From positions 1-64,000 of the IMG/VR virus record IMGVR_UViG_3300022074_000021: 64,000 nucleotides of DNA; one strand, written 5' to 3'. A model generated the notes under the pieces. That model had not been told where the DNA came from. It did no database searches and saw nothing but the letters and a program-made list of their open reading frames with translations. This stretch comes from a virus. Numbering within the stretch: the first letter of the stretch is position 1; every line of letters begins with the position of its first letter. Made by a program: the position numbers and the translations under genes. Positions 1 through 64,000 of this stretch are shown one piece after another.

Positions 1-1
1 C

Positions 2-145
2 ATTAATTTTGATAATGTACGTTTACTTAATAATATTAGTGGTGAATTTATAGTAAGTATTAATAAAGAGTATGGAGTAGTTGTATTTGATCAAGAATCA
101 AAGGATATTAAACTTAAATATATTATATCTTCCCTTACACAATGA
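2..145 (+). CDS. C-terminal end of an unrecognised protein (partial)
   Basis: An open frame enters from the left edge and runs 47 codons to a TGA that overlaps the next start codon as ATGA. The visible residues end in SSLTQ. There is too little sequence to assign a family. The overlap suggests co-transcription and translational coupling with the next gene. Confidence 0.6.
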   Translation: MNFDNVRLLNNISGEFIVSINKEYGVVVFDQESKDIKLKYIISSLTQ

Positions 146-498
146 GTTCAAATCATCACAAAAATAAACTGAAAACTGCAGGATACTTTATAAAACGATT
201 AAAAGATACAGGGTATGTTACCTTGCGTATGTTTGATAAATATGGTAAAAATGATAGTCGTAAATGGACAGTCCTAGTTGATCCAAGTGGTGCATCAGTT
301 TATATTACTTGTTTTGAAAATAGACCATTTAAGGGGGAGTACTTATTTAGCTTTGAAGATGGTAACCAGAGATTTAGTAGAGGGTACGTTTTAAAAACTA
401 GTTCTATTGAGGTGGTAATACAACGATTAGAAGAACATAAAGTATTACATGTTGAGGATAATGAGTTTGTGACTAAATATAAAAAGAATGAGCGATGA
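142..498 (+). CDS. Hypothetical protein, 118 aa
   Basis: This is a basic, lysine-rich protein with alternating beta-like segments (for example WTVLVDPSGASVYITCF) and no recognisable catalytic motif, signal peptide or membrane segment. The ATG overlaps the preceding stop (ATGA), and the 3' end overlaps the next gene by 11 nt. It is therefore the second visible member of a compressed operon leading into RNase H and primase. It could be a small replication-linked phage protein, but only position supports that. Confidence 0.65.
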   Translation: MSSNHHKNKLKTAGYFIKRLKDTGYVTLRMFDKYGKNDSRKWTVLVDPSGASVYITCFENRPFKGEYLFSFEDGNQRFSRGYVLKTSSIEVVIQRLEEHKVLHVEDNEFVTKYKKNER

Positions 499-790
499 AA
501 GTAAAGAGCATCAAGAAAAAAAACTCGAGGAGTTACTAAATGACGCTCTTAACTTACAACCAGACAAGCTTAAAGTATTTAAAGATCAACAGGAATTACG
601 TGATAAACTAAAGGGCATTACATCAGAGTACCTTGACTCATTTTATATATTTGGTTATGATATTAATGGAAAAACAGTATTAGTTAAAGGAGCATCTTCA
701 GATCAACAATTAGATGCTTTAGATACATTAGCTGTTAGATTGTTTATGGCGGGAAGTTTAGGAAGTACATATGGAAGCGGAGGAAACTAA
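488..790 (+). CDS. Hypothetical protein, 100 aa
   Basis: The N-terminal half is charged and likely helical (KEHQEKKLEELLNDAL). The C-terminal half is more globular (YIFGYDINGKTVLVKGA) and ends in a Gly/Ser-rich tail. It overlaps the genes on both sides by 11 and 20 nt. No purine-rich ribosome-binding sequence is obvious upstream of the ATG, so reinitiation from the upstream gene is likely. I do not recognise the family. Confidence 0.65.
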   Translation: MSDESKEHQEKKLEELLNDALNLQPDKLKVFKDQQELRDKLKGITSEYLDSFYIFGYDINGKTVLVKGASSDQQLDALDTLAVRLFMAGSLGSTYGSGGN

Positions 791-1034
791 AACAAAACAA
801 ACTTATGCAGTTCAGACTGGAGATTATGTAGGTCAGATATTTATAGTTTGTGAGATAACAGAGAAAGGTATAGGTTGTCTATCCGTACCTGCAATGAAAA
901 ATGTGTTAGTACCTACAGACAAGTGGACAATCGGAAGGAACTCTGATATAATTGAATATGTAGAGGAACTTTCACGAGATATTTTTACCGTTTGCGCAGC
1001 TCAATATAAGAAAAATGAAGACTTTAATAATTGA
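771..1034 (+). CDS. Hypothetical protein, 87 aa
   Basis: This is a small protein with a probable beta-rich core (TYAVQTGDYVGQIFIVCEI) and an acidic C-terminal helix. An AGGAAG sequence 6 to 11 nt before the ATG is one of the few plausible Shine-Dalgarno sites in the window. It overlaps the preceding gene by 20 nt and RNase H by 20 nt. The function is unknown. Its place immediately ahead of two replication genes suggests a replication-era role by association only. Confidence 0.65.
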   Translation: MEAEETKTKQTYAVQTGDYVGQIFIVCEITEKGIGCLSVPAMKNVLVPTDKWTIGRNSDIIEYVEELSRDIFTVCAAQYKKNEDFNN

Positions 1035-1884
1035 TGGGAATAATCTTATCCACCGGACATGGTGGACTGCTAAAAGTCAGAGTAAGCGTCAGGATATTGA
1101 AGATGCAGAGCGAATTGCTCGATTACATATATATTTTACTCTGAATGCAATATTTTCTTATACTAATAAATTTAAACCAACTAATGTTATATGCGTGTGG
1201 GATGAAAAGGAAGACTATCAACCTAATATACGTAAGAAGCAGTTAGAAGGATATAAGGGTAATCGATCGAAAGATAGTACACCGCATGCTCAAAATGATC
1301 GTATTAAAGAAATGCTATCATGTTTAGGTATCAAGTCTATTTTTCCACGTGAGCGTGAAGCAGATGATATTGTAGCATATATATGCAAGACATTCCCAGG
1401 GGAGAAGGTTATTGTATCTGTCGATAGAGATTTTTTGCAATTAGTAGATGAGACATCAACGTTATATGATGCTATCCGTAAGCGTGAATTTACTTTATCG
1501 ACGTTTAAAGAAGATACGAGCTACACTAAAGCTGAATGGCTTTATGCAAAGTGTATATTAGGGGATAAATCTGACAACGTACCAGGCATACCGCGATTTG
1601 GTAAAGCTAAAGTACGTAAATGGCTTGATGGAGAACTTCAACTAACAGAAGAGCAGCAAGAAATTTACGATAAAAACTTAACAGTATTTGATCTTAATGA
1701 AGTAATGTCACATACTACCGAATGTGAATATTATAAGCAGCAGATTGATAAACCAATAGACCCGAGATGGTCACAGTTTATTGAATATTGCGAAGAATAC
1801 GAGCTTAACAATATTCTTAAAAAGAAAGATCAATGGCATAATATTTTTGTCTTATCAAGTAAGTTGATATCCATGTTTAGCTAG
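1015..1884 (+). CDS. rnh: RNase H / 5'-3' flap exonuclease (T4 Rnh-like)
   Basis: The product should remove RNA primers and 5' flaps during lagging-strand synthesis. It has the FEN/5'-exonuclease layout: IIDGNN with Asp7, WDEKED with Asp63, the acidic EREADD cluster near residues 113-118, SVDRD with Asp137 and Asp139, and a DNA-binding helix-hairpin region GDKSDNVPGIPRFGKAKV at about 183-200. The length of 289 aa is close to the 305 aa of T4 RNase H. The start overlaps the preceding gene by 20 nt, and the primase gene follows after 13 nt, so the two replication proteins are probably made together. The extreme C-terminus is not recognisable. The family assignment is firm from the metal-binding motifs. 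Confidence 0.93.
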   Translation: MKTLIIDGNNLIHRTWWTAKSQSKRQDIEDAERIARLHIYFTLNAIFSYTNKFKPTNVICVWDEKEDYQPNIRKKQLEGYKGNRSKDSTPHAQNDRIKEMLSCLGIKSIFPREREADDIVAYICKTFPGEKVIVSVDRDFLQLVDETSTLYDAIRKREFTLSTFKEDTSYTKAEWLYAKCILGDKSDNVPGIPRFGKAKVRKWLDGELQLTEEQQEIYDKNLTVFDLNEVMSHTTECEYYKQQIDKPIDPRWSQFIEYCEEYELNNILKKKDQWHNIFVLSSKLISMFS

Positions 1885-1886
1885 GA

Positions 1887-1892
1887 TATAAT
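1887..1892 (+). promoter_or_regulatory. Possible -10 element ahead of primase
   Basis: A TATAAT hexamer ends 5 nt before the primase GTG. It may be a sigma70-type -10 or a degenerate late box. No convincing -35 was found inside the end of the RNase H gene. Confidence 0.3.
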
Positions 1893-1897
1893 AAGTT

Positions 1898-2932
1898 GTG
1901 ATTTCACTACCTCAAGAATATATCGTAGCTAAGTTTTACGAATTTGGTAGAGGTCCCATATACAACCGGTTTACTAACGTATATCAGTGTTCTTGTCCGA
2001 TATGCATGGAATCAGTAAAGAAAAAGAGATGTTATTATATACCTAAAAATGATAATGTATATTGTCATAATTGTGGTTGGTCGGGAAAGCCGTTAAGGTG
2101 GGTTAAAGAAGTAAGTGGTTGTACTAATCAAGATATTATTGAAGAAGTTCGTGATTATGATGTTTCAATAGATATCGGTAAAGATGAAGAAGTTACACCA
2201 AAGATACAAGTAGCAACTCTACCTTCAGATAGTATTAACCTATCAGATACGATGCAGCAAGACTTTTATAATAATAATATAATTGTTAGAGCGTGTAATT
2301 ATATTATTAAGTCAAGAAGACTTGATACTGCAGTTAATAGACCTGATAATCTTTATGTTTCATTAACAGATAAGGTTCATAAGAATCGGATTACGATACC
2401 GTTTATAAATGAACATAATGAAATTGAGTTTTATCAAACACGTACAGTTAAGACATCAGAGTTAAAAACAAAACCGAAGTACTTAGGTAAGGTGGGAGCA
2501 GAGAAAACACTATTTAATATTGATAAGGTTACTTCAGATTATGATAAAGTGTATATCTTTGAAGGGCCAATTGATGCTTTTTTTGTACGCAACTCAGTAG
2601 CAGTTGCTGGTATTACTGAACGTGGTAGATCATTCACTCAACGTCAAGAAGAGCAGTTAAACACTACGTTAAAATGGTATGATAAGGTGTGGATACTCGA
2701 TTCTCAGTGGGGTGATAGAGCATCGATGATTAAGTCGGAGGCACTTTTGAAACAAGATGAGGCTGTGTTTATATGGCCGGAAACACTAGGTAAGAAGTAT
2801 AAAGACTTTAATGATTTGGCCATAGCAGCTAATAAAGACGAAATTAGCTGGGATTGGATTGAAAAAAATACCTTCCAAGGACTGGAAGGTATTGTAAAGA
2901 TGACTGAAATTAAAAGATTCAATAACGTTTAG
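1898..2932 (+). CDS. 61: DNA primase (T4 gp61-like)
   Basis: This is the primase that lays RNA primers on the lagging strand together with the replicative helicase. The N-terminus carries a zinc-binding domain with CPIC at residues 33-36 and CHNC at 56-59. The TOPRIM core follows, with VYIFEGPIDAFF near residue 216 and the second acidic motif WILDSQWGD near 265. The length of 344 aa is almost the same as T4 gp61 (342). The start is a GTG. The best reading places TATAAT five nt upstream of this GTG, and an earlier in-frame ATG is not available. The last codons overlap the stop of the convergent gene, and the coding sequence contains that gene's terminator hairpin. Confidence 0.92.
   Translation: MISLPQEYIVAKFYEFGRGPIYNRFTNVYQCSCPICMESVKKKRCYYIPKNDNVYCHNCGWSGKPLRWVKEVSGCTNQDIIEEVRDYDVSIDIGKDEEVTPKIQVATLPSDSINLSDTMQQDFYNNNIIVRACNYIIKSRRLDTAVNRPDNLYVSLTDKVHKNRITIPFINEHNEIEFYQTRTVKTSELKTKPKYLGKVGAEKTLFNIDKVTSDYDKVYIFEGPIDAFFVRNSVAVAGITERGRSFTQRQEEQLNTTLKWYDKVWILDSQWGDRASMIKSEALLKQDEAVFIWPETLGKKYKDFNDLAIAANKDEISWDWIEKNTFQGLEGIVKMTEIKRFNNV
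2862..2893 (-). terminator. Rho-independent terminator inside the primase gene
   Basis: Read on the minus strand, a perfect 10-bp stem (AATACCTTCC pairing with GGAAGGTATT) with a 7-nt loop is followed by a run of T. It lies 36 nt past the stop of the minus-strand gene that ends at 2929, so it should terminate that transcript. It is embedded in the last codons of primase. Confidence 0.75.
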
Positions 2933-3372
2933 ACTCCTCTAAATTGTGCGTTGTCGGTCTGTGCAAGGTAACCTCTAAATGACTCATTAAGGGAAGCAAG
3001 TTCAGTGGCAACACGAGCTATTTTACGTTGTTCTGACTGCCTCATACGATCAAAAATTGTATCAGCTTGAGCATTGGCTAGAACTGCTTGTACAGAGTTA
3101 GCATCCTCAGCATCATTTAACATCTTAAGAAATTCATCTCCTGATGAAATCCAACCTTTAAGAGTATTAATTTGAGCCTCATGAATCTCCGCGATAGCTC
3201 CGGCAGCTTTTATGGCTGGGTCTTCCATATTTGCAGTAGCCTCAACATCCGCTTCTACATCTACATCAAACTCTTCAGGGGATGTATCATCATCAAGCTC
3301 GAGCTCAAATGCTTCTTTATCCTCATCATTTTCATTGAGTACTTTAAAGAACCTCTTTTCGAAATTTGTCAT
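2929..3372 (-). CDS. Small acidic late protein, probable head/core type, 147 aa
   Basis: The N-terminus (MTNFEKRFFKVLNEN) resembles T4 capsid-targeting leaders. The tripeptide L12-N13-E14 fits the T4 prohead protease rule (L/I)-x-E. A strongly acidic stretch follows (residues 15-50), then a long helical alanine-rich region. A perfect-spacing late box precedes the start. These features fit a scaffold or internal head protein cleaved during maturation, but no family is recognised, so this is inference. The gene is convergent with primase (stops overlap) and divergent from the gene starting at 3407. Confidence 0.6.
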   Translation of the reverse strand: MTNFEKRFFKVLNENDEDKEAFELELDDDTSPEEFDVDVEADVEATANMEDPAIKAAGAIAEIHEAQINTLKGWISSGDEFLKMLNDAEDANSVQAVLANAQADTIFDRMRQSEQRKIARVATELASLNESFRGYLAQTDNAQFRGV

Positions 3373-3377
3373 GTAAT

Positions 3378-3385
3378 TATTTATG
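3378..3385 (-). promoter_or_regulatory. Late promoter, CATAAATA
   Basis: The T4-type late box CATAAATA ends exactly 5 nt before the ATG at 3372. It forms one arm of a 13-bp inverted repeat with the opposing promoter. Confidence 0.75.
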
Positions 3386-3391
3386 CTCTCG

Positions 3392-3399
3392 ACTAAATA
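3392..3399 (+). promoter_or_regulatory. Late promoter, ACTAAATA
   Basis: A late box ends 7 nt before the ATG at 3407, two bases more than the common spacing. It is the outward-facing partner of the promoter at 3378-3385. Confidence 0.6.
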
Positions 3400-3406
3400 A
3401 TTACAT

Positions 3407-3736
3407 ATGAATTCTGGATATTCTTCACCATATTCTGTTAAACCGGATACAACACCTATTCAGCAATCGCTTAATACACAGGGCCAACAACAAATGTATA
3501 AAGAGGATGAAAAAAACCAAAAAGCGCCACCGACATTACCATTTGAAGTGGATGGAATTACTGAAATTTTAGGCAATACATTTGTATCTCTTGCTAATCT
3601 TCATAGAATGCTTAGCAACGTAAAGAATAATGATAGTGTCGAGGAGGATAATATTGAACTAATACAAGCTAAAATAGATAAAATAAACAATTTAATACTT
3701 GAACTTCCTAGAGATATAGCTAAAATATCTATATAA
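3407..3736 (+). CDS. Hypothetical protein, 109 aa
   Basis: The N-terminal third is polar, rich in Gln, Ser and Pro and probably disordered. The C-terminal half (LGNTFVSLANLHRMLSNVKN, then IELIQAKIDKINNLIL) looks like a helical hairpin or coiled coil. The start follows a late box. The stop overlaps the next start as TAATG, so the membrane/zinc-ribbon protein is translated from the same message. It is probably a late structural or assembly protein. No homology is recognised. Confidence 0.65.
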   Translation: MNSGYSSPYSVKPDTTPIQQSLNTQGQQQMYKEDEKNQKAPPTLPFEVDGITEILGNTFVSLANLHRMLSNVKNNDSVEEDNIELIQAKIDKINNLILELPRDIAKISI

Positions 3737-4104
3737 TGGTAAGATCCTTATTAATTACAGCAGCTGTAGCAGCATTATTTGCATTTGGTCTTCAAGAGTT
3801 TATTGGGTTTTGGAATACATTTTCACTAACTATAGGTATTCAATTTATAGTGTTTTGGGTTATAAATTCTCGTCAACAGCTTGATAAAGATACTTTATAT
3901 AGTGAATTTGAGACAAATCTAGATAGTATTTTAGAGCTAAGTAGGGTTTCAGTAGAGTGTCCTTGTGGAAACTATGTTTTTAAAGAAGAGGTCTTTATGA
4001 ACTCTGATAATATATATAGATGTCCTAAATGTAACAATAATATTAAACTAGATGCGCAAATCCGGGCAGTGTTACAGACAGATCCAGAAGAAGTAACAGG
4101 ATAA
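3736..4104 (+). CDS. Membrane protein with C-terminal zinc ribbon, 122 aa
   Basis: Two hydrophobic segments at about residues 4-22 and 26-44 suggest a membrane hairpin. They are followed by a charged linker and a C-terminal zinc ribbon with paired cysteines, CPCG and CPKC, about 23 residues apart. The protein would be anchored in the inner membrane with the ribbon probably in the cytoplasm. Translation is coupled to the preceding gene through a TAATG overlap. The function is unknown. Host takeover, lysis timing or assembly at the membrane are all possible, and nothing in the sequence decides between them. Confidence 0.7.
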   Translation: MVRSLLITAAVAALFAFGLQEFIGFWNTFSLTIGIQFIVFWVINSRQQLDKDTLYSEFETNLDSILELSRVSVECPCGNYVFKEEVFMNSDNIYRCPKCNNNIKLDAQIRAVLQTDPEEVTG

Positions 4105-4114
4105 GGAACTTTTT

Positions 4115-4122
4115 TATAATTA
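4115..4122 (+). promoter_or_regulatory. Late-type promoter, TATAATTA
   Basis: This near-consensus late box sits exactly 5 nt before the ATG at 4128, matching the spacing of the better boxes. Confidence 0.5.
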
Positions 4123-4127
4123 GATAT

Positions 4128-4388
4128 ATGAATAATATAAATAGTAGTAGCAATATCGAAATAAAGCGTAAAGACGGTAATACCGAGTATATGAGTCAAG
4201 CAGAATTTGCTAGGTGGGCATGTCTAGTAGAAGGTATTCAAGCTGTTGATCAAAAATTACTTAATGCTAAAGTACCTGAGTCTAATACTAAGTGGATTAA
4301 GCCACTTGCCTTTGAGAAGTATGTCCAAGAACGCTTTCATTCAATGCTCCGAGACGTAGAAGTTGAACATCAGCTAGGAAATATTTAA
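4128..4388 (+). CDS. Hypothetical protein, 86 aa
   Basis: This is a small soluble protein with likely helical segments (QAEFARWACLVEGIQAVDQK and AFEKYVQERFHSML). No motif is recognised. The start is supported by a late-type box at the standard 5-nt spacing. It ends 13 nt from the convergent stop of the giant repeat protein. Confidence 0.65.
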   Translation: MNNINSSSNIEIKRKDGNTEYMSQAEFARWACLVEGIQAVDQKLLNAKVPESNTKWIKPLAFEKYVQERFHSMLRDVEVEHQLGNI

Positions 4389-4401
4389 GTATTAGGAGCA
4401 G

Positions 4402-7400
4402 TTAAGCAGACCCACCAGCAAGTTCAATCTCAAGAATTTTATCAGCTATACCAGGCCCAAGATATATATTGTTACCAATTGAAGTACCAAGAGTGTACCA
4501 ACCATTAGTTGCTCCTGAGTTAGAAAGAGTTGATGTAATATCTTGAAAACCAATCGAATCATTTACTGGGTTAATCCAGATAATATAAGGTATATTCCAG
4601 GGATTTGAGTATACTTTACCATCGCCTCCTAATACTGAACCGAAAGAAGCAGCTTTAGCTGTATCTGCATCTGATTCAGAACCACCATTAAGCATCGCGT
4701 CAATAATAGCTTGTGGATACGGAATTTCAGTAGCTGAATCATTAGAAGTATCTATTTTAAGAATAGAACGTGCTCGGTGACCATGTGCGTAAATACATCC
4801 ATTCCCTGCAAGAGCACCATATTTATACTTGTTAAAGTATGTTTTTGTCTGTAGCATGCCACCAGGTGCAGTACTAAATAGATCGTTGTCGATTGGAGCG
4901 TTACCAGTAATATAGTCAGCACCCCAAGTTGAAATACCAGTGGTTGTATCAACAATATTAATACGAGATGCTCCTAATGGCATGCCATAAATTTTACCAT
5001 TATTACCAGCAACACCCCCTTCCAAAGAATCATAATGTTTAATAGCAGTACCTGAACCTTCTACAGCATAGTTAAACCTTGTTATAAATATAGCATCAGT
5101 TCTTGGAGGGGTAGGGCGTATAATAGATGCTTCTTTACTATCTGTATTTGTATTAACAACTAGCCAGACGTAGTTTCCACTTTTATATGAAGGAATATAC
5201 ACTCGGTTATTATAGTAGGCCGGTCCACGACATTGAAGATTAATTCCCGATGCAAATCCAGTTACTTCAGAAAAGGTTGGAGGGGTTTGTGTAGTATTAA
5301 TAATTAACGGTGCGTCCGCTTGTTGTGGTCCTAGATATATTTTACCATTAGGTGCCATAGCACCACCAATATACTTTGCTAATCCAGAATTACCAAAAGA
5401 TGTAATATCATATTGATCTTGCGACTCATCAGAAAGATTAGTGACTGTAACATAATTAGAAGCATACGGTACTAAGTATAACAACCCATCATTACCTTGA
5501 ATAGCACCACGATACATAATATTAACACCAACTGAAAGATCATTACCTATAAACCGGTAGTTTGTAGGGCCTGGATTTGCAGGAGGTGTTGCGCTCGGTG
5601 TAACTGAAACAGATGGCACCGGAGTGTTTGATACTACTGGTGTAACTGAGACACTAGAAGTAGGAGATACACTTGGTGAAGGTAAAATAATATTAGGGGT
5701 AGTGCTTGGTGTAACTAATAATGACGGTACCGGAGTGTTTGATATTGATGGTGTAACTGAGACACTAGAAGTAGGAGATACACTTGGTGATACAGGTATA
5801 TTGTTAGGAGTAACGCTAGGTGTAACAGAGACTGACGGTACCGGAGTGTTTGATATTGATGGTGTAATAGATGGTGTGGAAGATACACTTGGTGATACAG
5901 GTATATTGTTAGGAGTAACGCTAGGTGTAACAGAGACTGATGGTACAGGTGTAGTTGTGATTGATGGTGTAACAGATGGGGTGGAAGATACGCTTGGTGA
6001 TAGCGGTACAACTCGTACAGGACATTCTAACGTATAGAACCAGCATGGAAGTTCATCTAATGGGTTCTCTACGGTAACATATGCATCACGGGTGTTAGGA
6101 CAATTTAATCTAACCGTAATACTACCGGCTAAAGATGTATCGATAGTAGGATAACCGTCAGGGGATAAGCTTAACCCACTGTAATCTATATTGCGTTTTA
6201 ATAAAGCAGTTATAAATTGCTTACGCTTATGGCCACCATGAGTGTATTCTTCTGAACCAATGAAGCCTGTATCAATTATTACTACCTTTTTGTAAGTAAC
6301 AATAAATCGATCAGGACTTCCTTCACAAACATTATATCTAAAGGTAATATCACGCTCCACAGCAGTTGTTGGTGTTACAGATGGAGTAACTGATAACGTA
6401 ATACTTGGAGTAATACTTGGAGTAACTGATGGAGTAACTGAAGGCGTAACTGAAGAAGTTGGTGTTACAGATGGAGTAACTGATAACGTAACACTTGGAG
6501 TAATACTTGGAGTAACACTTGGAGTTATACTTGGAGTTATACTTGGGGTAACGCTCGATGTTGGTGTTATACTTGGTGTAATCGACGGCGTAGCTGAAGA
6601 AGTTGGTGTTACAGATGGAGTAACTGATAACGTAATACTAGGAGTAATACTAGGAGTAATACTTGGAGTAACACTTGGAGTAATCGACGGAGTTACACTT
6701 GGAGTAACGCTCGATGTTGGTGTTACACTTGGAGTAACGCTCGATGTTGGTGTTATACTTGGAGTAACACTCGGAGTAACACTTGGAGTGGGTGTGATTG
6801 ACGGGGTTGTAGAAGTAGATGCACCTGGTGTTTGAGTAACGCTTGGGGTAATACTAGGTGTTGCACTCTGAGTCGGGGATACAGATGGGGTAACTGAAGG
6901 AGTTATAGAAGATGTAACACTAGGTGTAACTGAGCTCGTAGGTGTAATACTCGGAGTAATAGACAGAGTAATACTCGGAGTAATCGACGGAGTTACACTT
7001 GGAGTAACGCTCGATGTTGGTGTAACTGATGGAGTAATACTCGGAGTAATAGATGGTGTAACACTTGGCGTAACTGAAATCGACGTGGTTATACTTGGAG
7101 TAACACTTGGAGTAATAGACGCAGTAACACTTGGTGTAATCGATGGAGTTATACTTGGAGTTATACTTGGTGTAATCGATGGAGTAACACTTGAAGTAAC
7201 TGATGGTGTAACACTCGGAGTAACAGAGCTCGTTGGAGTTATACTTGGAGTAATACTTGGTGTAATCGACGGAGTTACACTTGGAGTAACGCTAGATGTT
7301 GGTGTTATACTTGGAGTAACACTCGAAGTAACACTCGGAGTAACAGAGCTCGTTGGAGTAATACTTGGAGTAATACTTGGTGTAATCGACGGAGTTACAC

Positions 7401-10400
7401 TTGGAGTAACTGATGGAGTAACACTTGGAGTAACAGAGCTCGTTGGAGTTATACTTGGAGTAATACTTGGTGTAATCGACGGAGTTACACTTGGAGTAAC
7501 TGATGGAGTAACACTTGGAGTAACAGAGCTCGTTGGTGTTACACTTGGAGTAACAGAGATCGTTGGAGTTATACTTGGGGTAACAGAGGGTGTAACACTA
7601 GGTGTAACTGACGCTGGTGGCGACGTTGGTGGTGTATTACTAGGTGTAACGCTTATAGTTGGAGTAACTGAAGGCGTAACTGAAGAAGTTGGTGTTACAG
7701 ATGGAGTAACTGATAACGTAATACTAGGAGTAATACTAGGAGTAATACTTGGTGTAATCGACGGAGTTACACTTGGAGTAACGCTCGATGTTGGTGTAAT
7801 ACTTGGAGTAACTGACGGCGTAACACTAGAGGTTATGCTCGGAGTAATACTTGGTGTAATCGACGGCGTAACACTTGGTGTAACGCTCGATGTTGGTGTT
7901 ATACTTGGAGTAACTGATGGAGTAACTGAAGGCGTAACTGAAGAAGTTGGTGTTACAGATGGAGTAACTGATAACGTAACACTTGGAGTAATACTTTGAG
8001 TAATACTTGGAGTAACACTTGGAGTTATACTTGGAGTAACGCTCGATGTTGGTGTAATACTTGGTGTAATCGACGGCGTAACACTTGGAGTAACGCTCGA
8101 TGTTGGTGTTACACTTGGAGTAACTGATGGAGTAACTGAAGAAGTTGGTGTTACAGATGCAGTAACTGATAACGTAACACTTGGAGTAATACTTGGAGTT
8201 ATACTTGGAGTAATACTTGGTGTAATCGACGGAGTTACACTTGGAGTAACGCTCGATGTTGGTGTTATACTCGGAGTAACACTAGAGGTTATGCTCGGAG
8301 TAATACTTGGTGTAATCGATGAAGTAACACTTGGAGTAACTGAACTTGTGGGAGTAATTGAAGGTGTTACTGACGGCGTAACACTAGAGGTTATGCTCGG
8401 AGTAACACTAGGTGTGGGTGTAACTGACGGTGTAACTGACGGTGTAATACTTACAGAAATCGATGGCGTTACTGATGGAGTAATAGTTGTCGAAGGGGTA
8501 ACTGATGGAGTAATCGACGGTGTAATCGACGGTGTAATCGACGGTGTAACTGATGGAGTAGGTGTTACTGATGGAGTAACTGATGGCGTTACTGATGGAG
8601 TAATAGTTGTCGAAGGGGTAACTGATGGAGTAATCGACGGTGTAATCGACGGTGTAATCGACGGTGTAACTGATGGAGTAGGTGTTACTGATGGAGTAAC
8701 TGATGGAGTAACTGATGAAGTAGGTGTTACTGATGGAGTAACTGATGGAGTAACTGATGGAGTAACTGATGGAGTTACACTTAAGGTAATAGACGGGGTA
8801 ACTGATGGTGTTGTCGATGGTGATGCACCTGGAGAACTAGTAATACTAGGAGTAACAGAGGGTGTAACACTAGAGGTTATACTCGGAGTTACTGATGGAG
8901 TTACTGAGCTTGTAGGAGTAATCGATGGTGTAATCGATGGAGTAATCGATGGAGTTACTGAACTTGTAGGAGTAATCGATGGAGTTACGCTGGGCGTTAC
9001 TGATGGAGTTACAGAGCTTGTAGGTGTAATCGATGGAGTAATCGATGGAGTAATCGATGGGGTAATCGATGGAGTTACTGAGCTTGTAGGAGTAATCGAT
9101 GGTGTAATCGATGGAGTTACGCTGGGCGTTACTGATGGAGTTACAGAGCTTGTAGGTGTTACAGATGGTGTAATCGATGGAGTAATCGATGGAGTAACTG
9201 ATGGTGTTACAGAGCTTGTAGGTGTAATCGATGGAGTAATCGATGGAGTAATCGATGGGGTAATCGATGGAGTTACAGAGCTTGTAGGTGTTACAGATGG
9301 AGTAATCGATGGAGTTACGCTGGGCGTTACTGATGGAGTTACAGAGCTTGTAGGTGTTACAGATGGTGTAATCGATGGAGTAATCGATGGAGTTACTGAG
9401 CTTGTAGGAGTAATCGATGGTGTAATCGATGAAGTAATCGATGGAGTTATGCTGGGAGTTACTGATGGAGTAATACTTGGTGTAACACTAGGTGTAACAC
9501 TAGGAGTAACTGAACTTGTAGGAGTTACACTTGGAGTAATACTTGGTGTAACTGATGGAGTTATACTAGGAGTTGGTGTTATAGAAGGTGTAACACTAGG
9601 AGTAACTGAACTTGTAGGAGTTACACTTGGAGTAATACTTGGTGTAATCGATGAAGTAACACTTGGAGTAACTGAACTTGTGGGAGTAATTGAAGGTGTT
9701 ACTGATGGAGTTATACTAGGAGTAACACTTGGAGTAACTGAACTTGTGGGAGTAATTGAAGGTGTAACACTAGGTGTAACACTAGGAGTAACTGAACTTG
9801 TAGGAGTTACACTTGGAGTAATACTTGGTGTAACTGATGGAGTTATACTAGGAGTAACAGAGCTCGAAGGTGTAATCGACGGTGTAACACTTGGTGTAAT
9901 CGATGGAGTTACACTTGGAGTAATACTTGATGTAATCGATAATGTTGGCGTTATGCTTGGAGTAACACTAGATGTTGGGGTAATCGAGGGGGTAATCGAT
10001 GGAGTAATCGATAAGGATGGTGGTGGTGATGGGGGAGGTGATTGAGTAACACTAGGTGTTACAGAGCTTGTAGGTGTTATACTAGGGGTAACTGAGCTTG
10101 ATGGAGTTATACTAGGAGTAACACTAGGTGTAACACTAGGTGTAATTGATGGAGTTATACTAGGAGTAACAGTGGTTGTAGGAGTAACACTCGGTGTTGG
10201 TGACGAAGGTGGTGATGGAGGTGGTGATGGAGGTGGTGATGTGGAAGCACTTGGTGTAACAGATGGCGTTACTGATGGCGTTACACTTGATGTTGGTGTT
10301 ATGCTTGGAGTAATCGATGGTGTTACTGAGCTTGTAGGAGTAATCGATGGAGTAACTGACGGTGTTACTGACGGTGTTACTGAGCTTGTAGGTGTAATCG

Positions 10401-11451
10401 ATGGAGTAATCGATGGAGTAACGGAAGGTGTAATCGATGGAGTAATCGATGGAGTAATCGATGGAGTAACTGATGGAGTAACAGAAGGTGTTACAGAGCT
10501 TGTAGGTGTTATACTCGGAGTAATAGAAGGTGTTACTGTTGGAGTAACAGAAGGTGTTACAGAGCTTGTAGGTGTTATACTCGGAGTAATAGAAGGTGTT
10601 ACTGTTGGAGTAACAGAAGGTGTTACAGAGCTTGTAGGAGTAATCGATGGAGTAATCGATGGAGTAACTGATGGAGTAACAGAAGGTGTTACAGAGCTTG
10701 TAGGAGTAATCGATGGAGTAATCGATGGAGTAATCGATGGAGTAACTGATGGTGTTACAGAGCTTGTAGGTGTAACAGAAGGTGTTATAGAAGGTGTAAT
10801 CGATGGAGTAACAGAAGGTGTAACAGAGCTTGTAGGTGTAATCGATGGAGTAATCGATGGAGTAATCGATGGTGTTACAGAGCTTGTAGGTGTTATACTC
10901 GGAGTTACTGACGGTGTTACAGAAGGTGTTACAGAGCTTGTAGGTGTAATCGATGGAGTAATCGATGGAGTAACTGATGGTGTTACAGAGCTTGTGGGTG
11001 TAATCGATGGAGTAATTGATGGAGTAATCGATGGTGTTACTGAGCTTGTAGGTGTAATCGATGGAGTAATCGATGGAGTAACTGATGGTGTTACAGAGCT
11101 TGTGGGTGTAATCGATGGAGTAATTGATGGAGTAATCGATGGTGTTACTGAGCTTGTAGGAGTTATACTCGGAGTAATCGATGGGGTAACACTAGGTGTT
11201 ACTGAGCTTGTAGGAGTTATACTCGGAGTAATCGATGGGGTAACACTAGGTGTTACTGAGCTTGTAGGAGTTATACTCGGAGTAGCAGAAGGTGTTGCTG
11301 ATGGAGTAGCAGAAGGTGTTGCTGATGGAGTAGCTGAACTACTAGGACAAGGGGAAGGTGAAGATGAAGATGAACAACCAGAAGGAGTTTTCGACGGCGT
11401 TACAGTCGGCGTTGGAGTAGCAGAAGGTGAAGATGAACTCGAACTAGACAT
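4402..11451 (-). CDS. Giant Ser/Thr/Pro-repeat adhesin-like protein with C-terminal beta-propeller, 2349 aa
   Basis: This is probably a very long virion fibre or surface adhesin. Residues 1 to about 1690 are almost entirely S-[V/I]-T-P tetrapeptides broken by TSSVTP, after a Ser-rich start containing CPSSSAT. Residues about 1695-1817 form a non-repetitive domain with DTGFIG and PDGYP motifs, also present in the 879-aa neighbour. A second Ser/Pro repeat stretch runs to about 1959. The C-terminus has seven copies of a G-x4-[D/N]-G-x-[I/V]-Y-x2-P motif, as expected for a seven-bladed propeller, and the same motif recurs in the protein at 35135-36562. No signal peptide is seen. The gene follows the 879-aa gene by 29 nt. 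The repeat shaft could be glycosylated, but that is speculation. Confidence 0.8.
6380..11340 (-). repeat. Roughly 5-kb array of 12-bp units
   Basis: The DNA is built of degenerate 12-bp units, such as GGAGTAATCGAT and GGTGTTACTGAT on the plus strand, each encoding one S-[V/I]-T-P tetrapeptide. They are grouped into longer higher-order blocks separated by the TSSVTP element. Long open frames on the opposite strand are a by-product of the same period. Confidence 0.9.
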
Positions 11452-11480
11452 ATTTCACTAGAGTGTAGCGGTGCTGGTTA

Positions 11481-14120
11481 TTAAGATGGAGACGGAGTCG
11501 GGGTCGGAGTCGGAGTCGGAGTTGAAGTTGGGGCCGGCACATCCATAATTAGGACATCAATAAAAGGCCCGTTACCGTTAATCTGTACTCTCATAGTCTC
11601 AGTACCTTCAGTTATACCATCTTCAAGAGCAGAAAAGATTCTTGCTGCAACATTATTGTTAATTGTAAAGTTGCCTGATGAAGCCTGAGCTATATCACCC
11701 GAACTAATACCACTTACTACATACGGTACGTTTGTTCCATCAGCAAGGTTTGTTGTATTAAGGGTAATAACAACGTTGGCACCTTCATATATAATATCGT
11801 AATTACGACTAAGTGTATATGTTATTGGTGCTGGTGGAGATGGAGCGGGAGTAGCAGAAGGTGTTATTGATGGCGTAGCTGACGGGGATGGAGCTGCTGG
11901 TGTAACTGATGGATTTACACTAGGAGTTGCACTTGGAGTTGCACTTGGAGTAACACTCGTTGTAGGAGTAATTGATGGTGTAATACTAGTAGTGACAGAA
12001 GGTGTAACACTAGTAGTAATAGATGGAGTAACTGAAGCTGCAACCGGTGGTGATGCAACAGGAGAAGCTGATGGAGTTACACTTGGAGTTACACTTGGAG
12101 TTGCACTTGGAGTAACACTCGTTGTAGGAGTAATTGATGGTGTAATACTAGTAGTGACAGAAGGTGTAACACTAGTAGTAATAGATGGCGTTACCGATAG
12201 TGTTACCGGTGGTGATGGATTGGGAGAAGCTGATGGAGTTACACTTGGAGTTACACTTGGGGTTACACTAGGAGTAACGCTCGATGTAGGAGTAATTGAT
12301 GGTGTAATGCTAGTAGTGACAGAAGGCGTAACAGAAAGTGTAACAGATGGTGTAACAGATGGTGTAACAGATGGTGTAGGTGTTGTAGACGTAGTAACAG
12401 ATGGTGTAGGTGTTGTAGACGTAGTAACAGATGGTGTAGGTGTTGTAGACGTAGTAACAGATGGTGTAGGTGTTGTAGACGTAGTAACAGATGGTGTAAT
12501 TGACGAGGATACTGATGGAGATGCAAACGGTGTAAGTGTAACACTAGGTGTAGGTGTTATAGACGGGGTAATTGTTATAGATGGTGTTACAGAAGGAGTA
12601 ACACTGGCTGTATGTGTTATAGACGGGGTAATTGTTATAGATGGTGTTACAGAAGGAGTAACACTGGCAGCGGGGGTGGTAGTAGGGGTAGGAGTAGGTG
12701 TAGCAAACGGTGTAGGTGTTATAGACGGGGTAATTGTTATAGATGGTGTTACAGAAGGAGTAACAGCTATAGAGCATTCAGGGAATGGGTTAATAGGGCT
12801 AAGTATAACTCGTCGAAGTTGTTCAAATCTACGAGAAACATCACATAAATATTCATCAGTTATTCCACATGATAGCGTATAAAACGGACATCCAACAAAT
12901 ACTTCCCAGTCAGTTGTGGATAAGGGTGAGTATACAGTAGCTAGAAGTCGTGATGTATCTGTGTCTTTATAGATAGAGCTTGTCCCCGTGGTCAAAGTAC
13001 TAACCACGTATGGATATCCATCTGGTGCGAGATTAATTAACGGGTAATTTGCATATTTTAAAGAATCTTGTAGTCCGGAAGTAAAGCGGCTTCTTAAAGC
13101 ACCACCGTAATTCCAAGTTTCATTACCCACAAAGCCAGTATCTAATCGAATAATATCATCATATGTATAAACAAACCGGTATGGGTATAAAGGAGTGCTC
13201 CATTTTAGATCGATATCCCCAATATAGGCGGACATTCCGTATAAAATAGAAGTTTCAAATATTCCAGGGTAGCTAGTACCCAGAGTTGATAAATCACAAG
13301 TATTATCAGGGCATCCGAGATTTGGCTCCATTCCTAAAAACGGTAATCTAGGTCTATCTTCTGAAATTGGTAGTTCTTGAGGTACTGATCCAGATGTTAC
13401 GTTATTAATAGCAAATGCTGTTAATGGAGTAAACGCAAAGTTACCTTCTACCGTTTCTTTTTGATTACCTTCAACGTGAAACCCAGTTGTAACGATTGTA
13501 CCATTAGTATTCGAACCGGTAAGAGGCTTAACAAAGGATATCCCTGGGCGATATCGTGAATTAGAATAGACATCAATACTGGAAAGTTCTTGCGTAAGTA
13601 AATGAGTGTAGAAGGTATCAGACTCAGACTTGTAGTCAACAACAACCTTACGACCATAGTTACCAAGCCGTGCACGTACAGTTTTCTTACCTGGACTAAT
13701 TAATTCAAAAGCACTAATCGCTTGAGTTGCAATTATATCGAGATTTTGATCTCTTATCGTAATACTATTAGGTTCATAACTTCTACCTGACCGCGTAGCG
13801 CCGTCTATATATGTAAGTTCTGATGCAAAAACTCCTAGACTATCAAATCCAATACCTAGTATAGGTTTGTTTAAAGGCTGAGAAGATAAAGATGCACTAA
13901 GGAGAGTATTTCCAGAGAACCCAAGATCAGGTCCAACACCTCCACCACTTAACGGAAAACTTGCATCTTGCAAAAACATGCAATATCCAATTTCATCACC
14001 AGACGAGAAGTTACTTAGTTCATAAGTGAATGACCAAGTAATATCATATTGAGGTGACATGCCTTCCTCGAATATCTGCACTGCAACAGCTGAGAGTGGA
14101 AGGTCTGTAGGATAATCCAT
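11481..14120 (-). CDS. Lectin-like, repeat and Calx-beta virion protein, 879 aa
   Basis: This is a probable tail-fibre or adhesin subunit. Residues 1 to about 240 resemble an L-type-lectin-like beta sandwich (YCMFLQDASFPLSGGGVGP, then LGIGFDSLGVF). Residues about 310-440 hold the DTGFVG and PDGYP module shared with the 2349-aa protein. Residues about 447-763 are Ser/Thr/Pro repeats of the same S-[V/I]-T-P type, and about 767-862 look like a Calx-beta domain (EGANVVITLNT, then DGITEGTETM). The tail is TPTPTP. A late box stands 5 nt before the ATG. Two tandem TAA stops end the frame, so it is not simply split from the downstream giant gene. The lectin and Calx-beta calls are by pattern and less certain than the architecture. 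Confidence 0.75.
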   Translation of the reverse strand: MDYPTDLPLSAVAVQIFEEGMSPQYDITWSFTYELSNFSSGDEIGYCMFLQDASFPLSGGGVGPDLGFSGNTLLSASLSSQPLNKPILGIGFDSLGVFASELTYIDGATRSGRSYEPNSITIRDQNLDIIATQAISAFELISPGKKTVRARLGNYGRKVVVDYKSESDTFYTHLLTQELSSIDVYSNSRYRPGISFVKPLTGSNTNGTIVTTGFHVEGNQKETVEGNFAFTPLTAFAINNVTSGSVPQELPISEDRPRLPFLGMEPNLGCPDNTCDLSTLGTSYPGIFETSILYGMSAYIGDIDLKWSTPLYPYRFVYTYDDIIRLDTGFVGNETWNYGGALRSRFTSGLQDSLKYANYPLINLAPDGYPYVVSTLTTGTSSIYKDTDTSRLLATVYSPLSTTDWEVFVGCPFYTLSCGITDEYLCDVSRRFEQLRRVILSPINPFPECSIAVTPSVTPSITITPSITPTPFATPTPTPTTTPAASVTPSVTPSITITPSITHTASVTPSVTPSITITPSITPTPSVTLTPFASPSVSSSITPSVTTSTTPTPSVTTSTTPTPSVTTSTTPTPSVTTSTTPTPSVTPSVTPSVTLSVTPSVTTSITPSITPTSSVTPSVTPSVTPSVTPSASPNPSPPVTLSVTPSITTSVTPSVTTSITPSITPTTSVTPSATPSVTPSVTPSASPVASPPVAASVTPSITTSVTPSVTTSITPSITPTTSVTPSATPSATPSVNPSVTPAAPSPSATPSITPSATPAPSPPAPITYTLSRNYDIIYEGANVVITLNTTNLADGTNVPYVVSGISSGDIAQASSGNFTINNNVAARIFSALEDGITEGTETMRVQINGNGPFIDVLIMDVPAPTSTPTPTPTPTPSPS
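11870..12780 (-). repeat. Second Ser/Thr/Pro-coding repeat array
   Basis: This is the same kind of 12-bp coding repeat as in the giant gene, with larger near-identical blocks. One is a 39-bp unit repeated four times around 12370-12490 (encoding TPTPSVTTST), and another is a block of roughly 70 bp near 12545-12665. Recombination between the two arrays is possible. Confidence 0.85.
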
Positions 14121-14125
14121 ACAGA

Positions 14126-14133
14126 TATTTAAT
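14126..14133 (-). promoter_or_regulatory. Late promoter, ATTAAATA
   Basis: The late box ends 5 nt before the ATG at 14120 and should drive the two repeat-protein genes. Confidence 0.7.
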
Positions 14134-14175
14134 CTGATAATCTAAATTTCAAGTAAGTATAAATATAATTAACTA

Positions 14176-15771
14176 TTACATCCCCCATTCAAACTTGACT
14201 ATACCAGGTGCAGTGGCCTCATATGATCCACCAACACTATGATTTGAAGCCCCAGGAGATCCGGCACCTCCCCAAAATGACGGATTACCATTTACTTCTT
14301 CATCACCAGAACTAGTATCCATACCACCCCAAGCTCCAGAAAGAATATGCACAGAAACAACATGAGGATCATTAGGTAAGAATGAACCATTATTAGCGGT
14401 AAGTCCATCAGCCCAAGAGTCTTGTGCGGGAGCAATAGCGCCAATTGAACGGGCTAGCTCAGTACCACCAATAGAAATATATGAAGGTTGCCCATTTGTT
14501 CTAGCAGTAGTACGACCAGCTCCAACCGTGTAACTAATAGAAGTACCTATAGGAGCAGAAAGGATACCATATATAGTTGCAGCGGCTCCACCAGCAACAG
14601 AACCACCAGTTGCACCGGATCCAGTTACCCAAAACTTTGTATAAGTGGCTTTTGTGGTATAAGTGCCGGAACCAGCAGTGTCATAAGCTACTAGACCAGG
14701 CATAGGTAATCCTATTTCAATATCATTATTAAGAAGAGAGAAAGCTGTACTAGTAACGTTAGATCCATTAGAAGAAGCAGTTAATCCATTTGTAACAGTA
14801 ACATTGGATGTTGATACTACATCAGGCAATGCTTTAATAAAGAAGTTAACAGCTTTAGCGCTAACGCTACTTGTACCGGTACCTAAATGATATACGGTAC
14901 CACCTGCTGGATTACTATTTGCACCGTATAACACAGTACTTGCATAATTAGGTAAATTAAAATTAGTATCATTACCACCATATTGTGCACCAATTACACC
15001 AGAAAGAACTCTATAATCTGTACCAGCTAGTTGTTGACCATTACATAGCAACCAACCAGTAGGCATACTTGTTCCCGTAACAGTTTGAACGACTGTACCG
15101 ACCGGTACCGCGGAAGATGAAGAATTAAAAAATACAGTAGTAGAAGACTGTGGCGATGCCCATTTAAGATTTCCGAGACTATCGACGTTAAGAAAGCTAT
15201 TTGCTCCTCCTAATCCACCAGTTGGAAACGAATAGTCAACATTATTAATATTAAGTTTCTGTGGTAAATGTAGGTGACTAGTATTAAATGCTGTAATCCT
15301 ATTCGATTTTATTTGTGTACTACTTAAGGAAATCTGACCACTTACAAGCTCAATTGAATTACCTGTAAGTTCGTTTGAACCACTTAAATGTTGAGATGAT
15401 AGAGTACCTACTGAAATAGTTCCTAATGTATCATTTACGATAATTGAATCATTAGCCGCTACAAAAATTTGAGCAATCTTATTCCAACCTGTAGCTGTTT
15501 TAACATATAATATATTGTTTGTTGTATTATAAGCTATATCTCCTACAGCTCCTTCAACCAAGGCTGTATGATCAGCAACAGATCCTAAAAACTTATTACC
15601 TGTAATAAGACCACCTTGTGTTGAACCATCACCGATATACAACCGTTTACTATCTGTTGTATATCCTAATTCACCTTGATCAAGGGTTATATTTTGACGA
15701 TCAGCATTATCTCCACGACGAACGAGAAGTTTAAGAAGAGTATTTTCGAGAATTTCGATTTTTTTAGCCAT
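14176..15771 (-). CDS. Tail fibre protein with collar domain, 531 aa
   Basis: The N-terminus (LLVRRGDNADRQ, QGELGYTTD, LYIGDG) is the short module common at the start of phage fibre proteins and shared with the next upstream gene. A phage tail collar-type segment follows at about residues 215-275 (VGTVVQTVTGTSMPTGWLLC, then NLPNYA). The C-terminal part from about 370 is Gly/Ser-rich, as in fibre tips. It is probably a trimeric host-recognition fibre. The gene is preceded by only 5 nt after the stop of the 337-aa gene, so it belongs to the same operon. There is no independent late box. Confidence 0.8.
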   Translation of the reverse strand: MAKKIEILENTLLKLLVRRGDNADRQNITLDQGELGYTTDSKRLYIGDGSTQGGLITGNKFLGSVADHTALVEGAVGDIAYNTTNNILYVKTATGWNKIAQIFVAANDSIIVNDTLGTISVGTLSSQHLSGSNELTGNSIELVSGQISLSSTQIKSNRITAFNTSHLHLPQKLNINNVDYSFPTGGLGGANSFLNVDSLGNLKWASPQSSTTVFFNSSSSAVPVGTVVQTVTGTSMPTGWLLCNGQQLAGTDYRVLSGVIGAQYGGNDTNFNLPNYASTVLYGANSNPAGGTVYHLGTGTSSVSAKAVNFFIKALPDVVSTSNVTVTNGLTASSNGSNVTSTAFSLLNNDIEIGLPMPGLVAYDTAGSGTYTTKATYTKFWVTGSGATGGSVAGGAAATIYGILSAPIGTSISYTVGAGRTTARTNGQPSYISIGGTELARSIGAIAPAQDSWADGLTANNGSFLPNDPHVVSVHILSGAWGGMDTSSGDEEVNGNPSFWGGAGSPGASNHSVGGSYEATAPGIVKFEWGM

Positions 15772-15776
15772 GATTT

Positions 15777-16790
15777 TTAGAATTTAAATACTGGGATTGC
15801 GAAGTTACCATCTGCACCGGATGCAATTTGAATGAAACCTGCGGAAGATAGAGCAATGGCCACGGCGGATGTTTGATTACTATTAGCTGATAAAGCATTA
15901 ATAACTGTTTCCCCTGTAGCCCCTGGTCTTGCTGCATTTAGCGATCCAAAGAAGATTTGCTCGTTACCGGTTCCGTCAGTTCCAGAAAGATTTTGTTGAA
16001 CTGCATTAGTTGATGAAGTAATACGACCAGTTGAATCAAATACAGAAGTAAAAAGCGGTTGAGCCGTGCCACCGCCTATAGTTTCAAGAGCAATTGTAGA
16101 ACCGCTTTTTTCAAGACCTGTTCCAAGTGCAGCTGATTGAATAGCATTACCATCAACGGTATTTGTACCTGCAGCAGCAAAGTCAAGCTTACCACCCGTA
16201 AAAGTAAATGCATTAGTAACATCAACACCAATTGCATCACCCGCACCCCCACTAAGGCCTAATCCAATATCCCCAGCACTAATATTAACATGAGATGTTT
16301 CAAGCTCACCGTTCGCATTAATCGTAATAGAGGAATTATCAATTCTTGCTGATAATCCGGTTGATCCATAGGCAAGGCCTCCGCTAAGATCAACAACATT
16401 ACTACTTAATTGAGCAATACCAACACCATTGTTAGAAATATGAAGATTATTGCCAGCAGTATATTCTAAAGTTAGATCATCTGGTCTTGTTCCTATAAAC
16501 GCCCATGATGTTAAATTAGCAGCATATGTGCCGGATAGTTGATATAATAAGTTATCCTCATAAACTAGATCTCCATTAACAGCCTCAGTAAGGTCAGTTC
16601 TGGTACCAACATACATCGGAGTATGTATAACATTACTTATATTATTACCTCCTACAGTAAACCCATCACCAACCCAAACGCGTTTAGCATCAGTTGTATA
16701 CCCGAGTTCACCTTGTTCGAGAGTTACTGCCTTGCGTTGAGCATCAGTACCTCTTCTTAGTTTTAATTTTACTATTTCAATATCTGGCAT
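15777..16790 (-). CDS. Tail fibre protein, 337 aa
   Basis: The N-terminal module (KLKLRRGTDAQRK, LEQGELGYTTDAKR, VWVGDG) is a paralogue of that in the 531-aa neighbour. The rest is beta-rich, with Ser/Thr/Asn/Gly repeats typical of fibre shafts (NNGVGIAQLSSNVVDLSGG). No collar motif is evident here. It lies 12 nt after the collar protein gene. It is probably a fibre subunit made together with its neighbours. Which of the fibres binds the receptor cannot be told. Confidence 0.75.
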   Translation of the reverse strand: MPDIEIVKLKLRRGTDAQRKAVTLEQGELGYTTDAKRVWVGDGFTVGGNNISNVIHTPMYVGTRTDLTEAVNGDLVYEDNLLYQLSGTYAANLTSWAFIGTRPDDLTLEYTAGNNLHISNNGVGIAQLSSNVVDLSGGLAYGSTGLSARIDNSSITINANGELETSHVNISAGDIGLGLSGGAGDAIGVDVTNAFTFTGGKLDFAAAGTNTVDGNAIQSAALGTGLEKSGSTIALETIGGGTAQPLFTSVFDSTGRITSSTNAVQQNLSGTDGTGNEQIFFGSLNAARPGATGETVINALSANSNQTSAVAIALSSAGFIQIASGADGNFAIPVFKF

Positions 16791-16802
16791 TATTTTAAAA
16801 TG

Positions 16803-17414
16803 TTAAGCTGTTCTTTGCCATACATACATACCGAATGTTGGCGGAATATTATTATGTGATTGATTACCACCTGTATTATCCGGTAGTAGGGGAGTTGCTT
16901 GTGGTCTAGATGGATTACCATGATCGGCATAGTAGCCTACGTTAGGATCATTTCCTAACCTCGAGGAGTTCTTAATAGGGTGAGTATGTTCTGGTAGTTC
17001 GGTAACTGTTAGTTGATGCTTATACTCCCCAGTTGTATCAACATCACCAGCTGCAACTGTATGGGTATCGCTACTATTATCAGTACCTTGACCAACTCCT
17101 GCTATGAACTTTCCTTTAGATACTTGTAGCCAAGTTGTACCGGTAAATCGATCACCTGGATTAGTATTGTCAATAGAAAAAATAACTGAACCAACTGGGT
17201 AAATTGTATCAGCAATCGCGGCTTTAAAATTGCTACCAAGTGCACCATCTACATCAATTCCTTGACCTGCTCTTCCTAAACTAAGTGCACTTTTATTACC
17301 AAATCCGTCATAAATATCTTCTTGCCCGGACGCTGGTAGAGCCTCACCTTTAGCATGAAGCACACCGACATATGTTTCGGAAATGTTGGTGTTTGTTAAT
17401 GATTCACTTGCCAT
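16803..17414 (-). CDS. Phage tail collar-domain fibre/baseplate protein, 203 aa
   Basis: The collar-like core runs from PVGSVIFSIDNTNPGDRF through TWLQVSKGKFIAGVGQG and ends in the typical HNNIPPTFGMYVWQRTA. The His-rich LTVTELPEHTHP motif is characteristic of short fibre and collar proteins. The start is set at ATG 17414 because a CATAAATA late box lies exactly 5 nt upstream. An upstream in-frame TTG at 17447 would place the promoter inside the gene. It is the first gene of a fibre operon running leftward to 14176. Confidence 0.82.
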   Translation of the reverse strand: MASESLTNTNISETYVGVLHAKGEALPASGQEDIYDGFGNKSALSLGRAGQGIDVDGALGSNFKAAIADTIYPVGSVIFSIDNTNPGDRFTGTTWLQVSKGKFIAGVGQGTDNSSDTHTVAAGDVDTTGEYKHQLTVTELPEHTHPIKNSSRLGNDPNVGYYADHGNPSRPQATPLLPDNTGGNQSHNNIPPTFGMYVWQRTA

Positions 17415-17419
17415 ACATA

Positions 17420-17427
17420 TATTTATG
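17420..17427 (-). promoter_or_regulatory. Late promoter, CATAAATA
   Basis: The box ends 5 nt before ATG 17414 and decides that start over a longer reading from 17447. Confidence 0.75.
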
Positions 17428-17447
17428 GTAGTGGCAGTATTAAGCAA

Positions 17448-19412
17448 TCAAATTTCTATAATACTGCCTATAGTATATGATGGTTGTACATCAGAACTTA
17501 TATCAGGCTCAACCAAATTAACTAATTTTTCTTGTACCTCATGTACCAGTTTAAAACATCTATTTAAAACTCCGTTAAGATTTTCTTCATTACCATGAAT
17601 ATAGAAATTTTCAAGTTCATTAGTTATAAACTTACTAAAATCAACATTATAATTATAATTATCAAGCTCTAATATATCATTATTAAAAGAACCGGTAAAT
17701 CTACCTATAATATTATTCTTAAGAAGTAACACATCCTCAACTAGTTTAAATATTTCTGTATTAACTATAGATTGCTGTATAAAACTATCACTATTCAACG
17801 AAAATCCTTGACTACCATAATTAGTGTAATTAGGATCCTTTAGAACTCGCTGATAAGAACTCATAATAGGTTCATCGAAAAAGTATAATCTACCGGTAGT
17901 TAGCATAATTGTCCTATCATAGCTACTAGTAGATTGAAAAATTGAAAAACTATTGATCCGTGAATCTAGAAGACCACTTACTTGCTCAGTCTCAATTGCT
18001 TCACCAACTTGTGTACCTAGATTCCAAATAAACTCTGCTTGTGAAAAATTAATATCATTAAAATTCCACCGATTATTTATAGATACTGGATTATTAGATA
18101 TTTCCACAGTTTCATCAGTAAAATCCAAAAGATAAAGTCGCTCAGTTCTGTACCTGCCAACAATTTTTGAAGGACGAGTTTTAAACTTTTTATATACTGT
18201 CTTATTAGTTGCAAAATACCAGTAATTACTATCTGTGCCTGAAAATGTAATATCTATTATTTCTTCTGTTTGAGCAAGTCTATCATCTAGAACTATCTCT
18301 TCTTTAAACCTAAAGTTTTCACCACTAAAACGGTATAAATATGGTATCCGAGATGTAATGTTATTTATAACTACATCTTTATAGGTTAAAATATATAGAG
18401 AATTAAAATCTGGGTCAAACCCCATTGCACCCAATGTCTCTGTATTAAAATTAATAGATGTAATACGAGTTATATAATTAAATTCCTCATCGAAAATTTT
18501 AACTACTTTGTTTCCAGAATCAAAAACCGCAACTGCATTATTAGTAACAGCTAATTTAGTGGGTCTAACAAATTTAGTCTGGCGTCTTGAGTCACCATAA
18601 CCACCTACTAACTCAATATAGTTACGTTTATTTCTAAGAGAACTATCATTATTAACATAACCAGCAATATCATAACGTAAAACAACATTATTACCAGTAT
18701 CAGAAAGATATAAATATTTTTTTGTAGAGGCAATTCCACCTAACTCTTTAAATGTTAGATTATTTTCATCTGTAGTTTCATATCCAGTAGTATCTTCTAT
18801 AACAGTTAAATCTGTGTTAGATCCAGTTAAGCATATAAGATCGGAAGAAGTACACGCAAATAACGAGAAATGATCTTCAAAATCTAAATTAGCTTGCACA
18901 GTTGCATCAACAATATAACCAAAGGCACTTAGATAATGATTATTTTCAAATCTTACATTTTCAACAAATTGAGGATTTTCAGTATTTGATGTATTAATCT
19001 GAAATGCAGATAATGTATTAGAAGAAAGAGAAGCATATCGTATAGATTCAGTATATGGTAACTTATTAGATGCTATAAAAAGTCTAGAATAAACATATGT
19101 ATTATTTTCACGTAAATTATCTAATTTAAGTTTAAATAAATCGTAATTAAAATTATCATTAAGACTGAAGGTACAGTTATCAACGGAGTTTGGTAAAGTA
19201 ATATCAGTATCACTAATAACTCGATCGGTAAAATTATTTGTAAAAAATAAATCTGTAGCAAAAGTGTTTTTAGATGTAAGTGTTTTATTGGTTATTACTT
19301 CTTTAGCAACATTATCTTTAGTTTCAACAAAACCATAAAAATCTGACCCGGTAAGAGTAAACATATTACCGGAAGTATAAACTTTTTTATATGAGGAATA
19401 ATCAATAATCAT
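17448..19412 (-). CDS. Virion structural protein with NHL-like repeats, 654 aa
   Basis: I do not recognise the N-terminal third, which is beta-rich with many Asn/Thr. Residues about 225-380 contain repeats of NHL or propeller type (KKYLYLSDTGNNVVLRYDI, then NNAVAVFDSGNKVVKIFDEE, then FNSLYILTYKDV). The C-terminus is helical. The gene is the last of a run of large tail-associated genes starting at 28465 and is separated by only 3 nt from the 1112-aa gene, so it is probably a baseplate-peripheral structural protein. Confidence 0.65.
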   Translation of the reverse strand: MIIDYSSYKKVYTSGNMFTLTGSDFYGFVETKDNVAKEVITNKTLTSKNTFATDLFFTNNFTDRVISDTDITLPNSVDNCTFSLNDNFNYDLFKLKLDNLRENNTYVYSRLFIASNKLPYTESIRYASLSSNTLSAFQINTSNTENPQFVENVRFENNHYLSAFGYIVDATVQANLDFEDHFSLFACTSSDLICLTGSNTDLTVIEDTTGYETTDENNLTFKELGGIASTKKYLYLSDTGNNVVLRYDIAGYVNNDSSLRNKRNYIELVGGYGDSRRQTKFVRPTKLAVTNNAVAVFDSGNKVVKIFDEEFNYITRITSINFNTETLGAMGFDPDFNSLYILTYKDVVINNITSRIPYLYRFSGENFRFKEEIVLDDRLAQTEEIIDITFSGTDSNYWYFATNKTVYKKFKTRPSKIVGRYRTERLYLLDFTDETVEISNNPVSINNRWNFNDINFSQAEFIWNLGTQVGEAIETEQVSGLLDSRINSFSIFQSTSSYDRTIMLTTGRLYFFDEPIMSSYQRVLKDPNYTNYGSQGFSLNSDSFIQQSIVNTEIFKLVEDVLLLKNNIIGRFTGSFNNDILELDNYNYNVDFSKFITNELENFYIHGNEENLNGVLNRCFKLVHEVQEKLVNLVEPDISSDVQPSYTIGSIIEI

Positions 19413-19415
19413 TTT

Positions 19416-22400
19416 TTAATAATCTTTAAATACTACATCGTTAATTGTTACCCCGACTGGTGTAAAATCTTTAGCCTCTGCTAAAATAGATGCTTTAATT
19501 TGTTCTCGTATAGTAATATCAGTAATGTTAAGATTTCTTACAACAATATCAATCTGGTTTGAAGAATTATTTCTATTAAATTTAAAGAACTGTTGTATTT
19601 CAGTTTTAGATGTACGCTGACCAGCTGGTAACGAAAGAACTATATTATCTAGCTTCTGTTGCACTAAATATAAAGCATACACTAATTCAGTATCAATAGC
19701 TCTATCGTATATAAAAGGATTTCTTATAGTAAGATCTTTAGTATAATAATAACCTGGTTGTTTAAGATAAGTTGAGAGGTCCATGTTACTCTGGAATCCT
19801 GTAGATCCAATAAAAAACTCATCGCTAAATATATCTTGAATCATATACTTACCAGGAGAGAATGTTTGATTTTCATATAGTTCAGCATTTATATATAAAG
19901 TTGAGTTACCTTGTATAGTATCTAACCTATAAGTAAAATTATAGAATCCTGGTTCGAAATTTGTAGGGTCAAAAGAAATTGTTTTCGTAAGAATATCTTC
20001 TGTATCCAGATAATTTGTTAATGTTAATTTAAAATCTATGGATGAAGAATCATATAAATGATTAATAACATTATAATTTGTTAATTTAGTAGCAGGAGTA
20101 TTATGACCGAACGAAACCCCTGATAAAGCAGCTGCTGTTAATGACGGCATAGTACCTTTGGAAAGATAAAGCTTTTCGTCGTTACCTTCAGCTAATAATA
20201 CCGGATATTGAAAATTTATACCATTTCGGTATTCATTAACCCAATCCATCGAAATAAACGTTCCGCCAGAAAGGGCAACGGTTGTCTCAGTCGCAGGGGT
20301 AGGTATAGTAATACTACCAATTGAGCCTGATAGCTCTAAAATACCACTTGTATTAAAGACAAAATATTCCGTAGGCTTAAGTATGTAAATTTTATCTTGC
20401 GCTACTAAAAAATCTTTAATATTAGTTTTAAGAAAAGCTTCTGGGGCATCGTCTAAGTTATGTTTAACAATAAAATCACTAACTTGGTAAAAAACTGTAG
20501 AATCGTTTTCCCAATTAGTATTAGTTCCTGGTAATTTATATATAGCGTCGTTATATTCTAAAACATTATCATATAGGCAAAATTCTTTTTCGTATACATC
20601 AAATTCAGCTGCAGAAAGAGTGGAAACAGCAAATGTATTGGTATTAATTCTTCGAACGTTTTGATCACTAGAAATAAAATCAATGTTGTTATGCATTTGA
20701 TAATAACCAATATATTCTAAAATATCACTACCACAATCTAATTTAATCTTATTGCCTTGTGTATTGACTTTATAAAAAAGATTACCAGAAGTAGTAACAA
20801 TGTAATCATCTAATGCACTTCTCTTGAATACCTGTTTAATTTTTGTTTTAAATTCTATCTTATTTCTTAATTCAAAATCTGTGTTAAATATGTATAAAGT
20901 TTGATCACTTACAACATGAATAAACGGAGTAACTGTTTGATCTTGGAAAATGCCGAAACCTCTATTTGTATTATTACCTAATAATTCAAATCCGTATTGA
21001 TTGGACGGATCTAAATACATATCAAAATTTAACGTAAAGTTTTTAGTTTTATCTATATCGTCGGATACGTTAAAAACAGTATAAGTACTACCATCAAACG
21101 TTAATTCTCGTGTATCGACATCTGTGCAATAATTTTCTGTTTCCCCTCTAACAATTCTAGAGGTATTGTACATATCGAATGCTGAAACTAATGGGGCCGA
21201 GCTATCAACAATATCTTTAATATCTGAATTACCAATTCTTTGATATTTAATAGCTATATTTGGCTCAATTGCTGCATCACTCTGCTTGTCAAAGAATTTT
21301 TCCTTATTAATAATAGCATCAGATACTTTAATATTAATAGTATCTACACTATCCTGAAAAGAAGGTGCATAAACAGGAGTTGATGAAAGAGCAGCTTTTT
21401 TAGAAATTTTATCTGGATAGTAGTACCTGTCGACCCATAAACCTTCCTCACCTAAATTGTTACCAGATAACCATGTACATAAATAACGGCCATTATCATA
21501 TTGAGTTGTATTTTGTCTCCTAATAAAAATTTTGTCAGATAATATAGGTGAAGGCCCGGCGAAAGAGCCGTTATATACAAATTGTGTATCGTTTATATTA
21601 AGTTTTTCATATGGATATATTGATGAAGGCGCTACAAAAAATGTGTCAGAACCATTTTCAATAAAAATATCTTTATCATAAAAAGTGTAATTAAGATTAA
21701 TCTTATCTATACCTTGCTCTTGGTTATTACCTGAATTTAAATTATAATATTCTCGTGGATCATGCCCGAGACCGTTAGGACTGTCTATCATATTAGAACC
21801 ACGTTTAACAAAATTAAATTCTGACCTGTTAGTGTCTAATGTTAAGTAATTTAATTGAAAACTATCAGCAGATATTGTATTGTATGCTGTTGTAAGCATG
21901 TATTGACCGTCTTCATTTAAACTGCTATTTACAGTATCTAAAATTAAGTTAGAAGCTTTTCGTACATTATAGTTAGCAAAACTTTTATTTATAAACTGCT
22001 TGTTTTGATCTCGCGAGTAATCAATATGTAGTAGATTACTAATACCACGGTTAAGGCTTCCTGATAATAAAGGTGTAAGTGTAAGCTGATCTCCACTTAG
22101 TGCAACTATATTGAGCACATCATTATAAAATTTAAATAGTTGCAAATATCCATCGTCGTCTAAAACATATCTAAATACATCACTTTGCTCACGGACAATA
22201 CTTTTATAATCATCGGTATTTCGATAAAACACGAATTTATTTATCCGTTCGCCTGACGTCGGATCTACGTTGGTATTATAGTTTAGATAAAAATCAAATA
22301 ATCCATCATTATGCTTAATACGACATAAATTATTATTTAACGCTTCAATTTCAAAAAAGTAATTATTTTGAAATAATCCAGTCTTATTGAGTGGTTGTAT

Positions 22401-22754
22401 ACCTAGAGCTTTTTGATCTGTTGTTACACTTTCATTACTCTTAAAAATATAAAAATATTTAGATGGTTGATTATCAGGTATCTCAAATCCAATTTTTGTA
22501 ACTAAAGATACAGCAGTATCTTGAGCAAGGGAAGATACAGATATAAAGTTAGATAGTTTATTTTTATCAGTTAAATAAAATGACGAGTAATTATTAATTT
22601 TACTATCACGCGCTCCGGAAAGAGCATCAATAAGATTAACATTTAACCCTTGCTCTAATGTCGATTTAGTTTGCTCAAATGATATAAATTTATCATTATA
22701 ATCCGCGGAAGGAAAAGAAACTGAACTAACAGAGTATGTATTGGTTGTCGCCAT
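19416..22754 (-). CDS. Large virion structural protein, 1112 aa, LamG-like segments
   Basis: This is a very large Asn/Ser/Tyr-rich, beta-predicted protein. Two stretches, near residues 555-605 (FNVSDDIDKTKNFTLNFDMY) and 935-1035 (IDFKLTLTNYLDTEDI, then STLYINAELYENQTF), look like LamG/concanavalin-type sandwiches. The extreme C-terminus (REQIKASILAEAKDFTPVGV) resembles ends of baseplate-associated proteins. A late box lies 9 nt upstream of the chosen ATG, with an intervening ATG-TAA. The likely location is the baseplate or fibre base. Confidence 0.65.
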   Translation of the reverse strand: MATTNTYSVSSVSFPSADYNDKFISFEQTKSTLEQGLNVNLIDALSGARDSKINNYSSFYLTDKNKLSNFISVSSLAQDTAVSLVTKIGFEIPDNQPSKYFYIFKSNESVTTDQKALGIQPLNKTGLFQNNYFFEIEALNNNLCRIKHNDGLFDFYLNYNTNVDPTSGERINKFVFYRNTDDYKSIVREQSDVFRYVLDDDGYLQLFKFYNDVLNIVALSGDQLTLTPLLSGSLNRGISNLLHIDYSRDQNKQFINKSFANYNVRKASNLILDTVNSSLNEDGQYMLTTAYNTISADSFQLNYLTLDTNRSEFNFVKRGSNMIDSPNGLGHDPREYYNLNSGNNQEQGIDKINLNYTFYDKDIFIENGSDTFFVAPSSIYPYEKLNINDTQFVYNGSFAGPSPILSDKIFIRRQNTTQYDNGRYLCTWLSGNNLGEEGLWVDRYYYPDKISKKAALSSTPVYAPSFQDSVDTINIKVSDAIINKEKFFDKQSDAAIEPNIAIKYQRIGNSDIKDIVDSSAPLVSAFDMYNTSRIVRGETENYCTDVDTRELTFDGSTYTVFNVSDDIDKTKNFTLNFDMYLDPSNQYGFELLGNNTNRGFGIFQDQTVTPFIHVVSDQTLYIFNTDFELRNKIEFKTKIKQVFKRSALDDYIVTTSGNLFYKVNTQGNKIKLDCGSDILEYIGYYQMHNNIDFISSDQNVRRINTNTFAVSTLSAAEFDVYEKEFCLYDNVLEYNDAIYKLPGTNTNWENDSTVFYQVSDFIVKHNLDDAPEAFLKTNIKDFLVAQDKIYILKPTEYFVFNTSGILELSGSIGSITIPTPATETTVALSGGTFISMDWVNEYRNGINFQYPVLLAEGNDEKLYLSKGTMPSLTAAALSGVSFGHNTPATKLTNYNVINHLYDSSSIDFKLTLTNYLDTEDILTKTISFDPTNFEPGFYNFTYRLDTIQGNSTLYINAELYENQTFSPGKYMIQDIFSDEFFIGSTGFQSNMDLSTYLKQPGYYYTKDLTIRNPFIYDRAIDTELVYALYLVQQKLDNIVLSLPAGQRTSKTEIQQFFKFNRNNSSNQIDIVVRNLNITDITIREQIKASILAEAKDFTPVGVTINDVVFKDY

Positions 22755-22763
22755 TTACATACA

Positions 22764-22771
22764 TATTTAAT
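22764..22771 (-). promoter_or_regulatory. Late promoter, ATTAAATA
   Basis: The box ends 9 nt before ATG 22754. The spacer contains an ATG immediately followed by TAA, then the real ATG. Confidence 0.6.
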
Positions 22772-22791
22772 GGTACAATCATGAGACGCAA

Positions 22792-23313
22792 TCAATTATT
22801 CAAGAAAGTGATATAGGTAGCGTTATTAAATTTAGATTGCAAATTTGCTATAGTATTACTAGCCGAGGCTCCTATCATTTGAGTTGATGTAATTCCAAGC
22901 TTTTGTATATTATCATAATAGCTTTCACGAATTAATTTTATAGGTTGATTTATATTAGCGTAAAAGCCGTTATTATAATATATTAAAAACTGAGCAGTTA
23001 AATTAGTAAAAAATGAACTAACCGCAGGTACATAAGTATGTTCGTATTGATTCAAAATAGTTCCACCTACTTTACCGTATAAAACTTCATCAAAAATAGA
23101 TTTAGTTTTATAGTTAAATACAATATCTTTTTGTGCGTATTGTATATTACTTGAATCTCCCCAATTAATATCTAATGTAAGAGCTGAACTAGATGTTTCA
23201 GAGATTCCGGTAAGCACGAAATTTATTGTAGGTACTCCTTTAAACAATATCTCATCTCCAAAAACATTTATGTTTTGAGTTACTGATGACAGGTTAATAA
23301 AAATCGTGCTCAT
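22792..23313 (-). CDS. Hypothetical structural protein, 173 aa
   Basis: This is a beta-rich protein with no recognised domain (NINVFGDEILFKGVPTINFV, then LDINWGDSSNIQY, reminiscent of the WGDS/WDFGDG turn of PKD-type folds). It overlaps the 972-aa gene by one base (TAATG), so it is translationally coupled to that large tail protein. It is possibly a small PKD-like accessory. Confidence in function is low. Confidence 0.6.
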   Translation of the reverse strand: MSTIFINLSSVTQNINVFGDEILFKGVPTINFVLTGISETSSSALTLDINWGDSSNIQYAQKDIVFNYKTKSIFDEVLYGKVGGTILNQYEHTYVPAVSSFFTNLTAQFLIYYNNGFYANINQPIKLIRESYYDNIQKLGITSTQMIGASASNTIANLQSKFNNATYITFLNN

Positions 23314-26231
23314 TATACATTAAAGGTAAAGTTTTTAGGATCTCTTGTAAAAGAACCGTTGCTTGCAGAAATTGAGTTAAAGTTAGTAGTATCTCCAAAT
23401 GTGGATGTTCTTGTAATATTATTTAGTGGTTCATATCTATTTGAATTTACAACGGAAAGTTTATTATCTGACATTTTAAAAGATACATCAACTATATGAG
23501 AAAAATCGTTTTTATCATTTACTATATACGTTAACTTAAACAAATCATTCAAACTATTATATGCAATGGTTGGTGTATGAACTGAATCTGGGGTATAGTT
23601 TCTAGCAGATAGTGATGGTATATTTAATTTGAAAGCACTAAGTGTTATATCAGTAGCTCCTTCTGGATATATCTTTCTTGATGTATTTTGTTGAATATTG
23701 TACTCATAAATTTCTGGATAAACAGCTTTATAGTTACTCGCTATTAGTCCGCAGGTATCATTTATATCATTACGAAAACGTGCAAAATAAACCATATTTG
23801 TATCCTCTACGTAGAAACGATTTGTAAATGCCTCTACTGTATTACCACTATTGACTGAATATAACGTATTAGTAGTGGCTGGTTGAGTAAATTTACCATT
23901 CTTATAACCTATTTTATCAATAATAAGAGTAGATTTGGTTTGAAGGAAAATAGTATTTTGGATAATATCAAAATCTATAAGATCTTGACTAATTTGATTT
24001 TGAACTGCAGTTGAATATTTTGTGATCGTTTTAGCTAGAGCAGATGATAGTGGCTCTGATGTTGAATAGCTACCATTCTTAACATATAGTTTTCCTTCAA
24101 AAGATTTTTGTTCTTCTTTAGTAAGTGAGACACCTGATGAGGTAAGATTAGAAACTACTGTTAATCCTCTAGAATCTCTACTATCTATATATCGATAATT
24201 ATCAGAATAAATAAAGTCATTAGGTAGAACAATTTCATCTGTAAAAAATCCACCTTCATATCTCTTATATTGACCTCCTGCCGAGAGGTAATATCTTACA
24301 TCAACGTCAAAAGTAAGTTCGGAGTTTTCTGTAATAATATTAAAAGCTGCTTCCGTGGTAATATCTGATAATGGTGTTTGATTGGTTTGTAGATCTACTG
24401 GAGTAGGAAATGTACCTTCTGCAAGAACTGTATAGTAATAATTAGTAGATGCGGGGTAACCTGGACCTAGCCCTGTAAGTGGGTTAGGAAGCTCTGAGCC
24501 GTCTAAAAAGGTAAAAGCGCCACCGTCTCGCCAATATGGTTTAATGTTCCTAGTATCCTGAATAAGTTCTTGATATGGATAGAATTCTCTCATATATAGA
24601 GTCAGCGGAGTACTTAAAGCTGTAAGGCCGTTTGTATATGTGCTAAGTCCAGACTTAATAGTAGTACCGGAAACACCGGTTGATGAGTAATTAAAATTAT
24701 AACCGTCATTTATATCAAAAAACAAGTGACCATTTAGCAATAAATTTTTAACTTGTGTAGATGCGCTTGTATCTATAGAATTTAAAGGTTCTTTTTTAAA
24801 TAGAGCATATTCATTACCATATATGTCGGTTTGATATTTATTAATTATTCCTTGATTATATAAATCAGTAAAATTTAACTTATAGCTAAGATCATTACGA
24901 TCTTTTAACTGGGTATCGTTACGCTCTTTTGTAGTATACGATTCAAAAGTAGTAGCTTTATTTGTAATTCTGGGGTCCCCAGCCGCTAGCCCACTGGATA
25001 CGTTTCTTGTATTGAACCTATAATCAAATTTGTAATATACTGGGTATACAGGCTGTGGGTTAATTGAAACATTACCGTACTGTGCTGGATCTGGAAAAAT
25101 ATATACATTTCCTGTGTCTAACGAAGTAGTATCTATTTCATACAAAAACGTTTCTGCTTGAAGTTTAAAAAGTCCGATATCATCTTCTTTAAAATTGAGA
25201 CCAACATCTCTCAAAAGTTTGGTTTGATTACTTTCAACTGTCGCTGTATCAACTCCTTGCAAATTGAGAGAATTAGCAGCAGGATTATCCGCCCCTACCA
25301 ATAACCCAGATGTTGCAGGGGTAGTAGTAGTATCAATATAGTATATATCAGTACCAATATATTTAGAAATTAATGATCTTTTTAAAGAATAAAATTGAGC
25401 AATTGATAAGCCACCTGTTTCATATTGATTGTATATTTGAACTAACTCGTTATCAGGATTACAAATAGCATCAAACTCGTCAGGAGTTAAAGAAGGTGGG
25501 TTAATTTTAAATGAGCGTAAATTAGTTAAAAAGTTATCACCAGAGGAAATAGCATTAATACCTGACGGATCTAAGTAATATTTGGTTTCAATTTCATTAA
25601 TATTATTACTATTCCCTGTATCCGGAAGATCGAAATAATCTCCGTATACATCAATAAACTCTTCAATCTCTATACCTAAATTTTCTACTGCTGCAAAAAC
25701 AGATTCATTTTCTGTATCAAGAGAGTCTTCTGTATTAAAGATAAAATTATAAATATTATCGAAAATTGCTTTCTCTAACCCCGAGGTACTACCTTTAATT
25801 TTATTTCTATCAATTACATATTTACCTTCATCACGTTTTTTCTTATAAAATAGCGCAATATCCTTAAGACGGTTAGCGAAAAATGGTATAGCTACATCTA
25901 AATCAGCAGGGTCGTTAAAATTTATTTTTTCAAGGAAACGTTTTTCTGTTTCCGTAGTGTAGTTAATAACAATTTCTTTAATAAACTGCCTATAATAATC
26001 TTTAAATAGAGTTTTTTGCTCTTCTTTTGAAGAACCTTGGGTGGAATACCAACTTTGCAGATAAGCACTATAGTATGAGCTGTACTCTTCCGGTGAATAG
26101 TCAGCCTGTGTATTATTAATAAAATCTAGAAAGGAAAACGGGGCAACAGTATCTCTATATACACCATCTGTTATATCAGGATTAGTGATAGAATACTTAA
26201 CTAGAACTGTTCTTATAGATTGGTCAGGCAT
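23313..26231 (-). CDS. Large virion structural protein, 972 aa
   Basis: The N-terminal 200 residues are charged and helical (YSPEEYSSYYSAYLQSWYST, then RFLEKINFNDP). The remainder is Asn/Ser/Tyr-rich and beta-predicted, with no family I can name. It lies 5 nt downstream of the PKD-containing gene and overlaps the 173-aa gene, in a block that begins with gp25 and gp6. A role in the baseplate periphery or fibre attachment is therefore likely, from position only. Confidence 0.65.
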   Translation of the reverse strand: MPDQSIRTVLVKYSITNPDITDGVYRDTVAPFSFLDFINNTQADYSPEEYSSYYSAYLQSWYSTQGSSKEEQKTLFKDYYRQFIKEIVINYTTETEKRFLEKINFNDPADLDVAIPFFANRLKDIALFYKKKRDEGKYVIDRNKIKGSTSGLEKAIFDNIYNFIFNTEDSLDTENESVFAAVENLGIEIEEFIDVYGDYFDLPDTGNSNNINEIETKYYLDPSGINAISSGDNFLTNLRSFKINPPSLTPDEFDAICNPDNELVQIYNQYETGGLSIAQFYSLKRSLISKYIGTDIYYIDTTTTPATSGLLVGADNPAANSLNLQGVDTATVESNQTKLLRDVGLNFKEDDIGLFKLQAETFLYEIDTTSLDTGNVYIFPDPAQYGNVSINPQPVYPVYYKFDYRFNTRNVSSGLAAGDPRITNKATTFESYTTKERNDTQLKDRNDLSYKLNFTDLYNQGIINKYQTDIYGNEYALFKKEPLNSIDTSASTQVKNLLLNGHLFFDINDGYNFNYSSTGVSGTTIKSGLSTYTNGLTALSTPLTLYMREFYPYQELIQDTRNIKPYWRDGGAFTFLDGSELPNPLTGLGPGYPASTNYYYTVLAEGTFPTPVDLQTNQTPLSDITTEAAFNIITENSELTFDVDVRYYLSAGGQYKRYEGGFFTDEIVLPNDFIYSDNYRYIDSRDSRGLTVVSNLTSSGVSLTKEEQKSFEGKLYVKNGSYSTSEPLSSALAKTITKYSTAVQNQISQDLIDFDIIQNTIFLQTKSTLIIDKIGYKNGKFTQPATTNTLYSVNSGNTVEAFTNRFYVEDTNMVYFARFRNDINDTCGLIASNYKAVYPEIYEYNIQQNTSRKIYPEGATDITLSAFKLNIPSLSARNYTPDSVHTPTIAYNSLNDLFKLTYIVNDKNDFSHIVDVSFKMSDNKLSVVNSNRYEPLNNITRTSTFGDTTNFNSISASNGSFTRDPKNFTFNV

Positions 26232-26236
26232 AATTA

Positions 26237-28465
26237 TTAATCTTCAAAAAGTTTGAGGCCTTCATACAAGGATTGTGAAAAAATATTTGACATAGTACCG
26301 TTATTTTTTGACCAATCGTTATAAGAAGTTAAAGTGTAAGAAATAGTATTATTAGGATCTGTAAAGTCAATTATAGAGTCTTCAATATCTGTAGTTACGT
26401 CTTTCTGATAATAAAAATTATAAATATCAAAAAGATCGCGACCCCCGCCTGTTATTAGCGGCCATCCCCATGTTGAATTGTAATCACTTAATCTGTAAAA
26501 TGTTGAGCTAGCAGAGAGAGGTTGAGTAAAGATCTCAACATCATTTTCCGTAGCTATTGCACATTGATTAAATTGCTCTATAGTAATAAATGTACCAGTG
26601 TCAAGCTGATCGGATGTTGCTGATATTAACTGACCGGTGGAAGTGCCATATACAAATCCGGTTGTAGTAGCAATGGTAGGAGTAGTTCTAGCACTTAATG
26701 GTAAAGTAGTGTTTAGAGTAATAAACTTCCCACTATACTTTTCTGCTGCCACTATTGATTGTCCAGCCACTATAGTACTACCTGCTGTTAGTTTATTACC
26801 TAAATTATAACCGTAAAACTCACTATCACTATAGCCGTAAGATTGATAATGGGTTTGATTTCTATTGCGCTTACCAAATAATTGTGATTTACTAATAGAA
26901 AGTAAGTCAATAAGTCTATTTAATTTAGCTGGAAAAGAATACTTATTTAATTCCGGTAAATTAAGCATTTGCAAAATACTATCTAACTCATCAACATTAC
27001 TTTCATCTATTGAAGAGTTGTTACTAAAGAAATTTTGAATCTTTTCATATGTTGCTTTACCAATAGCATCTTGAGTTGAGCTTAAATCACCAAAGATAGA
27101 TCCTAAAAAATCACTCATTAAAATTTTAGAATCGGTAAATAACGGTTGGATTGCAATATCTTTAAAGGTTTGTTTAAAGTCAATATTTTCCCCTTCTTTA
27201 GCAATAGTATAAAAACTACTTGGATATATCGTAAAAGTATTACTAGCTCCAGATATTACATTACCTAGATAAGTAGTATGACCGGAAAGATAAACATTCT
27301 CTAATGTTGAAGCATTATTACTTACAAAATAACCCTTGTAAAAACCACCTGTATCTAATGTAGATAGAGTCAGAAAATTAGAGGTAAATTCAACATTATA
27401 ATTAGTAGTACCGTTAGTTAAAACAAGATTTAACACTTGACCACTATTAGCACTTAACAATGGCATATTTTTTTGAGTAAAATTATTCGTATCTTTAACT
27501 TTAGTAACAAATGCAATTTTTGTAGTTGCAAACTTTGTTGTACTAATATCAAAAGTTGAAAGGGTATTACCTACACCTTCACCGTCTATACCATTAGAAG
27601 TAAACGATAATCTATCATATGTATTGTTGGACTCGATAGTAGCAGATACACCATAATTTGTTGTATTAGCATATTTAAAAATATCACCATGCTTATAACC
27701 AAAAGTAAGATTATAGGTACCTGGAAAATCACTTTTAAAATATACATCAGCTGTACCAGTTAAACCAGCATAAAATGCTTCAGGATCTGTTTTATCAACT
27801 GATACAATTTCAGTACTACTTAATTTAATATAGATAGGGGTATTATCAGTTATTATATTGTTAACATCTATATTTTCAACAACCCCAGATGTAGTTAATG
27901 TTTGAACAAATGATGAATATGGTTTAAGATGGCCATACGTCTCGTCATTATAGCTATTACGAAAGTAATCATTATCTGACCCGGCTGAAGAGTATGCTAC
28001 TATAGACGGTAAATTATTTTTAACAGACCTATAGGAATTGTATCTATTAATAGTGATAGGAGCTTGTAACTGACCAGTATTGGCTGATAATATAGAACTA
28101 GCGCTAATTGTTAACGTATCCTCAATATAGTCCTTAATATTTACTTTTGATGAAAAGGTATCTAAATAACCGGTACCATTTTCATCATATAAATAACATG
28201 TAACTTTATATCTACCGGGAGTTTCATAAGAATGTGAAGCAGTAACACTTTCTACCGTTGTACCATCTCCAAAATCCCATACTACTCTTTTATTAGATAC
28301 AAAATCTTCTATACCATCAGTTAAGTTTGGTATAAATGAAAGAGGTGTAAATGGTAATGCATAGCTCTCGTATGTCTCCACGTTTTTATAATCACGCACG
28401 TGGAAAAAATTATATAGCAAATCGAATTCACCGGAGGAATCGAGTTGTAAAGAACTTAGCGACAT
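26237..28465 (-). CDS. Virion structural protein with PKD domain, 742 aa
   Basis: A PKD/Ig-like domain is clear near residues 58-112, with the signature WDFGDGT at 63-69 and SHSYETPGRYKV following. The rest is beta-rich and not assigned. PKD domains in virions usually mediate carbohydrate or surface contacts. A late box with 6-nt spacing precedes the ATG. The gene heads the unit that continues through the 972- and 173-aa genes. It follows gp6, so it is probably attached to the baseplate wedge. Confidence 0.72.
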   Translation of the reverse strand: MSLSSLQLDSSGEFDLLYNFFHVRDYKNVETYESYALPFTPLSFIPNLTDGIEDFVSNKRVVWDFGDGTTVESVTASHSYETPGRYKVTCYLYDENGTGYLDTFSSKVNIKDYIEDTLTISASSILSANTGQLQAPITINRYNSYRSVKNNLPSIVAYSSAGSDNDYFRNSYNDETYGHLKPYSSFVQTLTTSGVVENIDVNNIITDNTPIYIKLSSTEIVSVDKTDPEAFYAGLTGTADVYFKSDFPGTYNLTFGYKHGDIFKYANTTNYGVSATIESNNTYDRLSFTSNGIDGEGVGNTLSTFDISTTKFATTKIAFVTKVKDTNNFTQKNMPLLSANSGQVLNLVLTNGTTNYNVEFTSNFLTLSTLDTGGFYKGYFVSNNASTLENVYLSGHTTYLGNVISGASNTFTIYPSSFYTIAKEGENIDFKQTFKDIAIQPLFTDSKILMSDFLGSIFGDLSSTQDAIGKATYEKIQNFFSNNSSIDESNVDELDSILQMLNLPELNKYSFPAKLNRLIDLLSISKSQLFGKRNRNQTHYQSYGYSDSEFYGYNLGNKLTAGSTIVAGQSIVAAEKYSGKFITLNTTLPLSARTTPTIATTTGFVYGTSTGQLISATSDQLDTGTFITIEQFNQCAIATENDVEIFTQPLSASSTFYRLSDYNSTWGWPLITGGGRDLFDIYNFYYQKDVTTDIEDSIIDFTDPNNTISYTLTSYNDWSKNNGTMSNIFSQSLYEGLKLFED

Positions 28466-28471
28466 ATAACA

Positions 28472-28479
28472 TATTTAAT
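28472..28479 (-). promoter_or_regulatory. Late promoter, ATTAAATA
   Basis: The box ends 6 nt before ATG 28465, one base more than the usual spacing. Confidence 0.65.
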
Positions 28480-28480
28480 C

Positions 28481-30307
28481 TTACAATCGTCGTATAGCAA
28501 TCTTATTCGTGATATTCTGAGGATTGTAAAAGTACGCAAATTGGAAATCTTCTAATTGATAATTTAATGACTGTAAAACATTATCTTCTTCTTTATAATC
28601 AGGATTCCATATGATAAAATTTAAATTAGGAACTACACTATCACCATTAATAGTGTCGATAGCTGTAACACCCGGTATATTAAGAATATCCGTTGTAAGA
28701 TTAGCAACTGATACTATACTACCTAATTGAACATTATTAAAATAATTGTTAATGATATTATAAATCGAAGATCTAACTGCACCATCATTAATAGCTTGAT
28801 TTTTATCTAAAGTTACTCGTAGAGATGAGTTATTAACAGTATCATCAACTGAATCATCATTAGAATTTGGTGCACCAAAAGCAAATGCTTTAAAAATCGC
28901 ATCAGAAATAACTACATTTTGTGTTACATCTTTTTTACTATTGCAGAATTCTGTAATAAGTTGCTTTTGTGCTGGATTCAAATAGTTCGGAGTTAGTCCG
29001 TTTAATGTAGGATTACTGTCAGGAACTGTATATACGTATACATTATTAAAGGAAGTAGAAGAAGAAAAAAGCACTTGCGAATATAAAACACGAGCATCAT
29101 CATTACCATTTGCTAATCCTATTTCATTGTAATAGGATAATACTTTTGATGTGTAATCTAAATTAGATAAAATTTTAACATCGCGTGTTATATTATTAAA
29201 GTTTCTATTAATTTGGTACTCATAATCATTCTTTGTAACTAAACGATTTTGAGAAGCAAAAACTTTTGGTGCGTTACGTCTTATTTCTGCAACAGTTTCA
29301 GCTACCTTAGTTGGGGATGAAGCAAATTGATTATTAACAAGAATATCACCAAGCTGGGAAGGCACTATCAGTGTTTGATCAGTAGAATATATAATATTTT
29401 TAATAGCATTAAAGTTTGGAGATCCATATAAATTAAATGAACTATTTGTAAGGGCATTAGGGTTTATTATACCAGCTTCGTTATCAGAGGTAACATAATA
29501 GATAATTACTGTATCATTAGCTTCTAATTGCTTACCGTTCAAATTATTACCAAATTTAAACTCATAATTACCACTACCATTAAGACGCTTTTCATATTTT
29601 TTAGCATCAGACTCTTCTAAAAACAACGAAGGAGTTTCAGTATATTCTGACCAAGATCCTGTTGTGTTATTTTGTACAAATATGTTAAAAGTATTATCAC
29701 TAACAAAATTTGTATTACTAACATTAGATACACTCTGTTTAAATTGTTTAGATGTAAACGTATCAACTAAAATAATATTTTCATAAGGCTCACCAGTTGC
29801 ATTAAACGTTGTTTCTGTTACAGCTCCTTGATAGAGAGTACTATTGGAAGTAGGTACAATTTCTAACGTATTATCGGTCGTTTTCTCAAATGTAATATCG
29901 TCTGTGGCAACATACGTGCTACCATTTGTGGCTATAGAACTAAATCTAGGAATTGTATATACGTTTGAAGTTAAATTTACTGCGGAAAGAGATATGTTAA
30001 CTAAAGATGTTTGATCACCCAGTGGGTTATATCCTATATTAGATACCAACTTATTCATGTTTTCATAAATAGTCGCAGTATTAAAAGCAGATTCATTTGA
30101 AGTTGTGTTTAACTGAAACAATAACACGTGATACATATAAGCTACTACATCAATAAACGCACTAAAATTTGATCCCTCAAAGTTTTGATCTGTAAATATT
30201 TCGTTCTCATTAAGCCTATCAATTATTAACCCCTTTAAAGAGTTGGCGTCAAAAGTGAGATAAGCATTCTTTGGAAGGCTGTAGTCTGTAAAATCTTGAA
30301 GGCTCAT
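28481..30307 (-). CDS. 6: Baseplate wedge protein (T4 gp6-like)
   Basis: This is a wedge subunit that dimerises around the baseplate hub. The conserved core is recognisable at about residues 315-365 (VAEIRRNAPKVFASQNRLVT, KNDYEYQINR), the pattern of gp6 and J-type baseplate proteins. The C-terminal region has LGSIVSVANLTTDILNIPGV and AIDTINGD, as in this family. It is 608 aa against 660 in T4. It directly follows gp25 in transcription order, the usual wedge neighbour. A late box with 6-nt spacing precedes the ATG. Confidence 0.85.
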   Translation of the reverse strand: MSLQDFTDYSLPKNAYLTFDANSLKGLIIDRLNENEIFTDQNFEGSNFSAFIDVVAYMYHVLLFQLNTTSNESAFNTATIYENMNKLVSNIGYNPLGDQTSLVNISLSAVNLTSNVYTIPRFSSIATNGSTYVATDDITFEKTTDNTLEIVPTSNSTLYQGAVTETTFNATGEPYENIILVDTFTSKQFKQSVSNVSNTNFVSDNTFNIFVQNNTTGSWSEYTETPSLFLEESDAKKYEKRLNGSGNYEFKFGNNLNGKQLEANDTVIIYYVTSDNEAGIINPNALTNSSFNLYGSPNFNAIKNIIYSTDQTLIVPSQLGDILVNNQFASSPTKVAETVAEIRRNAPKVFASQNRLVTKNDYEYQINRNFNNITRDVKILSNLDYTSKVLSYYNEIGLANGNDDARVLYSQVLFSSSTSFNNVYVYTVPDSNPTLNGLTPNYLNPAQKQLITEFCNSKKDVTQNVVISDAIFKAFAFGAPNSNDDSVDDTVNNSSLRVTLDKNQAINDGAVRSSIYNIINNYFNNVQLGSIVSVANLTTDILNIPGVTAIDTINGDSVVPNLNFIIWNPDYKEEDNVLQSLNYQLEDFQFAYFYNPQNITNKIAIRRL

Positions 30308-30313
30308 TGTATA

Positions 30314-30321
30314 TATTTAAT
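30314..30321 (-). promoter_or_regulatory. Late promoter, ATTAAATA
   Basis: The box ends 6 nt before ATG 30307. Confidence 0.65.
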
Positions 30322-30333
30322 CTAGCGGCTTTA

Positions 30334-30819
30334 TTATACTATAACGTAGCCATCTTTATTAAGAGTGGCATTTAAAGAAAGCTCGTTAATATCAAGTTTT
30401 GGAATACTAAACCCAATTTCAATATCATATTGATTATTATCCGGGTTACTAGTAATACGAACTTCATTAAGAGATATACGCGGTTCTTGTACCCCTAGAT
30501 TTAAATAAATAAATTGCCCTAAAAAGTATGAAGTAGTCGTATTAATAGGTTCGAAAAGATAGCTTCTAAAATCTAAACCTAGTAAAGGATTTAGTAGTTT
30601 TTGACCGGGGGTTGTGGTTAATATATTTTTAACTGAGTTAATAACAGCTCGACCATCTTGTAATTCAGCAAGATCTTTTGGCCCGGATGTAGAGTATAAC
30701 TCAGGCTTAACGAAGCGCGAGAATTCTAAATCAAATTTTATATCTTTATATAAGTAGCCCTCCTCTAGAGATTTTTGCTCAAGAGGCGTTCTTTCTAAAT
30801 TATCTAATCTTACTACCAT
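30334..30819 (-). CDS. 25: Baseplate wedge protein gp25-like
   Basis: This is the gp25/lysozyme-like wedge protein that nucleates sheath contraction. The family core is present: AVINSVKNILTTTPGQKLLN, PLLGLDFRSYLFEP and the C-terminal IEIGFSIPKL. It is 161 aa against 132 in T4, with extra residues mainly at the N-terminus. A late box lies 13 nt upstream, an atypical spacing. The next in-frame Met is well inside the protein, so the start stands. The gene is divergent from the plus-strand cassette beginning at 30860. Confidence 0.88.
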   Translation of the reverse strand: MVVRLDNLERTPLEQKSLEEGYLYKDIKFDLEFSRFVKPELYSTSGPKDLAELQDGRAVINSVKNILTTTPGQKLLNPLLGLDFRSYLFEPINTTTSYFLGQFIYLNLGVQEPRISLNEVRITSNPDNNQYDIEIGFSIPKLDINELSLNATLNKDGYVIV

Positions 30820-30832
30820 AAATTTGTATAAT

Positions 30833-30840
30833 TATTTATC
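30833..30840 (-). promoter_or_regulatory. Late promoter, GATAAATA
   Basis: A late box faces gp25 with a 13-nt gap to the ATG. It is back to back with the plus-strand box at 30847-30854. Confidence 0.55.
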
Positions 30841-30846
30841 TAAAGG

Positions 30847-30854
30847 ACTAAATA
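30847..30854 (+). promoter_or_regulatory. Late promoter, ACTAAATA
   Basis: The box ends 5 nt before ATG 30860 and argues against the in-frame upstream ATG at 30824, which lies on the far side of the promoter. Confidence 0.72.
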
Positions 30855-30859
30855 ATAGT

Positions 30860-31363
30860 ATGGCTAAAGACAAAAAATTTCTCCATCTATTTGAGTATTA
30901 TATGGCAAAATATCCTGCTCGTGGGATCCAAAGTGGATTTCAGCAGAATGACGTTTTTAAGTTCAATGATAATTTTAAAAGTGATGAAGTTTACGGAGAT
31001 CTTCCAACTAACGTAAAAGAAATTATTGACGATTTTATCGATACTGGTTTACATCTACGGGTAAGAGGTATTAGCCCGGAAGGTGATAAATTAACGTTAT
31101 CTGTTGATCATGGTGGTGGACGATATGTCGGAACAGTTGATGTTCCTTGTCATCTAGGTGAACCTGTTGATTTCGGTGTTAACTTACCATCTATACCCGA
31201 TACTCAAAAGCGTAAGGATGATGTTAATATTACTCCTAAAGAAGTTGAGCAAGATGACGAAAACTTATCTAATAAAACAGATAAAGGAGATGGTAAACTT
31301 ACAGAAACAGAGATTACTTTAAAGAAAGAAAGTTATGTAGCTGACCTGTACTTACCTGAATGA
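30860..31363 (+). CDS. Hypothetical late protein, 167 aa
   Basis: The start at MAKDKKFLHLFEYY is chosen because the late box ends 5 nt before it. The first 115 residues look globular (LRVRGISPEGDKLTLSVDHG, then GTVDVPCHLGEPVDFGVNLP). The C-terminal 50 are highly charged and probably disordered. It is the first gene of a plus-strand cassette that continues to the tail lysozyme and the DUF1549/DUF1501 genes. It is probably structural, but no homologue is recognised. Confidence 0.65.
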   Translation: MAKDKKFLHLFEYYMAKYPARGIQSGFQQNDVFKFNDNFKSDEVYGDLPTNVKEIIDDFIDTGLHLRVRGISPEGDKLTLSVDHGGGRYVGTVDVPCHLGEPVDFGVNLPSIPDTQKRKDDVNITPKEVEQDDENLSNKTDKGDGKLTETEITLKKESYVADLYLPE

Positions 31364-31425
31364 TATGTAAAGGAGCAAAAACAACGTAGTGAGCTCCTAT
31401 ACGCATACGGTCAGTATTGGTAACA

Positions 31426-31433
31426 TATAAGCG
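31426..31433 (+). promoter_or_regulatory. Weak late-type box, TATAAGCG
   Basis: A partial match to the late box is placed 5 nt before ATG 31439. Its only real support is the spacing. Confidence 0.3.
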
Positions 31434-31438
31434 AAATT

Positions 31439-32131
31439 ATGACTCAGCAATTTGATGAAGGTTATAAAGAGATACTTATGGGGCTACTATCTTTAGGCGC
31501 TACCGCTTATGAAACTGACTACATTCTCAAAGCTCTTAAAGAAAGACCGGAGCCTATAGAGCAAAAGATAGATGCTGTTGAAAAAGCTGATGAATTAATA
31601 GCTTCTCCTAAATTTGATAAAGTAGCATCTGAATTACTACAACAGCTTAAAATCGAAAAACCACCAACGGAGATTACTTCTAAGCTTGATAATATTCCAG
31701 ACAAAGGCTCGACAGAATATATTCTTAATCGATTGACTGATGGTGGGTTAACAAAAACTGCTGCTATAGGGGTAGTGGCAAATTTGAAAGCAGAATCTAA
31801 TTTAAATCCAGCTATCAAACAACTTGATGGTGGTCCGGGCCGCGGGCTAGCACAATGGGAAAAAGGTGGTAGGTATGATACTGATCCCATTAACTTAACA
31901 AAATTTGCTAAAAGTAGAGGCACAGATTGGAATAATCTCGATACACAAATAGATTTCATTTTATATGAAATGGAAAAACATCCAGAATATAAAAAGGTGA
32001 AGCAGATGTTAAATCAAACAGACAATGTTAAGGATGCTACTATGATTTTCTTAAAACGGTATGAAAAAGCCGGTACACCACATACTAAAAAGCGGTTGAA
32101 ATATGCTACAGAACTAGAGGATATTATATAG
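31439..32131 (+). CDS. Tail-associated lysozyme, 230 aa
   Basis: Residues about 88-225 match the phage tail lysozyme type of domain: ILNRLTDGGLTKTAAIGVVA, then LKAESNLNP with candidate catalytic Glu119, then GGPGRGLAQW at 131-140. This enzyme would cut peptidoglycan during genome entry. The N-terminal 85 residues are helical and may anchor it to the baseplate. It has no signal peptide, so a virion rather than a holin/endolysin role is favoured, although endolysin use cannot be excluded. It sits between gp25 and the DUF1549/DUF1501 pair. Confidence 0.8.
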   Translation: MTQQFDEGYKEILMGLLSLGATAYETDYILKALKERPEPIEQKIDAVEKADELIASPKFDKVASELLQQLKIEKPPTEITSKLDNIPDKGSTEYILNRLTDGGLTKTAAIGVVANLKAESNLNPAIKQLDGGPGRGLAQWEKGGRYDTDPINLTKFAKSRGTDWNNLDTQIDFILYEMEKHPEYKKVKQMLNQTDNVKDATMIFLKRYEKAGTPHTKKRLKYATELEDII

Positions 32132-32137
32132 TTTGTG

Positions 32138-32145
32138 TATAAATA
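32138..32145 (+). promoter_or_regulatory. Late promoter, perfect TATAAATA
   Basis: This is a full T4 consensus late box, 5 nt before ATG 32151. It fixes that start rather than a GTG at 32133. Confidence 0.82.
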
Positions 32146-32150
32146 TATGT

Positions 32151-33893
32151 ATGGTTAAATTTATTTCTCTATATTTAGCTTTTTCTATAAGCATATTTTC
32201 TGCTGAGATAAATCATAGTTTAAAAATTGATGAAATTATTTCGGCAGATTTAAAGTATAAAAAACTATTAATGCCTAAGAAATCATCAGATGATGTATTT
32301 GTTAGAAGGGCTTTTTTAGATATAGTTGGAAGAATACCAACATATGAAGAAAGTATCGGGTTTAAAAAGTATAATGATAGAGAGAAGTTAGTTGAATATC
32401 TTATAAACTCTCAGGGCTATAATGAGTCGATGTTCAATTTCTATGCTGATACTCTTAGATTGAAGAAAAAACTTAACGGTAACGTCTCCGGTGAGACTTA
32501 TATAACTTGGGTTAGAGAGCAAATTAAAAATAATACTCCTTACAATAAATTAGTTAAAGATATTTTAACAGCCCAAGGTACAATATATACTAATCCAGCC
32601 GTTGGATATTTTCTAAGAGATGAAGGTATGTTACTTGATAATGTATCAAATACCTTTCAAGCATTTGCCGGTATGGATGTCTCTTGTGCTCAATGCCATG
32701 ATCATCCATTTGATGATTGGTCACAGATGGAGTATTATGAAATGAGTGCTTTCTTCACCACTGTTAATACCAGAAGTGATAAAGGTATGCGTAAGGAATA
32801 TCAAAGACTTCGTAAGGAGGCAGAAGCAACAGATAAAGCCAAAGAAACAAAAGGAGCTCTTAATGAGATTGGTCAATTCTGGCAACAAGGAGGATATCGT
32901 AATAAAGTAGATAGTGATCTTAAGAAGGTACTCTCTCTACCACACGACTATAAGTATAAAGATGGTGACCCTGGTGAAGTAGTTAAGGCTGCTACACCGG
33001 TTGGTGATAGAGTTAAAGAAACTCGCAAGAGAAATAAATTACAGCCAAGCTTTGCACAATGGATGGTAAGTGAAGAACACCCTACATTTACTGCTAATAT
33101 TGTTAATAGACTTTGGCATAAAGCATTTGGCTTTGCCTTAATAGATAATCTTAACAATATAGCAGAATATGATGAGCTTCGTGAGAGTCGTAATGATAAG
33201 TTATTATTATATCTGGTTGATGTAATGAAGGAAGTTAATTATGATCTTAAGAAGTTTAACTCTATTTTATATAATACAAAGTTTTATGGGTGTGAAACAG
33301 ACCCAGAAGATAATTTTCAAGGTCCTATTATGAGACGTATGACCGCTGCTCAACTTTGGGATAGCCTTATTACTCTATATACGGGAGACATAGATAAATG
33401 GCAGCCAGAGAATAGAATAGAAAAGTTCCGTTATATGTTTCCGGAAGATCTAGCCACACTTAACTCTATACAAGCGTTAAAAGTATATAAAGATTTTAAA
33501 AGAATTGAGAAAGAATATTATAAAGGAGCCCCTAAAGCAGGTAAGGTCTTTGCAATTAGATCCTCTCATATCTTTGACGGTAGGGCTCGAAACTTTATGT
33601 TAGAGTTTGGAGGATCGGATAGAGAGCTAATTGAAAATGGTAATCAAGAAGCCAATATTATGCAAATTTTGACTCTTATGAACTCTGGTATGACCAAAGA
33701 GTTAATGTCAGTTAAGAGTAGACTTGGTCAGAAACTTTTAGATCTAAAAAGAAAAGAAGCAGTTAATTATGTCTTTCGTTCTTATATTGGTAGATCACCC
33801 TCAAAAGATGAGCAGCAAGCATTTAAAGGAGTTGGATTTTCTGATATTGTTTGGGTGCTTATTAACTCTCACGAATTCAAACTAATTATTTAA
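32151..33893 (+). CDS. DUF1549/DUF1553-domain exported protein, 580 aa
   Basis: Residues 1-18 form a hydrophobic signal-like segment with a plausible cleavage FSA/EIN. A DUF1549-type region spans about 30-215 (VRRAFLDIVGRIPT), including the heme-like CAQCH at 179-183 followed by DHPFDDW. A DUF1553-type region covers about 305-560 (TANIVNRLWHKAFGFALI, MRRMTAAQLWDSLITL). This pair of domains is typical of Planctomycetes and Verrucomicrobia, where it is usually next to a DUF1501 gene, exactly as here. The biochemical role is unknown. The gene has a perfect late promoter, so it is expressed with the virion genes. Codon use and AT content look like the rest of the phage, implying residence rather than recent transfer. 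Confidence 0.88.
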   Translation: MVKFISLYLAFSISIFSAEINHSLKIDEIISADLKYKKLLMPKKSSDDVFVRRAFLDIVGRIPTYEESIGFKKYNDREKLVEYLINSQGYNESMFNFYADTLRLKKKLNGNVSGETYITWVREQIKNNTPYNKLVKDILTAQGTIYTNPAVGYFLRDEGMLLDNVSNTFQAFAGMDVSCAQCHDHPFDDWSQMEYYEMSAFFTTVNTRSDKGMRKEYQRLRKEAEATDKAKETKGALNEIGQFWQQGGYRNKVDSDLKKVLSLPHDYKYKDGDPGEVVKAATPVGDRVKETRKRNKLQPSFAQWMVSEEHPTFTANIVNRLWHKAFGFALIDNLNNIAEYDELRESRNDKLLLYLVDVMKEVNYDLKKFNSILYNTKFYGCETDPEDNFQGPIMRRMTAAQLWDSLITLYTGDIDKWQPENRIEKFRYMFPEDLATLNSIQALKVYKDFKRIEKEYYKGAPKAGKVFAIRSSHIFDGRARNFMLEFGGSDRELIENGNQEANIMQILTLMNSGMTKELMSVKSRLGQKLLDLKRKEAVNYVFRSYIGRSPSKDEQQAFKGVGFSDIVWVLINSHEFKLII

Positions 33894-33894
33894 T

Positions 33895-35094
33895 ATGGAA
33901 AGAAGAACATTTATACAAGCATTAGCAACCAGTACTTACGGAGTTAAAGCATATGCAAACGCACCGGTGCCCGAAAAAGTAAAAGCAAAAAACATTATCT
34001 ATATTTACCTTGATGGTGGTATGAGTCATATTGATACTTTTGATCCGAAAGATGATAAAGAGGTAATGGGTGACACGGAAAAAATTATTACACGAGGAGA
34101 TTTCCAGATAGGAAATAGACTTCCTAAATTAGCAGAAGTAATGAATAAAGCCGTTGTAATACGCTCAACAACGTCTAAGACAGGTGCTCATCAGCAAGCT
34201 CAATATCTCAGCAGAACTTCATATAAACAACTTGGTACTATTACTCACCCATCGTTAGGATCATGGGTGTCGCATATATCGGATAGGGATAAAGCTATTC
34301 CGGATTTTGTTCTTGTTAATGGTATAAGCACCCACCCGGGTTCGGGGTTTCTTCCAAAGAGACAATCACCCTTACCTATTATAGATCCTAAAGATGGTCT
34401 TAAGAACTCCAAGGTTGATGATAAGCTTCAAGAAAGAATGGCTTTACTTAAAGTTATTAATAAAAAGATTAACGCACCTATAGCTGATACTTATAACGAA
34501 TTCTATGATGATACAGTTCGGTTTCTTAAATCTAAAGACTTAGAGTTATTTGATATTAGTAAAGAGCCATCTGCTAAGAGAGAGCGTTATGGTACTTCTC
34601 GGTTAGGTCAAGGATTACTTCTTGCTAAAAGATTAGTTAAAGGAGATATTAAATTTATTGAAGTATCATCTGGTGGTTGGGATACCCATACAGATAACTT
34701 TACAAAGCTTGATGACAGAGTTAAAGAGCTTGATGATGGTGTAAGCGCTCTTGTTGAAGATTTAGAAAGTGAAGGCTTACTTGATTCTACTCTTATTGTT
34801 ATCGCCACAGAGTTTGGACGAACACCAAAGATTAATGTTAATACAGGTCGCGATCACTACCCTAAAGCATACTCAACTGTTTTAATAGGAGCTGGTATTA
34901 AGAGTGGTATGGCTTATGGCGAGACTGATGACACAGCTTCAAAGGTTATAAAAGATGCTGTAACGATATCTGACATTAATGCTACTGTCGCACATTTAGC
35001 CGGACTAGATGTTACTAAAGAATATTCATCTCCGTCTGGACGTCCATTTGAATTAGCTGATAAAGGAAAGGTAATTAAAGATGTGTTGGGGTAG
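33895..35094 (+). CDS. DUF1501-domain protein with Tat-like signal, 399 aa
   Basis: The N-terminus MERRTFIQALATSTYGVKAY resembles a twin-arginine signal (RR-x-F), as in cellular DUF1501 proteins. Family hallmarks are IIYIYLDGGMSHIDTFDPK, SSGGWDTHTDN, ATEFGRTPKI and GRDHYPKAYS. The fold is related to sulfatases and alkaline phosphatases, so a metal-dependent hydrolase is possible, but activity is not established for the family. The gene starts 2 nt after the DUF1549/DUF1553 stop with no ribosome-binding sequence, indicating coupled translation. The pair should act outside the cytoplasm or in the virion. Confidence 0.88.
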   Translation: MERRTFIQALATSTYGVKAYANAPVPEKVKAKNIIYIYLDGGMSHIDTFDPKDDKEVMGDTEKIITRGDFQIGNRLPKLAEVMNKAVVIRSTTSKTGAHQQAQYLSRTSYKQLGTITHPSLGSWVSHISDRDKAIPDFVLVNGISTHPGSGFLPKRQSPLPIIDPKDGLKNSKVDDKLQERMALLKVINKKINAPIADTYNEFYDDTVRFLKSKDLELFDISKEPSAKRERYGTSRLGQGLLLAKRLVKGDIKFIEVSSGGWDTHTDNFTKLDDRVKELDDGVSALVEDLESEGLLDSTLIVIATEFGRTPKINVNTGRDHYPKAYSTVLIGAGIKSGMAYGETDDTASKVIKDAVTISDINATVAHLAGLDVTKEYSSPSGRPFELADKGKVIKDVLG

Positions 35095-35121
35095 TCAATA
35101 CTTGCTTAAAGTGCTAAGAGC

Positions 35122-35129
35122 TATAAATA
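35122..35129 (+). promoter_or_regulatory. Late promoter, perfect TATAAATA
   Basis: A consensus late box 5 nt before ATG 35135 gives the propeller gene its own late transcript and decides its start against an ATG at 35081 inside the upstream gene. Confidence 0.8.
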
Positions 35130-35134
35130 AAGGT

Positions 35135-36562
35135 ATGAGCACTAACCCTGAGGCAAGTTGGCCTAAGTTTAAATATTTAGAAGGTGAAATAAGCGGTAAC
35201 CTTACTAAAACCCGTACTATGGGAGTTGATGATACTGGTATTATTCATTCATTAGGTTATAAATCTGATATGCATATTAAAACTGATATTGCAGCAGGTA
35301 CAATAGAGAAGCAAGCAGAAGGATTAAAAGGTTTTATCGGTACTGTTGAAGCATCAGATGGTAATACTTATTACATGCCGGCCTATTCAAGCTCTATTGG
35401 TATTCTCAACAAAAAAACAGGTGAGATAACTACTGTCAAAAAATTTAATATGACTCCGCAGGTACGTTCAGGAGCAGAAGGTGCTAATGGTATTATTTAT
35501 ATGCCATCATATACAAGTACATTAAAAATATATACATATGATACAAAAACTGGGGAAGTAGATTCTTTTACACCCACAAAGAAAGGATCACACGGTCACA
35601 TATGGGGAGCAGCAGCTGATAAGAAAGGTGAAGTATATATGCCCCCAGCGCTTAACAATTACGTAGCTAAAATAGATAAGAATGGTGAATTTAAATATTT
35701 AGATGGTCCTAGAGTTACATCTGGAGTGTCTGGGTTTAATGTAAAATATGTTGGTGCTACCTATGTAGAGTCTGTCGACAAAGTATTTTGCTTACCTCGT
35801 AAAGGTAGTAAAATTTTAATTATAAATTGTGCAGATGATACATATGAAGAAATTGATTTACCGGCTGATTACCTCGCAGTTTCAAATGTTAACAGAAACT
35901 TTCATGGCTACTTAGCTCCTGATGGATGGCTGTATAGTGCTTTTTGGGCTGATACATACTGTTTTAGAATCAACCCAGCAACATATGAAATTCAATGGAA
36001 TAATTATGAAAAGGAATTTGAAGATAGTGGTATTCAGAACAGAGGTACAGGATATTCAACAGCTGCTATTACAATAGGGGATGATGTTTATCTTGGATTA
36101 GCAGGAACAACTAAAGCAGTTAAGCTTGAGTTTGAAAAGCAGTTAGTTATTTCTAATGAAGATGTAGCTCCATCACCTTCAACTACTGCTTGTGGCAGTT
36201 GTCCTTCTTCTTCTGCTACTATATGTGGTAGTTCTCCATCACCAACGCCAACAGCTACTGCATGCGGCAGTTGTCCTTCTTCTTCTGCTACTATATGTGG
36301 TAGTTGCCCATCGTCATCTGCTACTATATGTGGTAGTTGTCCTTCTTCTTCTGCTACTATATGTGGTAGTTGTCCTTCTTCTTCAGCTACTATATGTGGT
36401 AGTTGCCCATCGTCATCTGCTACTATATGTGGTAGTTGCCCATCATCTTCAGCTACTATATGTGGTAGTTGTCCTTCCTCTTCAGCTACTATATGTGGTA
36501 GTTGCCCATCATCTTCAGCTACTATATGTTGCAGCTATAGTTGTTGTAATACTTGTTGCTAA
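35135..36562 (+). CDS. Beta-propeller protein with C-terminal Cys-repeat tail, 475 aa
   Basis: Residues about 60-350 contain at least six copies of a blade motif like G-x4-[D/N]-G-x2-Y-x-P (SDGNTYYMPAYSS, ANGIIYMPSYTS, DGWLYSAFW), the same motif as in the C-terminus of the 2349-aa protein. From about residue 365 the chain is a run of 11-residue units, ICGSCPSSSAT, ending in a very Cys-rich ICCSYSCCNTCC. No signal peptide is seen. It shares a late-expressed cassette with the DUF1501 pair and is followed by a strong terminator. It is probably a surface or adhesion protein. The Cys tail may crosslink or bind metal (inference). Confidence 0.78.
   Translation: MSTNPEASWPKFKYLEGEISGNLTKTRTMGVDDTGIIHSLGYKSDMHIKTDIAAGTIEKQAEGLKGFIGTVEASDGNTYYMPAYSSSIGILNKKTGEITTVKKFNMTPQVRSGAEGANGIIYMPSYTSTLKIYTYDTKTGEVDSFTPTKKGSHGHIWGAAADKKGEVYMPPALNNYVAKIDKNGEFKYLDGPRVTSGVSGFNVKYVGATYVESVDKVFCLPRKGSKILIINCADDTYEEIDLPADYLAVSNVNRNFHGYLAPDGWLYSAFWADTYCFRINPATYEIQWNNYEKEFEDSGIQNRGTGYSTAAITIGDDVYLGLAGTTKAVKLEFEKQLVISNEDVAPSPSTTACGSCPSSSATICGSSPSPTPTATACGSCPSSSATICGSCPSSSATICGSCPSSSATICGSCPSSSATICGSCPSSSATICGSCPSSSATICGSCPSSSATICGSCPSSSATICCSYSCCNTCC
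36187..36535 (+). repeat. 33-bp cysteine-coding tandem repeats
   Basis: Units of 33 bp encode ICGSCPSSSAT about nine times, with one longer Ser/Pro-rich variant near the front. Units alternate in synonymous codons for the PSSS part (CCATCGTCATCT versus CCTTCTTCTTCT), suggesting expansion by block duplication. Confidence 0.9.
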
Positions 36563-36574
36563 ACAAAGAATAAA

Positions 36575-36603
36575 AAACCGGAGATATATCTCCGGTTTTT
36601 TTT
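36575..36603. terminator. Bidirectional terminator
   Basis: AAACCGGAGATATATCTCCGGTTT is a perfect palindrome in two 12-bp halves, with T runs on both strands. It lies between two convergent genes. Confidence 0.9.
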
Positions 36604-36618
36604 GGTTAAAAATTTAAA

Positions 36619-37098
36619 TTACTTAAGAAGTGGTATGCCTTGAAGCTTAGGTTTTACACCATGGGCAGGACTAGCACCTCCGAAGACAACTTCCTCATCT
36701 TCTTCTTTGTGATCTTCATCATCCTTTTCATCCTCATCATCTGCCTCTTCTTCATCGGATTTTTTACCATGCAATTCATACAGAGTAATTTGAACATCTT
36801 CAGCTAGTACCGCTGCTAATTTACCGTTATGCTCTACATAATACTCTTCAATAATACCTTCACCGTTTAAGCTGTGATGGAGAATTTTCTTAACGCCCTC
36901 AAACTGAGGACCTTCAATATGAGATGCTCAGTCGTGTTCGATATTACCACCCTTGAAAGCAGCTTCTCCATTATCTTCAACCGGATTCGGAGCATCAGCT
37001 GATTCAACGACAACTTTCTCTGCCTGTTGATTCATGGACCCGTACGCTTCAGCAAGCATATCCATATCCTTTTTAAAATTATTATGTTGTTTAGCCAT
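36619..37098 (-). pseudogene. Acidic head/core-type gene interrupted by an in-frame UGA
   Basis: Reading from ATG 37098 gives MAKQHNNFKKDMDMLAEAYG and 56 sense codons, then TGA at 36930-36928, then 102 further sense codons without another stop to TAA at 36621. The second part is clearly coding: a globular segment (KKILHHSLNGEGIIEEYYVE), a Glu/Asp-rich stretch, then FGGASPAHGVKPKLQG. A late box stands 5 nt before the ATG. L15-A16-E17 fits a prohead protease site, and the N-terminus parallels the acidic protein at 54341. A single TGG to TGA change (HDWAS) would explain the stop. Readthrough, true decay or a sequence error are all possible. Confidence 0.7.
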
Positions 37099-37103
37099 AT
37101 TAT

Positions 37104-37111
37104 TATTTAGT
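37104..37111 (-). promoter_or_regulatory. Late promoter, ACTAAATA
   Basis: The box ends 5 nt before ATG 37098, supporting that the interrupted gene is still transcribed late. Confidence 0.7.
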
Positions 37112-37131
37112 CTAGATATATAGAAAACAAT

Positions 37132-37164
37132 AGGAAACCCTGAGAATTAATTCTCAGGGCTCCT
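37132..37164 (-). terminator. Terminator after the beta-barrel gene
   Basis: CCCTGAGAATTAATTCTCAGGG is a perfect palindrome with outer AGGA/TCCT pairing, followed on the minus strand by a broken T-rich tract. Confidence 0.65.
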
Positions 37165-37191
37165 GTTATGTATAGTATTATTTATTTATTA

Positions 37192-37893
37192 TTAGAACGA
37201 GCGTGAAAGACCAATTCCACCAACTAGTTCAAATCCATCGTTAGTCCAAATACCCTCACGACCATTAAAAGTATATACACCTTTAACGAACGGTGAAATA
37301 GTAGTATCAAGAATTCGTACTGGGAAATCAGGCAACGTGACTACTGCTTCTACATGAGTAGCTTTAAGGTCCTCAAGAAGATATCCTAGCGTACCGGTTA
37401 CATATACCCCTTGATATACTTCACCAAAGTCTGCTCCGATTTCACCATATGAATCGTTATCACCATCAAGTGCTACAAACTGAGTAACAGAATAATTAAC
37501 AAAGCTCAGGCCAAGACCAAGCTCTGACTTAACATCACCAACTAGATCAGTACCTTCAGAATAGTAGTTAAAAACTGCATTACCGGTTACATCACCAATA
37601 ACTGGAAGACTTAACCCATGTGCAGCTCCTAAGCTAAGCTCAACTTCGTTCTGATCATCATTCTCACTCCATGCAAGATTCGCAAAGGACGGTACTCCGA
37701 GAAAGTCCAAATCAGTTGTTAAATCAAGACGGAAATCATCATCTCCTTGATTTTGACCACGCCAGATATCTTTTGTACTAAATGTGCCGATAGCACCAAA
37801 AGATAGTCCGGTCGCAACACTATTTGCTGAAGCGCTTCCTGCTGAGGCAATACCTACAGCAGCTATCATTGTCAATACGATTGTTTTCATCAT
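37192..37893 (-). CDS. Outer-membrane beta-barrel protein with signal peptide, about 233 aa
   Basis: The N-terminus MMKTIVLTMIAAVGIASAGS is a classical Sec signal with likely cleavage near ASA. The mature part alternates polar and hydrophobic residues in strand-length blocks (FGAIGTFSTKDIWRGQ, then VELSLGAAHGLSLP, then GELG-type turns) and ends GGIGLSRSF with a C-terminal Phe, the signature of barrels inserted by the BAM machinery. The start is set at ATG 37893 (MMKT). A longer reading from GTG 37899 is possible. It has a sigma70-like promoter instead of a late box, so it is probably expressed early or in the middle phase. It may alter the host surface or block superinfection (inference). Confidence 0.75.
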   Translation of the reverse strand: MMKTIVLTMIAAVGIASAGSASANSVATGLSFGAIGTFSTKDIWRGQNQGDDDFRLDLTTDLDFLGVPSFANLAWSENDDQNEVELSLGAAHGLSLPVIGDVTGNAVFNYYSEGTDLVGDVKSELGLGLSFVNYSVTQFVALDGDNDSYGEIGADFGEVYQGVYVTGTLGYLLEDLKATHVEAVVTLPDFPVRILDTTISPFVKGVYTFNGREGIWTNDGFELVGGIGLSRSF

Positions 37894-37901
37894 TACCACA
37901 T

Positions 37902-37929
37902 ATTATATGATATACATTCTTAGAATCAA
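37902..37929 (-). promoter_or_regulatory. Sigma70-like promoter of the beta-barrel gene
   Basis: TTGATT and TATAAT are separated by 16 bp on the minus strand, and the -10 ends 8 nt before ATG 37893. Confidence 0.55.
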
Positions 37930-37949
37930 GTATATCTACAAGAAAAATT

Positions 37950-38210
37950 CTACTTTCTCTTTTTCTTCCAACTTTTCCTTGCAGGTCCGCGCTTTTTGTA
38001 CTTTTTATTTTTAATTTTTTTACAAGCTGCATGAGTAGGGCGACATGCTGGATAGGATGCTCCTTTTTTTCCAGCTTTTTTACGACCACAAGGCCCGCCA
38101 GTTTTACAGTTAATCCATCCCTTAAACTTTTTTCCTGTGCGCTTGTCAGTACGCGTTTTGAACCAATCGCGTAAGTTTTCACTTAACAATATTGCTTCTT
38201 TACAAGTCAT
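37950..38210 (-). CDS. Small basic Cys-containing protein, 86 aa
   Basis: This is a very basic protein with conserved-looking GWINCKTGGPCGRKKAG and SYPACRPTHAACKK, ending in a Lys/Arg tail. Proteins of this look are common in marine phages and algal viruses, and their function is unknown. GGAGG about 12 nt upstream of the ATG may be a ribosome-binding site. It is the third of a run of basic genes (from 39813) and could be a DNA-condensing internal protein (inference). Confidence 0.68.
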   Translation of the reverse strand: MTCKEAILLSENLRDWFKTRTDKRTGKKFKGWINCKTGGPCGRKKAGKKGASYPACRPTHAACKKIKNKKYKKRGPARKSWKKKRK

Positions 38211-38660
38211 TTATTTAATATTTCCTCCACGATTTACACACTTCTGAACGTATCCTGATGCATAAGCTGAAGGCCATACATCATACTTACGCTTAGCTTT
38301 GGCTTGACATTTAGCACGAGTCTTAGATACTTTCTTTTCAGCGTCCTCCTCAGATTTCTTTTTACCACTCTTCATATTAGCACACCAGTGATACATCTTA
38401 CCTTTCTCACCACCATACTTCTTAGCCCTCTTACGAAGCTCAGTTACAGTGCCTTTGCAACTAGCACCTGCACGCTTAACACGACCCGGGCTGCTCTCTG
38501 CATCCTCTTCATTTTCCTTACTAGCTCTAAGTTTATCTCCTGCACTTTTAGCTGCTTTATAAGCTTTACTACCTTTACGAGCACTCTTGGCACCACGCTT
38601 TTTCTTAGCGTTAATATTGGCCCATAACCCTTCAGTATAAAATTCCTTAAATGTCTTCAT
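38211..38660 (-). CDS. Basic head-type protein, 149 aa
   Basis: The N-terminus MKTFKEFYTEG closely resembles the capsid-targeting leader of T4 internal protein III (MKTYQEFIAE), with a possible protease cut after Glu10. The rest is Lys/Ala-rich and ends in KYDVWPSAYASGYVQKC, a motif seen in many marine phage and algal virus proteins of unknown function. The gene is adjacent to the 383-aa gene with a 1-nt gap. It is probably packaged in the head and possibly injected with DNA. Confidence 0.7.
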   Translation of the reverse strand: MKTFKEFYTEGLWANINAKKKRGAKSARKGSKAYKAAKSAGDKLRASKENEEDAESSPGRVKRAGASCKGTVTELRKRAKKYGGEKGKMYHWCANMKSGKKKSEEDAEKKVSKTRAKCQAKAKRKYDVWPSAYASGYVQKCVNRGGNIK

Positions 38661-38661
38661 C

Positions 38662-39813
38662 TTACCACTTCTTGCAACTCCAATAACCTGCAGAAAACTT
38701 ATCTTTTTTCTGGTCGCACTTATGACGTGCTCTGAATGACTTACGACGCTTAGGATTGCTCTTCTTAATCTTCATGTTTGGATCACCATAGCGAACAATT
38801 TTCTCCTTACCATCCTTACATGCCTTAACAACAAACTTCTTAGAGCCCCCAGACGTTCTACGAGGTGAGTTACACTTCATACGATCTTTGTCAACTCTCT
38901 CTGCATCTTCTTCAGCATCTTCACCATGTGTCTTTCTTGATCTACCTGGCTTATTAGGGCGTGTACGTCTATACCGACCTCCTGCACCATCTCTCTTAGC
39001 ATCTACATTACTAGGTTTCCAGTTATTTTGTGAATCATAAGACTTACCTTTTGGAGATTTTGAAGTACTTTCTTCACTCTCTTCTCCCATTGTTACATAT
39101 CGATTATATAGTTGATCGAATGTCTCTTCGGATTCTTCTCTACTAAGAGCTTCTAGTCTCTCATCTAAAGCATTAAGTTCAATTCTTAGTTCATCGATAT
39201 CAACATCCCTACCTTGCTCTGCTGCAGATACTTTAGAAGCAAAACGCATGAAGTGATCAGCAAGAGATTCTGACGCCTCAGCATCTTCACCACTATAAGC
39301 ATCTTTAACAAAGTCGATACCTTTACTCACATCACCACCGGTCATGAAATCGGCAAAAGCCAAAGCAGACTTACCGGCTAACTTAGCAGTACCCTTAATA
39401 GCTTTCTTAGCTACTTTCTTAGCTGTTTCACTATCCTCATCACGAAGACGTTTAATCATTCTGACATCGTCTTTATCAATATCCCCTTTATCATATGCAG
39501 CGTCTACTTTATCTTCTTCTTTTGAGTCGGGACCCATAGCTCTACCGGCTCGGTCAACTTTTTCTCCCCGCTCTGCTGCACCAAGTATAGCAGCTACACT
39601 TTTAGGTTTACCTTTTGGAAAAAGAGTGAATTCACCATCCTCATTAGGATTCACATAAGTGGGGTCGGAACGATACTTAGGCCCTCCACGACCGTCAGCA
39701 TCAGCATCTCCAGACTGAAGTCTACCTGCCTTATCATAATGCTTACCTTTCGGAGCTTCTTTAGCTTCCGTATAAATATCTTGTATGTCTTTAAAGAGCT
39801 CGTCAAACTTCAT
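38662..39813 (-). CDS. Charged head-type protein, 383 aa
   Basis: The N-terminus MKFDELFKDIQDIYTEAKEA is leader-like, sharing the YTE/(G,A) element with the 149-aa neighbour. The middle is acidic and helical, with an Ala/Lys segment near 130-160. The C-terminal 80 residues are basic with spaced Cys (MKCNSPRR, FRARHKCDQKKD, GYWSCKKW), a module widespread in T4-like marine phages. A late box stands 5 nt upstream. It probably resides inside or on the capsid. The exact role is unknown. Confidence 0.7.
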   Translation of the reverse strand: MKFDELFKDIQDIYTEAKEAPKGKHYDKAGRLQSGDADADGRGGPKYRSDPTYVNPNEDGEFTLFPKGKPKSVAAILGAAERGEKVDRAGRAMGPDSKEEDKVDAAYDKGDIDKDDVRMIKRLRDEDSETAKKVAKKAIKGTAKLAGKSALAFADFMTGGDVSKGIDFVKDAYSGEDAEASESLADHFMRFASKVSAAEQGRDVDIDELRIELNALDERLEALSREESEETFDQLYNRYVTMGEESEESTSKSPKGKSYDSQNNWKPSNVDAKRDGAGGRYRRTRPNKPGRSRKTHGEDAEEDAERVDKDRMKCNSPRRTSGGSKKFVVKACKDGKEKIVRYGDPNMKIKKSNPKRRKSFRARHKCDQKKDKFSAGYWSCKKW

Positions 39814-39818
39814 ACGTA

Positions 39819-39826
39819 TATTTATG
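39819..39826 (-). promoter_or_regulatory. Late promoter, CATAAATA
   Basis: The box ends 5 nt before ATG 39813. It follows the clamp loader stop, so the late basic genes are separated from the replication genes upstream. Confidence 0.75.
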
Positions 39827-40748
39827 CTTTAAGAGCCATTTCTAAAGCAACTAGGCACGCAAAGCAGTTAATTTCTTTATCAACTATAAATGCAGTCTTA
39901 TACAAATGATCAGCAATAATAGTAATCATTTGCTTTTTCTTAAACTCATCAATCGGTTGGCTATAAATATAATCTAACAAATTAGCAAGTAATGTATCAT
40001 AGTCTCCTTGAAAGCGATCTTCATTCTCGATAAGATATTTTCGTACTTTTAACGAGTCTTTTTTGATACCTTCGAAGATGCTGTTAAGTAGCTCACTGTC
40101 ACTCCCACTGCTATCAATGCAAAGCTCGCCATCAATAACTGACTTTTGGATTTCGTTGATAGTTTTTCGGAGATCAGGAAAGAGTCTCTTAACCAGTACG
40201 ACAAATTTTTTCTTTTGCTCATCACTTACTTTTACGTTTTCTTTTTTTAATATATTAAAGCAACGTTTAGCTGCTTGTTCGACGACAGGTTTTAAATCGA
40301 GAGATTGACATCTAGATTGTAATGCGGGGATAATCTTATGCTTATAGTTAGCAGTAAGAATAAACCTACAGTACTTAGCGTACGTCTCCATAGTATTACG
40401 AAGCGCAGCCTGTGCCTGAGAGGTTAGCCCATCAGCTTCATCTAATACTACTACCTTTACACCACCATCAAATGATTTAGTTTGTGCAAAGTTTGTAATA
40501 TTATGGCGAATAGTATCAATACCAGATTCGTCAGAAGCATTAATATAAAGATAATTACATCCAAGAATGTCATTAACAATAATTCTTGCAAGAGTAGTTT
40601 TACCAGTACCAGGGCTACCAACAAATAATAAATTAGGAATCTCATCCTTAAATTGTGATACTATTCTAAGGGACTTATCATCGAGTATAAGATCATCTAA
40701 CTTAACCGGTCTATACTTCTCCACCCATATCTTATCAAACTCAATCAT
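39822..40748 (-). CDS. 44: Sliding clamp loader large subunit (T4 gp44-like)
   Basis: This AAA+ ATPase opens and loads the sliding clamp. Walker A GSPGTGKT lies at residues 44-51, Walker B VVLDEAD at 100-106, sensor 1 LTAN at 131-134, and the SRC arginine-finger motif at 145-147. The length of 308 aa compares with 319 in T4. It starts 3 nt after the dUTPase stop, so both are probably on one early or middle transcript. The small subunit gp62 is not visible in this window. Confidence 0.93.
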   Translation of the reverse strand: MIEFDKIWVEKYRPVKLDDLILDDKSLRIVSQFKDEIPNLLFVGSPGTGKTTLARIIVNDILGCNYLYINASDESGIDTIRHNITNFAQTKSFDGGVKVVVLDEADGLTSQAQAALRNTMETYAKYCRFILTANYKHKIIPALQSRCQSLDLKPVVEQAAKRCFNILKKENVKVSDEQKKKFVVLVKRLFPDLRKTINEIQKSVIDGELCIDSSGSDSELLNSIFEGIKKDSLKVRKYLIENEDRFQGDYDTLLANLLDYIYSQPIDEFKKKQMITIIADHLYKTAFIVDKEINCFACLVALEMALKA

Positions 40749-40751
40749 AAC

Positions 40752-41174
40752 TTATTTACCTGAACTACCGAAGCCCTTATCTCCACGAATAGATTCTTCA
40801 ACAGAACCTTCTGATACTTCCACTGGGTAGTTAGCATATACTACGAACTGGGCAACACGTTCTCCAGCTTTTACTTCGTAATTTTTATCAGTTAGGTTAT
40901 AAAGTTTAACTCCAGCATCACCACGATAGCCTTCGTCGATAATACCTGGATGTGGCATAATGCCATGCTTAAAACCTAAACCAGAACGCCCTTCAACTTT
41001 AACCCAAAAACCTTCTTCAATATAAGCAAACTTGAGACCAACACCAACAACCGCCGAACCTCGAGCTGGAATTGTTACACTTTCAACTGAAGTAACATCC
41101 ATACCCGTATCATTATCATGATTTTTTACTGGTAACACCGCATCAACATGCGTCTTTTCAAACTTTAACTTCAT
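40752..41174 (-). CDS. dut: dUTPase (trimeric type)
   Basis: The enzyme hydrolyses dUTP to dUMP, keeping uracil out of DNA. The conserved motifs are in order: DTGMDV at 22-27, GRSGLG at 62-67, GIIDEGYRGD at 77-86, and the C-terminal RGDKGFGSSG at 130-139. The length of 140 aa is normal. A sigma70-like promoter with its -10 six nt from the ATG precedes it, unlike the late boxes of structural genes. It leads into the clamp loader gene. Confidence 0.95.
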   Translation of the reverse strand: MKLKFEKTHVDAVLPVKNHDNDTGMDVTSVESVTIPARGSAVVGVGLKFAYIEEGFWVKVEGRSGLGFKHGIMPHPGIIDEGYRGDAGVKLYNLTDKNYEVKAGERVAQFVVYANYPVEVSEGSVEESIRGDKGFGSSGK

Positions 41175-41180
41175 ACATAT

Positions 41181-41208
41181 ATGATATACTACGAATAAAA
41201 ATATTCAA
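41181..41208 (-). promoter_or_regulatory. Sigma70-like promoter of dUTPase
   Basis: TTGAAT and TATCAT are separated by 16 bp on the minus strand, with 6 nt to the ATG. Confidence 0.5.
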
Positions 41209-41235
41209 CTACGTAGTGGATTATATTAAATGTAG

Positions 41236-41243
41236 ATTAAATA
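41236..41243 (+). promoter_or_regulatory. Late promoter, ATTAAATA
   Basis: The box ends 5 nt before GTG 41249 and lies inside the longer reading from GTG 41216, so the shorter start is preferred. Confidence 0.65.
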
Positions 41244-41248
41244 TAGTA

Positions 41249-41725
41249 GTGGAAGGTAATAATGCATCTTTTGACCCTACTAATGACGTTGACAATGCTG
41301 TTGATGATATCATTACACAACTGAGTACTCAGAATCATTCAGAGACAAAAGCAAAACAATCTGCTGAAGTACCTGAAACTGATGAACTAGAAGAGTATCT
41401 TGTTAAAACTACAGCAAGACTTATTGATACAACGTTAGATGCTGTTGATAATGTTAAAGATTATATATCATCGGCCCCTGAGAACAGAGATGTAGCTTCT
41501 CTAGCCGAGCTTATGCGTTCCGCAAACGGGGCTATTGAAACTATGCAGAAGATCCATGCTAATAAAGAGAACATTCAATCACGTAAGGATGTTAAGCAGA
41601 TGGATATTGACTCAAAGAAAGAACTTAATATGATAGACAATACAACTAAGTTAGTAATGTCGAGAGAAGATGTTCTTAAAGCTCTTACTAATGGGGAGCA
41701 GGAAGAAGAAGTAATAGATATTTAG
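41249..41725 (+). CDS. Possible small terminase subunit (T4 gp16-like), 158 aa
   Basis: The protein has an acidic N-terminus, a central helical hairpin (ENRDVASLAELMRSANGAIE, then MQKIHANKENIQ) and a C-terminal NTTKLVMSREDVLKAL. This arrangement parallels T4 gp16 (164 aa), whose C-terminus carries NATVFMGSPTELMDEI. In that role it would recognise DNA and regulate the large terminase. The start is the GTG placed 5 nt after a late box. The gene is isolated between dUTPase and the baseplate block and overlaps the convergent stop. The similarity is by pattern only. Confidence 0.5.
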   Translation: MEGNNASFDPTNDVDNAVDDIITQLSTQNHSETKAKQSAEVPETDELEEYLVKTTARLIDTTLDAVDNVKDYISSAPENRDVASLAELMRSANGAIETMQKIHANKENIQSRKDVKQMDIDSKKELNMIDNTTKLVMSREDVLKALTNGEQEEEVIDI

Positions 41726-43590
41726 TTTAAAGGTGGCAGCGTAGTGTTCTCAATAATGACTTCCGAATCAGGATATTCCAAACTATCTATTACATTACCA
41801 TTAGCTTCTTTAGATATTCCGTTATTAAGAATGTTTTTAATTTTATCAAGTTCACCTATACATACTTTAATCTCTAGAATATTTGTAATTTCCTCTTGAG
41901 ATATTTTAGGAATTTCACTCCAGCCAGTATCACTAATTTTCTTAGAATTATCCATACTCATGCTCTTGTTATTAAATGATTCATTCGCCGGCGATCTTAA
42001 TAGATATTGCCACGCCCCTAAAGTAAAATCAGTAATAATATCTGATTGCGAATTGACATCAATAATTTTAAAATATAGCCAGTCGCTAGTACCAGCTGGT
42101 CTAACAGCAACAAACGCTTGATTGGCTCTTTGATATTTAGCAATACTCGTATCTCTAATAAATTGCTTACGTTTCTTGCTAGTACTTCCTGCTGTATCTC
42201 GACCGAAAAAGGCAGCTAATAATCCTGCACTAACTGCAACACCATCATTGTAGATTTTTTCAGTTTGTGGTTTTAGTTGCTCCATACTTGATTCAGTCAA
42301 CTCATGATCCCATCCGCTTGTAACTAATTGAGCAGCCGTTCCAGTCTCATTACCATCCGGATCATTTAAAACTCCAGTTCGTAATGCTTCCCGTCCAGCG
42401 TCTGTTCTTGCTATCTTTGAAGGAGCGTATATATAATTTTCACCTATGTTACCTACACCGCCAATAGTTTTAAGATCATCAGGGGTTTTATCGTATGTAT
42501 CTATAAAAGCAATCTTGTGTTCCTTATCAATATAGGCTGCAAAAATAGTGTATCGTGGATTACCATTTGGTTTATGCTCTATAATATCTGATATTTTAGT
42601 CTCACCATCTACGTATGTATTTACATTCTCACCTTTAATCCGGGTTTGACTATCAAGTAATGAATTATTATCTTTATAACGTTTAGTCTGTCCTATAGGG
42701 TTTTCATCTGTAGAAATTCCATTAACACTACCTACTCTAGTACCAATACTCCTCTTTTTATTATCTCTTGGGCTGTAAGGATTATATCGAAAGCTTTGCT
42801 CAAATCGTCTAAAACACCCACCCATCTCTTGCCTAACTTTTGCTAAGACGTTACTACTAGCAGCGGAGTAATCATAGTAAGATTGAACATCTGGAGTATA
42901 TCTAAATACACTTGCTGGGTTTCTTAAAGATTTACCGCTATTAATTTTATTATCAATCTCGGATAAATTTTCTTCACCAGCCAATACTTTTTGCACACTC
43001 TTAAATGCTTGTGTAGATGTCTGAATAATTTCGGTATAAGCTTTACTGAATACTAATGGTATTTTTGTTCTAATTGTTTCATCTATACTATTAGTCATAT
43101 TACCAAATGATTCTGATAGCTGACCTACACCAAAGGTATTAGAATTATTTTTATTAGATGCTACTTGCGCTATTCTAGCTACGCTGTCTGATGTTCGAGC
43201 AAATAAATTACAAGGAGAGTTTAAACAATCCAGTAAAGCTTTTTCAAAAAGAGATTGAAAATCATCAGAGAACAAATTTGGAGTGCTCCAACGTGCGCGC
43301 ATCTCTTGTATTGCAGATCCAAATATTGGGTTATGTGTTATTTTAAGTAAATAATACTCAATAGTAGATCCATCCAGTACTGAGCTATTAAGTGTAAGAT
43401 CTTGTACTAGCTTAGTAGCTGAATCTAAATTACCATTAATAGCGCTGTTGTAGTTTAAAGCTAAGTTAATATCTAGCTCCCAATCTGGGTTATCTACCAA
43501 ATCACAAAATGGGGTGTTATACTTTAAGTAATCTTTACTTATAGCCAACCCTTGCAATTTTTCATGAAGATTGTTTCCATATATAATCAT
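41722..43590 (-). CDS. Tail/baseplate structural protein, 622 aa
   Basis: I recognise no domain. The N-terminal half is helical (GSAIQEMRARWSTPNLFSDD, then SQLSESFGNMTNS). A block near 405-505 is more compact and contains AFVAVRPAGTSDWLYFKIID. It overlaps the gp53-like gene by 4 nt (ATGA) and ends the operon that begins with the tail tube genes. A baseplate hub or wedge role is therefore likely from context. It has no late box of its own. Confidence 0.6.
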   Translation of the reverse strand: MIIYGNNLHEKLQGLAISKDYLKYNTPFCDLVDNPDWELDINLALNYNSAINGNLDSATKLVQDLTLNSSVLDGSTIEYYLLKITHNPIFGSAIQEMRARWSTPNLFSDDFQSLFEKALLDCLNSPCNLFARTSDSVARIAQVASNKNNSNTFGVGQLSESFGNMTNSIDETIRTKIPLVFSKAYTEIIQTSTQAFKSVQKVLAGEENLSEIDNKINSGKSLRNPASVFRYTPDVQSYYDYSAASSNVLAKVRQEMGGCFRRFEQSFRYNPYSPRDNKKRSIGTRVGSVNGISTDENPIGQTKRYKDNNSLLDSQTRIKGENVNTYVDGETKISDIIEHKPNGNPRYTIFAAYIDKEHKIAFIDTYDKTPDDLKTIGGVGNIGENYIYAPSKIARTDAGREALRTGVLNDPDGNETGTAAQLVTSGWDHELTESSMEQLKPQTEKIYNDGVAVSAGLLAAFFGRDTAGSTSKKRKQFIRDTSIAKYQRANQAFVAVRPAGTSDWLYFKIIDVNSQSDIITDFTLGAWQYLLRSPANESFNNKSMSMDNSKKISDTGWSEIPKISQEEITNILEIKVCIGELDKIKNILNNGISKEANGNVIDSLEYPDSEVIIENTTLPPLN

Positions 43591-43967
43591 GATTGATTAG
43601 ATTTAAGTTGTTCTAAAACTCTATAAAGGGCACCTGGTTTAATATATTTGTATGTCCTGTTAGCTTGCGCTTGAAATATATAGTCTGGTTTGTTTAAAAG
43701 GTAAACTGACCACCATAGTTGAATTGTACTATATAGCTCATACGATAGAGTTGTCCATGGCTTATCACTTATTAAAGTAATTTCATCAATAAAATCATCA
43801 CTGATATCATCTGGAAATGATACTTTATTTAACAGATTATAAAAATAAAAATTGTTATCACCGTTATCAACCAAATTTACATTGAAGATATTTTCATACA
43901 ATTCACTCGAGAGATTATTAAGATCTTCAACTTGATTTTGTTTTGTACCGTTAATTATTGTGCTCAT
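43587..43967 (-). CDS. Baseplate wedge protein gp53-like, 126 aa
   Basis: The core WTTLSYELYSTIQLWWSVYL followed by LNKPDYIF and the C-terminal IKPGALYRVL resembles the gp53 pattern, in which a short LSY-x2-YGST-x2-WW segment precedes a Pro-rich end. T4 gp53 is 196 aa, so this would be a short version. It overlaps both neighbours (TAATG and ATGA), indicating coupled translation within the baseplate operon. Assignment rests on motif pattern and position. Confidence 0.55.
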   Translation of the reverse strand: MSTIINGTKQNQVEDLNNLSSELYENIFNVNLVDNGDNNFYFYNLLNKVSFPDDISDDFIDEITLISDKPWTTLSYELYSTIQLWWSVYLLNKPDYIFQAQANRTYKYIKPGALYRVLEQLKSNQS

Positions 43968-45121
43968 TAGTTACCAAATATTACTGTGTTACCATCTAAA
44001 GATGTGTTAAAATTATCTCCTAACATTGTGTTACCATAATCTTTAATTAAGGAAGAAAATGTAATAGACACTTGATACGCATCAGGTACAGGAGTTTCAA
44101 TTAACTTACTATTAATTGTACCACTACCATTACCAGTGGGGACGTATACTTTTGACTTTCTTATTGTACCTTGAAAATCTACTGACATATTAGAAATATA
44201 CGCATATGGCATAGAAAATTGACCTGGTACTGACACAGAGTATATTTTAGGAGGAGGCGTTCTACCAAATGATGTCTTGTAAGGCTTATTCTGAAAAGCC
44301 AAAAGCCATAGCAATTCATAATTTTGCTGGATAGGGCTAACAGTCCCCCGTCTTATAGTATTAGCAAGTGGGAAGGTAACAGTCTCTGAGCGAGGGGAAG
44401 GTTCTTGAAAGTACATAGGCTTTTCGATATATACTCCTGGCTGCGCAATATTAACTACATCGGAAATAGTATTGACAGTTTTCATACCTTTGTCAATAAA
44501 CTTAGAAATGAGATTATCACCACCTGTTTCGCCCCATTCTCCTGTTGTTATAGTTGGACTTTCATAAATTGGTAATCTATATTGGAATCCAGTAGGACGT
44601 GTAAAATAAATACCTTCTAACGATTTAAGATTATTTTGTCTAAGTAGAGCCCTATCTGTATCAGTACCGCTTGTACGGGCTTGAAATCCATCTAAAAAAC
44701 TACCAGCCCCTTCGAAGGCTTTTTTGGTTGCTTCTGATGCTTGAATTTTTTTAAGAGTACTTTGAATAAAATTGCTTTTTAACGATGCATCAATAACATT
44801 TGCTGAAGCGTTGAGATAATATAGAGCTCCACTTATTAATGAGCTTAATAATTGCTCTCGCTCGGTAAGAAAAATACATGGTACTTTATTAAGAGCTGCT
44901 TCAGAAGATGTTGGTCCTGCATACCAACTAAAGTCATTTACAACATCAATTATCTTTCTATTCGGCTTAAGTATAGGTTTATTATCCGTATCAGTAAGCT
45001 GTACGCTAAACTTCTTTAATATGTTTTGAACATCTTTACCTAGTTGTGTGCGATTACTAGCAAGATCTGTTCCTTCTTCGAAACGTGAAAGTCCTTGGGT
45101 GTTAATTAAAACTGTACTCAT
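43967..45121 (-). CDS. Probable baseplate tail-tube cap protein (gp48/gp54 type), 384 aa
   Basis: The C-terminal third (VPGQFSMPYAYISNMSVDFQ, then PVPDAYQVSITFSSLI) follows the pattern of T4-type tube-cap and tube-initiator proteins, which end in a beta strand pair like PSTFTLEITMREI. The N-terminal half is helical. The gene is between the tape-measure candidate and gp53-like, which is where the cap protein would be expected. It overlaps both neighbours by single bases (TAATG). It may equally be another hub protein. Confidence 0.45.
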   Translation of the reverse strand: MSTVLINTQGLSRFEEGTDLASNRTQLGKDVQNILKKFSVQLTDTDNKPILKPNRKIIDVVNDFSWYAGPTSSEAALNKVPCIFLTEREQLLSSLISGALYYLNASANVIDASLKSNFIQSTLKKIQASEATKKAFEGAGSFLDGFQARTSGTDTDRALLRQNNLKSLEGIYFTRPTGFQYRLPIYESPTITTGEWGETGGDNLISKFIDKGMKTVNTISDVVNIAQPGVYIEKPMYFQEPSPRSETVTFPLANTIRRGTVSPIQQNYELLWLLAFQNKPYKTSFGRTPPPKIYSVSVPGQFSMPYAYISNMSVDFQGTIRKSKVYVPTGNGSGTINSKLIETPVPDAYQVSITFSSLIKDYGNTMLGDNFNTSLDGNTVIFGN

Positions 45122-46656
45122 TATGCGTAGAATTCTGTTGTTAGTTTGTTAGAGGGAAATTGTATATCTGTAGGGCCAGTTTTTCCAGATTGTGATACTA
45201 ATGCATTAATACCATTACGAATAGATATCAATACTGATAGCTGATTTTTATTAATATCACTTATTGTAGACATTGTTTTAGAGTTACCATCAAGCATCTT
45301 ATCGATAGGACCACCAGTCTTAGCAGCAAGTATAGAATCTTCATCATCAAATGCTGTTACATTACCGTTTTTAGAAATATAACCATCTTTAATGTCACTA
45401 GGTAACTTATTTGTCGCTTGAAATGCTTTCTGCTCAGCTGGTGTCAAATGAAGAATTTCTTCTGCTCTTTGCTGCTCCGGAGTCATTCTAGCATCTCTTT
45501 CTTGCTTACGCCTCATCTGTTGTGCGTTCCAAGCTGCCTGTCTTATCTCAGCTTCAGACATGGCATCAGGATCTTCTATTCTATCAATATCAATACCAGG
45601 AATTTTATTAGCTATATCAATTATCTTATTCTGACCCGCACGAACCATGTCCTTAAAAATAGCTATAGCACCTTCAAAGACTGACCTTAGAGAACTACCA
45701 ATTTGATCAAAGACACCCACTATCCATCCCCATGAGTCAGTTGCAATCTCTTTACCTTTTTGATATACGTCGTTAAGTTCGTTACCAGCTAAAGTTGTAA
45801 AAGCATCGAACGCCATTAAAAAATTTTCATTGGCACCTTGTCCGAGCATTGCTGGTATTATCTTTCCCCACGCTTTAAAACCTTCTGCAAAATCTAATTT
45901 AGCCATATGCCCAATACCAACTCCAAATTGATACAAGCCACTTAACAATGGTATTTTACCATCTTTAATATTTTGCCAAACTACTGCTCCTAGCTCACTT
46001 GCCTTTGTATTTAGCCAGGTCCCAAAATCTACATCTCTTTCGCCAGTATTCTCATTCTTAGGGTTATTATATTCATACATGAATTTAATCATGTCCATAC
46101 CAACAGACACTGCAGTACCAATACCAGGAAATAGACCAGCAATACCAGAAGTAAGTTCATATAGACCCTCAAATGGCTTATCCCTCTGAAATGCGTCGTA
46201 TGCATATCCAAAGTTAATAAGCGAACCTACTAGAGGTAAAACTTTTAGCATTTTGATAGGTACGAGTTTCGCTAGCTTTAAAGCCATTGTAGCCAAGTGA
46301 CCAGTATCTGTAACTATTGCAAGAGCAGTTCCGAGAAGACCTGCTCCAAGAAGACCCATGAGGTTTACCCCTCCACCGCCATTACCACCAGCTTGAATCG
46401 CAGCCATCTGACTAGCAGTATCACCTCCTGCCGCGATAGTCCCTCTGCTAATTTTTTGAGCCTCAGGATCAGGATCAATAACATCTTTCATAATCCCGAA
46501 TATTTTAGTATATCTAGATATCTCTTGGGTTGTAAGATTAGGATTGACTTCACCAGGTCTATTATCTTTTCTCACACCACGTTCACTTTCTGGTGCGCTC
46601 TTATTAGTAAGAGCGCCCATTATTGCTGCGAATGGATTGGTAACGTCTTCTGCCAC
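45121..46656 (-). CDS. Probable tail tape-measure or hub protein, 511 aa
   Basis: The protein has a disordered N-terminus, a Gly-rich linker (IQAGGNGGGGVNLMG), then alternating hydrophobic amphipathic segments (LLGAGLLGTALAIVTD, LVGSLINFGYAYD) and a charged helical C-terminus ending with repeated LSVLISIRNGINALVSQSG. This is the profile of tape-measure proteins, which T4 calls gp29 (590 aa). The GTG start at 46656 is chosen because a late box ends exactly 5 nt upstream. That box overlaps the stop of the preceding gene. Confidence 0.55.
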   Translation of the reverse strand: MAEDVTNPFAAIMGALTNKSAPESERGVRKDNRPGEVNPNLTTQEISRYTKIFGIMKDVIDPDPEAQKISRGTIAAGGDTASQMAAIQAGGNGGGGVNLMGLLGAGLLGTALAIVTDTGHLATMALKLAKLVPIKMLKVLPLVGSLINFGYAYDAFQRDKPFEGLYELTSGIAGLFPGIGTAVSVGMDMIKFMYEYNNPKNENTGERDVDFGTWLNTKASELGAVVWQNIKDGKIPLLSGLYQFGVGIGHMAKLDFAEGFKAWGKIIPAMLGQGANENFLMAFDAFTTLAGNELNDVYQKGKEIATDSWGWIVGVFDQIGSSLRSVFEGAIAIFKDMVRAGQNKIIDIANKIPGIDIDRIEDPDAMSEAEIRQAAWNAQQMRRKQERDARMTPEQQRAEEILHLTPAEQKAFQATNKLPSDIKDGYISKNGNVTAFDDEDSILAAKTGGPIDKMLDGNSKTMSTISDINKNQLSVLISIRNGINALVSQSGKTGPTDIQFPSNKLTTEFYA

Positions 46657-46661
46657 CTAAT

Positions 46662-46669
46662 TATTTAAT
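46662..46669 (-). promoter_or_regulatory. Late promoter, ATTAAATA
   Basis: The box ends 5 nt before GTG 46656 and overlaps the stop codon of the upstream gene. Confidence 0.65.
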
Positions 46670-47405
46670 CAGTGGATAGGAAGCTTGCGTTAATTTCTAT
46701 CATAACTTCTTGATCAAATGTAACTGCTCTGTCTGTTACTTTTTTTATACTACTAATATAATCAAGAATTTTATTGCTAAGCTTAAGAGGTAAATTATTT
46801 ACAATTTCTTTACGTTCGAATGAGCTAATATCGCTAAATACAACAGTATTTTCACCAATTTTAATACTATCAATATACTTGCTCGTCTCGTATGATACAA
46901 CCATACCAACACTCTGCTTAAGTTTTTCGCTAGGGTCTGTGATTTTAGCTAGCTCTGCAATGAGTTTGTTATTAATAGCACTATCTATCGATAAGGTTGG
47001 TACACTTAAATCTACAGCAATTTCGTCATGTGATACTGTAGATTTAAGCTTAACATCAGATTTTTTGATAGATGGTAAGTCGTCAATATCATATTCAGCA
47101 TCATTAATTGTAATCTTAGATCCAACAGACTCTCTACGTAAACCTAATAGAATAGCAGGCTTATCAATAATAAGATACTCCTGATCCTCTACACTATTAT
47201 CTGTAATTAAATCGTTAAAAATATTAACTCGTTTAACAACACCATCAATTCCGTCAAATGCTGAGCTGATTAGCTTCTTCTGCTGACTAACACTTGCAAG
47301 TTTGAAAGATGCCTTCTTGGCTATTGATGGAATCTTAACTGTTACTGTATTAGCATTATTAAGCTCTTGAAGACTATTCAAAAAACTTTTAACATCAGAA
47401 CTCAT
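46665..47405 (-). CDS. Baseplate hub assembly protein (gp26/gp51 family), 246 aa
   Basis: The N-terminal signature VKIPSIAKKASFKLASVSQQ, KKLISSAFDGIDG and LIIDKPAILLGLRR is characteristic of the T4 baseplate family that contains gp26 and gp51. The length is close to gp51 (249 aa). These proteins assist or form the hub during baseplate assembly. A late box stands 5 nt upstream. A second, more diverged member lies immediately upstream. Confidence 0.72.
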   Translation of the reverse strand: MSSDVKSFLNSLQELNNANTVTVKIPSIAKKASFKLASVSQQKKLISSAFDGIDGVVKRVNIFNDLITDNSVEDQEYLIIDKPAILLGLRRESVGSKITINDAEYDIDDLPSIKKSDVKLKSTVSHDEIAVDLSVPTLSIDSAINNKLIAELAKITDPSEKLKQSVGMVVSYETSKYIDSIKIGENTVVFSDISSFERKEIVNNLPLKLSNKILDYISSIKKVTDRAVTFDQEVMIEINASFLSTD

Positions 47406-47410
47406 ACTAA

Positions 47411-47418
47411 TATTTATC
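47411..47418 (-). promoter_or_regulatory. Late promoter, GATAAATA
   Basis: The box ends 5 nt before ATG 47405 and lies across the 3' end of the upstream gene. Confidence 0.72.
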
Positions 47419-48229
47419 TCTCATTTTGATTTTGCAACTTTTTGTTTTCTGTTGCAACTCTTTCACTGTGTATATTCATTAATATTCTAGATTCTACTGG
47501 TGATAACTTAAAGAATAAATCTGAACCTGGTGTGATTGTATTTTGGAATACATATATTAAAGAGTAAAATGATTTAAGATTAGTTGAAAACAGGTTAGAT
47601 ATAAATTGCATAACACCGTTGCCTAATATATTAATTTTAAGCTCTTCTACTCCAATAGCTTTATTCTGTTCAATTAATGATATGTCTAAGAGATTATTTT
47701 GAATCGTTTCAATGAACTTATTAATACGTTTAAAAAGAAATGCTGGTAGATTGTCCATTACCTGTGATTGTTCCTGCTTACTCAAAGTGCTAAACTCTAA
47801 AACGTTGTCGGCTACCTTAATTGTTTTAATTGTAGATATATATAAATCATCAATATGTTCGTAATATGATATACATGGAAGATCTAATGCTATTTCTATA
47901 CCTCCCTCTTCGAACTTAGTTTCTAAATCCACATAGTTAGTCTCGAGCTTTTCGAGTATAGAGTTTAAATTAACATCAATGTTTTTATTTTCTACATTAA
48001 GAGTTATCGAATCTTCGATGTATATCATTCTTATAAAAATAAGAAGATAAAACCTATCAAAAATGTTCATATCAGGCTCGATAAAGAGCTCTTCAAATAA
48101 TCTACTTAACCCTATTAAGTCATTATTCTGCGTATACTTAATAATAATGAGATAATCTTTATTATTTAACTCTTTGACTCTATACTTCTTACCTGATGGT
48201 AAGACTATTTCTACATTAAATTGCCGCAT
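47414..48229 (-). CDS. Second gp26/gp51-type baseplate protein, 271 aa
   Basis: The layout follows the adjacent gp26/gp51-family protein: an N-terminal beta segment (VEIVLPSGKKYRVKELNNKD), a central helical region and a late SQVMDNLPAFLFKRINKFIE that aligns with EIVNNLPLKLSNKILDYIS of the neighbour. It probably works in hub assembly. The start overlaps the end of the upstream 243-aa gene by 14 nt. It has a charged C-terminal tail after LMNIHSERVATENK. Confidence 0.6.
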   Translation of the reverse strand: MRQFNVEIVLPSGKKYRVKELNNKDYLIIIKYTQNNDLIGLSRLFEELFIEPDMNIFDRFYLLIFIRMIYIEDSITLNVENKNIDVNLNSILEKLETNYVDLETKFEEGGIEIALDLPCISYYEHIDDLYISTIKTIKVADNVLEFSTLSKQEQSQVMDNLPAFLFKRINKFIETIQNNLLDISLIEQNKAIGVEELKINILGNGVMQFISNLFSTNLKSFYSLIYVFQNTITPGSDLFFKLSPVESRILMNIHSERVATENKKLQNQNER

Positions 48230-48947
48230 CTAATACCCCTCTAGGAGTATTTAGTTGATAATGTTGAAAAGTAAAGCCTACTCCACGAGATAATACATCA
48301 CTTGCATTAAAAGTGTCGTAGCTTATTTTATCACCTTGAACAGTATTGGGAATACAGTCATAAAAAGTATGCATTTTACGAATACCAAATTCTACTTCTT
48401 CATTCTCCCTTCGTCGCTTATTTGATTCCGCTACTTTATCTGGATATCGTATTGCAGTACGGGTATACTGTATAACATCAATATTACATTTAATATCAGG
48501 CTCAAAATCATCTTCTATTAAACCTGCATAAGAAGCAGCGACAGCCCATGGTTGAAAGAAAAAAGAAAATACATCTCTATTAGTTTCTAAAAAAGTAACA
48601 TCTAAATTATTGTTTTCCATTCTATTACCTCCAACTAACGCAGAGCGAAATCCACCTGCTTGTGATATACTAGCTGTGCTGATATCAAATCCCTCTTGTG
48701 GAAATAATACGTTTTGGGCTAATAAAAAACCAACTTCAGTATCAGATACTCGATCAATTAATCCAGTATCAACTCTAAACGTATTTGGTCTATAAGAATT
48801 TAAATAATACTCGATTGCATCCCCAACATTGGACATCGCACCACTGCCTGTTCGTGCGGAAAAATTAATACCCCAAATACTTTTAATTGGAATATCATTT
48901 GTCCAGTCTTGATGAAGCCGGAGACGCTTTCGAATATGATTAGGCAT
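48216..48947 (-). CDS. Tail-tube-fold structural protein, 243 aa
   Basis: The beta-rich sequence (NNNLDVTFLETNRDVFSFFF, then INVIQ-type strand pairs, then GVGFTFQHYQ) looks like the tube/initiator fold used by gp19, gp48 and gp54. It is longer than the tube subunit and may be the tube initiator (gp54 type, 320 aa in T4). It follows the 179-aa tube gene by 3 nt. The N-terminus is strongly basic (MPNHIRKRLRLHQ). The fold call is by pattern. Confidence 0.5.
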   Translation of the reverse strand: MPNHIRKRLRLHQDWTNDIPIKSIWGINFSARTGSGAMSNVGDAIEYYLNSYRPNTFRVDTGLIDRVSDTEVGFLLAQNVLFPQEGFDISTASISQAGGFRSALVGGNRMENNNLDVTFLETNRDVFSFFFQPWAVAASYAGLIEDDFEPDIKCNIDVIQYTRTAIRYPDKVAESNKRRRENEEVEFGIRKMHTFYDCIPNTVQGDKISYDTFNASDVLSRGVGFTFQHYQLNTPRGVLDAAI

Positions 48948-48950
48948 CTT

Positions 48951-49490
48951 TTATCGTTCTTTTGTATAGAAGTGATAAGAGATGGTAGCGTCAATATTAA
49001 CAGTTGTACCAGTACCACCGGCAATATCATAGTTAATACTATTAACATTACGTAGAGAGGCACCTATTAGCTTATACTCAGCAATTGGTTCGAGTTCTTT
49101 ATCGAGCTGTGCCAGTTGAATAAAGAAATCATCATCAGGAGTACCATATTCTCCGGTCGATGTCTGATCATCAAAGAGAGAGCGAGATGCTTGTTCAAAG
49201 TAATTACGAAGAGAGCTCTCAGCGTCAAGATAGAACTGCAGGGAGTAATCACCAGATCCTGGGTATGTTACTGCGCCAGGAACGTTCAATTGAAGACCCA
49301 TATAAGGTACAGCAACGTTTCCAATATTACGACCTGGTAAAGATGCTGTCTTGACATAAATAAGGTCACCTTCCTCGAGAGCAGGTACCCCTTGAAGCTG
49401 CATCTGAGTTACACGGAAAAGAAAATCACGTGAAAAGTCTTTATCAGCAGCTGTGCGATAAAAGTTTTGAATATTCTGATTTACAGGCAT
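48951..49490 (-). CDS. 19: Tail tube protein (T4 gp19-like)
   Basis: This is the main subunit of the inner tail tube. It has the gp19 layout, with an N-terminal FRVTQMQLQGVPALEEGDLI, VKTASLPGRNIGNVAVPYMG, a central SLQFYLDAESSLRNYFEQAS and a final strand NIDATISYHFYTK. It is 179 aa against 163 in T4. A late box 5 nt upstream and a terminator just before that give it a separate transcript from the sheath, consistent with high expression. A related 192-aa protein lies beyond the sheath, so either may be the main tube protein, but this one fits better. Confidence 0.75.
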   Translation of the reverse strand: MPVNQNIQNFYRTAADKDFSRDFLFRVTQMQLQGVPALEEGDLIYVKTASLPGRNIGNVAVPYMGLQLNVPGAVTYPGSGDYSLQFYLDAESSLRNYFEQASRSLFDDQTSTGEYGTPDDDFFIQLAQLDKELEPIAEYKLIGASLRNVNSINYDIAGGTGTTVNIDATISYHFYTKER

Positions 49491-49495
49491 ACTAA

Positions 49496-49503
49496 TATTT
49501 ATG
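49496..49503 (-). promoter_or_regulatory. Late promoter, CATAAATA
   Basis: The box ends 5 nt before ATG 49490, just downstream of the sheath terminator. Confidence 0.78.
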
Positions 49504-49522
49504 CTTCCAACAGTTAGATTAT

Positions 49523-49551
49523 AAAAAAAGAGGAGGTCTTTCGACCTCCTC
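49523..49551 (-). terminator. Terminator after tail sheath
   Basis: A 9-bp stem (GAGGAGGTC pairing with GACCTCCTC, loop TTTC) is followed on the minus strand by seven T. It separates sheath from tube transcription. Confidence 0.85.
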
Positions 49552-49577
49552 CTGTAAATTTATTTAAGTTTATTAAT

Positions 49578-51920
49578 TTAAGCTCCGATAAGCTCTTCAA
49601 AGCTAGCATCTGTACGCGTAGCATAGAAGTTTACCAAGATAAACTCTGCAGTACGTACTGGCTTTAGGTAAATATCAACCACCAGCTCATTTTGATCAAT
49701 AACTTCAGCTGTATTATTACGCTCGTCGCAAACAATCATAAAGTCATATAGACCGTCATCCGCTTTAACTCGCTCAAAGAACGGTGTTAACGTATTAACA
49801 ACTCGAGTTCTTGTAAACAATGTATTGTTCTCAAAGAGGAAGAACTGCATTGTCTTCTTAGTAATCTTCTCAAGATATAAGAATGTACGACGTACGTTGA
49901 TACGATCAAATGCACTAGGCTTTCTTAGTAAGGTCTTTTGTCCAAAGAATACATTACCTTGATCGGCAAAGTTAGCAATTGGGTTGAGGTTAGCTGTATA
50001 AAGATCATCTCGTTGACGTTGGTTTGGTGTAACAGCGATGTCTGAAGCATCTGTAACTATGCCACGATTAAATCCAGCAGGTGCACCCCATGGGCCAACT
50101 GCAGCATCTGTAGCAGCCATCTTAGCAGCAGCAAATCCAGACGATGGAACCCATACATTTAAACCTGTATAGTTATCATAAACACTCATCCAGTTAGCAT
50201 AGACTGTAGCATATGATGTATTAGCTAATTCAAACTGATGTCTAATTGCCCAGTAAATATCTACGTAGAAGTTTTTAGTAGGATCCTTCTGAACTTTGCT
50301 ATTTGTACCAGTTACAACTAACTGACGAATTGGATCAGCAATGAATAAAATATCACCTCGACCACCCTCTTTGGCAGGTCCTGCAAATGTAGCAAACTTA
50401 TTGAAGACGTTCATGTAAGAACTTCTTGCAAACGTAGTACTTAAATCACCAGATGTTCTTAACGCTTCAATTTCAGTTGTTGTTTTTGTATCATCAAACT
50501 TTGCATCACTTGCTGATACGGTCTCCATATAAGTATTGATAGTACCAAGACCAGCTTCAGCAATCATACTAATATCATACTTACGATCATTACGAACTCG
50601 ATCAAGAGCACGGTCAAGCTTACCTGGAATATTACCGATTACTTTCGTTGTAAGATCGACATCCCCGTAACTACCGAGCGGGGCGAGATTATCAGCTTTT
50701 GAAATTAACATGTCGGGTGAAAATTTTCCCACTGCTGTAGAGAGAGCAAAGAAGGTTGATGGTAATCCTGACACAGTTTGGCTAATTTCCCCCGTTTGAA
50801 CAGCTGCAGATAGGGCATTTGAAAAGACACGAATCTTAAACTTTGGTGTACCATCATCTTTAAGCTGTACTCCAGTATTAGCATTTGATACAAAAGGATT
50901 AACTATTACATCAATATTACGTGATTTTTCTTCAACCGTATCTAAACTGAAATTAACCGGTGCGCCACCATTTTCTGAATTGCGTTGACGGTATTTACCA
51001 ATTGAAGCATTATAACCTTCCTCAAGAAGATAATCAAGTTTATTGGCCTCTTTTGAAAACACTGACTGTCGAAGTTTAAATACACCAACATTTAGAGCAT
51101 CATCAAACTCACGCGTCCCGATATCATATCCTTCAATACGATCTTCCATTACCTGTGAAATCGATCCGTTAGAAGGATTATCACCAAATTCAGGTGTAGC
51201 GGTAAGAGAGAATTCGAATCGCGATGCTGGTACTTCTGTAAATGTTGATATACCACCTGTTTGAGCACCTGTAGTAACTGAAAATACACTCTGTATAGAC
51301 TCAAAACTTGATGCTGGGTTTAAAAGAGTATTGTCAGTTAAACCAACATAATATCCATTGAATTGATTATCAATCACTGTTTGTCCTTTGTTAACAACGA
51401 GCACTGCAGCACCAGATAACCCATTGATATCATTAAATGATGTGATTATATTATTAGTAAAATTAAACAATTGTCCATTCTTGAGCTGTATGTATTGCTC
51501 ATTAGTAATTTCAAACTGAGTTGGTCGACCTAATACATATGTACCACTATTAACTGAATACGTTGTTGAGATAGCATTCGCTGCGTCATCATAAACCACG
51601 GCTGGGTAAGCAAGAACACTTACTTTAGAGCCAAAACCTTGACCAGAACCAGCTCCATATGGGAGACGGTTAACGAGCAAAGAGCCAGAAGAGTTTAAAG
51701 CAGCGCGCGCCGAGTGATAAAAATATCTTTCTGCTGGAGTCTTTGGAGCACCGTAAATTTGTTCAAACTCAGAAATATTTCCAAGTCCGATAACTTCATC
51801 GGTAGGTCCTTCGGAAGCGAATCCAGCAATATACGTTGTGGTGCCTGTTTGAGCTGTGCGTAGTGATAAATCACTCTCACGAATCTCGACACCAGGAGAT
51901 TGAATTGTCCTATTAGCCAT
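49578..51920 (-). CDS. 18: Tail sheath protein (T4 gp18-like)
   Basis: This is the contractile sheath subunit. The N-terminus (SPGVEIRESDLSLRTAQTGT, then TTYIAGFASEGP) and the strongly conserved C-terminal domain (FGQKTLLRKPSAFDRINVRR, TFLYLEKITKK, FLFENNTLFTRTRV) are typical. It is 780 aa against 659 in T4, so it has larger outward insertions in the middle. A late box stands 5 nt before the ATG, and a strong terminator lies 27 nt after the stop, making it a single-gene transcript. Confidence 0.95.
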   Translation of the reverse strand: MANRTIQSPGVEIRESDLSLRTAQTGTTTYIAGFASEGPTDEVIGLGNISEFEQIYGAPKTPAERYFYHSARAALNSSGSLLVNRLPYGAGSGQGFGSKVSVLAYPAVVYDDAANAISTTYSVNSGTYVLGRPTQFEITNEQYIQLKNGQLFNFTNNIITSFNDINGLSGAAVLVVNKGQTVIDNQFNGYYVGLTDNTLLNPASSFESIQSVFSVTTGAQTGGISTFTEVPASRFEFSLTATPEFGDNPSNGSISQVMEDRIEGYDIGTREFDDALNVGVFKLRQSVFSKEANKLDYLLEEGYNASIGKYRQRNSENGGAPVNFSLDTVEEKSRNIDVIVNPFVSNANTGVQLKDDGTPKFKIRVFSNALSAAVQTGEISQTVSGLPSTFFALSTAVGKFSPDMLISKADNLAPLGSYGDVDLTTKVIGNIPGKLDRALDRVRNDRKYDISMIAEAGLGTINTYMETVSASDAKFDDTKTTTEIEALRTSGDLSTTFARSSYMNVFNKFATFAGPAKEGGRGDILFIADPIRQLVVTGTNSKVQKDPTKNFYVDIYWAIRHQFELANTSYATVYANWMSVYDNYTGLNVWVPSSGFAAAKMAATDAAVGPWGAPAGFNRGIVTDASDIAVTPNQRQRDDLYTANLNPIANFADQGNVFFGQKTLLRKPSAFDRINVRRTFLYLEKITKKTMQFFLFENNTLFTRTRVVNTLTPFFERVKADDGLYDFMIVCDERNNTAEVIDQNELVVDIYLKPVRTAEFILVNFYATRTDASFEELIGA

Positions 51921-51925
51921 ATCAT

Positions 51926-51933
51926 TATTTATG
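51926..51933 (-). promoter_or_regulatory. Late promoter, CATAAATA
   Basis: The box ends 5 nt before the sheath ATG at 51920. Confidence 0.8.
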
Positions 51934-51966
51934 CTTTTCCGGACAAAAATCTGTAACTATTTTAAT

Positions 51967-52545
51967 TTAGTAGTTAATAAGTTTGGAGTGAATTTGTGAA
52001 TAGACAAAAGTCATCGATGAAGTAATTTCATCAGCATTTCTATAGTTATATTGTATTTCTCCTAAAGTTACTGGAAAAGCTTTTGTGTATGTAAATTCAA
52101 TACGTTTATTATTAAACTCATCTAAACCGAATAATGTCATATCAGTCTGATAACTTTTAAAATCTTCATCTGTGACTAAATCAGCAGCATCGTATAGTCC
52201 TTCCTTTTGATCGTGCATCAAATTGAGCCATTTATAAAGCACCCAATAGTTATTGAACCCATTATCAATAGTAAATTCTACAGTTACTGGTGGGAAAGGC
52301 TCTCTTGCATGAGTTGAGTTATACAAGTTTGAACCTGCATAAGGTATCTGTAAGGCCGGGACATCTATTGTAGGTACAACAGCACCATAAACGGAAAACT
52401 GAAAAGCATCTTCATTAACATTGTATGTCTGTCTATCAGTTTTGGAATCAATCTTACGTAAGGCCGGAGGTAAAGAGAAAACAAGAGTAAACTTATCAGC
52501 TCTACTCTTATTAAGAAATGATTGATTATTTTGGTTTACAGCCAT
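51967..52545 (-). CDS. Tail tube-like protein, 192 aa
   Basis: The beta-rich order (DKFTLVFSLPPALRKI, DAFQFSVYGAVVPTIDVPAL, TVEFTIDNGFNNYWVLYKWL, RIEFTYTKAFPVTLGEIQYN) is that of a tube-fold subunit and differs from the 179-aa gp19 candidate. It lies between large terminase and sheath, where T4 has no such gene. It could be the tube itself, a tail terminator or a tube-completion protein. A late box stands 5 nt before the ATG. Confidence 0.65.
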   Translation of the reverse strand: MAVNQNNQSFLNKSRADKFTLVFSLPPALRKIDSKTDRQTYNVNEDAFQFSVYGAVVPTIDVPALQIPYAGSNLYNSTHAREPFPPVTVEFTIDNGFNNYWVLYKWLNLMHDQKEGLYDAADLVTDEDFKSYQTDMTLFGLDEFNNKRIEFTYTKAFPVTLGEIQYNYRNADEITSSMTFVYSQIHSKLINY

Positions 52546-52550
52546 ACTGT

Positions 52551-52558
52551 TATTTAAT
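52551..52558 (-). promoter_or_regulatory. Late promoter, ATTAAATA
   Basis: The box ends 5 nt before ATG 52545, directly after the terminase stop. Confidence 0.7.
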
Positions 52559-54262
52559 CTAGAGTTGCGTAAATCCTTGGTCTAATAGATCATAATAATC
52601 ATCACCCATATCATTATCATCACTATTTGTCATGCCCCAATAAACTGGATTGAGATCAGGACTACCTCCTGTAACTTCATTGTCAGTATAGATTGAAGTA
52701 GGATCTTCAAATAAAGATACTCCAAAGTCTAACGGCTCAATAGTCTTTGGCCGGCCAGTATCATCCTTTTCTATAATTTCAAAGTATTGTTCACATATCT
52801 CGTTATCTAAAACATAGTATCCATACATTAAAGCCATAACTAAGTCATCATGACACCCATGTCTGGCTTTCCAAGTACCATTAGGATAACGTACAAAATT
52901 TCGAAGCTCATTTAAAGTTTCTCCATCCCGCATAACAATTGACTTAAGATCATTCATCCAATAACGCATGTTAATAATACCACGATGCTTTGTATTGGTG
53001 TGGGCAATCATACCTTGCATGCGTTTCTTTCTATGAGCGACCTTGTTACCATATGAAACTAGCTTTGGATAGCTCATATCATATGCAAGGCGATCAACAA
53101 CTTGAGCACCACAATTGTTACGCTCAACTAATGCTAATGGTGAGCCATAGTTACGAAGAATCTTATAAACTTTGTTACTAAACTCCATAGGAGAGATTTT
53201 ATTATTACGATATACTGCTACTTGTCTTACTTCTGCCGGATCAGTAATATCTAGCATCTGTATAATTGAGCTATCCTTTCCAACACCCTCAGCTGTGTCG
53301 ACACCGGCGGCATATATTCTACCCTCTTGTGCTTCTTCCCAAACTCTATAGCAACCATCATCTAGTACAACTTTAGGATCACATATTTGACGCTCCATCA
53401 TTTCATATAAAGCATCATCAATCGAAGCTTCGCCAGAATTAATCCACTCACAACAAAACTCTTGACGCCATGCTTCATCAGATCCAATCGTTTGTTTAGT
53501 AGTAGTCGCCCATTTATTATCCCGACCAGGTACTTCATCCCACATTATTTTTCCATATGCCCAGCCGTTCTCTTTTGTTTCAGCTCCATTATAGAGTCTA
53601 TAAAATAAATTCTGTGTACCATTAGCTGTCGAGCATACGAATGCTTTTGATTTTTTCGAAGAAGATATAATAGGGAAGACAGATTTCCAAAACTCATCTA
53701 CTAAATGAGGCTCAATAAATGCCATCTCGTCAACTACTAAGCAATTAACAGATTGTCCTCGAGCAGCTGTACCAGTTGTAGTCGTAATACCAATACGAGA
53801 ACCATTCTCAAGAGTCATAGATGTCTTAGCATATTCTTTAACAGGAGGTTTAAGCCAGTTGGGTAACTCTTCATAAGCCATTCTAACACGAGAGAAAATT
53901 TCAATAGCAGTTGCTTCTTTGTTTGCAACAAGAAGGATGCGTTGATCTTTTTGAAAGCATGCCTGCCATAATAGGTAGATTGTCATAAGAGTTGACTTAC
54001 CAATCTGACGTGAGGCTAAAAGAATATAAAATCGATTATCTCTCATAGCTCTTAATGCCTTTTTTTGAGCTGGGTATAGCTTTATTTTTTCTCTACCTGC
54101 ATCTAAATTAACTATATAAAAAAAGTTTTCAGCAAAGTAAAGAATATTTTTCTGAGCTCTTTTGAGAGATTTAATTTTATCTGGAGTATATTCTCCTTGC
54201 CAGTTACGATTGGGTAAATTATCATTACCCATATAGAACATACCAGTATCTTTTTTTGACAT
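52559..54262 (-). CDS. 17: Large terminase subunit (T4 gp17-like)
   Basis: This is the packaging motor ATPase and headful nuclease. Walker A SRQIGKST is at residues 84-91 and Walker B CLVVDEMAF at 174-182. The C-terminal nuclease carries AAGVDTAEGVGKDSS and the final acidic motif CHDDLVMAL. The length is 567 aa against 610 in T4. A late box is 10 nt upstream. The tube-like gene, sheath and tube follow, matching the T4 order of terminase then sheath then tube except for the extra tube-like gene. Confidence 0.95.
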   Translation of the reverse strand: MSKKDTGMFYMGNDNLPNRNWQGEYTPDKIKSLKRAQKNILYFAENFFYIVNLDAGREKIKLYPAQKKALRAMRDNRFYILLASRQIGKSTLMTIYLLWQACFQKDQRILLVANKEATAIEIFSRVRMAYEELPNWLKPPVKEYAKTSMTLENGSRIGITTTTGTAARGQSVNCLVVDEMAFIEPHLVDEFWKSVFPIISSSKKSKAFVCSTANGTQNLFYRLYNGAETKENGWAYGKIMWDEVPGRDNKWATTTKQTIGSDEAWRQEFCCEWINSGEASIDDALYEMMERQICDPKVVLDDGCYRVWEEAQEGRIYAAGVDTAEGVGKDSSIIQMLDITDPAEVRQVAVYRNNKISPMEFSNKVYKILRNYGSPLALVERNNCGAQVVDRLAYDMSYPKLVSYGNKVAHRKKRMQGMIAHTNTKHRGIINMRYWMNDLKSIVMRDGETLNELRNFVRYPNGTWKARHGCHDDLVMALMYGYYVLDNEICEQYFEIIEKDDTGRPKTIEPLDFGVSLFEDPTSIYTDNEVTGGSPDLNPVYWGMTNSDDNDMGDDYYDLLDQGFTQL

Positions 54263-54272
54263 AGACTATGCT

Positions 54273-54280
54273 TATTTAAT
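54273..54280 (-). promoter_or_regulatory. Late promoter, ATTAAATA
   Basis: The box ends 10 nt before ATG 54262, a longer spacing than usual. Confidence 0.55.
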
Positions 54281-54327
54281 CTTATATTTTTATTTTACAA
54301 CTATTCCTGGTTTTTACTATCAGCTGA

Positions 54328-54335
54328 CATAAATA
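54328..54335 (+). promoter_or_regulatory. Late promoter, CATAAATA
   Basis: The box ends 5 nt before ATG 54341. It faces away from the terminase promoter. Confidence 0.78.
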
Positions 54336-54340
54336 TTAGC

Positions 54341-55330
54341 ATGGCTAAAACAAAAGACCTTAAAGATCTCGGTGAGGTTTATGGTAACCTTGGTAAAGAG
54401 GCTACTGTTGTTGCTGAGAATTTAGAAGCGCAAACAGTTGGTGATAAGAATGCCAATGTTGGTGATGCAGATATCCAACCTGGTGGACCAACAGCAGAGG
54501 GTGGATTTGAAGAATCGGAAGTTGATATTAAAAAGGTAGGGGATGACAATCCTTATAATATTAAAGGACTTTCATACGGGGATGATAACTGCCCTACTCT
54601 TGAGACAGAGCAACCGGAAGAGCAAGAAGCTGGAGAAAAGAAAGATGATCCAGAAAGTTCGACTGAAGAAGAAGACGAAGAAGAATTTTCCGAAGAAGTA
54701 CTTGAAATTGCACGGGAGGGACTAAATAAATATATGGCCAATAAATCTATTTTTGATGAACTCTATGCCAAAGTCATTAACGAAGACTTCGGTATGGAAG
54801 AAGTTGACGACCTTGATGCTCTCGGTATTGAAGATGCAACTCCAGATGAGGAGCTTGCTGACGATGAAGGTGACGACATTGAAGGTGAAGTAACAATTAC
54901 ACTTGACAAAGAACTCGCAAAAGCTCTCCATGATATCCTTATGGCAGCCATGGAGGAAGATGATGATGATTCAGACGACGATGCTGATGCTGATGATGAA
55001 GCTGAAGATGGTGAAATGCATGGACACGAGGATGGCGAAATGCATGGACACGAAGAAGACAACGAGGGAGAGCCAACAGCTTTTAACACCCATTATAATG
55101 ATGGTAAAAGCAATAAAGTTGGTAACACTGGAGACGGCTTCGGTCAACCTAAAGTTCAGCCAATGAATAAAGTACATCACAAACCAGTAGCTGGTGCTTC
55201 TGATACAGGTGGTACTCCACAAGCTCTTAACCATTCTGTGAATGATGGTAAGAATAATAAAGTTGGTAACCAAGGAGATGGCTTCGGTCAACCTAAAGTT
55301 GAGCCAATGAATAAAGCTGTTAAAGCATAA
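54341..55330 (+). CDS. Highly acidic core/scaffold-type protein, 329 aa
   Basis: The N-terminus MAKTKDLKDLGEVYGN contains L10-G11-E12 before V13, fitting the prohead protease rule, and parallels MAK...MLAEAYG of the interrupted gene at 37098. Long Glu/Asp stretches at about 90-125 and 165-245 resemble T4 head core proteins. The C-terminus has two copies of NDGK-x-NKVGN-x-GDGFGQPKV. These features support an internal scaffold processed during maturation. It lies next to the neck gene with a strong terminator after its stop. No direct homology is recognised. Confidence 0.65.
   Translation: MAKTKDLKDLGEVYGNLGKEATVVAENLEAQTVGDKNANVGDADIQPGGPTAEGGFEESEVDIKKVGDDNPYNIKGLSYGDDNCPTLETEQPEEQEAGEKKDDPESSTEEEDEEEFSEEVLEIAREGLNKYMANKSIFDELYAKVINEDFGMEEVDDLDALGIEDATPDEELADDEGDDIEGEVTITLDKELAKALHDILMAAMEEDDDDSDDDADADDEAEDGEMHGHEDGEMHGHEEDNEGEPTAFNTHYNDGKSNKVGNTGDGFGQPKVQPMNKVHHKPVAGASDTGGTPQALNHSVNDGKNNKVGNQGDGFGQPKVEPMNKAVKA
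55097..55315 (+). repeat. Two 75-bp direct repeats in the acidic protein gene
   Basis: Copies at 55097-55171 and 55241-55315 are nearly identical in DNA and encode NDGK-x-NKVGN-x-GDGFGQPKV-x-PMNK. The intervening 69 bp encode a polar linker. The duplication keeps the frame. Confidence 0.9.
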
Positions 55331-55353
55331 TTAACTTAAACATATAACAGAAG

Positions 55354-55382
55354 AGACTCGTGCAAAGCACGAGTCTTTTTTT
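55354..55382 (+). terminator. Terminator after the acidic protein gene
   Basis: A 10-bp stem (AGACTCGTGC and GCACGAGTCT) with an AAA loop is followed by six further T. Confidence 0.92.
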
Positions 55383-55400
55383 GTATATTGATATAACTAG

Positions 55401-55408
55401 CATAAATA
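55401..55408 (+). promoter_or_regulatory. Late promoter, CATAAATA
   Basis: The box ends 5 nt before ATG 55414 and lies inside a longer in-frame reading from 55360, so the shorter start is chosen. Confidence 0.75.
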
Positions 55409-55413
55409 TATAC

Positions 55414-55755
55414 ATGCAGACATTTAAGGAGTACTACCAGGGTAATCATATGATGCATGCTAATGCTACATCTGCACGCAAAGGTGGTAAAAGTATTATG
55501 CGCTCTGGTCGTAAACATGAGAACTTAACTAGAAAAGAGTATAAGCATAAATGCCCTCATGTTAAAAACCTTGTAAACGGTGGCGCAGGTTCAATTAATT
55601 TATTAGGTCAACCGCTTATGAATTCTTTACAACTGTATGGTATGGAGTTCGAACCAGGTACAGTAAAAGGTATAGGTAACTCTGATGTAGAAATCGAAAT
55701 GTTTGAAAATGAAGAAGGTCAGCCGCAAGCTATCCTTCGTAGAAAAAATAAATAA
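55414..55755 (+). CDS. Small late protein with capsid-leader-like N-terminus, 113 aa
   Basis: The N-terminus MQTFKEYYQGN resembles the MKTFKEFYTEG leader of the 149-aa basic protein, although no Glu is present at the expected cut. A basic segment follows (SARKGGKSIMRSGRKHENLT), then a compact C-terminal half (QLYGMEFEPGTVKGIGNSDV). The start is fixed by the late box. The stop overlaps the neck gene start (TAATG), so it is co-translated with gp14 and may be a head-completion or neck accessory protein. Confidence 0.65.
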   Translation: MQTFKEYYQGNHMMHANATSARKGGKSIMRSGRKHENLTRKEYKHKCPHVKNLVNGGAGSINLLGQPLMNSLQLYGMEFEPGTVKGIGNSDVEIEMFENEEGQPQAILRRKNK

Positions 55756-56525
55756 TGGCTTGTAATACTAACAGATTAAATTGTACTCCTGAAGAGGTTA
55801 TGATGGCTGCAAGCACTCCTTGTGGTGAATTAGTGAATGCAGATAAATTACAAGCTGAGCAACTAGTATATGATTTAGCCTATCGAGATCTAATTAACAA
55901 TCATGGTATCAATATAGATTATTATATTAAGCCATTTAGTTTATCTGCTGCAAATATGCTGTATGGCGAAGATCCTACAGCTATATTCGAAGCTGCATCA
56001 GGTATGCAAATGTATGTAGAGTTATCTCAAGATGCATTAGCACTTACTCAGTTTGGATTTGATCCGGGTGATGAATTTACTGGCTTTATTCATATTGAAA
56101 CTTTTCGTAATGTAATGAGCGCTAGCGTCTCGTATGATAATTTAGAAGATGTTGAGCCTAAATCAGGTGACCTGGTTGAAATAACTGGACTAGGTTGCGA
56201 CAGACCAGGTGGCCGATCAGCAAACATTTATGAAATTACAGAACGTCGAGATGAAGATATTTCATCTATTAATCCTATATTAGGTCATTACGTATACCGT
56301 ATAAGAGCTAAGCGGTATGAATACTCATTTGAACCTAATGCGCCAAAAGAGTCTAAAAACGAGCAGGTATATGATGACTCACAATTTGGCACACTTAGTA
56401 CTAATCTTAGTGCAGATAGTGTATCAGATGCTAAGACATATGATTGGAACATTGATGATGATTCCCAGCAAAATGTCTATGATATGGATGTAAATGATAA
56501 TAGCATTTACGGAGATTATTATTAA
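55755..56525 (+). CDS. 14: Neck protein (T4 gp14-like)
   Basis: This is the head-tail connector neck protein. Characteristic segments are YYIKPFSLSAANMLYGEDPT, AIFEAASGMQMYVEL, LTQFGFDPGDEFTGFIHIET, PKSGDLVEI and the C-terminal HYVYRIRAKRYEYSFE. The length of 256 aa is the same as T4 gp14. It is translated from the message of the preceding small gene through a TAATG overlap. A bidirectional hairpin terminator follows the stop. Confidence 0.82.
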   Translation: MACNTNRLNCTPEEVMMAASTPCGELVNADKLQAEQLVYDLAYRDLINNHGINIDYYIKPFSLSAANMLYGEDPTAIFEAASGMQMYVELSQDALALTQFGFDPGDEFTGFIHIETFRNVMSASVSYDNLEDVEPKSGDLVEITGLGCDRPGGRSANIYEITERRDEDISSINPILGHYVYRIRAKRYEYSFEPNAPKESKNEQVYDDSQFGTLSTNLSADSVSDAKTYDWNIDDDSQQNVYDMDVNDNSIYGDYY

Positions 56526-56560
56526 AAAAAAGCCGGTGGATCATATGATCCACCGGCTTG
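56523..56560. terminator. Strong terminator between convergent genes
   Basis: AGCCGGTGGATC and GATCCACCGGCT form a 12-bp stem with an ATAT loop. On the minus strand it is followed by eight T, so it best serves the minus-strand gene, but it also closes the neck transcript. Confidence 0.88.
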
Positions 56561-56571
56561 TTCGAGTTGGG

Positions 56572-56763
56572 TTATTCTTCAACTGTTTCTGTTTCTTCCT
56601 CTTCAGGATCGGACCATTGGTCCTTGGCTTGCTCTTGAATCTTATTAAAAATAACAGTAGCGGCTTCAGCAACCTGAAGGCCTTGTGATTTTACTGCTAC
56701 ATCAATAAGTTTGAAAAGCGCGCCTGTTTCGTTTTCAGTCAATGTTAGTTTAATTTCATTCAT
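56572..56763 (-). CDS. Small hypothetical protein, 63 aa
   Basis: A helical body (ETGALFKLIDVAVKSQGLQV, AEAATVIFNKIQEQ) is followed by an acidic tail. A late-type box at the standard 5-nt spacing and a strong terminator just past its stop make it a complete single-gene unit in the leftward direction. The GT9-like gene ends 8 nt upstream. The function is unknown. Confidence 0.6.
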   Translation of the reverse strand: MNEIKLTLTENETGALFKLIDVAVKSQGLQVAEAATVIFNKIQEQAKDQWSDPEEEETETVEE

Positions 56764-56768
56764 GGGAT

Positions 56769-56776
56769 TATTTATT
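56769..56776 (-). promoter_or_regulatory. Late-type promoter, AATAAATA
   Basis: The box ends 5 nt before ATG 56763. Confidence 0.55.
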
Positions 56777-57788
56777 TTTTACGATTTTTTTTATTTGTTG
56801 CTCGTTTAGCCGCACTTGGTGTAGTTTCTACCACTTGCTGTGCTTTAGATTGTGGAGCCGCGGCCATAGTTGTTTTGGTCGGCTGTAAGAGTGATTTCAG
56901 TATACCGTCTATATCAAACATCTGATTTACGTCATCATAGGGGCATTCATGCAGAGAGCCTGTAAACGTATAATCATATAAATAAGAATCGATAGTACCT
57001 TCTGGAAATTGGACTGGTGCTTTAATATTCGTATGTAAATCATAACCAAATAGTTCTGGTTGCGTGCCTACCCAAACAACTGTTGATGATTTGTTCATAG
57101 CCGCTGCAGCATGTTGGAATGACGAATCAACAAATAAACAACGATCAGCAATACGAATCATATTAAAAAGAGTTTTCTTTGGTACAACTTTTTCATACCT
57201 AATAACATTATTAAGTTTATGATGAAAGTCATAACAAACATGAATAATCTGATAATGCTCCTTCAACTTATCAACAAGATGTTGAGCTACTTCCGGGTGA
57301 ATATCACGAGTCCAAGAATATGAGTCTGCTTGATGCTCTTTGCCAGGTCCGCCAAACGGTTGGAATAAAAGTATCGGTTTAGTTTTCTGTATTGCAGATA
57401 ACTCCGGATCAACATAATTAGCCTCGCGCATATTCATAGGTAGTTTTGGAGCTTCTCCTTTATAGTCAATACCAATCATATTACACCAGGTAAGAATAAG
57501 ATGTTTTTGTTTCTTAATATGACTTGTCTCTTTATAAGGTTCTTGCGAAAACACAACTGTATCTTTAGCATATATATAATCCTCGTAAAAATAAGGTACA
57601 TTACCTAATCTATATACACGTTCTATATCTTTATTACCTAGAAAGATTTCGGGCCAAGCACATACTACAATAATTTTTGTAGATGGATGGTTGTTTTTGT
57701 ATGCCTTTACTACCGCTGTAGAACAAATATGTTTACCAATACCTCCTTCAATATTAAAAACTGCAAATTCAGGACTTTGTTCGCTCAT
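56772..57788 (-). CDS. Glycosyltransferase family 9-like protein, 338 aa
   Basis: The pattern is that of heptosyltransferase-like GT9 proteins: an N-terminal NIEGGIGKHICSTAVVKAYK, a central LLFQPFGGPGKEHQADSYSW, and a C-terminal LFVDSSFQHAAAAMNKSSTV with VVWVGTQPELFGY. It would transfer a sugar, perhaps to host lipopolysaccharide or to phage DNA or proteins. The tail is Ala/Lys-rich and disordered. The start may instead be ATG 57794, six nt upstream. The start codon lies within a hairpin described separately. Other sugar genes lie 2 to 6 kb downstream on the plus strand. Confidence 0.68.
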   Translation of the reverse strand: MSEQSPEFAVFNIEGGIGKHICSTAVVKAYKNNHPSTKIIVVCAWPEIFLGNKDIERVYRLGNVPYFYEDYIYAKDTVVFSQEPYKETSHIKKQKHLILTWCNMIGIDYKGEAPKLPMNMREANYVDPELSAIQKTKPILLFQPFGGPGKEHQADSYSWTRDIHPEVAQHLVDKLKEHYQIIHVCYDFHHKLNNVIRYEKVVPKKTLFNMIRIADRCLFVDSSFQHAAAAMNKSSTVVWVGTQPELFGYDLHTNIKAPVQFPEGTIDSYLYDYTFTGSLHECPYDDVNQMFDIDGILKSLLQPTKTTMAAAPQSKAQQVVETTPSAAKRATNKKNRKK

Positions 57789-57817
57789 ATACATAATAAT
57801 TTATATTATGTCGAGCG
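57782..57817. promoter_or_regulatory. Inverted repeat over the glycosyltransferase start
   Basis: ACATAATA at 57791-57798 pairs with TATTATGT at 57804-57811, and outer CGCTC (57782-57786) pairs with GAGCG (57813-57817). The hairpin spans the start codon region. A TATAAATT box is also present within it on the minus strand. Confidence 0.5.
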
Positions 57818-57831
57818 AAAATCAACTACAT

Positions 57832-58506
57832 TTAAGTAGAGACTTTCAAAGTACCGCTAGAATTCCATACAACACCAACTACTCCTGGATCGGATGTTGG
57901 TAACGTCTTAAGGAATAGGCTCTGCGCGTGAAGCATTTCCGAACTTACAGATGCAACACTAGTCCCTCCCGCTATCGCAGCTCTGCAATGACGGAGATTA
58001 TTAGCATTACCACCAACTATAGCGCCTTCAGCACCTACTGAAGTAATAAGATTATCATCACCTCCTCCTACAAATGAAAAGTTAGCGCAGGTATCATTAT
58101 TATTACCTCCTGCTACGGCTGAACCACCACCAGAAGCATCGTTGTAGTATCCTCCTACTACACTAGCAAAAGGTCCACAGGCTGTTGTATTAAACCCGGA
58201 CTTAAGTTTGTTAAATGTCTGTGTACCAACAAAAGTATTATTTTGATCTATTTGAGCGAAGTCGGCAGATGTTGTTTGGTAAGAAGAATAAACACCGTCC
58301 CAAGTAGCACTTGAAGATTGCACTGTAGTATAAACTCCTGAAGTGGAAGCATATATGGTTTTAGCAACGAACGAATTACTTAAAACATCACCAATATTAG
58401 TTACTGTTGCTACTTTTGTACTGGAGCTTTGAACTAATGCAAACTGTTCTGTTCCAGCTAATGGTGTAGTTGCTGCTGGGAGATCACTAATTTTAATACC
58501 GGCCAT
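57832..58506 (-). CDS. Small fibre protein with autotransporter-head-like repeats, 224 aa
   Basis: The N-terminus MAGIKISDLPAATTPLAGTE is a short module found at the start of many phage fibre and capsid-decoration proteins. Residues about 105-185 hold Gly/Asn-rich repeats (FASVVGGYYNDASGGGSAVA, GGNNNDTCANFSFVGG) like YadA-type head units. It is probably a trimeric adhesive fibre or head fibre. A late box stands 5 nt before the ATG. Confidence 0.7.
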   Translation of the reverse strand: MAGIKISDLPAATTPLAGTEQFALVQSSSTKVATVTNIGDVLSNSFVAKTIYASTSGVYTTVQSSSATWDGVYSSYQTTSADFAQIDQNNTFVGTQTFNKLKSGFNTTACGPFASVVGGYYNDASGGGSAVAGGNNNDTCANFSFVGGGDDNLITSVGAEGAIVGGNANNLRHCRAAIAGGTSVASVSSEMLHAQSLFLKTLPTSDPGVVGVVWNSSGTLKVST

Positions 58507-58511
58507 ATCAT

Positions 58512-58519
58512 TATTTATG
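58512..58519 (-). promoter_or_regulatory. Late promoter, CATAAATA
   Basis: The box ends 5 nt before ATG 58506. Confidence 0.75.
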
Positions 58520-58529
58520 TCAAAGGTAG

Positions 58530-58557
58530 TTGATTAATAGGAACTTCATTATAATAT
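58530..58557 (+). promoter_or_regulatory. Sigma70-like promoter of the nuclease gene
   Basis: TTGATT and TAATAT are separated by 16 bp, with 10 nt to ATG 58568. Confidence 0.45.
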
Positions 58558-58567
58558 ATTTGTAATA

Positions 58568-59266
58568 ATGAACGCTCCCATAACATTTAGAGAAAAAGAT
58601 CATACTTATACTCACAATGAAACTGGTGAGAGGTTTACATCTGTCACAACATTACTAGGTAAATATAAAAAGCCTTTTGATTCTGACGGTGCTGCAACAC
58701 GAGTAGCAAAACGAGAAGGCGTTACGAAAGAAATGATTCTCGAAATGTGGGAGAAAGAAAAGAATAGAGCCTGTGATAGAGGTACAGAAATTCATAAGCT
58801 TTTAGAAGATTATATTACGTTTGGAGATGAAGCAGATAATTGGGGCTGGTTATATAAAAGTTATGACAAGTCGCGGGAATGGAATATAGATAAATTTGAT
58901 AGAGTATTGTGTGAGCAGTTAGTATGGAGTGAAGATTTTAAAGTATCTGGGCTTGCTGATCTAATCTATGAACATAAAGATGGTACGTTTACGGTTGGGG
59001 ATTTCAAGACTAATAAGAGGTATAGATTTGGATCAGATTTTGGAGAGTGGATGCTTGAACCTTTAGATCATTTATCAGTATGTGAACATTCTACGTATAC
59101 TATGCAACTATCACTATATGCATATCTATACGAACAAATGACGGGTAAAAAATGTCGTAAGCTTGTTATATATTATTTAAACAAAGATAAGTTTGTAGCC
59201 TATCATGGTAATTATATGAAAGCTGAAGTAAAAGAATTGCTAAAACACTTTTTTTACAATGGTTAA
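58568..59266 (+). CDS. PD-(D/E)XK family exonuclease, 232 aa
   Basis: This nuclease has the RecB/Cas4-like core. RGTEIHKLLE with His76 is followed by GLADLI with Asp131, VGDFKTNK with Asp145 and Lys147, and the YTMQLSLYAYL motif with Gln180. It probably processes DNA ends in replication or recombination. The promoter is sigma70-like rather than late, in line with an early or middle role. The C-terminus is complete. No partner helicase is seen in this window. Confidence 0.82.
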   Translation: MNAPITFREKDHTYTHNETGERFTSVTTLLGKYKKPFDSDGAATRVAKREGVTKEMILEMWEKEKNRACDRGTEIHKLLEDYITFGDEADNWGWLYKSYDKSREWNIDKFDRVLCEQLVWSEDFKVSGLADLIYEHKDGTFTVGDFKTNKRYRFGSDFGEWMLEPLDHLSVCEHSTYTMQLSLYAYLYEQMTGKKCRKLVIYYLNKDKFVAYHGNYMKAEVKELLKHFFYNG

Positions 59267-59299
59267 TTAAAAGTTATTAAATAAATAGCTTTTATACCC

Positions 59300-59503
59300 A
59301 TGAAGAAGACGACAATCATTTTTAAACTAGAAAAATGTATAGATAGATCTTTAGAAGCATTGTATGATGCACGTGATCTTTTAGAAGAGGCAGAAGATAT
59401 AGAACTAGATCAATTAATAAACGACGTTGTTGAAGAGTTAGAATGTGATATTGCTGATAAGATTGAAACTATCCGTGAAAGAATAGATAAAATATTTGAA
59501 TAA
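59300..59503 (+). CDS. Small acidic helical protein, 67 aa
   Basis: The whole chain is acidic and helical (CIDRSLEALYDARDLLEEAE, then DIADKIETIRERIDKIFE), probably a coiled coil. The stop overlaps the next ATG (TAATG), so it is coupled to the sugar dehydrogenase-like gene. A TTAAATA sequence lies upstream but at a longer distance than the functional late boxes. The function is unknown. Confidence 0.6.
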   Translation: MKKTTIIFKLEKCIDRSLEALYDARDLLEEAEDIELDQLINDVVEELECDIADKIETIRERIDKIFE

Positions 59504-60357
59504 TGAGAAAAAAAGTACTTATATTAGGTAGAGGTTATGTGGGTGACTATATATTAGCTAATATGGCAAAAAATCCTGTAATTGATATTGATGTCTATTC
59601 TAAGGCAGAATATGATTACACAGATGAATATTACCTACGTGATCTAATCCAAGAGCATCGTTATAATTATCTAATTAATGCTCAAGGCTTTACAGGTCGA
59701 CCAAACGTCGATCAAGCTGAAGCTATGAAAGAGGATTGTTGGAAGTATAATGTACAAGTACCTTTGATGTTTAGTAGAGTATGTAAAGATTTGAACGTTC
59801 AACCTATCCATATTACATCAGGTTGTATATTTACGGGTTACGATAAAGCGTGGAGTGAAGCTGATGAGCCAAACTTTGGTGTATTTAACTCTGATGCGTC
59901 GTTTTACTCTACTTGTAAACATGCATTCGAATCAGTAAACGACTTCGGCATTACTATACGTATTCGTATGCCATTTTGTAATATTCTCCATGATAGATCA
60001 TACCTAACTAAGATTCATAAGTATGATAATCTTATTCAAGCAGTTAATTCTAAAACATATATTCCAGAATTAGTAGACTTTATTGAAACTCTTGTAGAAG
60101 ACGGTCGTACAGGTACCGATACAATTCACTTCTGTAACCCGGAGCCTCTCTCTACATCAGATGTTGTTGATATTATGAGAGGGTTTGAATTAGAAAATCT
60201 AAATTGGTCATGGGTAGATATTGAAGATCTTAACCTTGCAGCTGGTCGTTCAAACTGCACTCTCGATACAACAAAAGTTAAGGAAGAATATGGATATACT
60301 TTATCAACAGAACGAGAAGCGTTACAAAAGAGCTTAGCTGCTATTACAGCTGCTTGA
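59503..60357 (+). CDS. NAD(P)-dependent sugar-nucleotide reductase (RmlD/epimerase-like), 284 aa
   Basis: A Rossmann fold is indicated by ILGRGYVG with Gly9, Gly11 and Gly14. LINAQGFTGRPNVDQAEAM, ITSGCIFTG and YSTCK (Tyr135, Lys139, the YxxxK catalytic pair) follow. The order is typical of dTDP-4-dehydrorhamnose reductase and related extended SDR enzymes. It could act after the dehydratase encoded at 62502 in making a deoxysugar. It overlaps the preceding small gene, and the next gene has its own late box. Confidence 0.78.
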   Translation: MRKKVLILGRGYVGDYILANMAKNPVIDIDVYSKAEYDYTDEYYLRDLIQEHRYNYLINAQGFTGRPNVDQAEAMKEDCWKYNVQVPLMFSRVCKDLNVQPIHITSGCIFTGYDKAWSEADEPNFGVFNSDASFYSTCKHAFESVNDFGITIRIRMPFCNILHDRSYLTKIHKYDNLIQAVNSKTYIPELVDFIETLVEDGRTGTDTIHFCNPEPLSTSDVVDIMRGFELENLNWSWVDIEDLNLAAGRSNCTLDTTKVKEEYGYTLSTEREALQKSLAAITAA

Positions 60358-60364
60358 TTAAATA
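60357..60364 (+). promoter_or_regulatory. Late promoter, ATTAAATA
   Basis: The box ends 9 nt before ATG 60374. The spacer holds an ATG followed at once by TAG, the same arrangement as upstream of 22754. Confidence 0.6.
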
Positions 60365-60373
60365 AGTATGTAG

Positions 60374-61897
60374 ATGAGCTTTAATATTTTCGAGAATACT
60401 AATCTTGATTTCGATGTGTCGTTAATCAAGATGTCACGTACCCGAGATGAAAATAAAACTCTTAAAGATGTAATTGAGAGTACTACACCTATTGAACCTG
60501 CTGCAGTACTTAGTTTGGATTTACGTGAATCATCTTTGGGGATGGGATTTGTCGGTAGCATTACTATAAATAATAAATTTAAAATATTAGATAATTTAGA
60601 TATTACTACTAATAGTCCTCATGAGGTTTACATTGCAATTAAAATAACAGATCTTGATTTGCAACAGATTGCTGATATACCAGCAGAAGATAAGTGTATC
60701 ACATTGATCGGATTTATTAATAATACATCGTCTGGAGCAATTAATATTATTGATACGGTAGTTGTATTTGAATTTGAAGAAGCTTTTATAGCTGCTTTAA
60801 AACAAACACAAACCTTGCGTAATTTTTTTAATGAAGACAATATTGATGTTATATCTCTTGCAAATAAATTTAATCGACAACTATTTAAATTAGGAAACGA
60901 AGATGAAGATATAGTTACGGCCGACTCTGTTACACCTAATATAAAGCATAATATTAAAACTGCTTTCAATAATCATGACGGTAATGATCCTAGCGTGTAT
61001 GATGCAATGCAAGAAATGCTGAAAGAAACAACAGCCGGCGAGGTTGTATACGATAAACCAGGCCGGGTCTCCTTTTTTAGGTTTGTTAATCGTCTTTCTG
61101 ATTTTGAAGATGATAATAGTGAGGTTATTAGACAATTGCAGTTTGGACCATTTCTATCAGATAGACATTTACAATTTGTTAGATCAGTTTTAGAAAACAA
61201 TCTTGATGGTGATTATAGTGATGTATATACAGAAAAATTTACACTAGGTCCTTTAGCCGAAGCATCCGATGATCCTAGTACAAATTTATACAATAACATT
61301 GAATCCTATAATATTAGCCGTGCTAACACTGGTGAACTAAAAGAGACAATATGGGGAGATTATCGTTTAGATAAAATTATTCCTGGTCAGGACCTATCTA
61401 TCCCTTCTCCCACTACAAAACGTTTTTCAAAAATACAAAAAGACTTTATTAAAATTAATTTACCGGATTTGCCAGTAGGGTTAAATTTACCAGTTTTTAT
61501 AGATGGAGAGTTAAAAGATTTTCATATAGACTTTAATGCTACTTCCAGTAATGATGATGTAGACCGGTCTAGAATTCAAAATCAAAACAAAATAGCCAAC
61601 TTAGTACATAAAAGCTTTTTAACTATAGTAGAGACAATTACATTTAAGGTCAAAGGTAGTGTAATTAGACGTCCTAATACATTTATTTGGATTGAAAATG
61701 GTAAAGAAGAAGAACCATATAAAAAGCTGTGGTATGTAAATAGTGTCGAACATGTTTTTGCTAGTGGAAAATATACTACAAGCATAGTAGCAACTAAAAT
61801 ATTTGGAAATGTTACGCTAAACGATTTTGGAGTTAGTCTTGGTGAGATACCATTAGGAGGGACTGATGGTCGACCCGACCGCACCGGTGAGGCTTAA
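60374..61897 (+). CDS. Baseplate hub-like structural protein, 507 aa
   Basis: The C-terminal 100 residues (TFKVKGSVIRRPNTFIWIEN, then WYVNSVEHVFASGKYTTSIV) resemble the end of gp27/gpD-type hub proteins, which carry a beta-barrel linking tube and spike. The N-terminal part (VLSLDLRESSLGMGFVGSIT) fits the first hub domain. It is longer than T4 gp27 (391 aa). The late promoter places it with structural genes despite its position among sugar genes. The assignment is moderate. Confidence 0.58.
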   Translation: MSFNIFENTNLDFDVSLIKMSRTRDENKTLKDVIESTTPIEPAAVLSLDLRESSLGMGFVGSITINNKFKILDNLDITTNSPHEVYIAIKITDLDLQQIADIPAEDKCITLIGFINNTSSGAINIIDTVVVFEFEEAFIAALKQTQTLRNFFNEDNIDVISLANKFNRQLFKLGNEDEDIVTADSVTPNIKHNIKTAFNNHDGNDPSVYDAMQEMLKETTAGEVVYDKPGRVSFFRFVNRLSDFEDDNSEVIRQLQFGPFLSDRHLQFVRSVLENNLDGDYSDVYTEKFTLGPLAEASDDPSTNLYNNIESYNISRANTGELKETIWGDYRLDKIIPGQDLSIPSPTTKRFSKIQKDFIKINLPDLPVGLNLPVFIDGELKDFHIDFNATSSNDDVDRSRIQNQNKIANLVHKSFLTIVETITFKVKGSVIRRPNTFIWIENGKEEEPYKKLWYVNSVEHVFASGKYTTSIVATKIFGNVTLNDFGVSLGEIPLGGTDGRPDRTGEA

Positions 61898-61900
61898 TAG

Positions 61901-61929
61901 TTGATTATTTTATATACCTACATTAATAT
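61901..61929 (+). promoter_or_regulatory. Sigma70-like promoter of the nucleotidyltransferase gene
   Basis: TTGATT and TAATAT are separated by 17 bp, with 6 nt to ATG 61936. Confidence 0.5.
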
Positions 61930-61935
61930 AAACGT

Positions 61936-62505
61936 ATGCATAACCAAGTAGTAGACTCCCATAAGAGTACTGTCTATAAGAAGCTTAAGGCACAAAGTCC
62001 TTTAGATGTAGTCGCTTTTACTGCAGGTAACTTTGATATTATTCACCCTGGTTATACAGCTACGTTTGAAGAGGCTAAAAGACATTGTGATAAGTTCATA
62101 GTATTCTTGCATGGTGATCCTTCTGCTACTCGTAATACAAAATATAGGCCAGTAGTACCATACTACGACCGTTATAAGATGCTCATGTCTATTAAGCATA
62201 TTGATGAAGTCTATATGTACCAGACAGAAAAAGAACTTTTAGAGCTTATGAAGACTTTTGATCTTGATGTCCGTATTTTAGGAGAAGATTATCTTGGTAA
62301 ACCTTTTACTGGTGATGACTTAGACCATGAAGTTATATATACAACGAGATCACATGAATGGTCTACAACTAAGTTTAAGAATCGTATTGCAGCTATGACT
62401 ATGATTCAGAATGAGAAGCTACGCAATAGGGTGTTAGCTCTACTTAACGATGAGGATGCATCAGATGATATACTTAAAGGTGACTTTACAGAATTAGAGA
62501 AATGA
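61936..62505 (+). CDS. Cytidylyltransferase-like nucleotidyltransferase, 189 aa
   Basis: The sequence GNFDIIHPGY at residues 31-40 is the HIGH-type nucleotide-binding motif of the glycerol-phosphate, RfaE and phosphopantetheine adenylyltransferase class. Toward the end, TTRSHEWSTTKFKNRI corresponds to the second conserved motif. The enzyme probably activates a sugar or alcohol phosphate with CTP or ATP. It overlaps the dTDP-glucose dehydratase start by 4 nt (ATGA), so both enzymes are made from one message. Confidence 0.8.
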   Translation: MHNQVVDSHKSTVYKKLKAQSPLDVVAFTAGNFDIIHPGYTATFEEAKRHCDKFIVFLHGDPSATRNTKYRPVVPYYDRYKMLMSIKHIDEVYMYQTEKELLELMKTFDLDVRILGEDYLGKPFTGDDLDHEVIYTTRSHEWSTTKFKNRIAAMTMIQNEKLRNRVLALLNDEDASDDILKGDFTELEK

Positions 62506-63446
62506 AAGAACAATATAATTACCTCGTAACTGGAGGTGCAGGATTTATTGGCTCACATGTAATCGATGAGCTGCTTAAGCGAGATGACATTTATAGGATA
62601 TATGTTATTGATAAGCTAGGTATGGGTTCTGATATGGATAACGTGGCCGATGATAACCGCGTTAAGTTTATTTTTGAAGATATTGCAAGTGAAATAGCAT
62701 ATGAATATCTTCCCCGGGTTGATTATATTTTACATCTAGCTGCTGAGTCACATGTTGATCGATCTATTACCGATCCTCTTGCATGTATAACTAGTAACGT
62801 AATGGGTACTGCAAAAGTCTTAGATTTAGCCAGTACAGATCAGGCAAGACTAGTTCATGTATCTACAGATGAAGTTTATGGTCATCTTCAAATAGATGAA
62901 CCTCCGTTTACAGAAGAGACTGCATTAGCTCCTCGTAGCCCTTATTCTGCTACCAAGGCCGGATCGGATCTATTAGTACAGTCATACATTACAACCTATG
63001 GTATCAATGCATCAATTACCCGTTGCTGTAACAACTATGGTCCAAGGCAAGCTTGTGAGAAGCTTATACCTACAGTAATTGATAAGCTAGTTAAAGATGA
63101 GCCTATTCCTATCTATGGTAATGGCCAGAATATTCGGGAGTGGATTCATGTTACTGATCATGCTAAAGCTATCATTGAGGTGTTGCATACTGGTCATACT
63201 GATACTGTATACAATATTCCGGGTAGCCTCCATTTAACTAATCTCGAGATGGTCGATAAGATCATTGAAAAAGTTCTCGAGTTTAAATCAGAGATCAACC
63301 CATCAATTGAGTTTGTAGAAGATCGTGCAGGTCATGATTTTAAATACTCTATAAGTACAAAACACTCTTTAAACTCAGTTAGAGAGCAAAGAGACTTTGA
63401 TTTAACTGATACAATAGAATATTATTTAAAAAAACTAGTTGATTAA
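62502..63446 (+). CDS. rmlB: dTDP-glucose 4,6-dehydratase (RmlB-like)
   Basis: The enzyme makes dTDP-4-keto-6-deoxyglucose, precursor of rhamnose and other deoxysugars. The Rossmann motif GGAGFIG is at residues 11-17, AAESHVDRSI at 80-89, STDEVYG at 121-127 and YSATK at 148-152. The length of 314 aa is typical. It is coupled to the upstream nucleotidyltransferase. With the RmlD-like protein at 59503 and the GT9 gene it may form a partial sugar pathway. No dTDP-glucose pyrophosphorylase (RmlA) or RmlC is visible here. Confidence 0.85.
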   Translation: MKEQYNYLVTGGAGFIGSHVIDELLKRDDIYRIYVIDKLGMGSDMDNVADDNRVKFIFEDIASEIAYEYLPRVDYILHLAAESHVDRSITDPLACITSNVMGTAKVLDLASTDQARLVHVSTDEVYGHLQIDEPPFTEETALAPRSPYSATKAGSDLLVQSYITTYGINASITRCCNNYGPRQACEKLIPTVIDKLVKDEPIPIYGNGQNIREWIHVTDHAKAIIEVLHTGHTDTVYNIPGSLHLTNLEMVDKIIEKVLEFKSEINPSIEFVEDRAGHDFKYSISTKHSLNSVREQRDFDLTDTIEYYLKKLVD

Positions 63447-63476
63447 AAAATAAACGTAGATAAAATATAATATATT

Positions 63477-63665
63477 ATGGGTAAGAAGACATTTCCACGT
63501 AAACCTTTTAGGTTCGGTAAATTTATTATCGAATATAAAGAGTGTCCAAAGAGCCCGGTTCATTTCTTGAAGGAAGAAATAAATACAGCGGCAGAAGCAG
63601 AGAGTGTAGCCAACCGGTTAAAACAGCAAGGATACGATAAGGTATTAATTAAGCAGGTAGGTTAA
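63477..63665 (+). CDS. Small basic protein, 62 aa
   Basis: This is a short Lys/Arg-rich protein with an aromatic start (TFPRKPFRFGKFIIEYKECP) and a helical C-terminal half (AAEAESVANRLKQQGYDKVL), possibly a small alpha/beta fold. The ATG is preceded at 5 nt by TATAAT. It is coupled to the next gene by a TAATG overlap. The function is unknown. Confidence 0.6.
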   Translation: MGKKTFPRKPFRFGKFIIEYKECPKSPVHFLKEEINTAAEAESVANRLKQQGYDKVLIKQVG

Positions 63666-63949
63666 TGATTAATGGCAGTGATTTAGAAAATATGACCTGT
63701 ATACACCGGAAGCATTTTAGCGATATCGGTCTACCAAAAGAAGGTACAATAGTTAGTATATACTACAAATATGATAAGAGTTATAATCAGTTGCTTATAA
63801 ATGATTATTCAATACAATTAGTAGTAGATGGAAGAGTTGGTAATAATGTAGCAGATAAAAATAATATTATATCTAGTGAAGTTTACGATTTTTTTTTTAA
63901 AACAACTTATATGGAATTACTTAAACACGTTTTAACACAAATAAAATAA
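63665..63949 (+). CDS. Hypothetical protein, 94 aa
   Basis: This small protein starts MINGSDLENMTCIHRKHFSD and contains a central hydrophobic-polar beta pattern (GTIVSIYYKYDKSYNQLLIN). It is coupled to the gene before it (TAATG), and the next gene starts 3 nt after its stop. No family is recognised. Confidence 0.6.
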   Translation: MINGSDLENMTCIHRKHFSDIGLPKEGTIVSIYYKYDKSYNQLLINDYSIQLVVDGRVGNNVADKNNIISSEVYDFFFKTTYMELLKHVLTQIK

Positions 63950-63952
63950 ATA

Positions 63953-64000
63953 ATGGAAGCAAATATTAATAACTTTCTATTTAAATTAGATAGAAAAAAT
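63953..64000 (+). CDS. N-terminal start of an unrecognised protein (partial)
   Basis: An ATG 3 nt after the preceding stop opens 16 codons (MEANINNFLFKLDRKN) that run off the right edge. It is probably the next gene of the operon. Nothing more can be said from the visible part. Confidence 0.45.
   Translation, partial: MEANINNFLFKLDRKN

Follow-up and report, generated by a model that had tools for sequence, protein, structure and literature searches.

A long uncharged S[VI]TP repeat in a tail-module protein of an uncultivated T4-like phage, a probable stalk for exchangeable domains

The stretch of viral DNA analyzed here (the window, which covers bases 1-64000 of an uncultivated virus record 76,332 bp long) carries on its minus strand an open reading frame, 11451..4402, that encodes a 2,349-aa protein (translation of window:4402-11451), and ~70% of this protein is one uncharged Ser-Val/Ile-Thr-Pro repeat. 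The array is under selection as coding sequence, its gene ends a run of tail genes, its product carries globular domains, arrays of the same kind recur in other viruses, and array length has turned over stepwise across evolutionary distance. Probably the array serves a modular virion protein as its stalk, a disordered spacer that holds swappable binding heads. Presence in the virion, an extended conformation, a binding function and the end by which the protein attaches are what we infer about it.

The array and selection on its protein sequence

The array protein and the gene that faces its 3' end are laid out as follows.

6370..11451, minus strand: residues 1-1694 of the 2,349-aa ORF, the S[VI]TP array, capped at the N terminus by a short Ser-rich stretch
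6024..6360, minus strand: 'DTGFxG' beta domain, 112 aa (residues 1698-1809; AF2 pLDDT 89)
5578..6023, minus strand: second, degenerate STP linker (TRF 5592-5973, 111-bp period)
4405..5577, minus strand: C-terminal domain, 391 aa, predicted beta-propeller fold, no Pfam family
4128..4388, plus strand: conserved convergent flank gene, a marker for array-gene 3' ends in relatives

Residues 1-1694 contain 324 exact S[VI]TP tetrads (182 SVTP and 142 SITP), which make up 76.5% of the residues, and the whole 2,349-aa protein contains 333. Approximately 55 'TS' dipeptides split the array into blocks, mostly of 16 or 20 residues, and because these inserts punctuate it the tandem-repeat periods are 12n or 12n+6 bp; a few irregular or proline-rich islands also break it up. 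Ser and Thr account for 54% of the array, Pro recurs regularly, Gly is found at 3 of 1,694 residues, and K, R, D, E, H, F, Y, W, C and M are all absent between residues 41 and 1694. The unmodified array has a mass of ~164 kDa, and the longest tryptic peptide of the protein is 1,679 residues. A degenerate DNA pattern for SVTPSVTPS matched the window 19 times, compared with no matches in 100 of 100 dinucleotide shuffles, confirming that the array is real and far above chance expectation. These counts bear out an earlier note on this DNA, which had described ~1,650 residues of degenerate S-[V/I]-T-P repeat; the array, for which it gave the interval 6380-11340, starts at the start codon, at 11451 and not at 11340.

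The same note had taken the uninterrupted frame as a sign of selection on the protein. The selection stands, but the argument does not: the plus strand over the array DNA is also open, with frames of 304, 584 and 429 codons, and an open frame is weak evidence of selection because a stop-free 12/6-bp unit stays open by itself. Selection was instead assessed by comparing array copies with each other, gap-free. In all 2,414 of 2,414 self-alignments the offset is a multiple of 6 bp, and in the 710 of at least 90 bp, which overlap so that counts are not independent, mismatches at codon positions 1:2:3 number 6258:3196:14172. Single-base codon differences between copies are 82% synonymous, as against 29.7% for random changes in the same codons, and two thirds of the remaining, non-synonymous differences are I/V exchanges. 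Serine in the tetrads is encoded by TCN 206 times and by AGY 118 times. Likewise, array mismatches between two other virus records, L066 and L044, are distributed over codon positions 1:2:3 as 156:106:457. The synonymous excess between copies and the in-frame unit changes indicate that this tandem-repeat coding array is maintained as protein.

Associated domains and the tail-module neighborhood

The model of the C-terminal domain (pLDDT 83, pTM 0.87) finds its best solved fold in virginiamycin B lyase (Foldseek E 3.9e-13; TM 0.84 on target; 12-13% identity), so that the domain is predicted to be a beta-propeller of the virginiamycin B lyase fold. Since the nearest fold is an enzyme, the propeller may have a catalytic or intracellular role. 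The C-terminal 655 residues have no Pfam match, and phrog_15511, to which no function is assigned, is their only match (E 0.005). A fold search with the DTGFxG domain against the PDB gave no match below E 0.28 and nothing significant; the domain shares 32% identity with residues ~313-420 in the upstream neighbor protein. Neither it nor the N-terminal domain of that neighbor matches any known binding family. For the latter domain an L-type lectin had been considered on a motif impression, and it was rejected because neither Pfam nor PDB sequences support it. The C-terminal 655 residues of the array protein likewise have no sequence match to the T4 long or short tail-fibre families, the protein's link to them being its position in the following cluster.

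11481..14120, minus strand: upstream neighbor, 879 aa, with a conserved N-terminal domain, a DTGFxG domain, its own STP array (~ residues 449-761), a further domain and a TPTP tail
14176..15771, minus strand: tail fibre, Mtd_N and Phage Tail Collar domains
15777..16790, minus strand: Mtd_N-domain fibre-like protein
16803..17447, minus strand: gp10 C-terminal-like baseplate/tail protein
28481..30307, minus strand: gp6-like baseplate wedge, on the same strand as the array gene (phrog_219, E 1e-35)
35081..36562, plus strand: propeller paralogue (E 1e-8 to the propeller of the array protein) with a CGSCPSSSATI repeat tail
49578..51920, minus strand: contractile tail sheath (PF17482, E 1e-14)

The array gene is the last in a minus-strand run that includes the sheath, the gp6-like wedge, the gp10-like protein and the two Mtd_N fibres. 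A sheath, a T4-type baseplate wedge and a large terminase (phrog_2, E 2e-56; only ~36% identical to isolates) are all present, which places this virus among T4-like contractile-tailed phages; together with the gp10-like protein and the collar fibre, they agree with the earlier assignment to a tailed phage. Gene position and domain types point to a phage adhesin or receptor-binding role for the array protein. Thus the adhesin stalk proposed earlier is borne out in its globular adhesin-type domains (the propeller fold and, in a relative, LamG), the label adhesin itself being drawn from domain type and gene position.

It is unlikely that the array protein is a non-virion product, released at lysis or shown on the infected cell, for example as a decoy or aggregation polymer. 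The protein has no recognized virion-attachment domain and its location in the virion is inferred, as such a product would have it, but its gene ends the tail run and adjoins fibre genes both in the window and in a related record (L025), in another virus record (G002) the STP frame and a baseplate wedge belong to one gene run, and by eye no N-terminal hydrophobic signal is seen in the array protein.

Several further features of this genome were observed. The two adjoining fibre-like genes at 14176-16790 both carry major-tropism-determinant N-terminal domains. The tail of the propeller paralogue (36177-36529, plus strand) is an 11-residue Cys-rich tandem repeat that a relative (L103) has too. 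Next to the paralogue, at 32133-35094 (plus strand), a DUF1549/DUF1553 (PSCyt2/PSD1) and DUF1501 gene pair lies inside this T4-like phage. Pairs of this kind are typical of Planctomycetota/Verrucomicrobiota, and the pair may be either a host clue or an auxiliary function. Relatives of the DUF1501 protein (61-95%) are found in 12 viral contigs of up to 170,908 bp (L168-L179), and the record of L020 has the same three-gene order, the DUF pair with the propeller paralogue. Outside the window, at 67270-68068 of the same phage's record, a P-II nitrogen regulatory gene (PF00543, E 2.9e-33; L104:10771-11148) is followed by an EF-hand protein gene (L104:11183-11569). A promoter and terminator scan of 3900-14400 found sites no more numerous than in shuffles.

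Recurrence, turnover and assembly of the arrays

Among 2.9 million viral contigs, a DNA pattern for a 12-residue STP peptide, which is blind to arrays coded by AGY serines alone, picked out 49 stretches, the biggest viral frames holding 739 (L073), 523 (L044), 213 and 189 tetrads. The same pattern found 51 stretches in 84,980 bacterial and archaeal species, with at most 14 tetrads per frame. The claim that the window array is among the longest low-complexity stretches is not supported, as a complete STP gene of 2,940 aa is found in another marine virus and G002 has a 4,688-aa STP-rich frame, which is interrupted by a 20-N gap and probably contains a frame error near its C terminus. Of 20 STP-bearing virus records searched with a contractile-sheath model, 13 have a sheath; this model was chosen over the phrog_2 terminase model, which matched only 6 of 32 records. 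The N-terminal head of G002 and both L044 heads have no sequence relation to the window heads. In a second contractile-tailed lineage, several adjoining STP-linked genes with Cys-rich heads lie in tandem (L070:3978-14716; G002, which is L114/L115, 22002-43089). Among isolate phages, tblastn gave no match to the C-terminal 655 residues or to the L044 protein heads, and the array DNA matched only XacN1, weakly, with the BLAST low-complexity filter on.

In relatives of the window protein the parts are shuffled. L025 has the collar fibre and upstream gene in the same order as the window, followed by a 945-aa protein with its parts permuted (propeller, TP linker, DTGFxG, TPTGTP array). Domain order is permuted in L077 and L078 too, where the propeller comes first, and with such permutations any fixed base-to-tip polarity would be tentative. 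The array gene of L023 carries a LamG lectin-type domain (E 1.4e-18). Propeller relatives with little or no STP (L015, L080, L085-L093) indicate that the stalk is dispensable to the propeller domain; in L015 the propeller is 71% identical, and GDGSQPFDREIE repeats stand in place of STP. By eye, the C-terminal domain of the STP-linked propeller protein of L077 (12431-13330) and L078 is trypsin-like (GDSGSP motif), with no Pfam match.

The arrays themselves are alike in type of peptide more than in DNA words. Relatives with flanks at 77-90% DNA identity have 0-7% of array 24-mers in common, with the exception of L018 (31%), and in the extreme case, L024, 2% of 24-mers but 89% of 16-aa words are shared with the window array. 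Drifted array peptides include SVTPTRTVEPTVTP (L017), PSVSVTPS (L021) and SASVTPSASVTP (L010). As judged from shared words, this shows the peptide retained and the DNA lost across relatives; point divergence alone removes most 24-mers, so no rate is measured. A purer PSVSVTPS octapeptide array, with exact DNA repeats of up to 134 bp, is found in L021 and L109-L112. That the array is a DNA-level element, such as a recombination hotspot or a packaging or regulatory repeat in which coding is incidental, is extremely improbable: strong local GC skew, periodicity and the open frames elsewhere would suit it, but variation is concentrated at synonymous sites, serine comes from two codon families, and relatives keep the peptide and not the DNA words.

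Array length varies as well. L066 and L044, with flanks 82% identical, differ by 50 array gaps in 2.66 kb (18.8/kb, as against 0.97/kb in the flanks, a 19-fold excess), 40 of the 50 being multiples of 6 bp, mostly 6 or 12 bp, in an alignment that is partly ambiguous within repeats. One STP linker stretch is swapped in frame between L077 and L078 (95% identical). The gap excess, the in-frame replacement and the scarcity of array words common to relatives with similar flanks would all be expected of a fast length-switching device, in which slippage or recombination alters reach within populations, as in phase-variable adhesins. We nevertheless think such a device improbable, as the 99.9%-identical pairs L058/L044 (1.9 kb of array) and L064/L052 have zero array indels, with the qualification that consensus assemblies hide minority lengths. 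Thus the earlier prediction of variable length is correct for L066 and L044 and is not seen between 99.9%-identical contigs, and turnover of length and sequence would appear to operate on an evolutionary time scale, not demonstrably on that of populations.

Every one of the 16 related contigs reaching into the array stops there, nine from the domain side (L009-L012, L048, L109-L112) and seven from the upstream-gene side (L017-L021, L023, L024), and the window's record alone spans the window array type; its assembled length is therefore uncertain. The earlier note had called the repeat blocks nearly identical in DNA. In general they are not, since the longest exact internal repeat is 125 bp, no 127-mer is repeated, and just 3% of the 24-mers in one array half recur in the other. 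Across 18 further array stretches, exact repeats reach 138 bp at most. The universal stopping of contigs within the array, and exact repeats so short as to suggest that only resolvable arrays survive, would be consistent with an artefact in which short-read assembly of the repeat produced the length or even the existence of the array. This is very unlikely. Independent contigs from different metagenomes join the array to the same flanks from both sides, the complete L044 gene was assembled and a second record agrees with it at 99.9% over part, the frame is intact across 1,694 codons, and such a bias would collapse an array, leaving the true one longer, and would not invent one. If only short-read-resolvable arrays get assembled, 5.1 kb may be an underestimate of array length; a short-read origin of the assemblies is our assumption, the record being silent. 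A k=127 assembler signature, considered on the basis of the 125-bp maximum, was weakened by the 134-138 bp reached in other arrays.

The proposed stalk and its relation to known systems

In the reading that we favor, the protein would come from the tail module of an uncultivated marine phage of T4-like type, and its 1,694-residue uncharged S[VI]TP segment would form a disordered, locally extended spacer. The spacer would set globular heads at a distance from the particle (here the DTGFxG domain and the propeller; in relatives, LamG and further domains), so that they may bind cell-surface or environmental polymers. Copies would be gained and lost in 6/12-bp in-frame steps through unequal recombination or slippage, and substitutions would be filtered to synonymous or I/V changes, so that composition, periodicity and frame are kept and exact sequence is not. 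Selection on composition and not on sequence fits a spacer role. At 0.31 nm per residue, we estimate a contour length of ~525 nm for 1,694 residues, corresponding to a flexible coil of ~30 nm or a stiffened brush of ~100 nm.

Stiffening could come from glycosylation, if a cytoplasmic glycosyltransferase of phage or host decorated Ser/Thr and turned the array into a mucin-like bottle-brush fibre. The 54% Ser+Thr content with regular Pro invites this idea, as do the RmlD-like, GDP-mannose/dTDP-glucose dehydratase-like and cytidylyltransferase-like enzymes encoded in the window. No protein glycosyltransferase was identified among the scanned proteins, however; the sole glycosyltransferase-like gene is GT9-like at E 0.056, under the Pfam cut-off, and the Bacteroidota sequon D-S/T-[AILMTV] occurs 0 times in the array and 5 times elsewhere in the protein. 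The site of action of PglL/PMT-type oligosaccharyltransferases lies outside the cytoplasm. The isolate XacN1, with short STP linkers, has at least two reported virion glycoproteins (PMC5852040), but comparable sugar genes of pelagimyophages have been read as LPS-related (PMC7029224). Glycosylation of the array is possible, with little in the gene content to favor it, and we regard the glycosylated stalk as rather doubtful.

More broadly, and tentatively, we suggest that S[VI]TP stalks of 1,700 to >4,500 residues, ultra-long, uncharged and possibly glycosylated, could be a standard tail component in several T4-like lineages of uncultivated marine phages, where they would provide long tethers for swappable heads. 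They would have been missed because short-read assemblies break at their genes and because the stalk is free of tryptic sites, charges and aromatic residues. Because similar repeat genes break short-read assemblies, they would be largely invisible so far in several uncultivated T4-like lineages, and because the array lacks tryptic sites ordinary proteomics would miss it too. STP arrays would explain a systematic hole in viral metagenomes, in which contigs stop at the stalk and heads are cut off from other tail genes. If virion-borne, the stalks would alter their phages' effective capture radius. The longest low-complexity region over 102 phage proteomes is 115 aa by that survey's own stringent criterion, and STP arrays are 15-40x longer than this maximum (PMC6821194). 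We found no description of the S[VI]TP peptide in the literature, and none of such composition, length, uncharged character and recurrence in the open-access literature, coverage of which is incomplete (absence of evidence).

Long low-complexity phage stalks are already known as a kind from collagen-like fibres. Collagen-like Gly-X-Y stalks of phages (PMC3368898) resemble the window protein in that globular ends flank a long in-frame shaft of periodic, low-complexity sequence, and differ from it in period: the array repeats S[VI]TP with TS inserts, has 3 Gly in 1,694 residues and is not built of Gly-X-Y. Mucin-like or Pro-Thr-Ser-rich spacers of secreted proteins are likewise Ser/Thr/Pro-rich, expected to be disordered and changing in length, whereas the array protein has no visible secretion signal and is likened to mucins for its composition. 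The seven-bladed propeller of virginiamycin B lyase is alike in predicted fold, at 12-13% identity, the window version being part of a phage tail-module protein. ORF236 of the Xanthomonas phage XacN1, an isolate, has a globular region between Ser/Thr/Pro linkers that include SVTPDVTP repeats; it differs in its 746 aa, its short linkers and its origin in a jumbo phage of another lineage. The tail whiskers of phage CBB (PMC5259590) are hair-like appendages of ~120 nm, a scale that a long disordered stalk could reach. Similar in setting is the tail-fibre/host-recognition cluster of marine T4-like phages (pelagi- and cyanomyophages; PMC7029224), where variable fibre genes of the structural region lie by Mtd, concanavalin-type and collagen-repeat domains, with sugar genes near. 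The window differs from these clusters in having an uncharged S[VI]TP array in place of a collagen shaft, a terminase only ~36% identical to those of isolates, and heads that lie outside Pfam.
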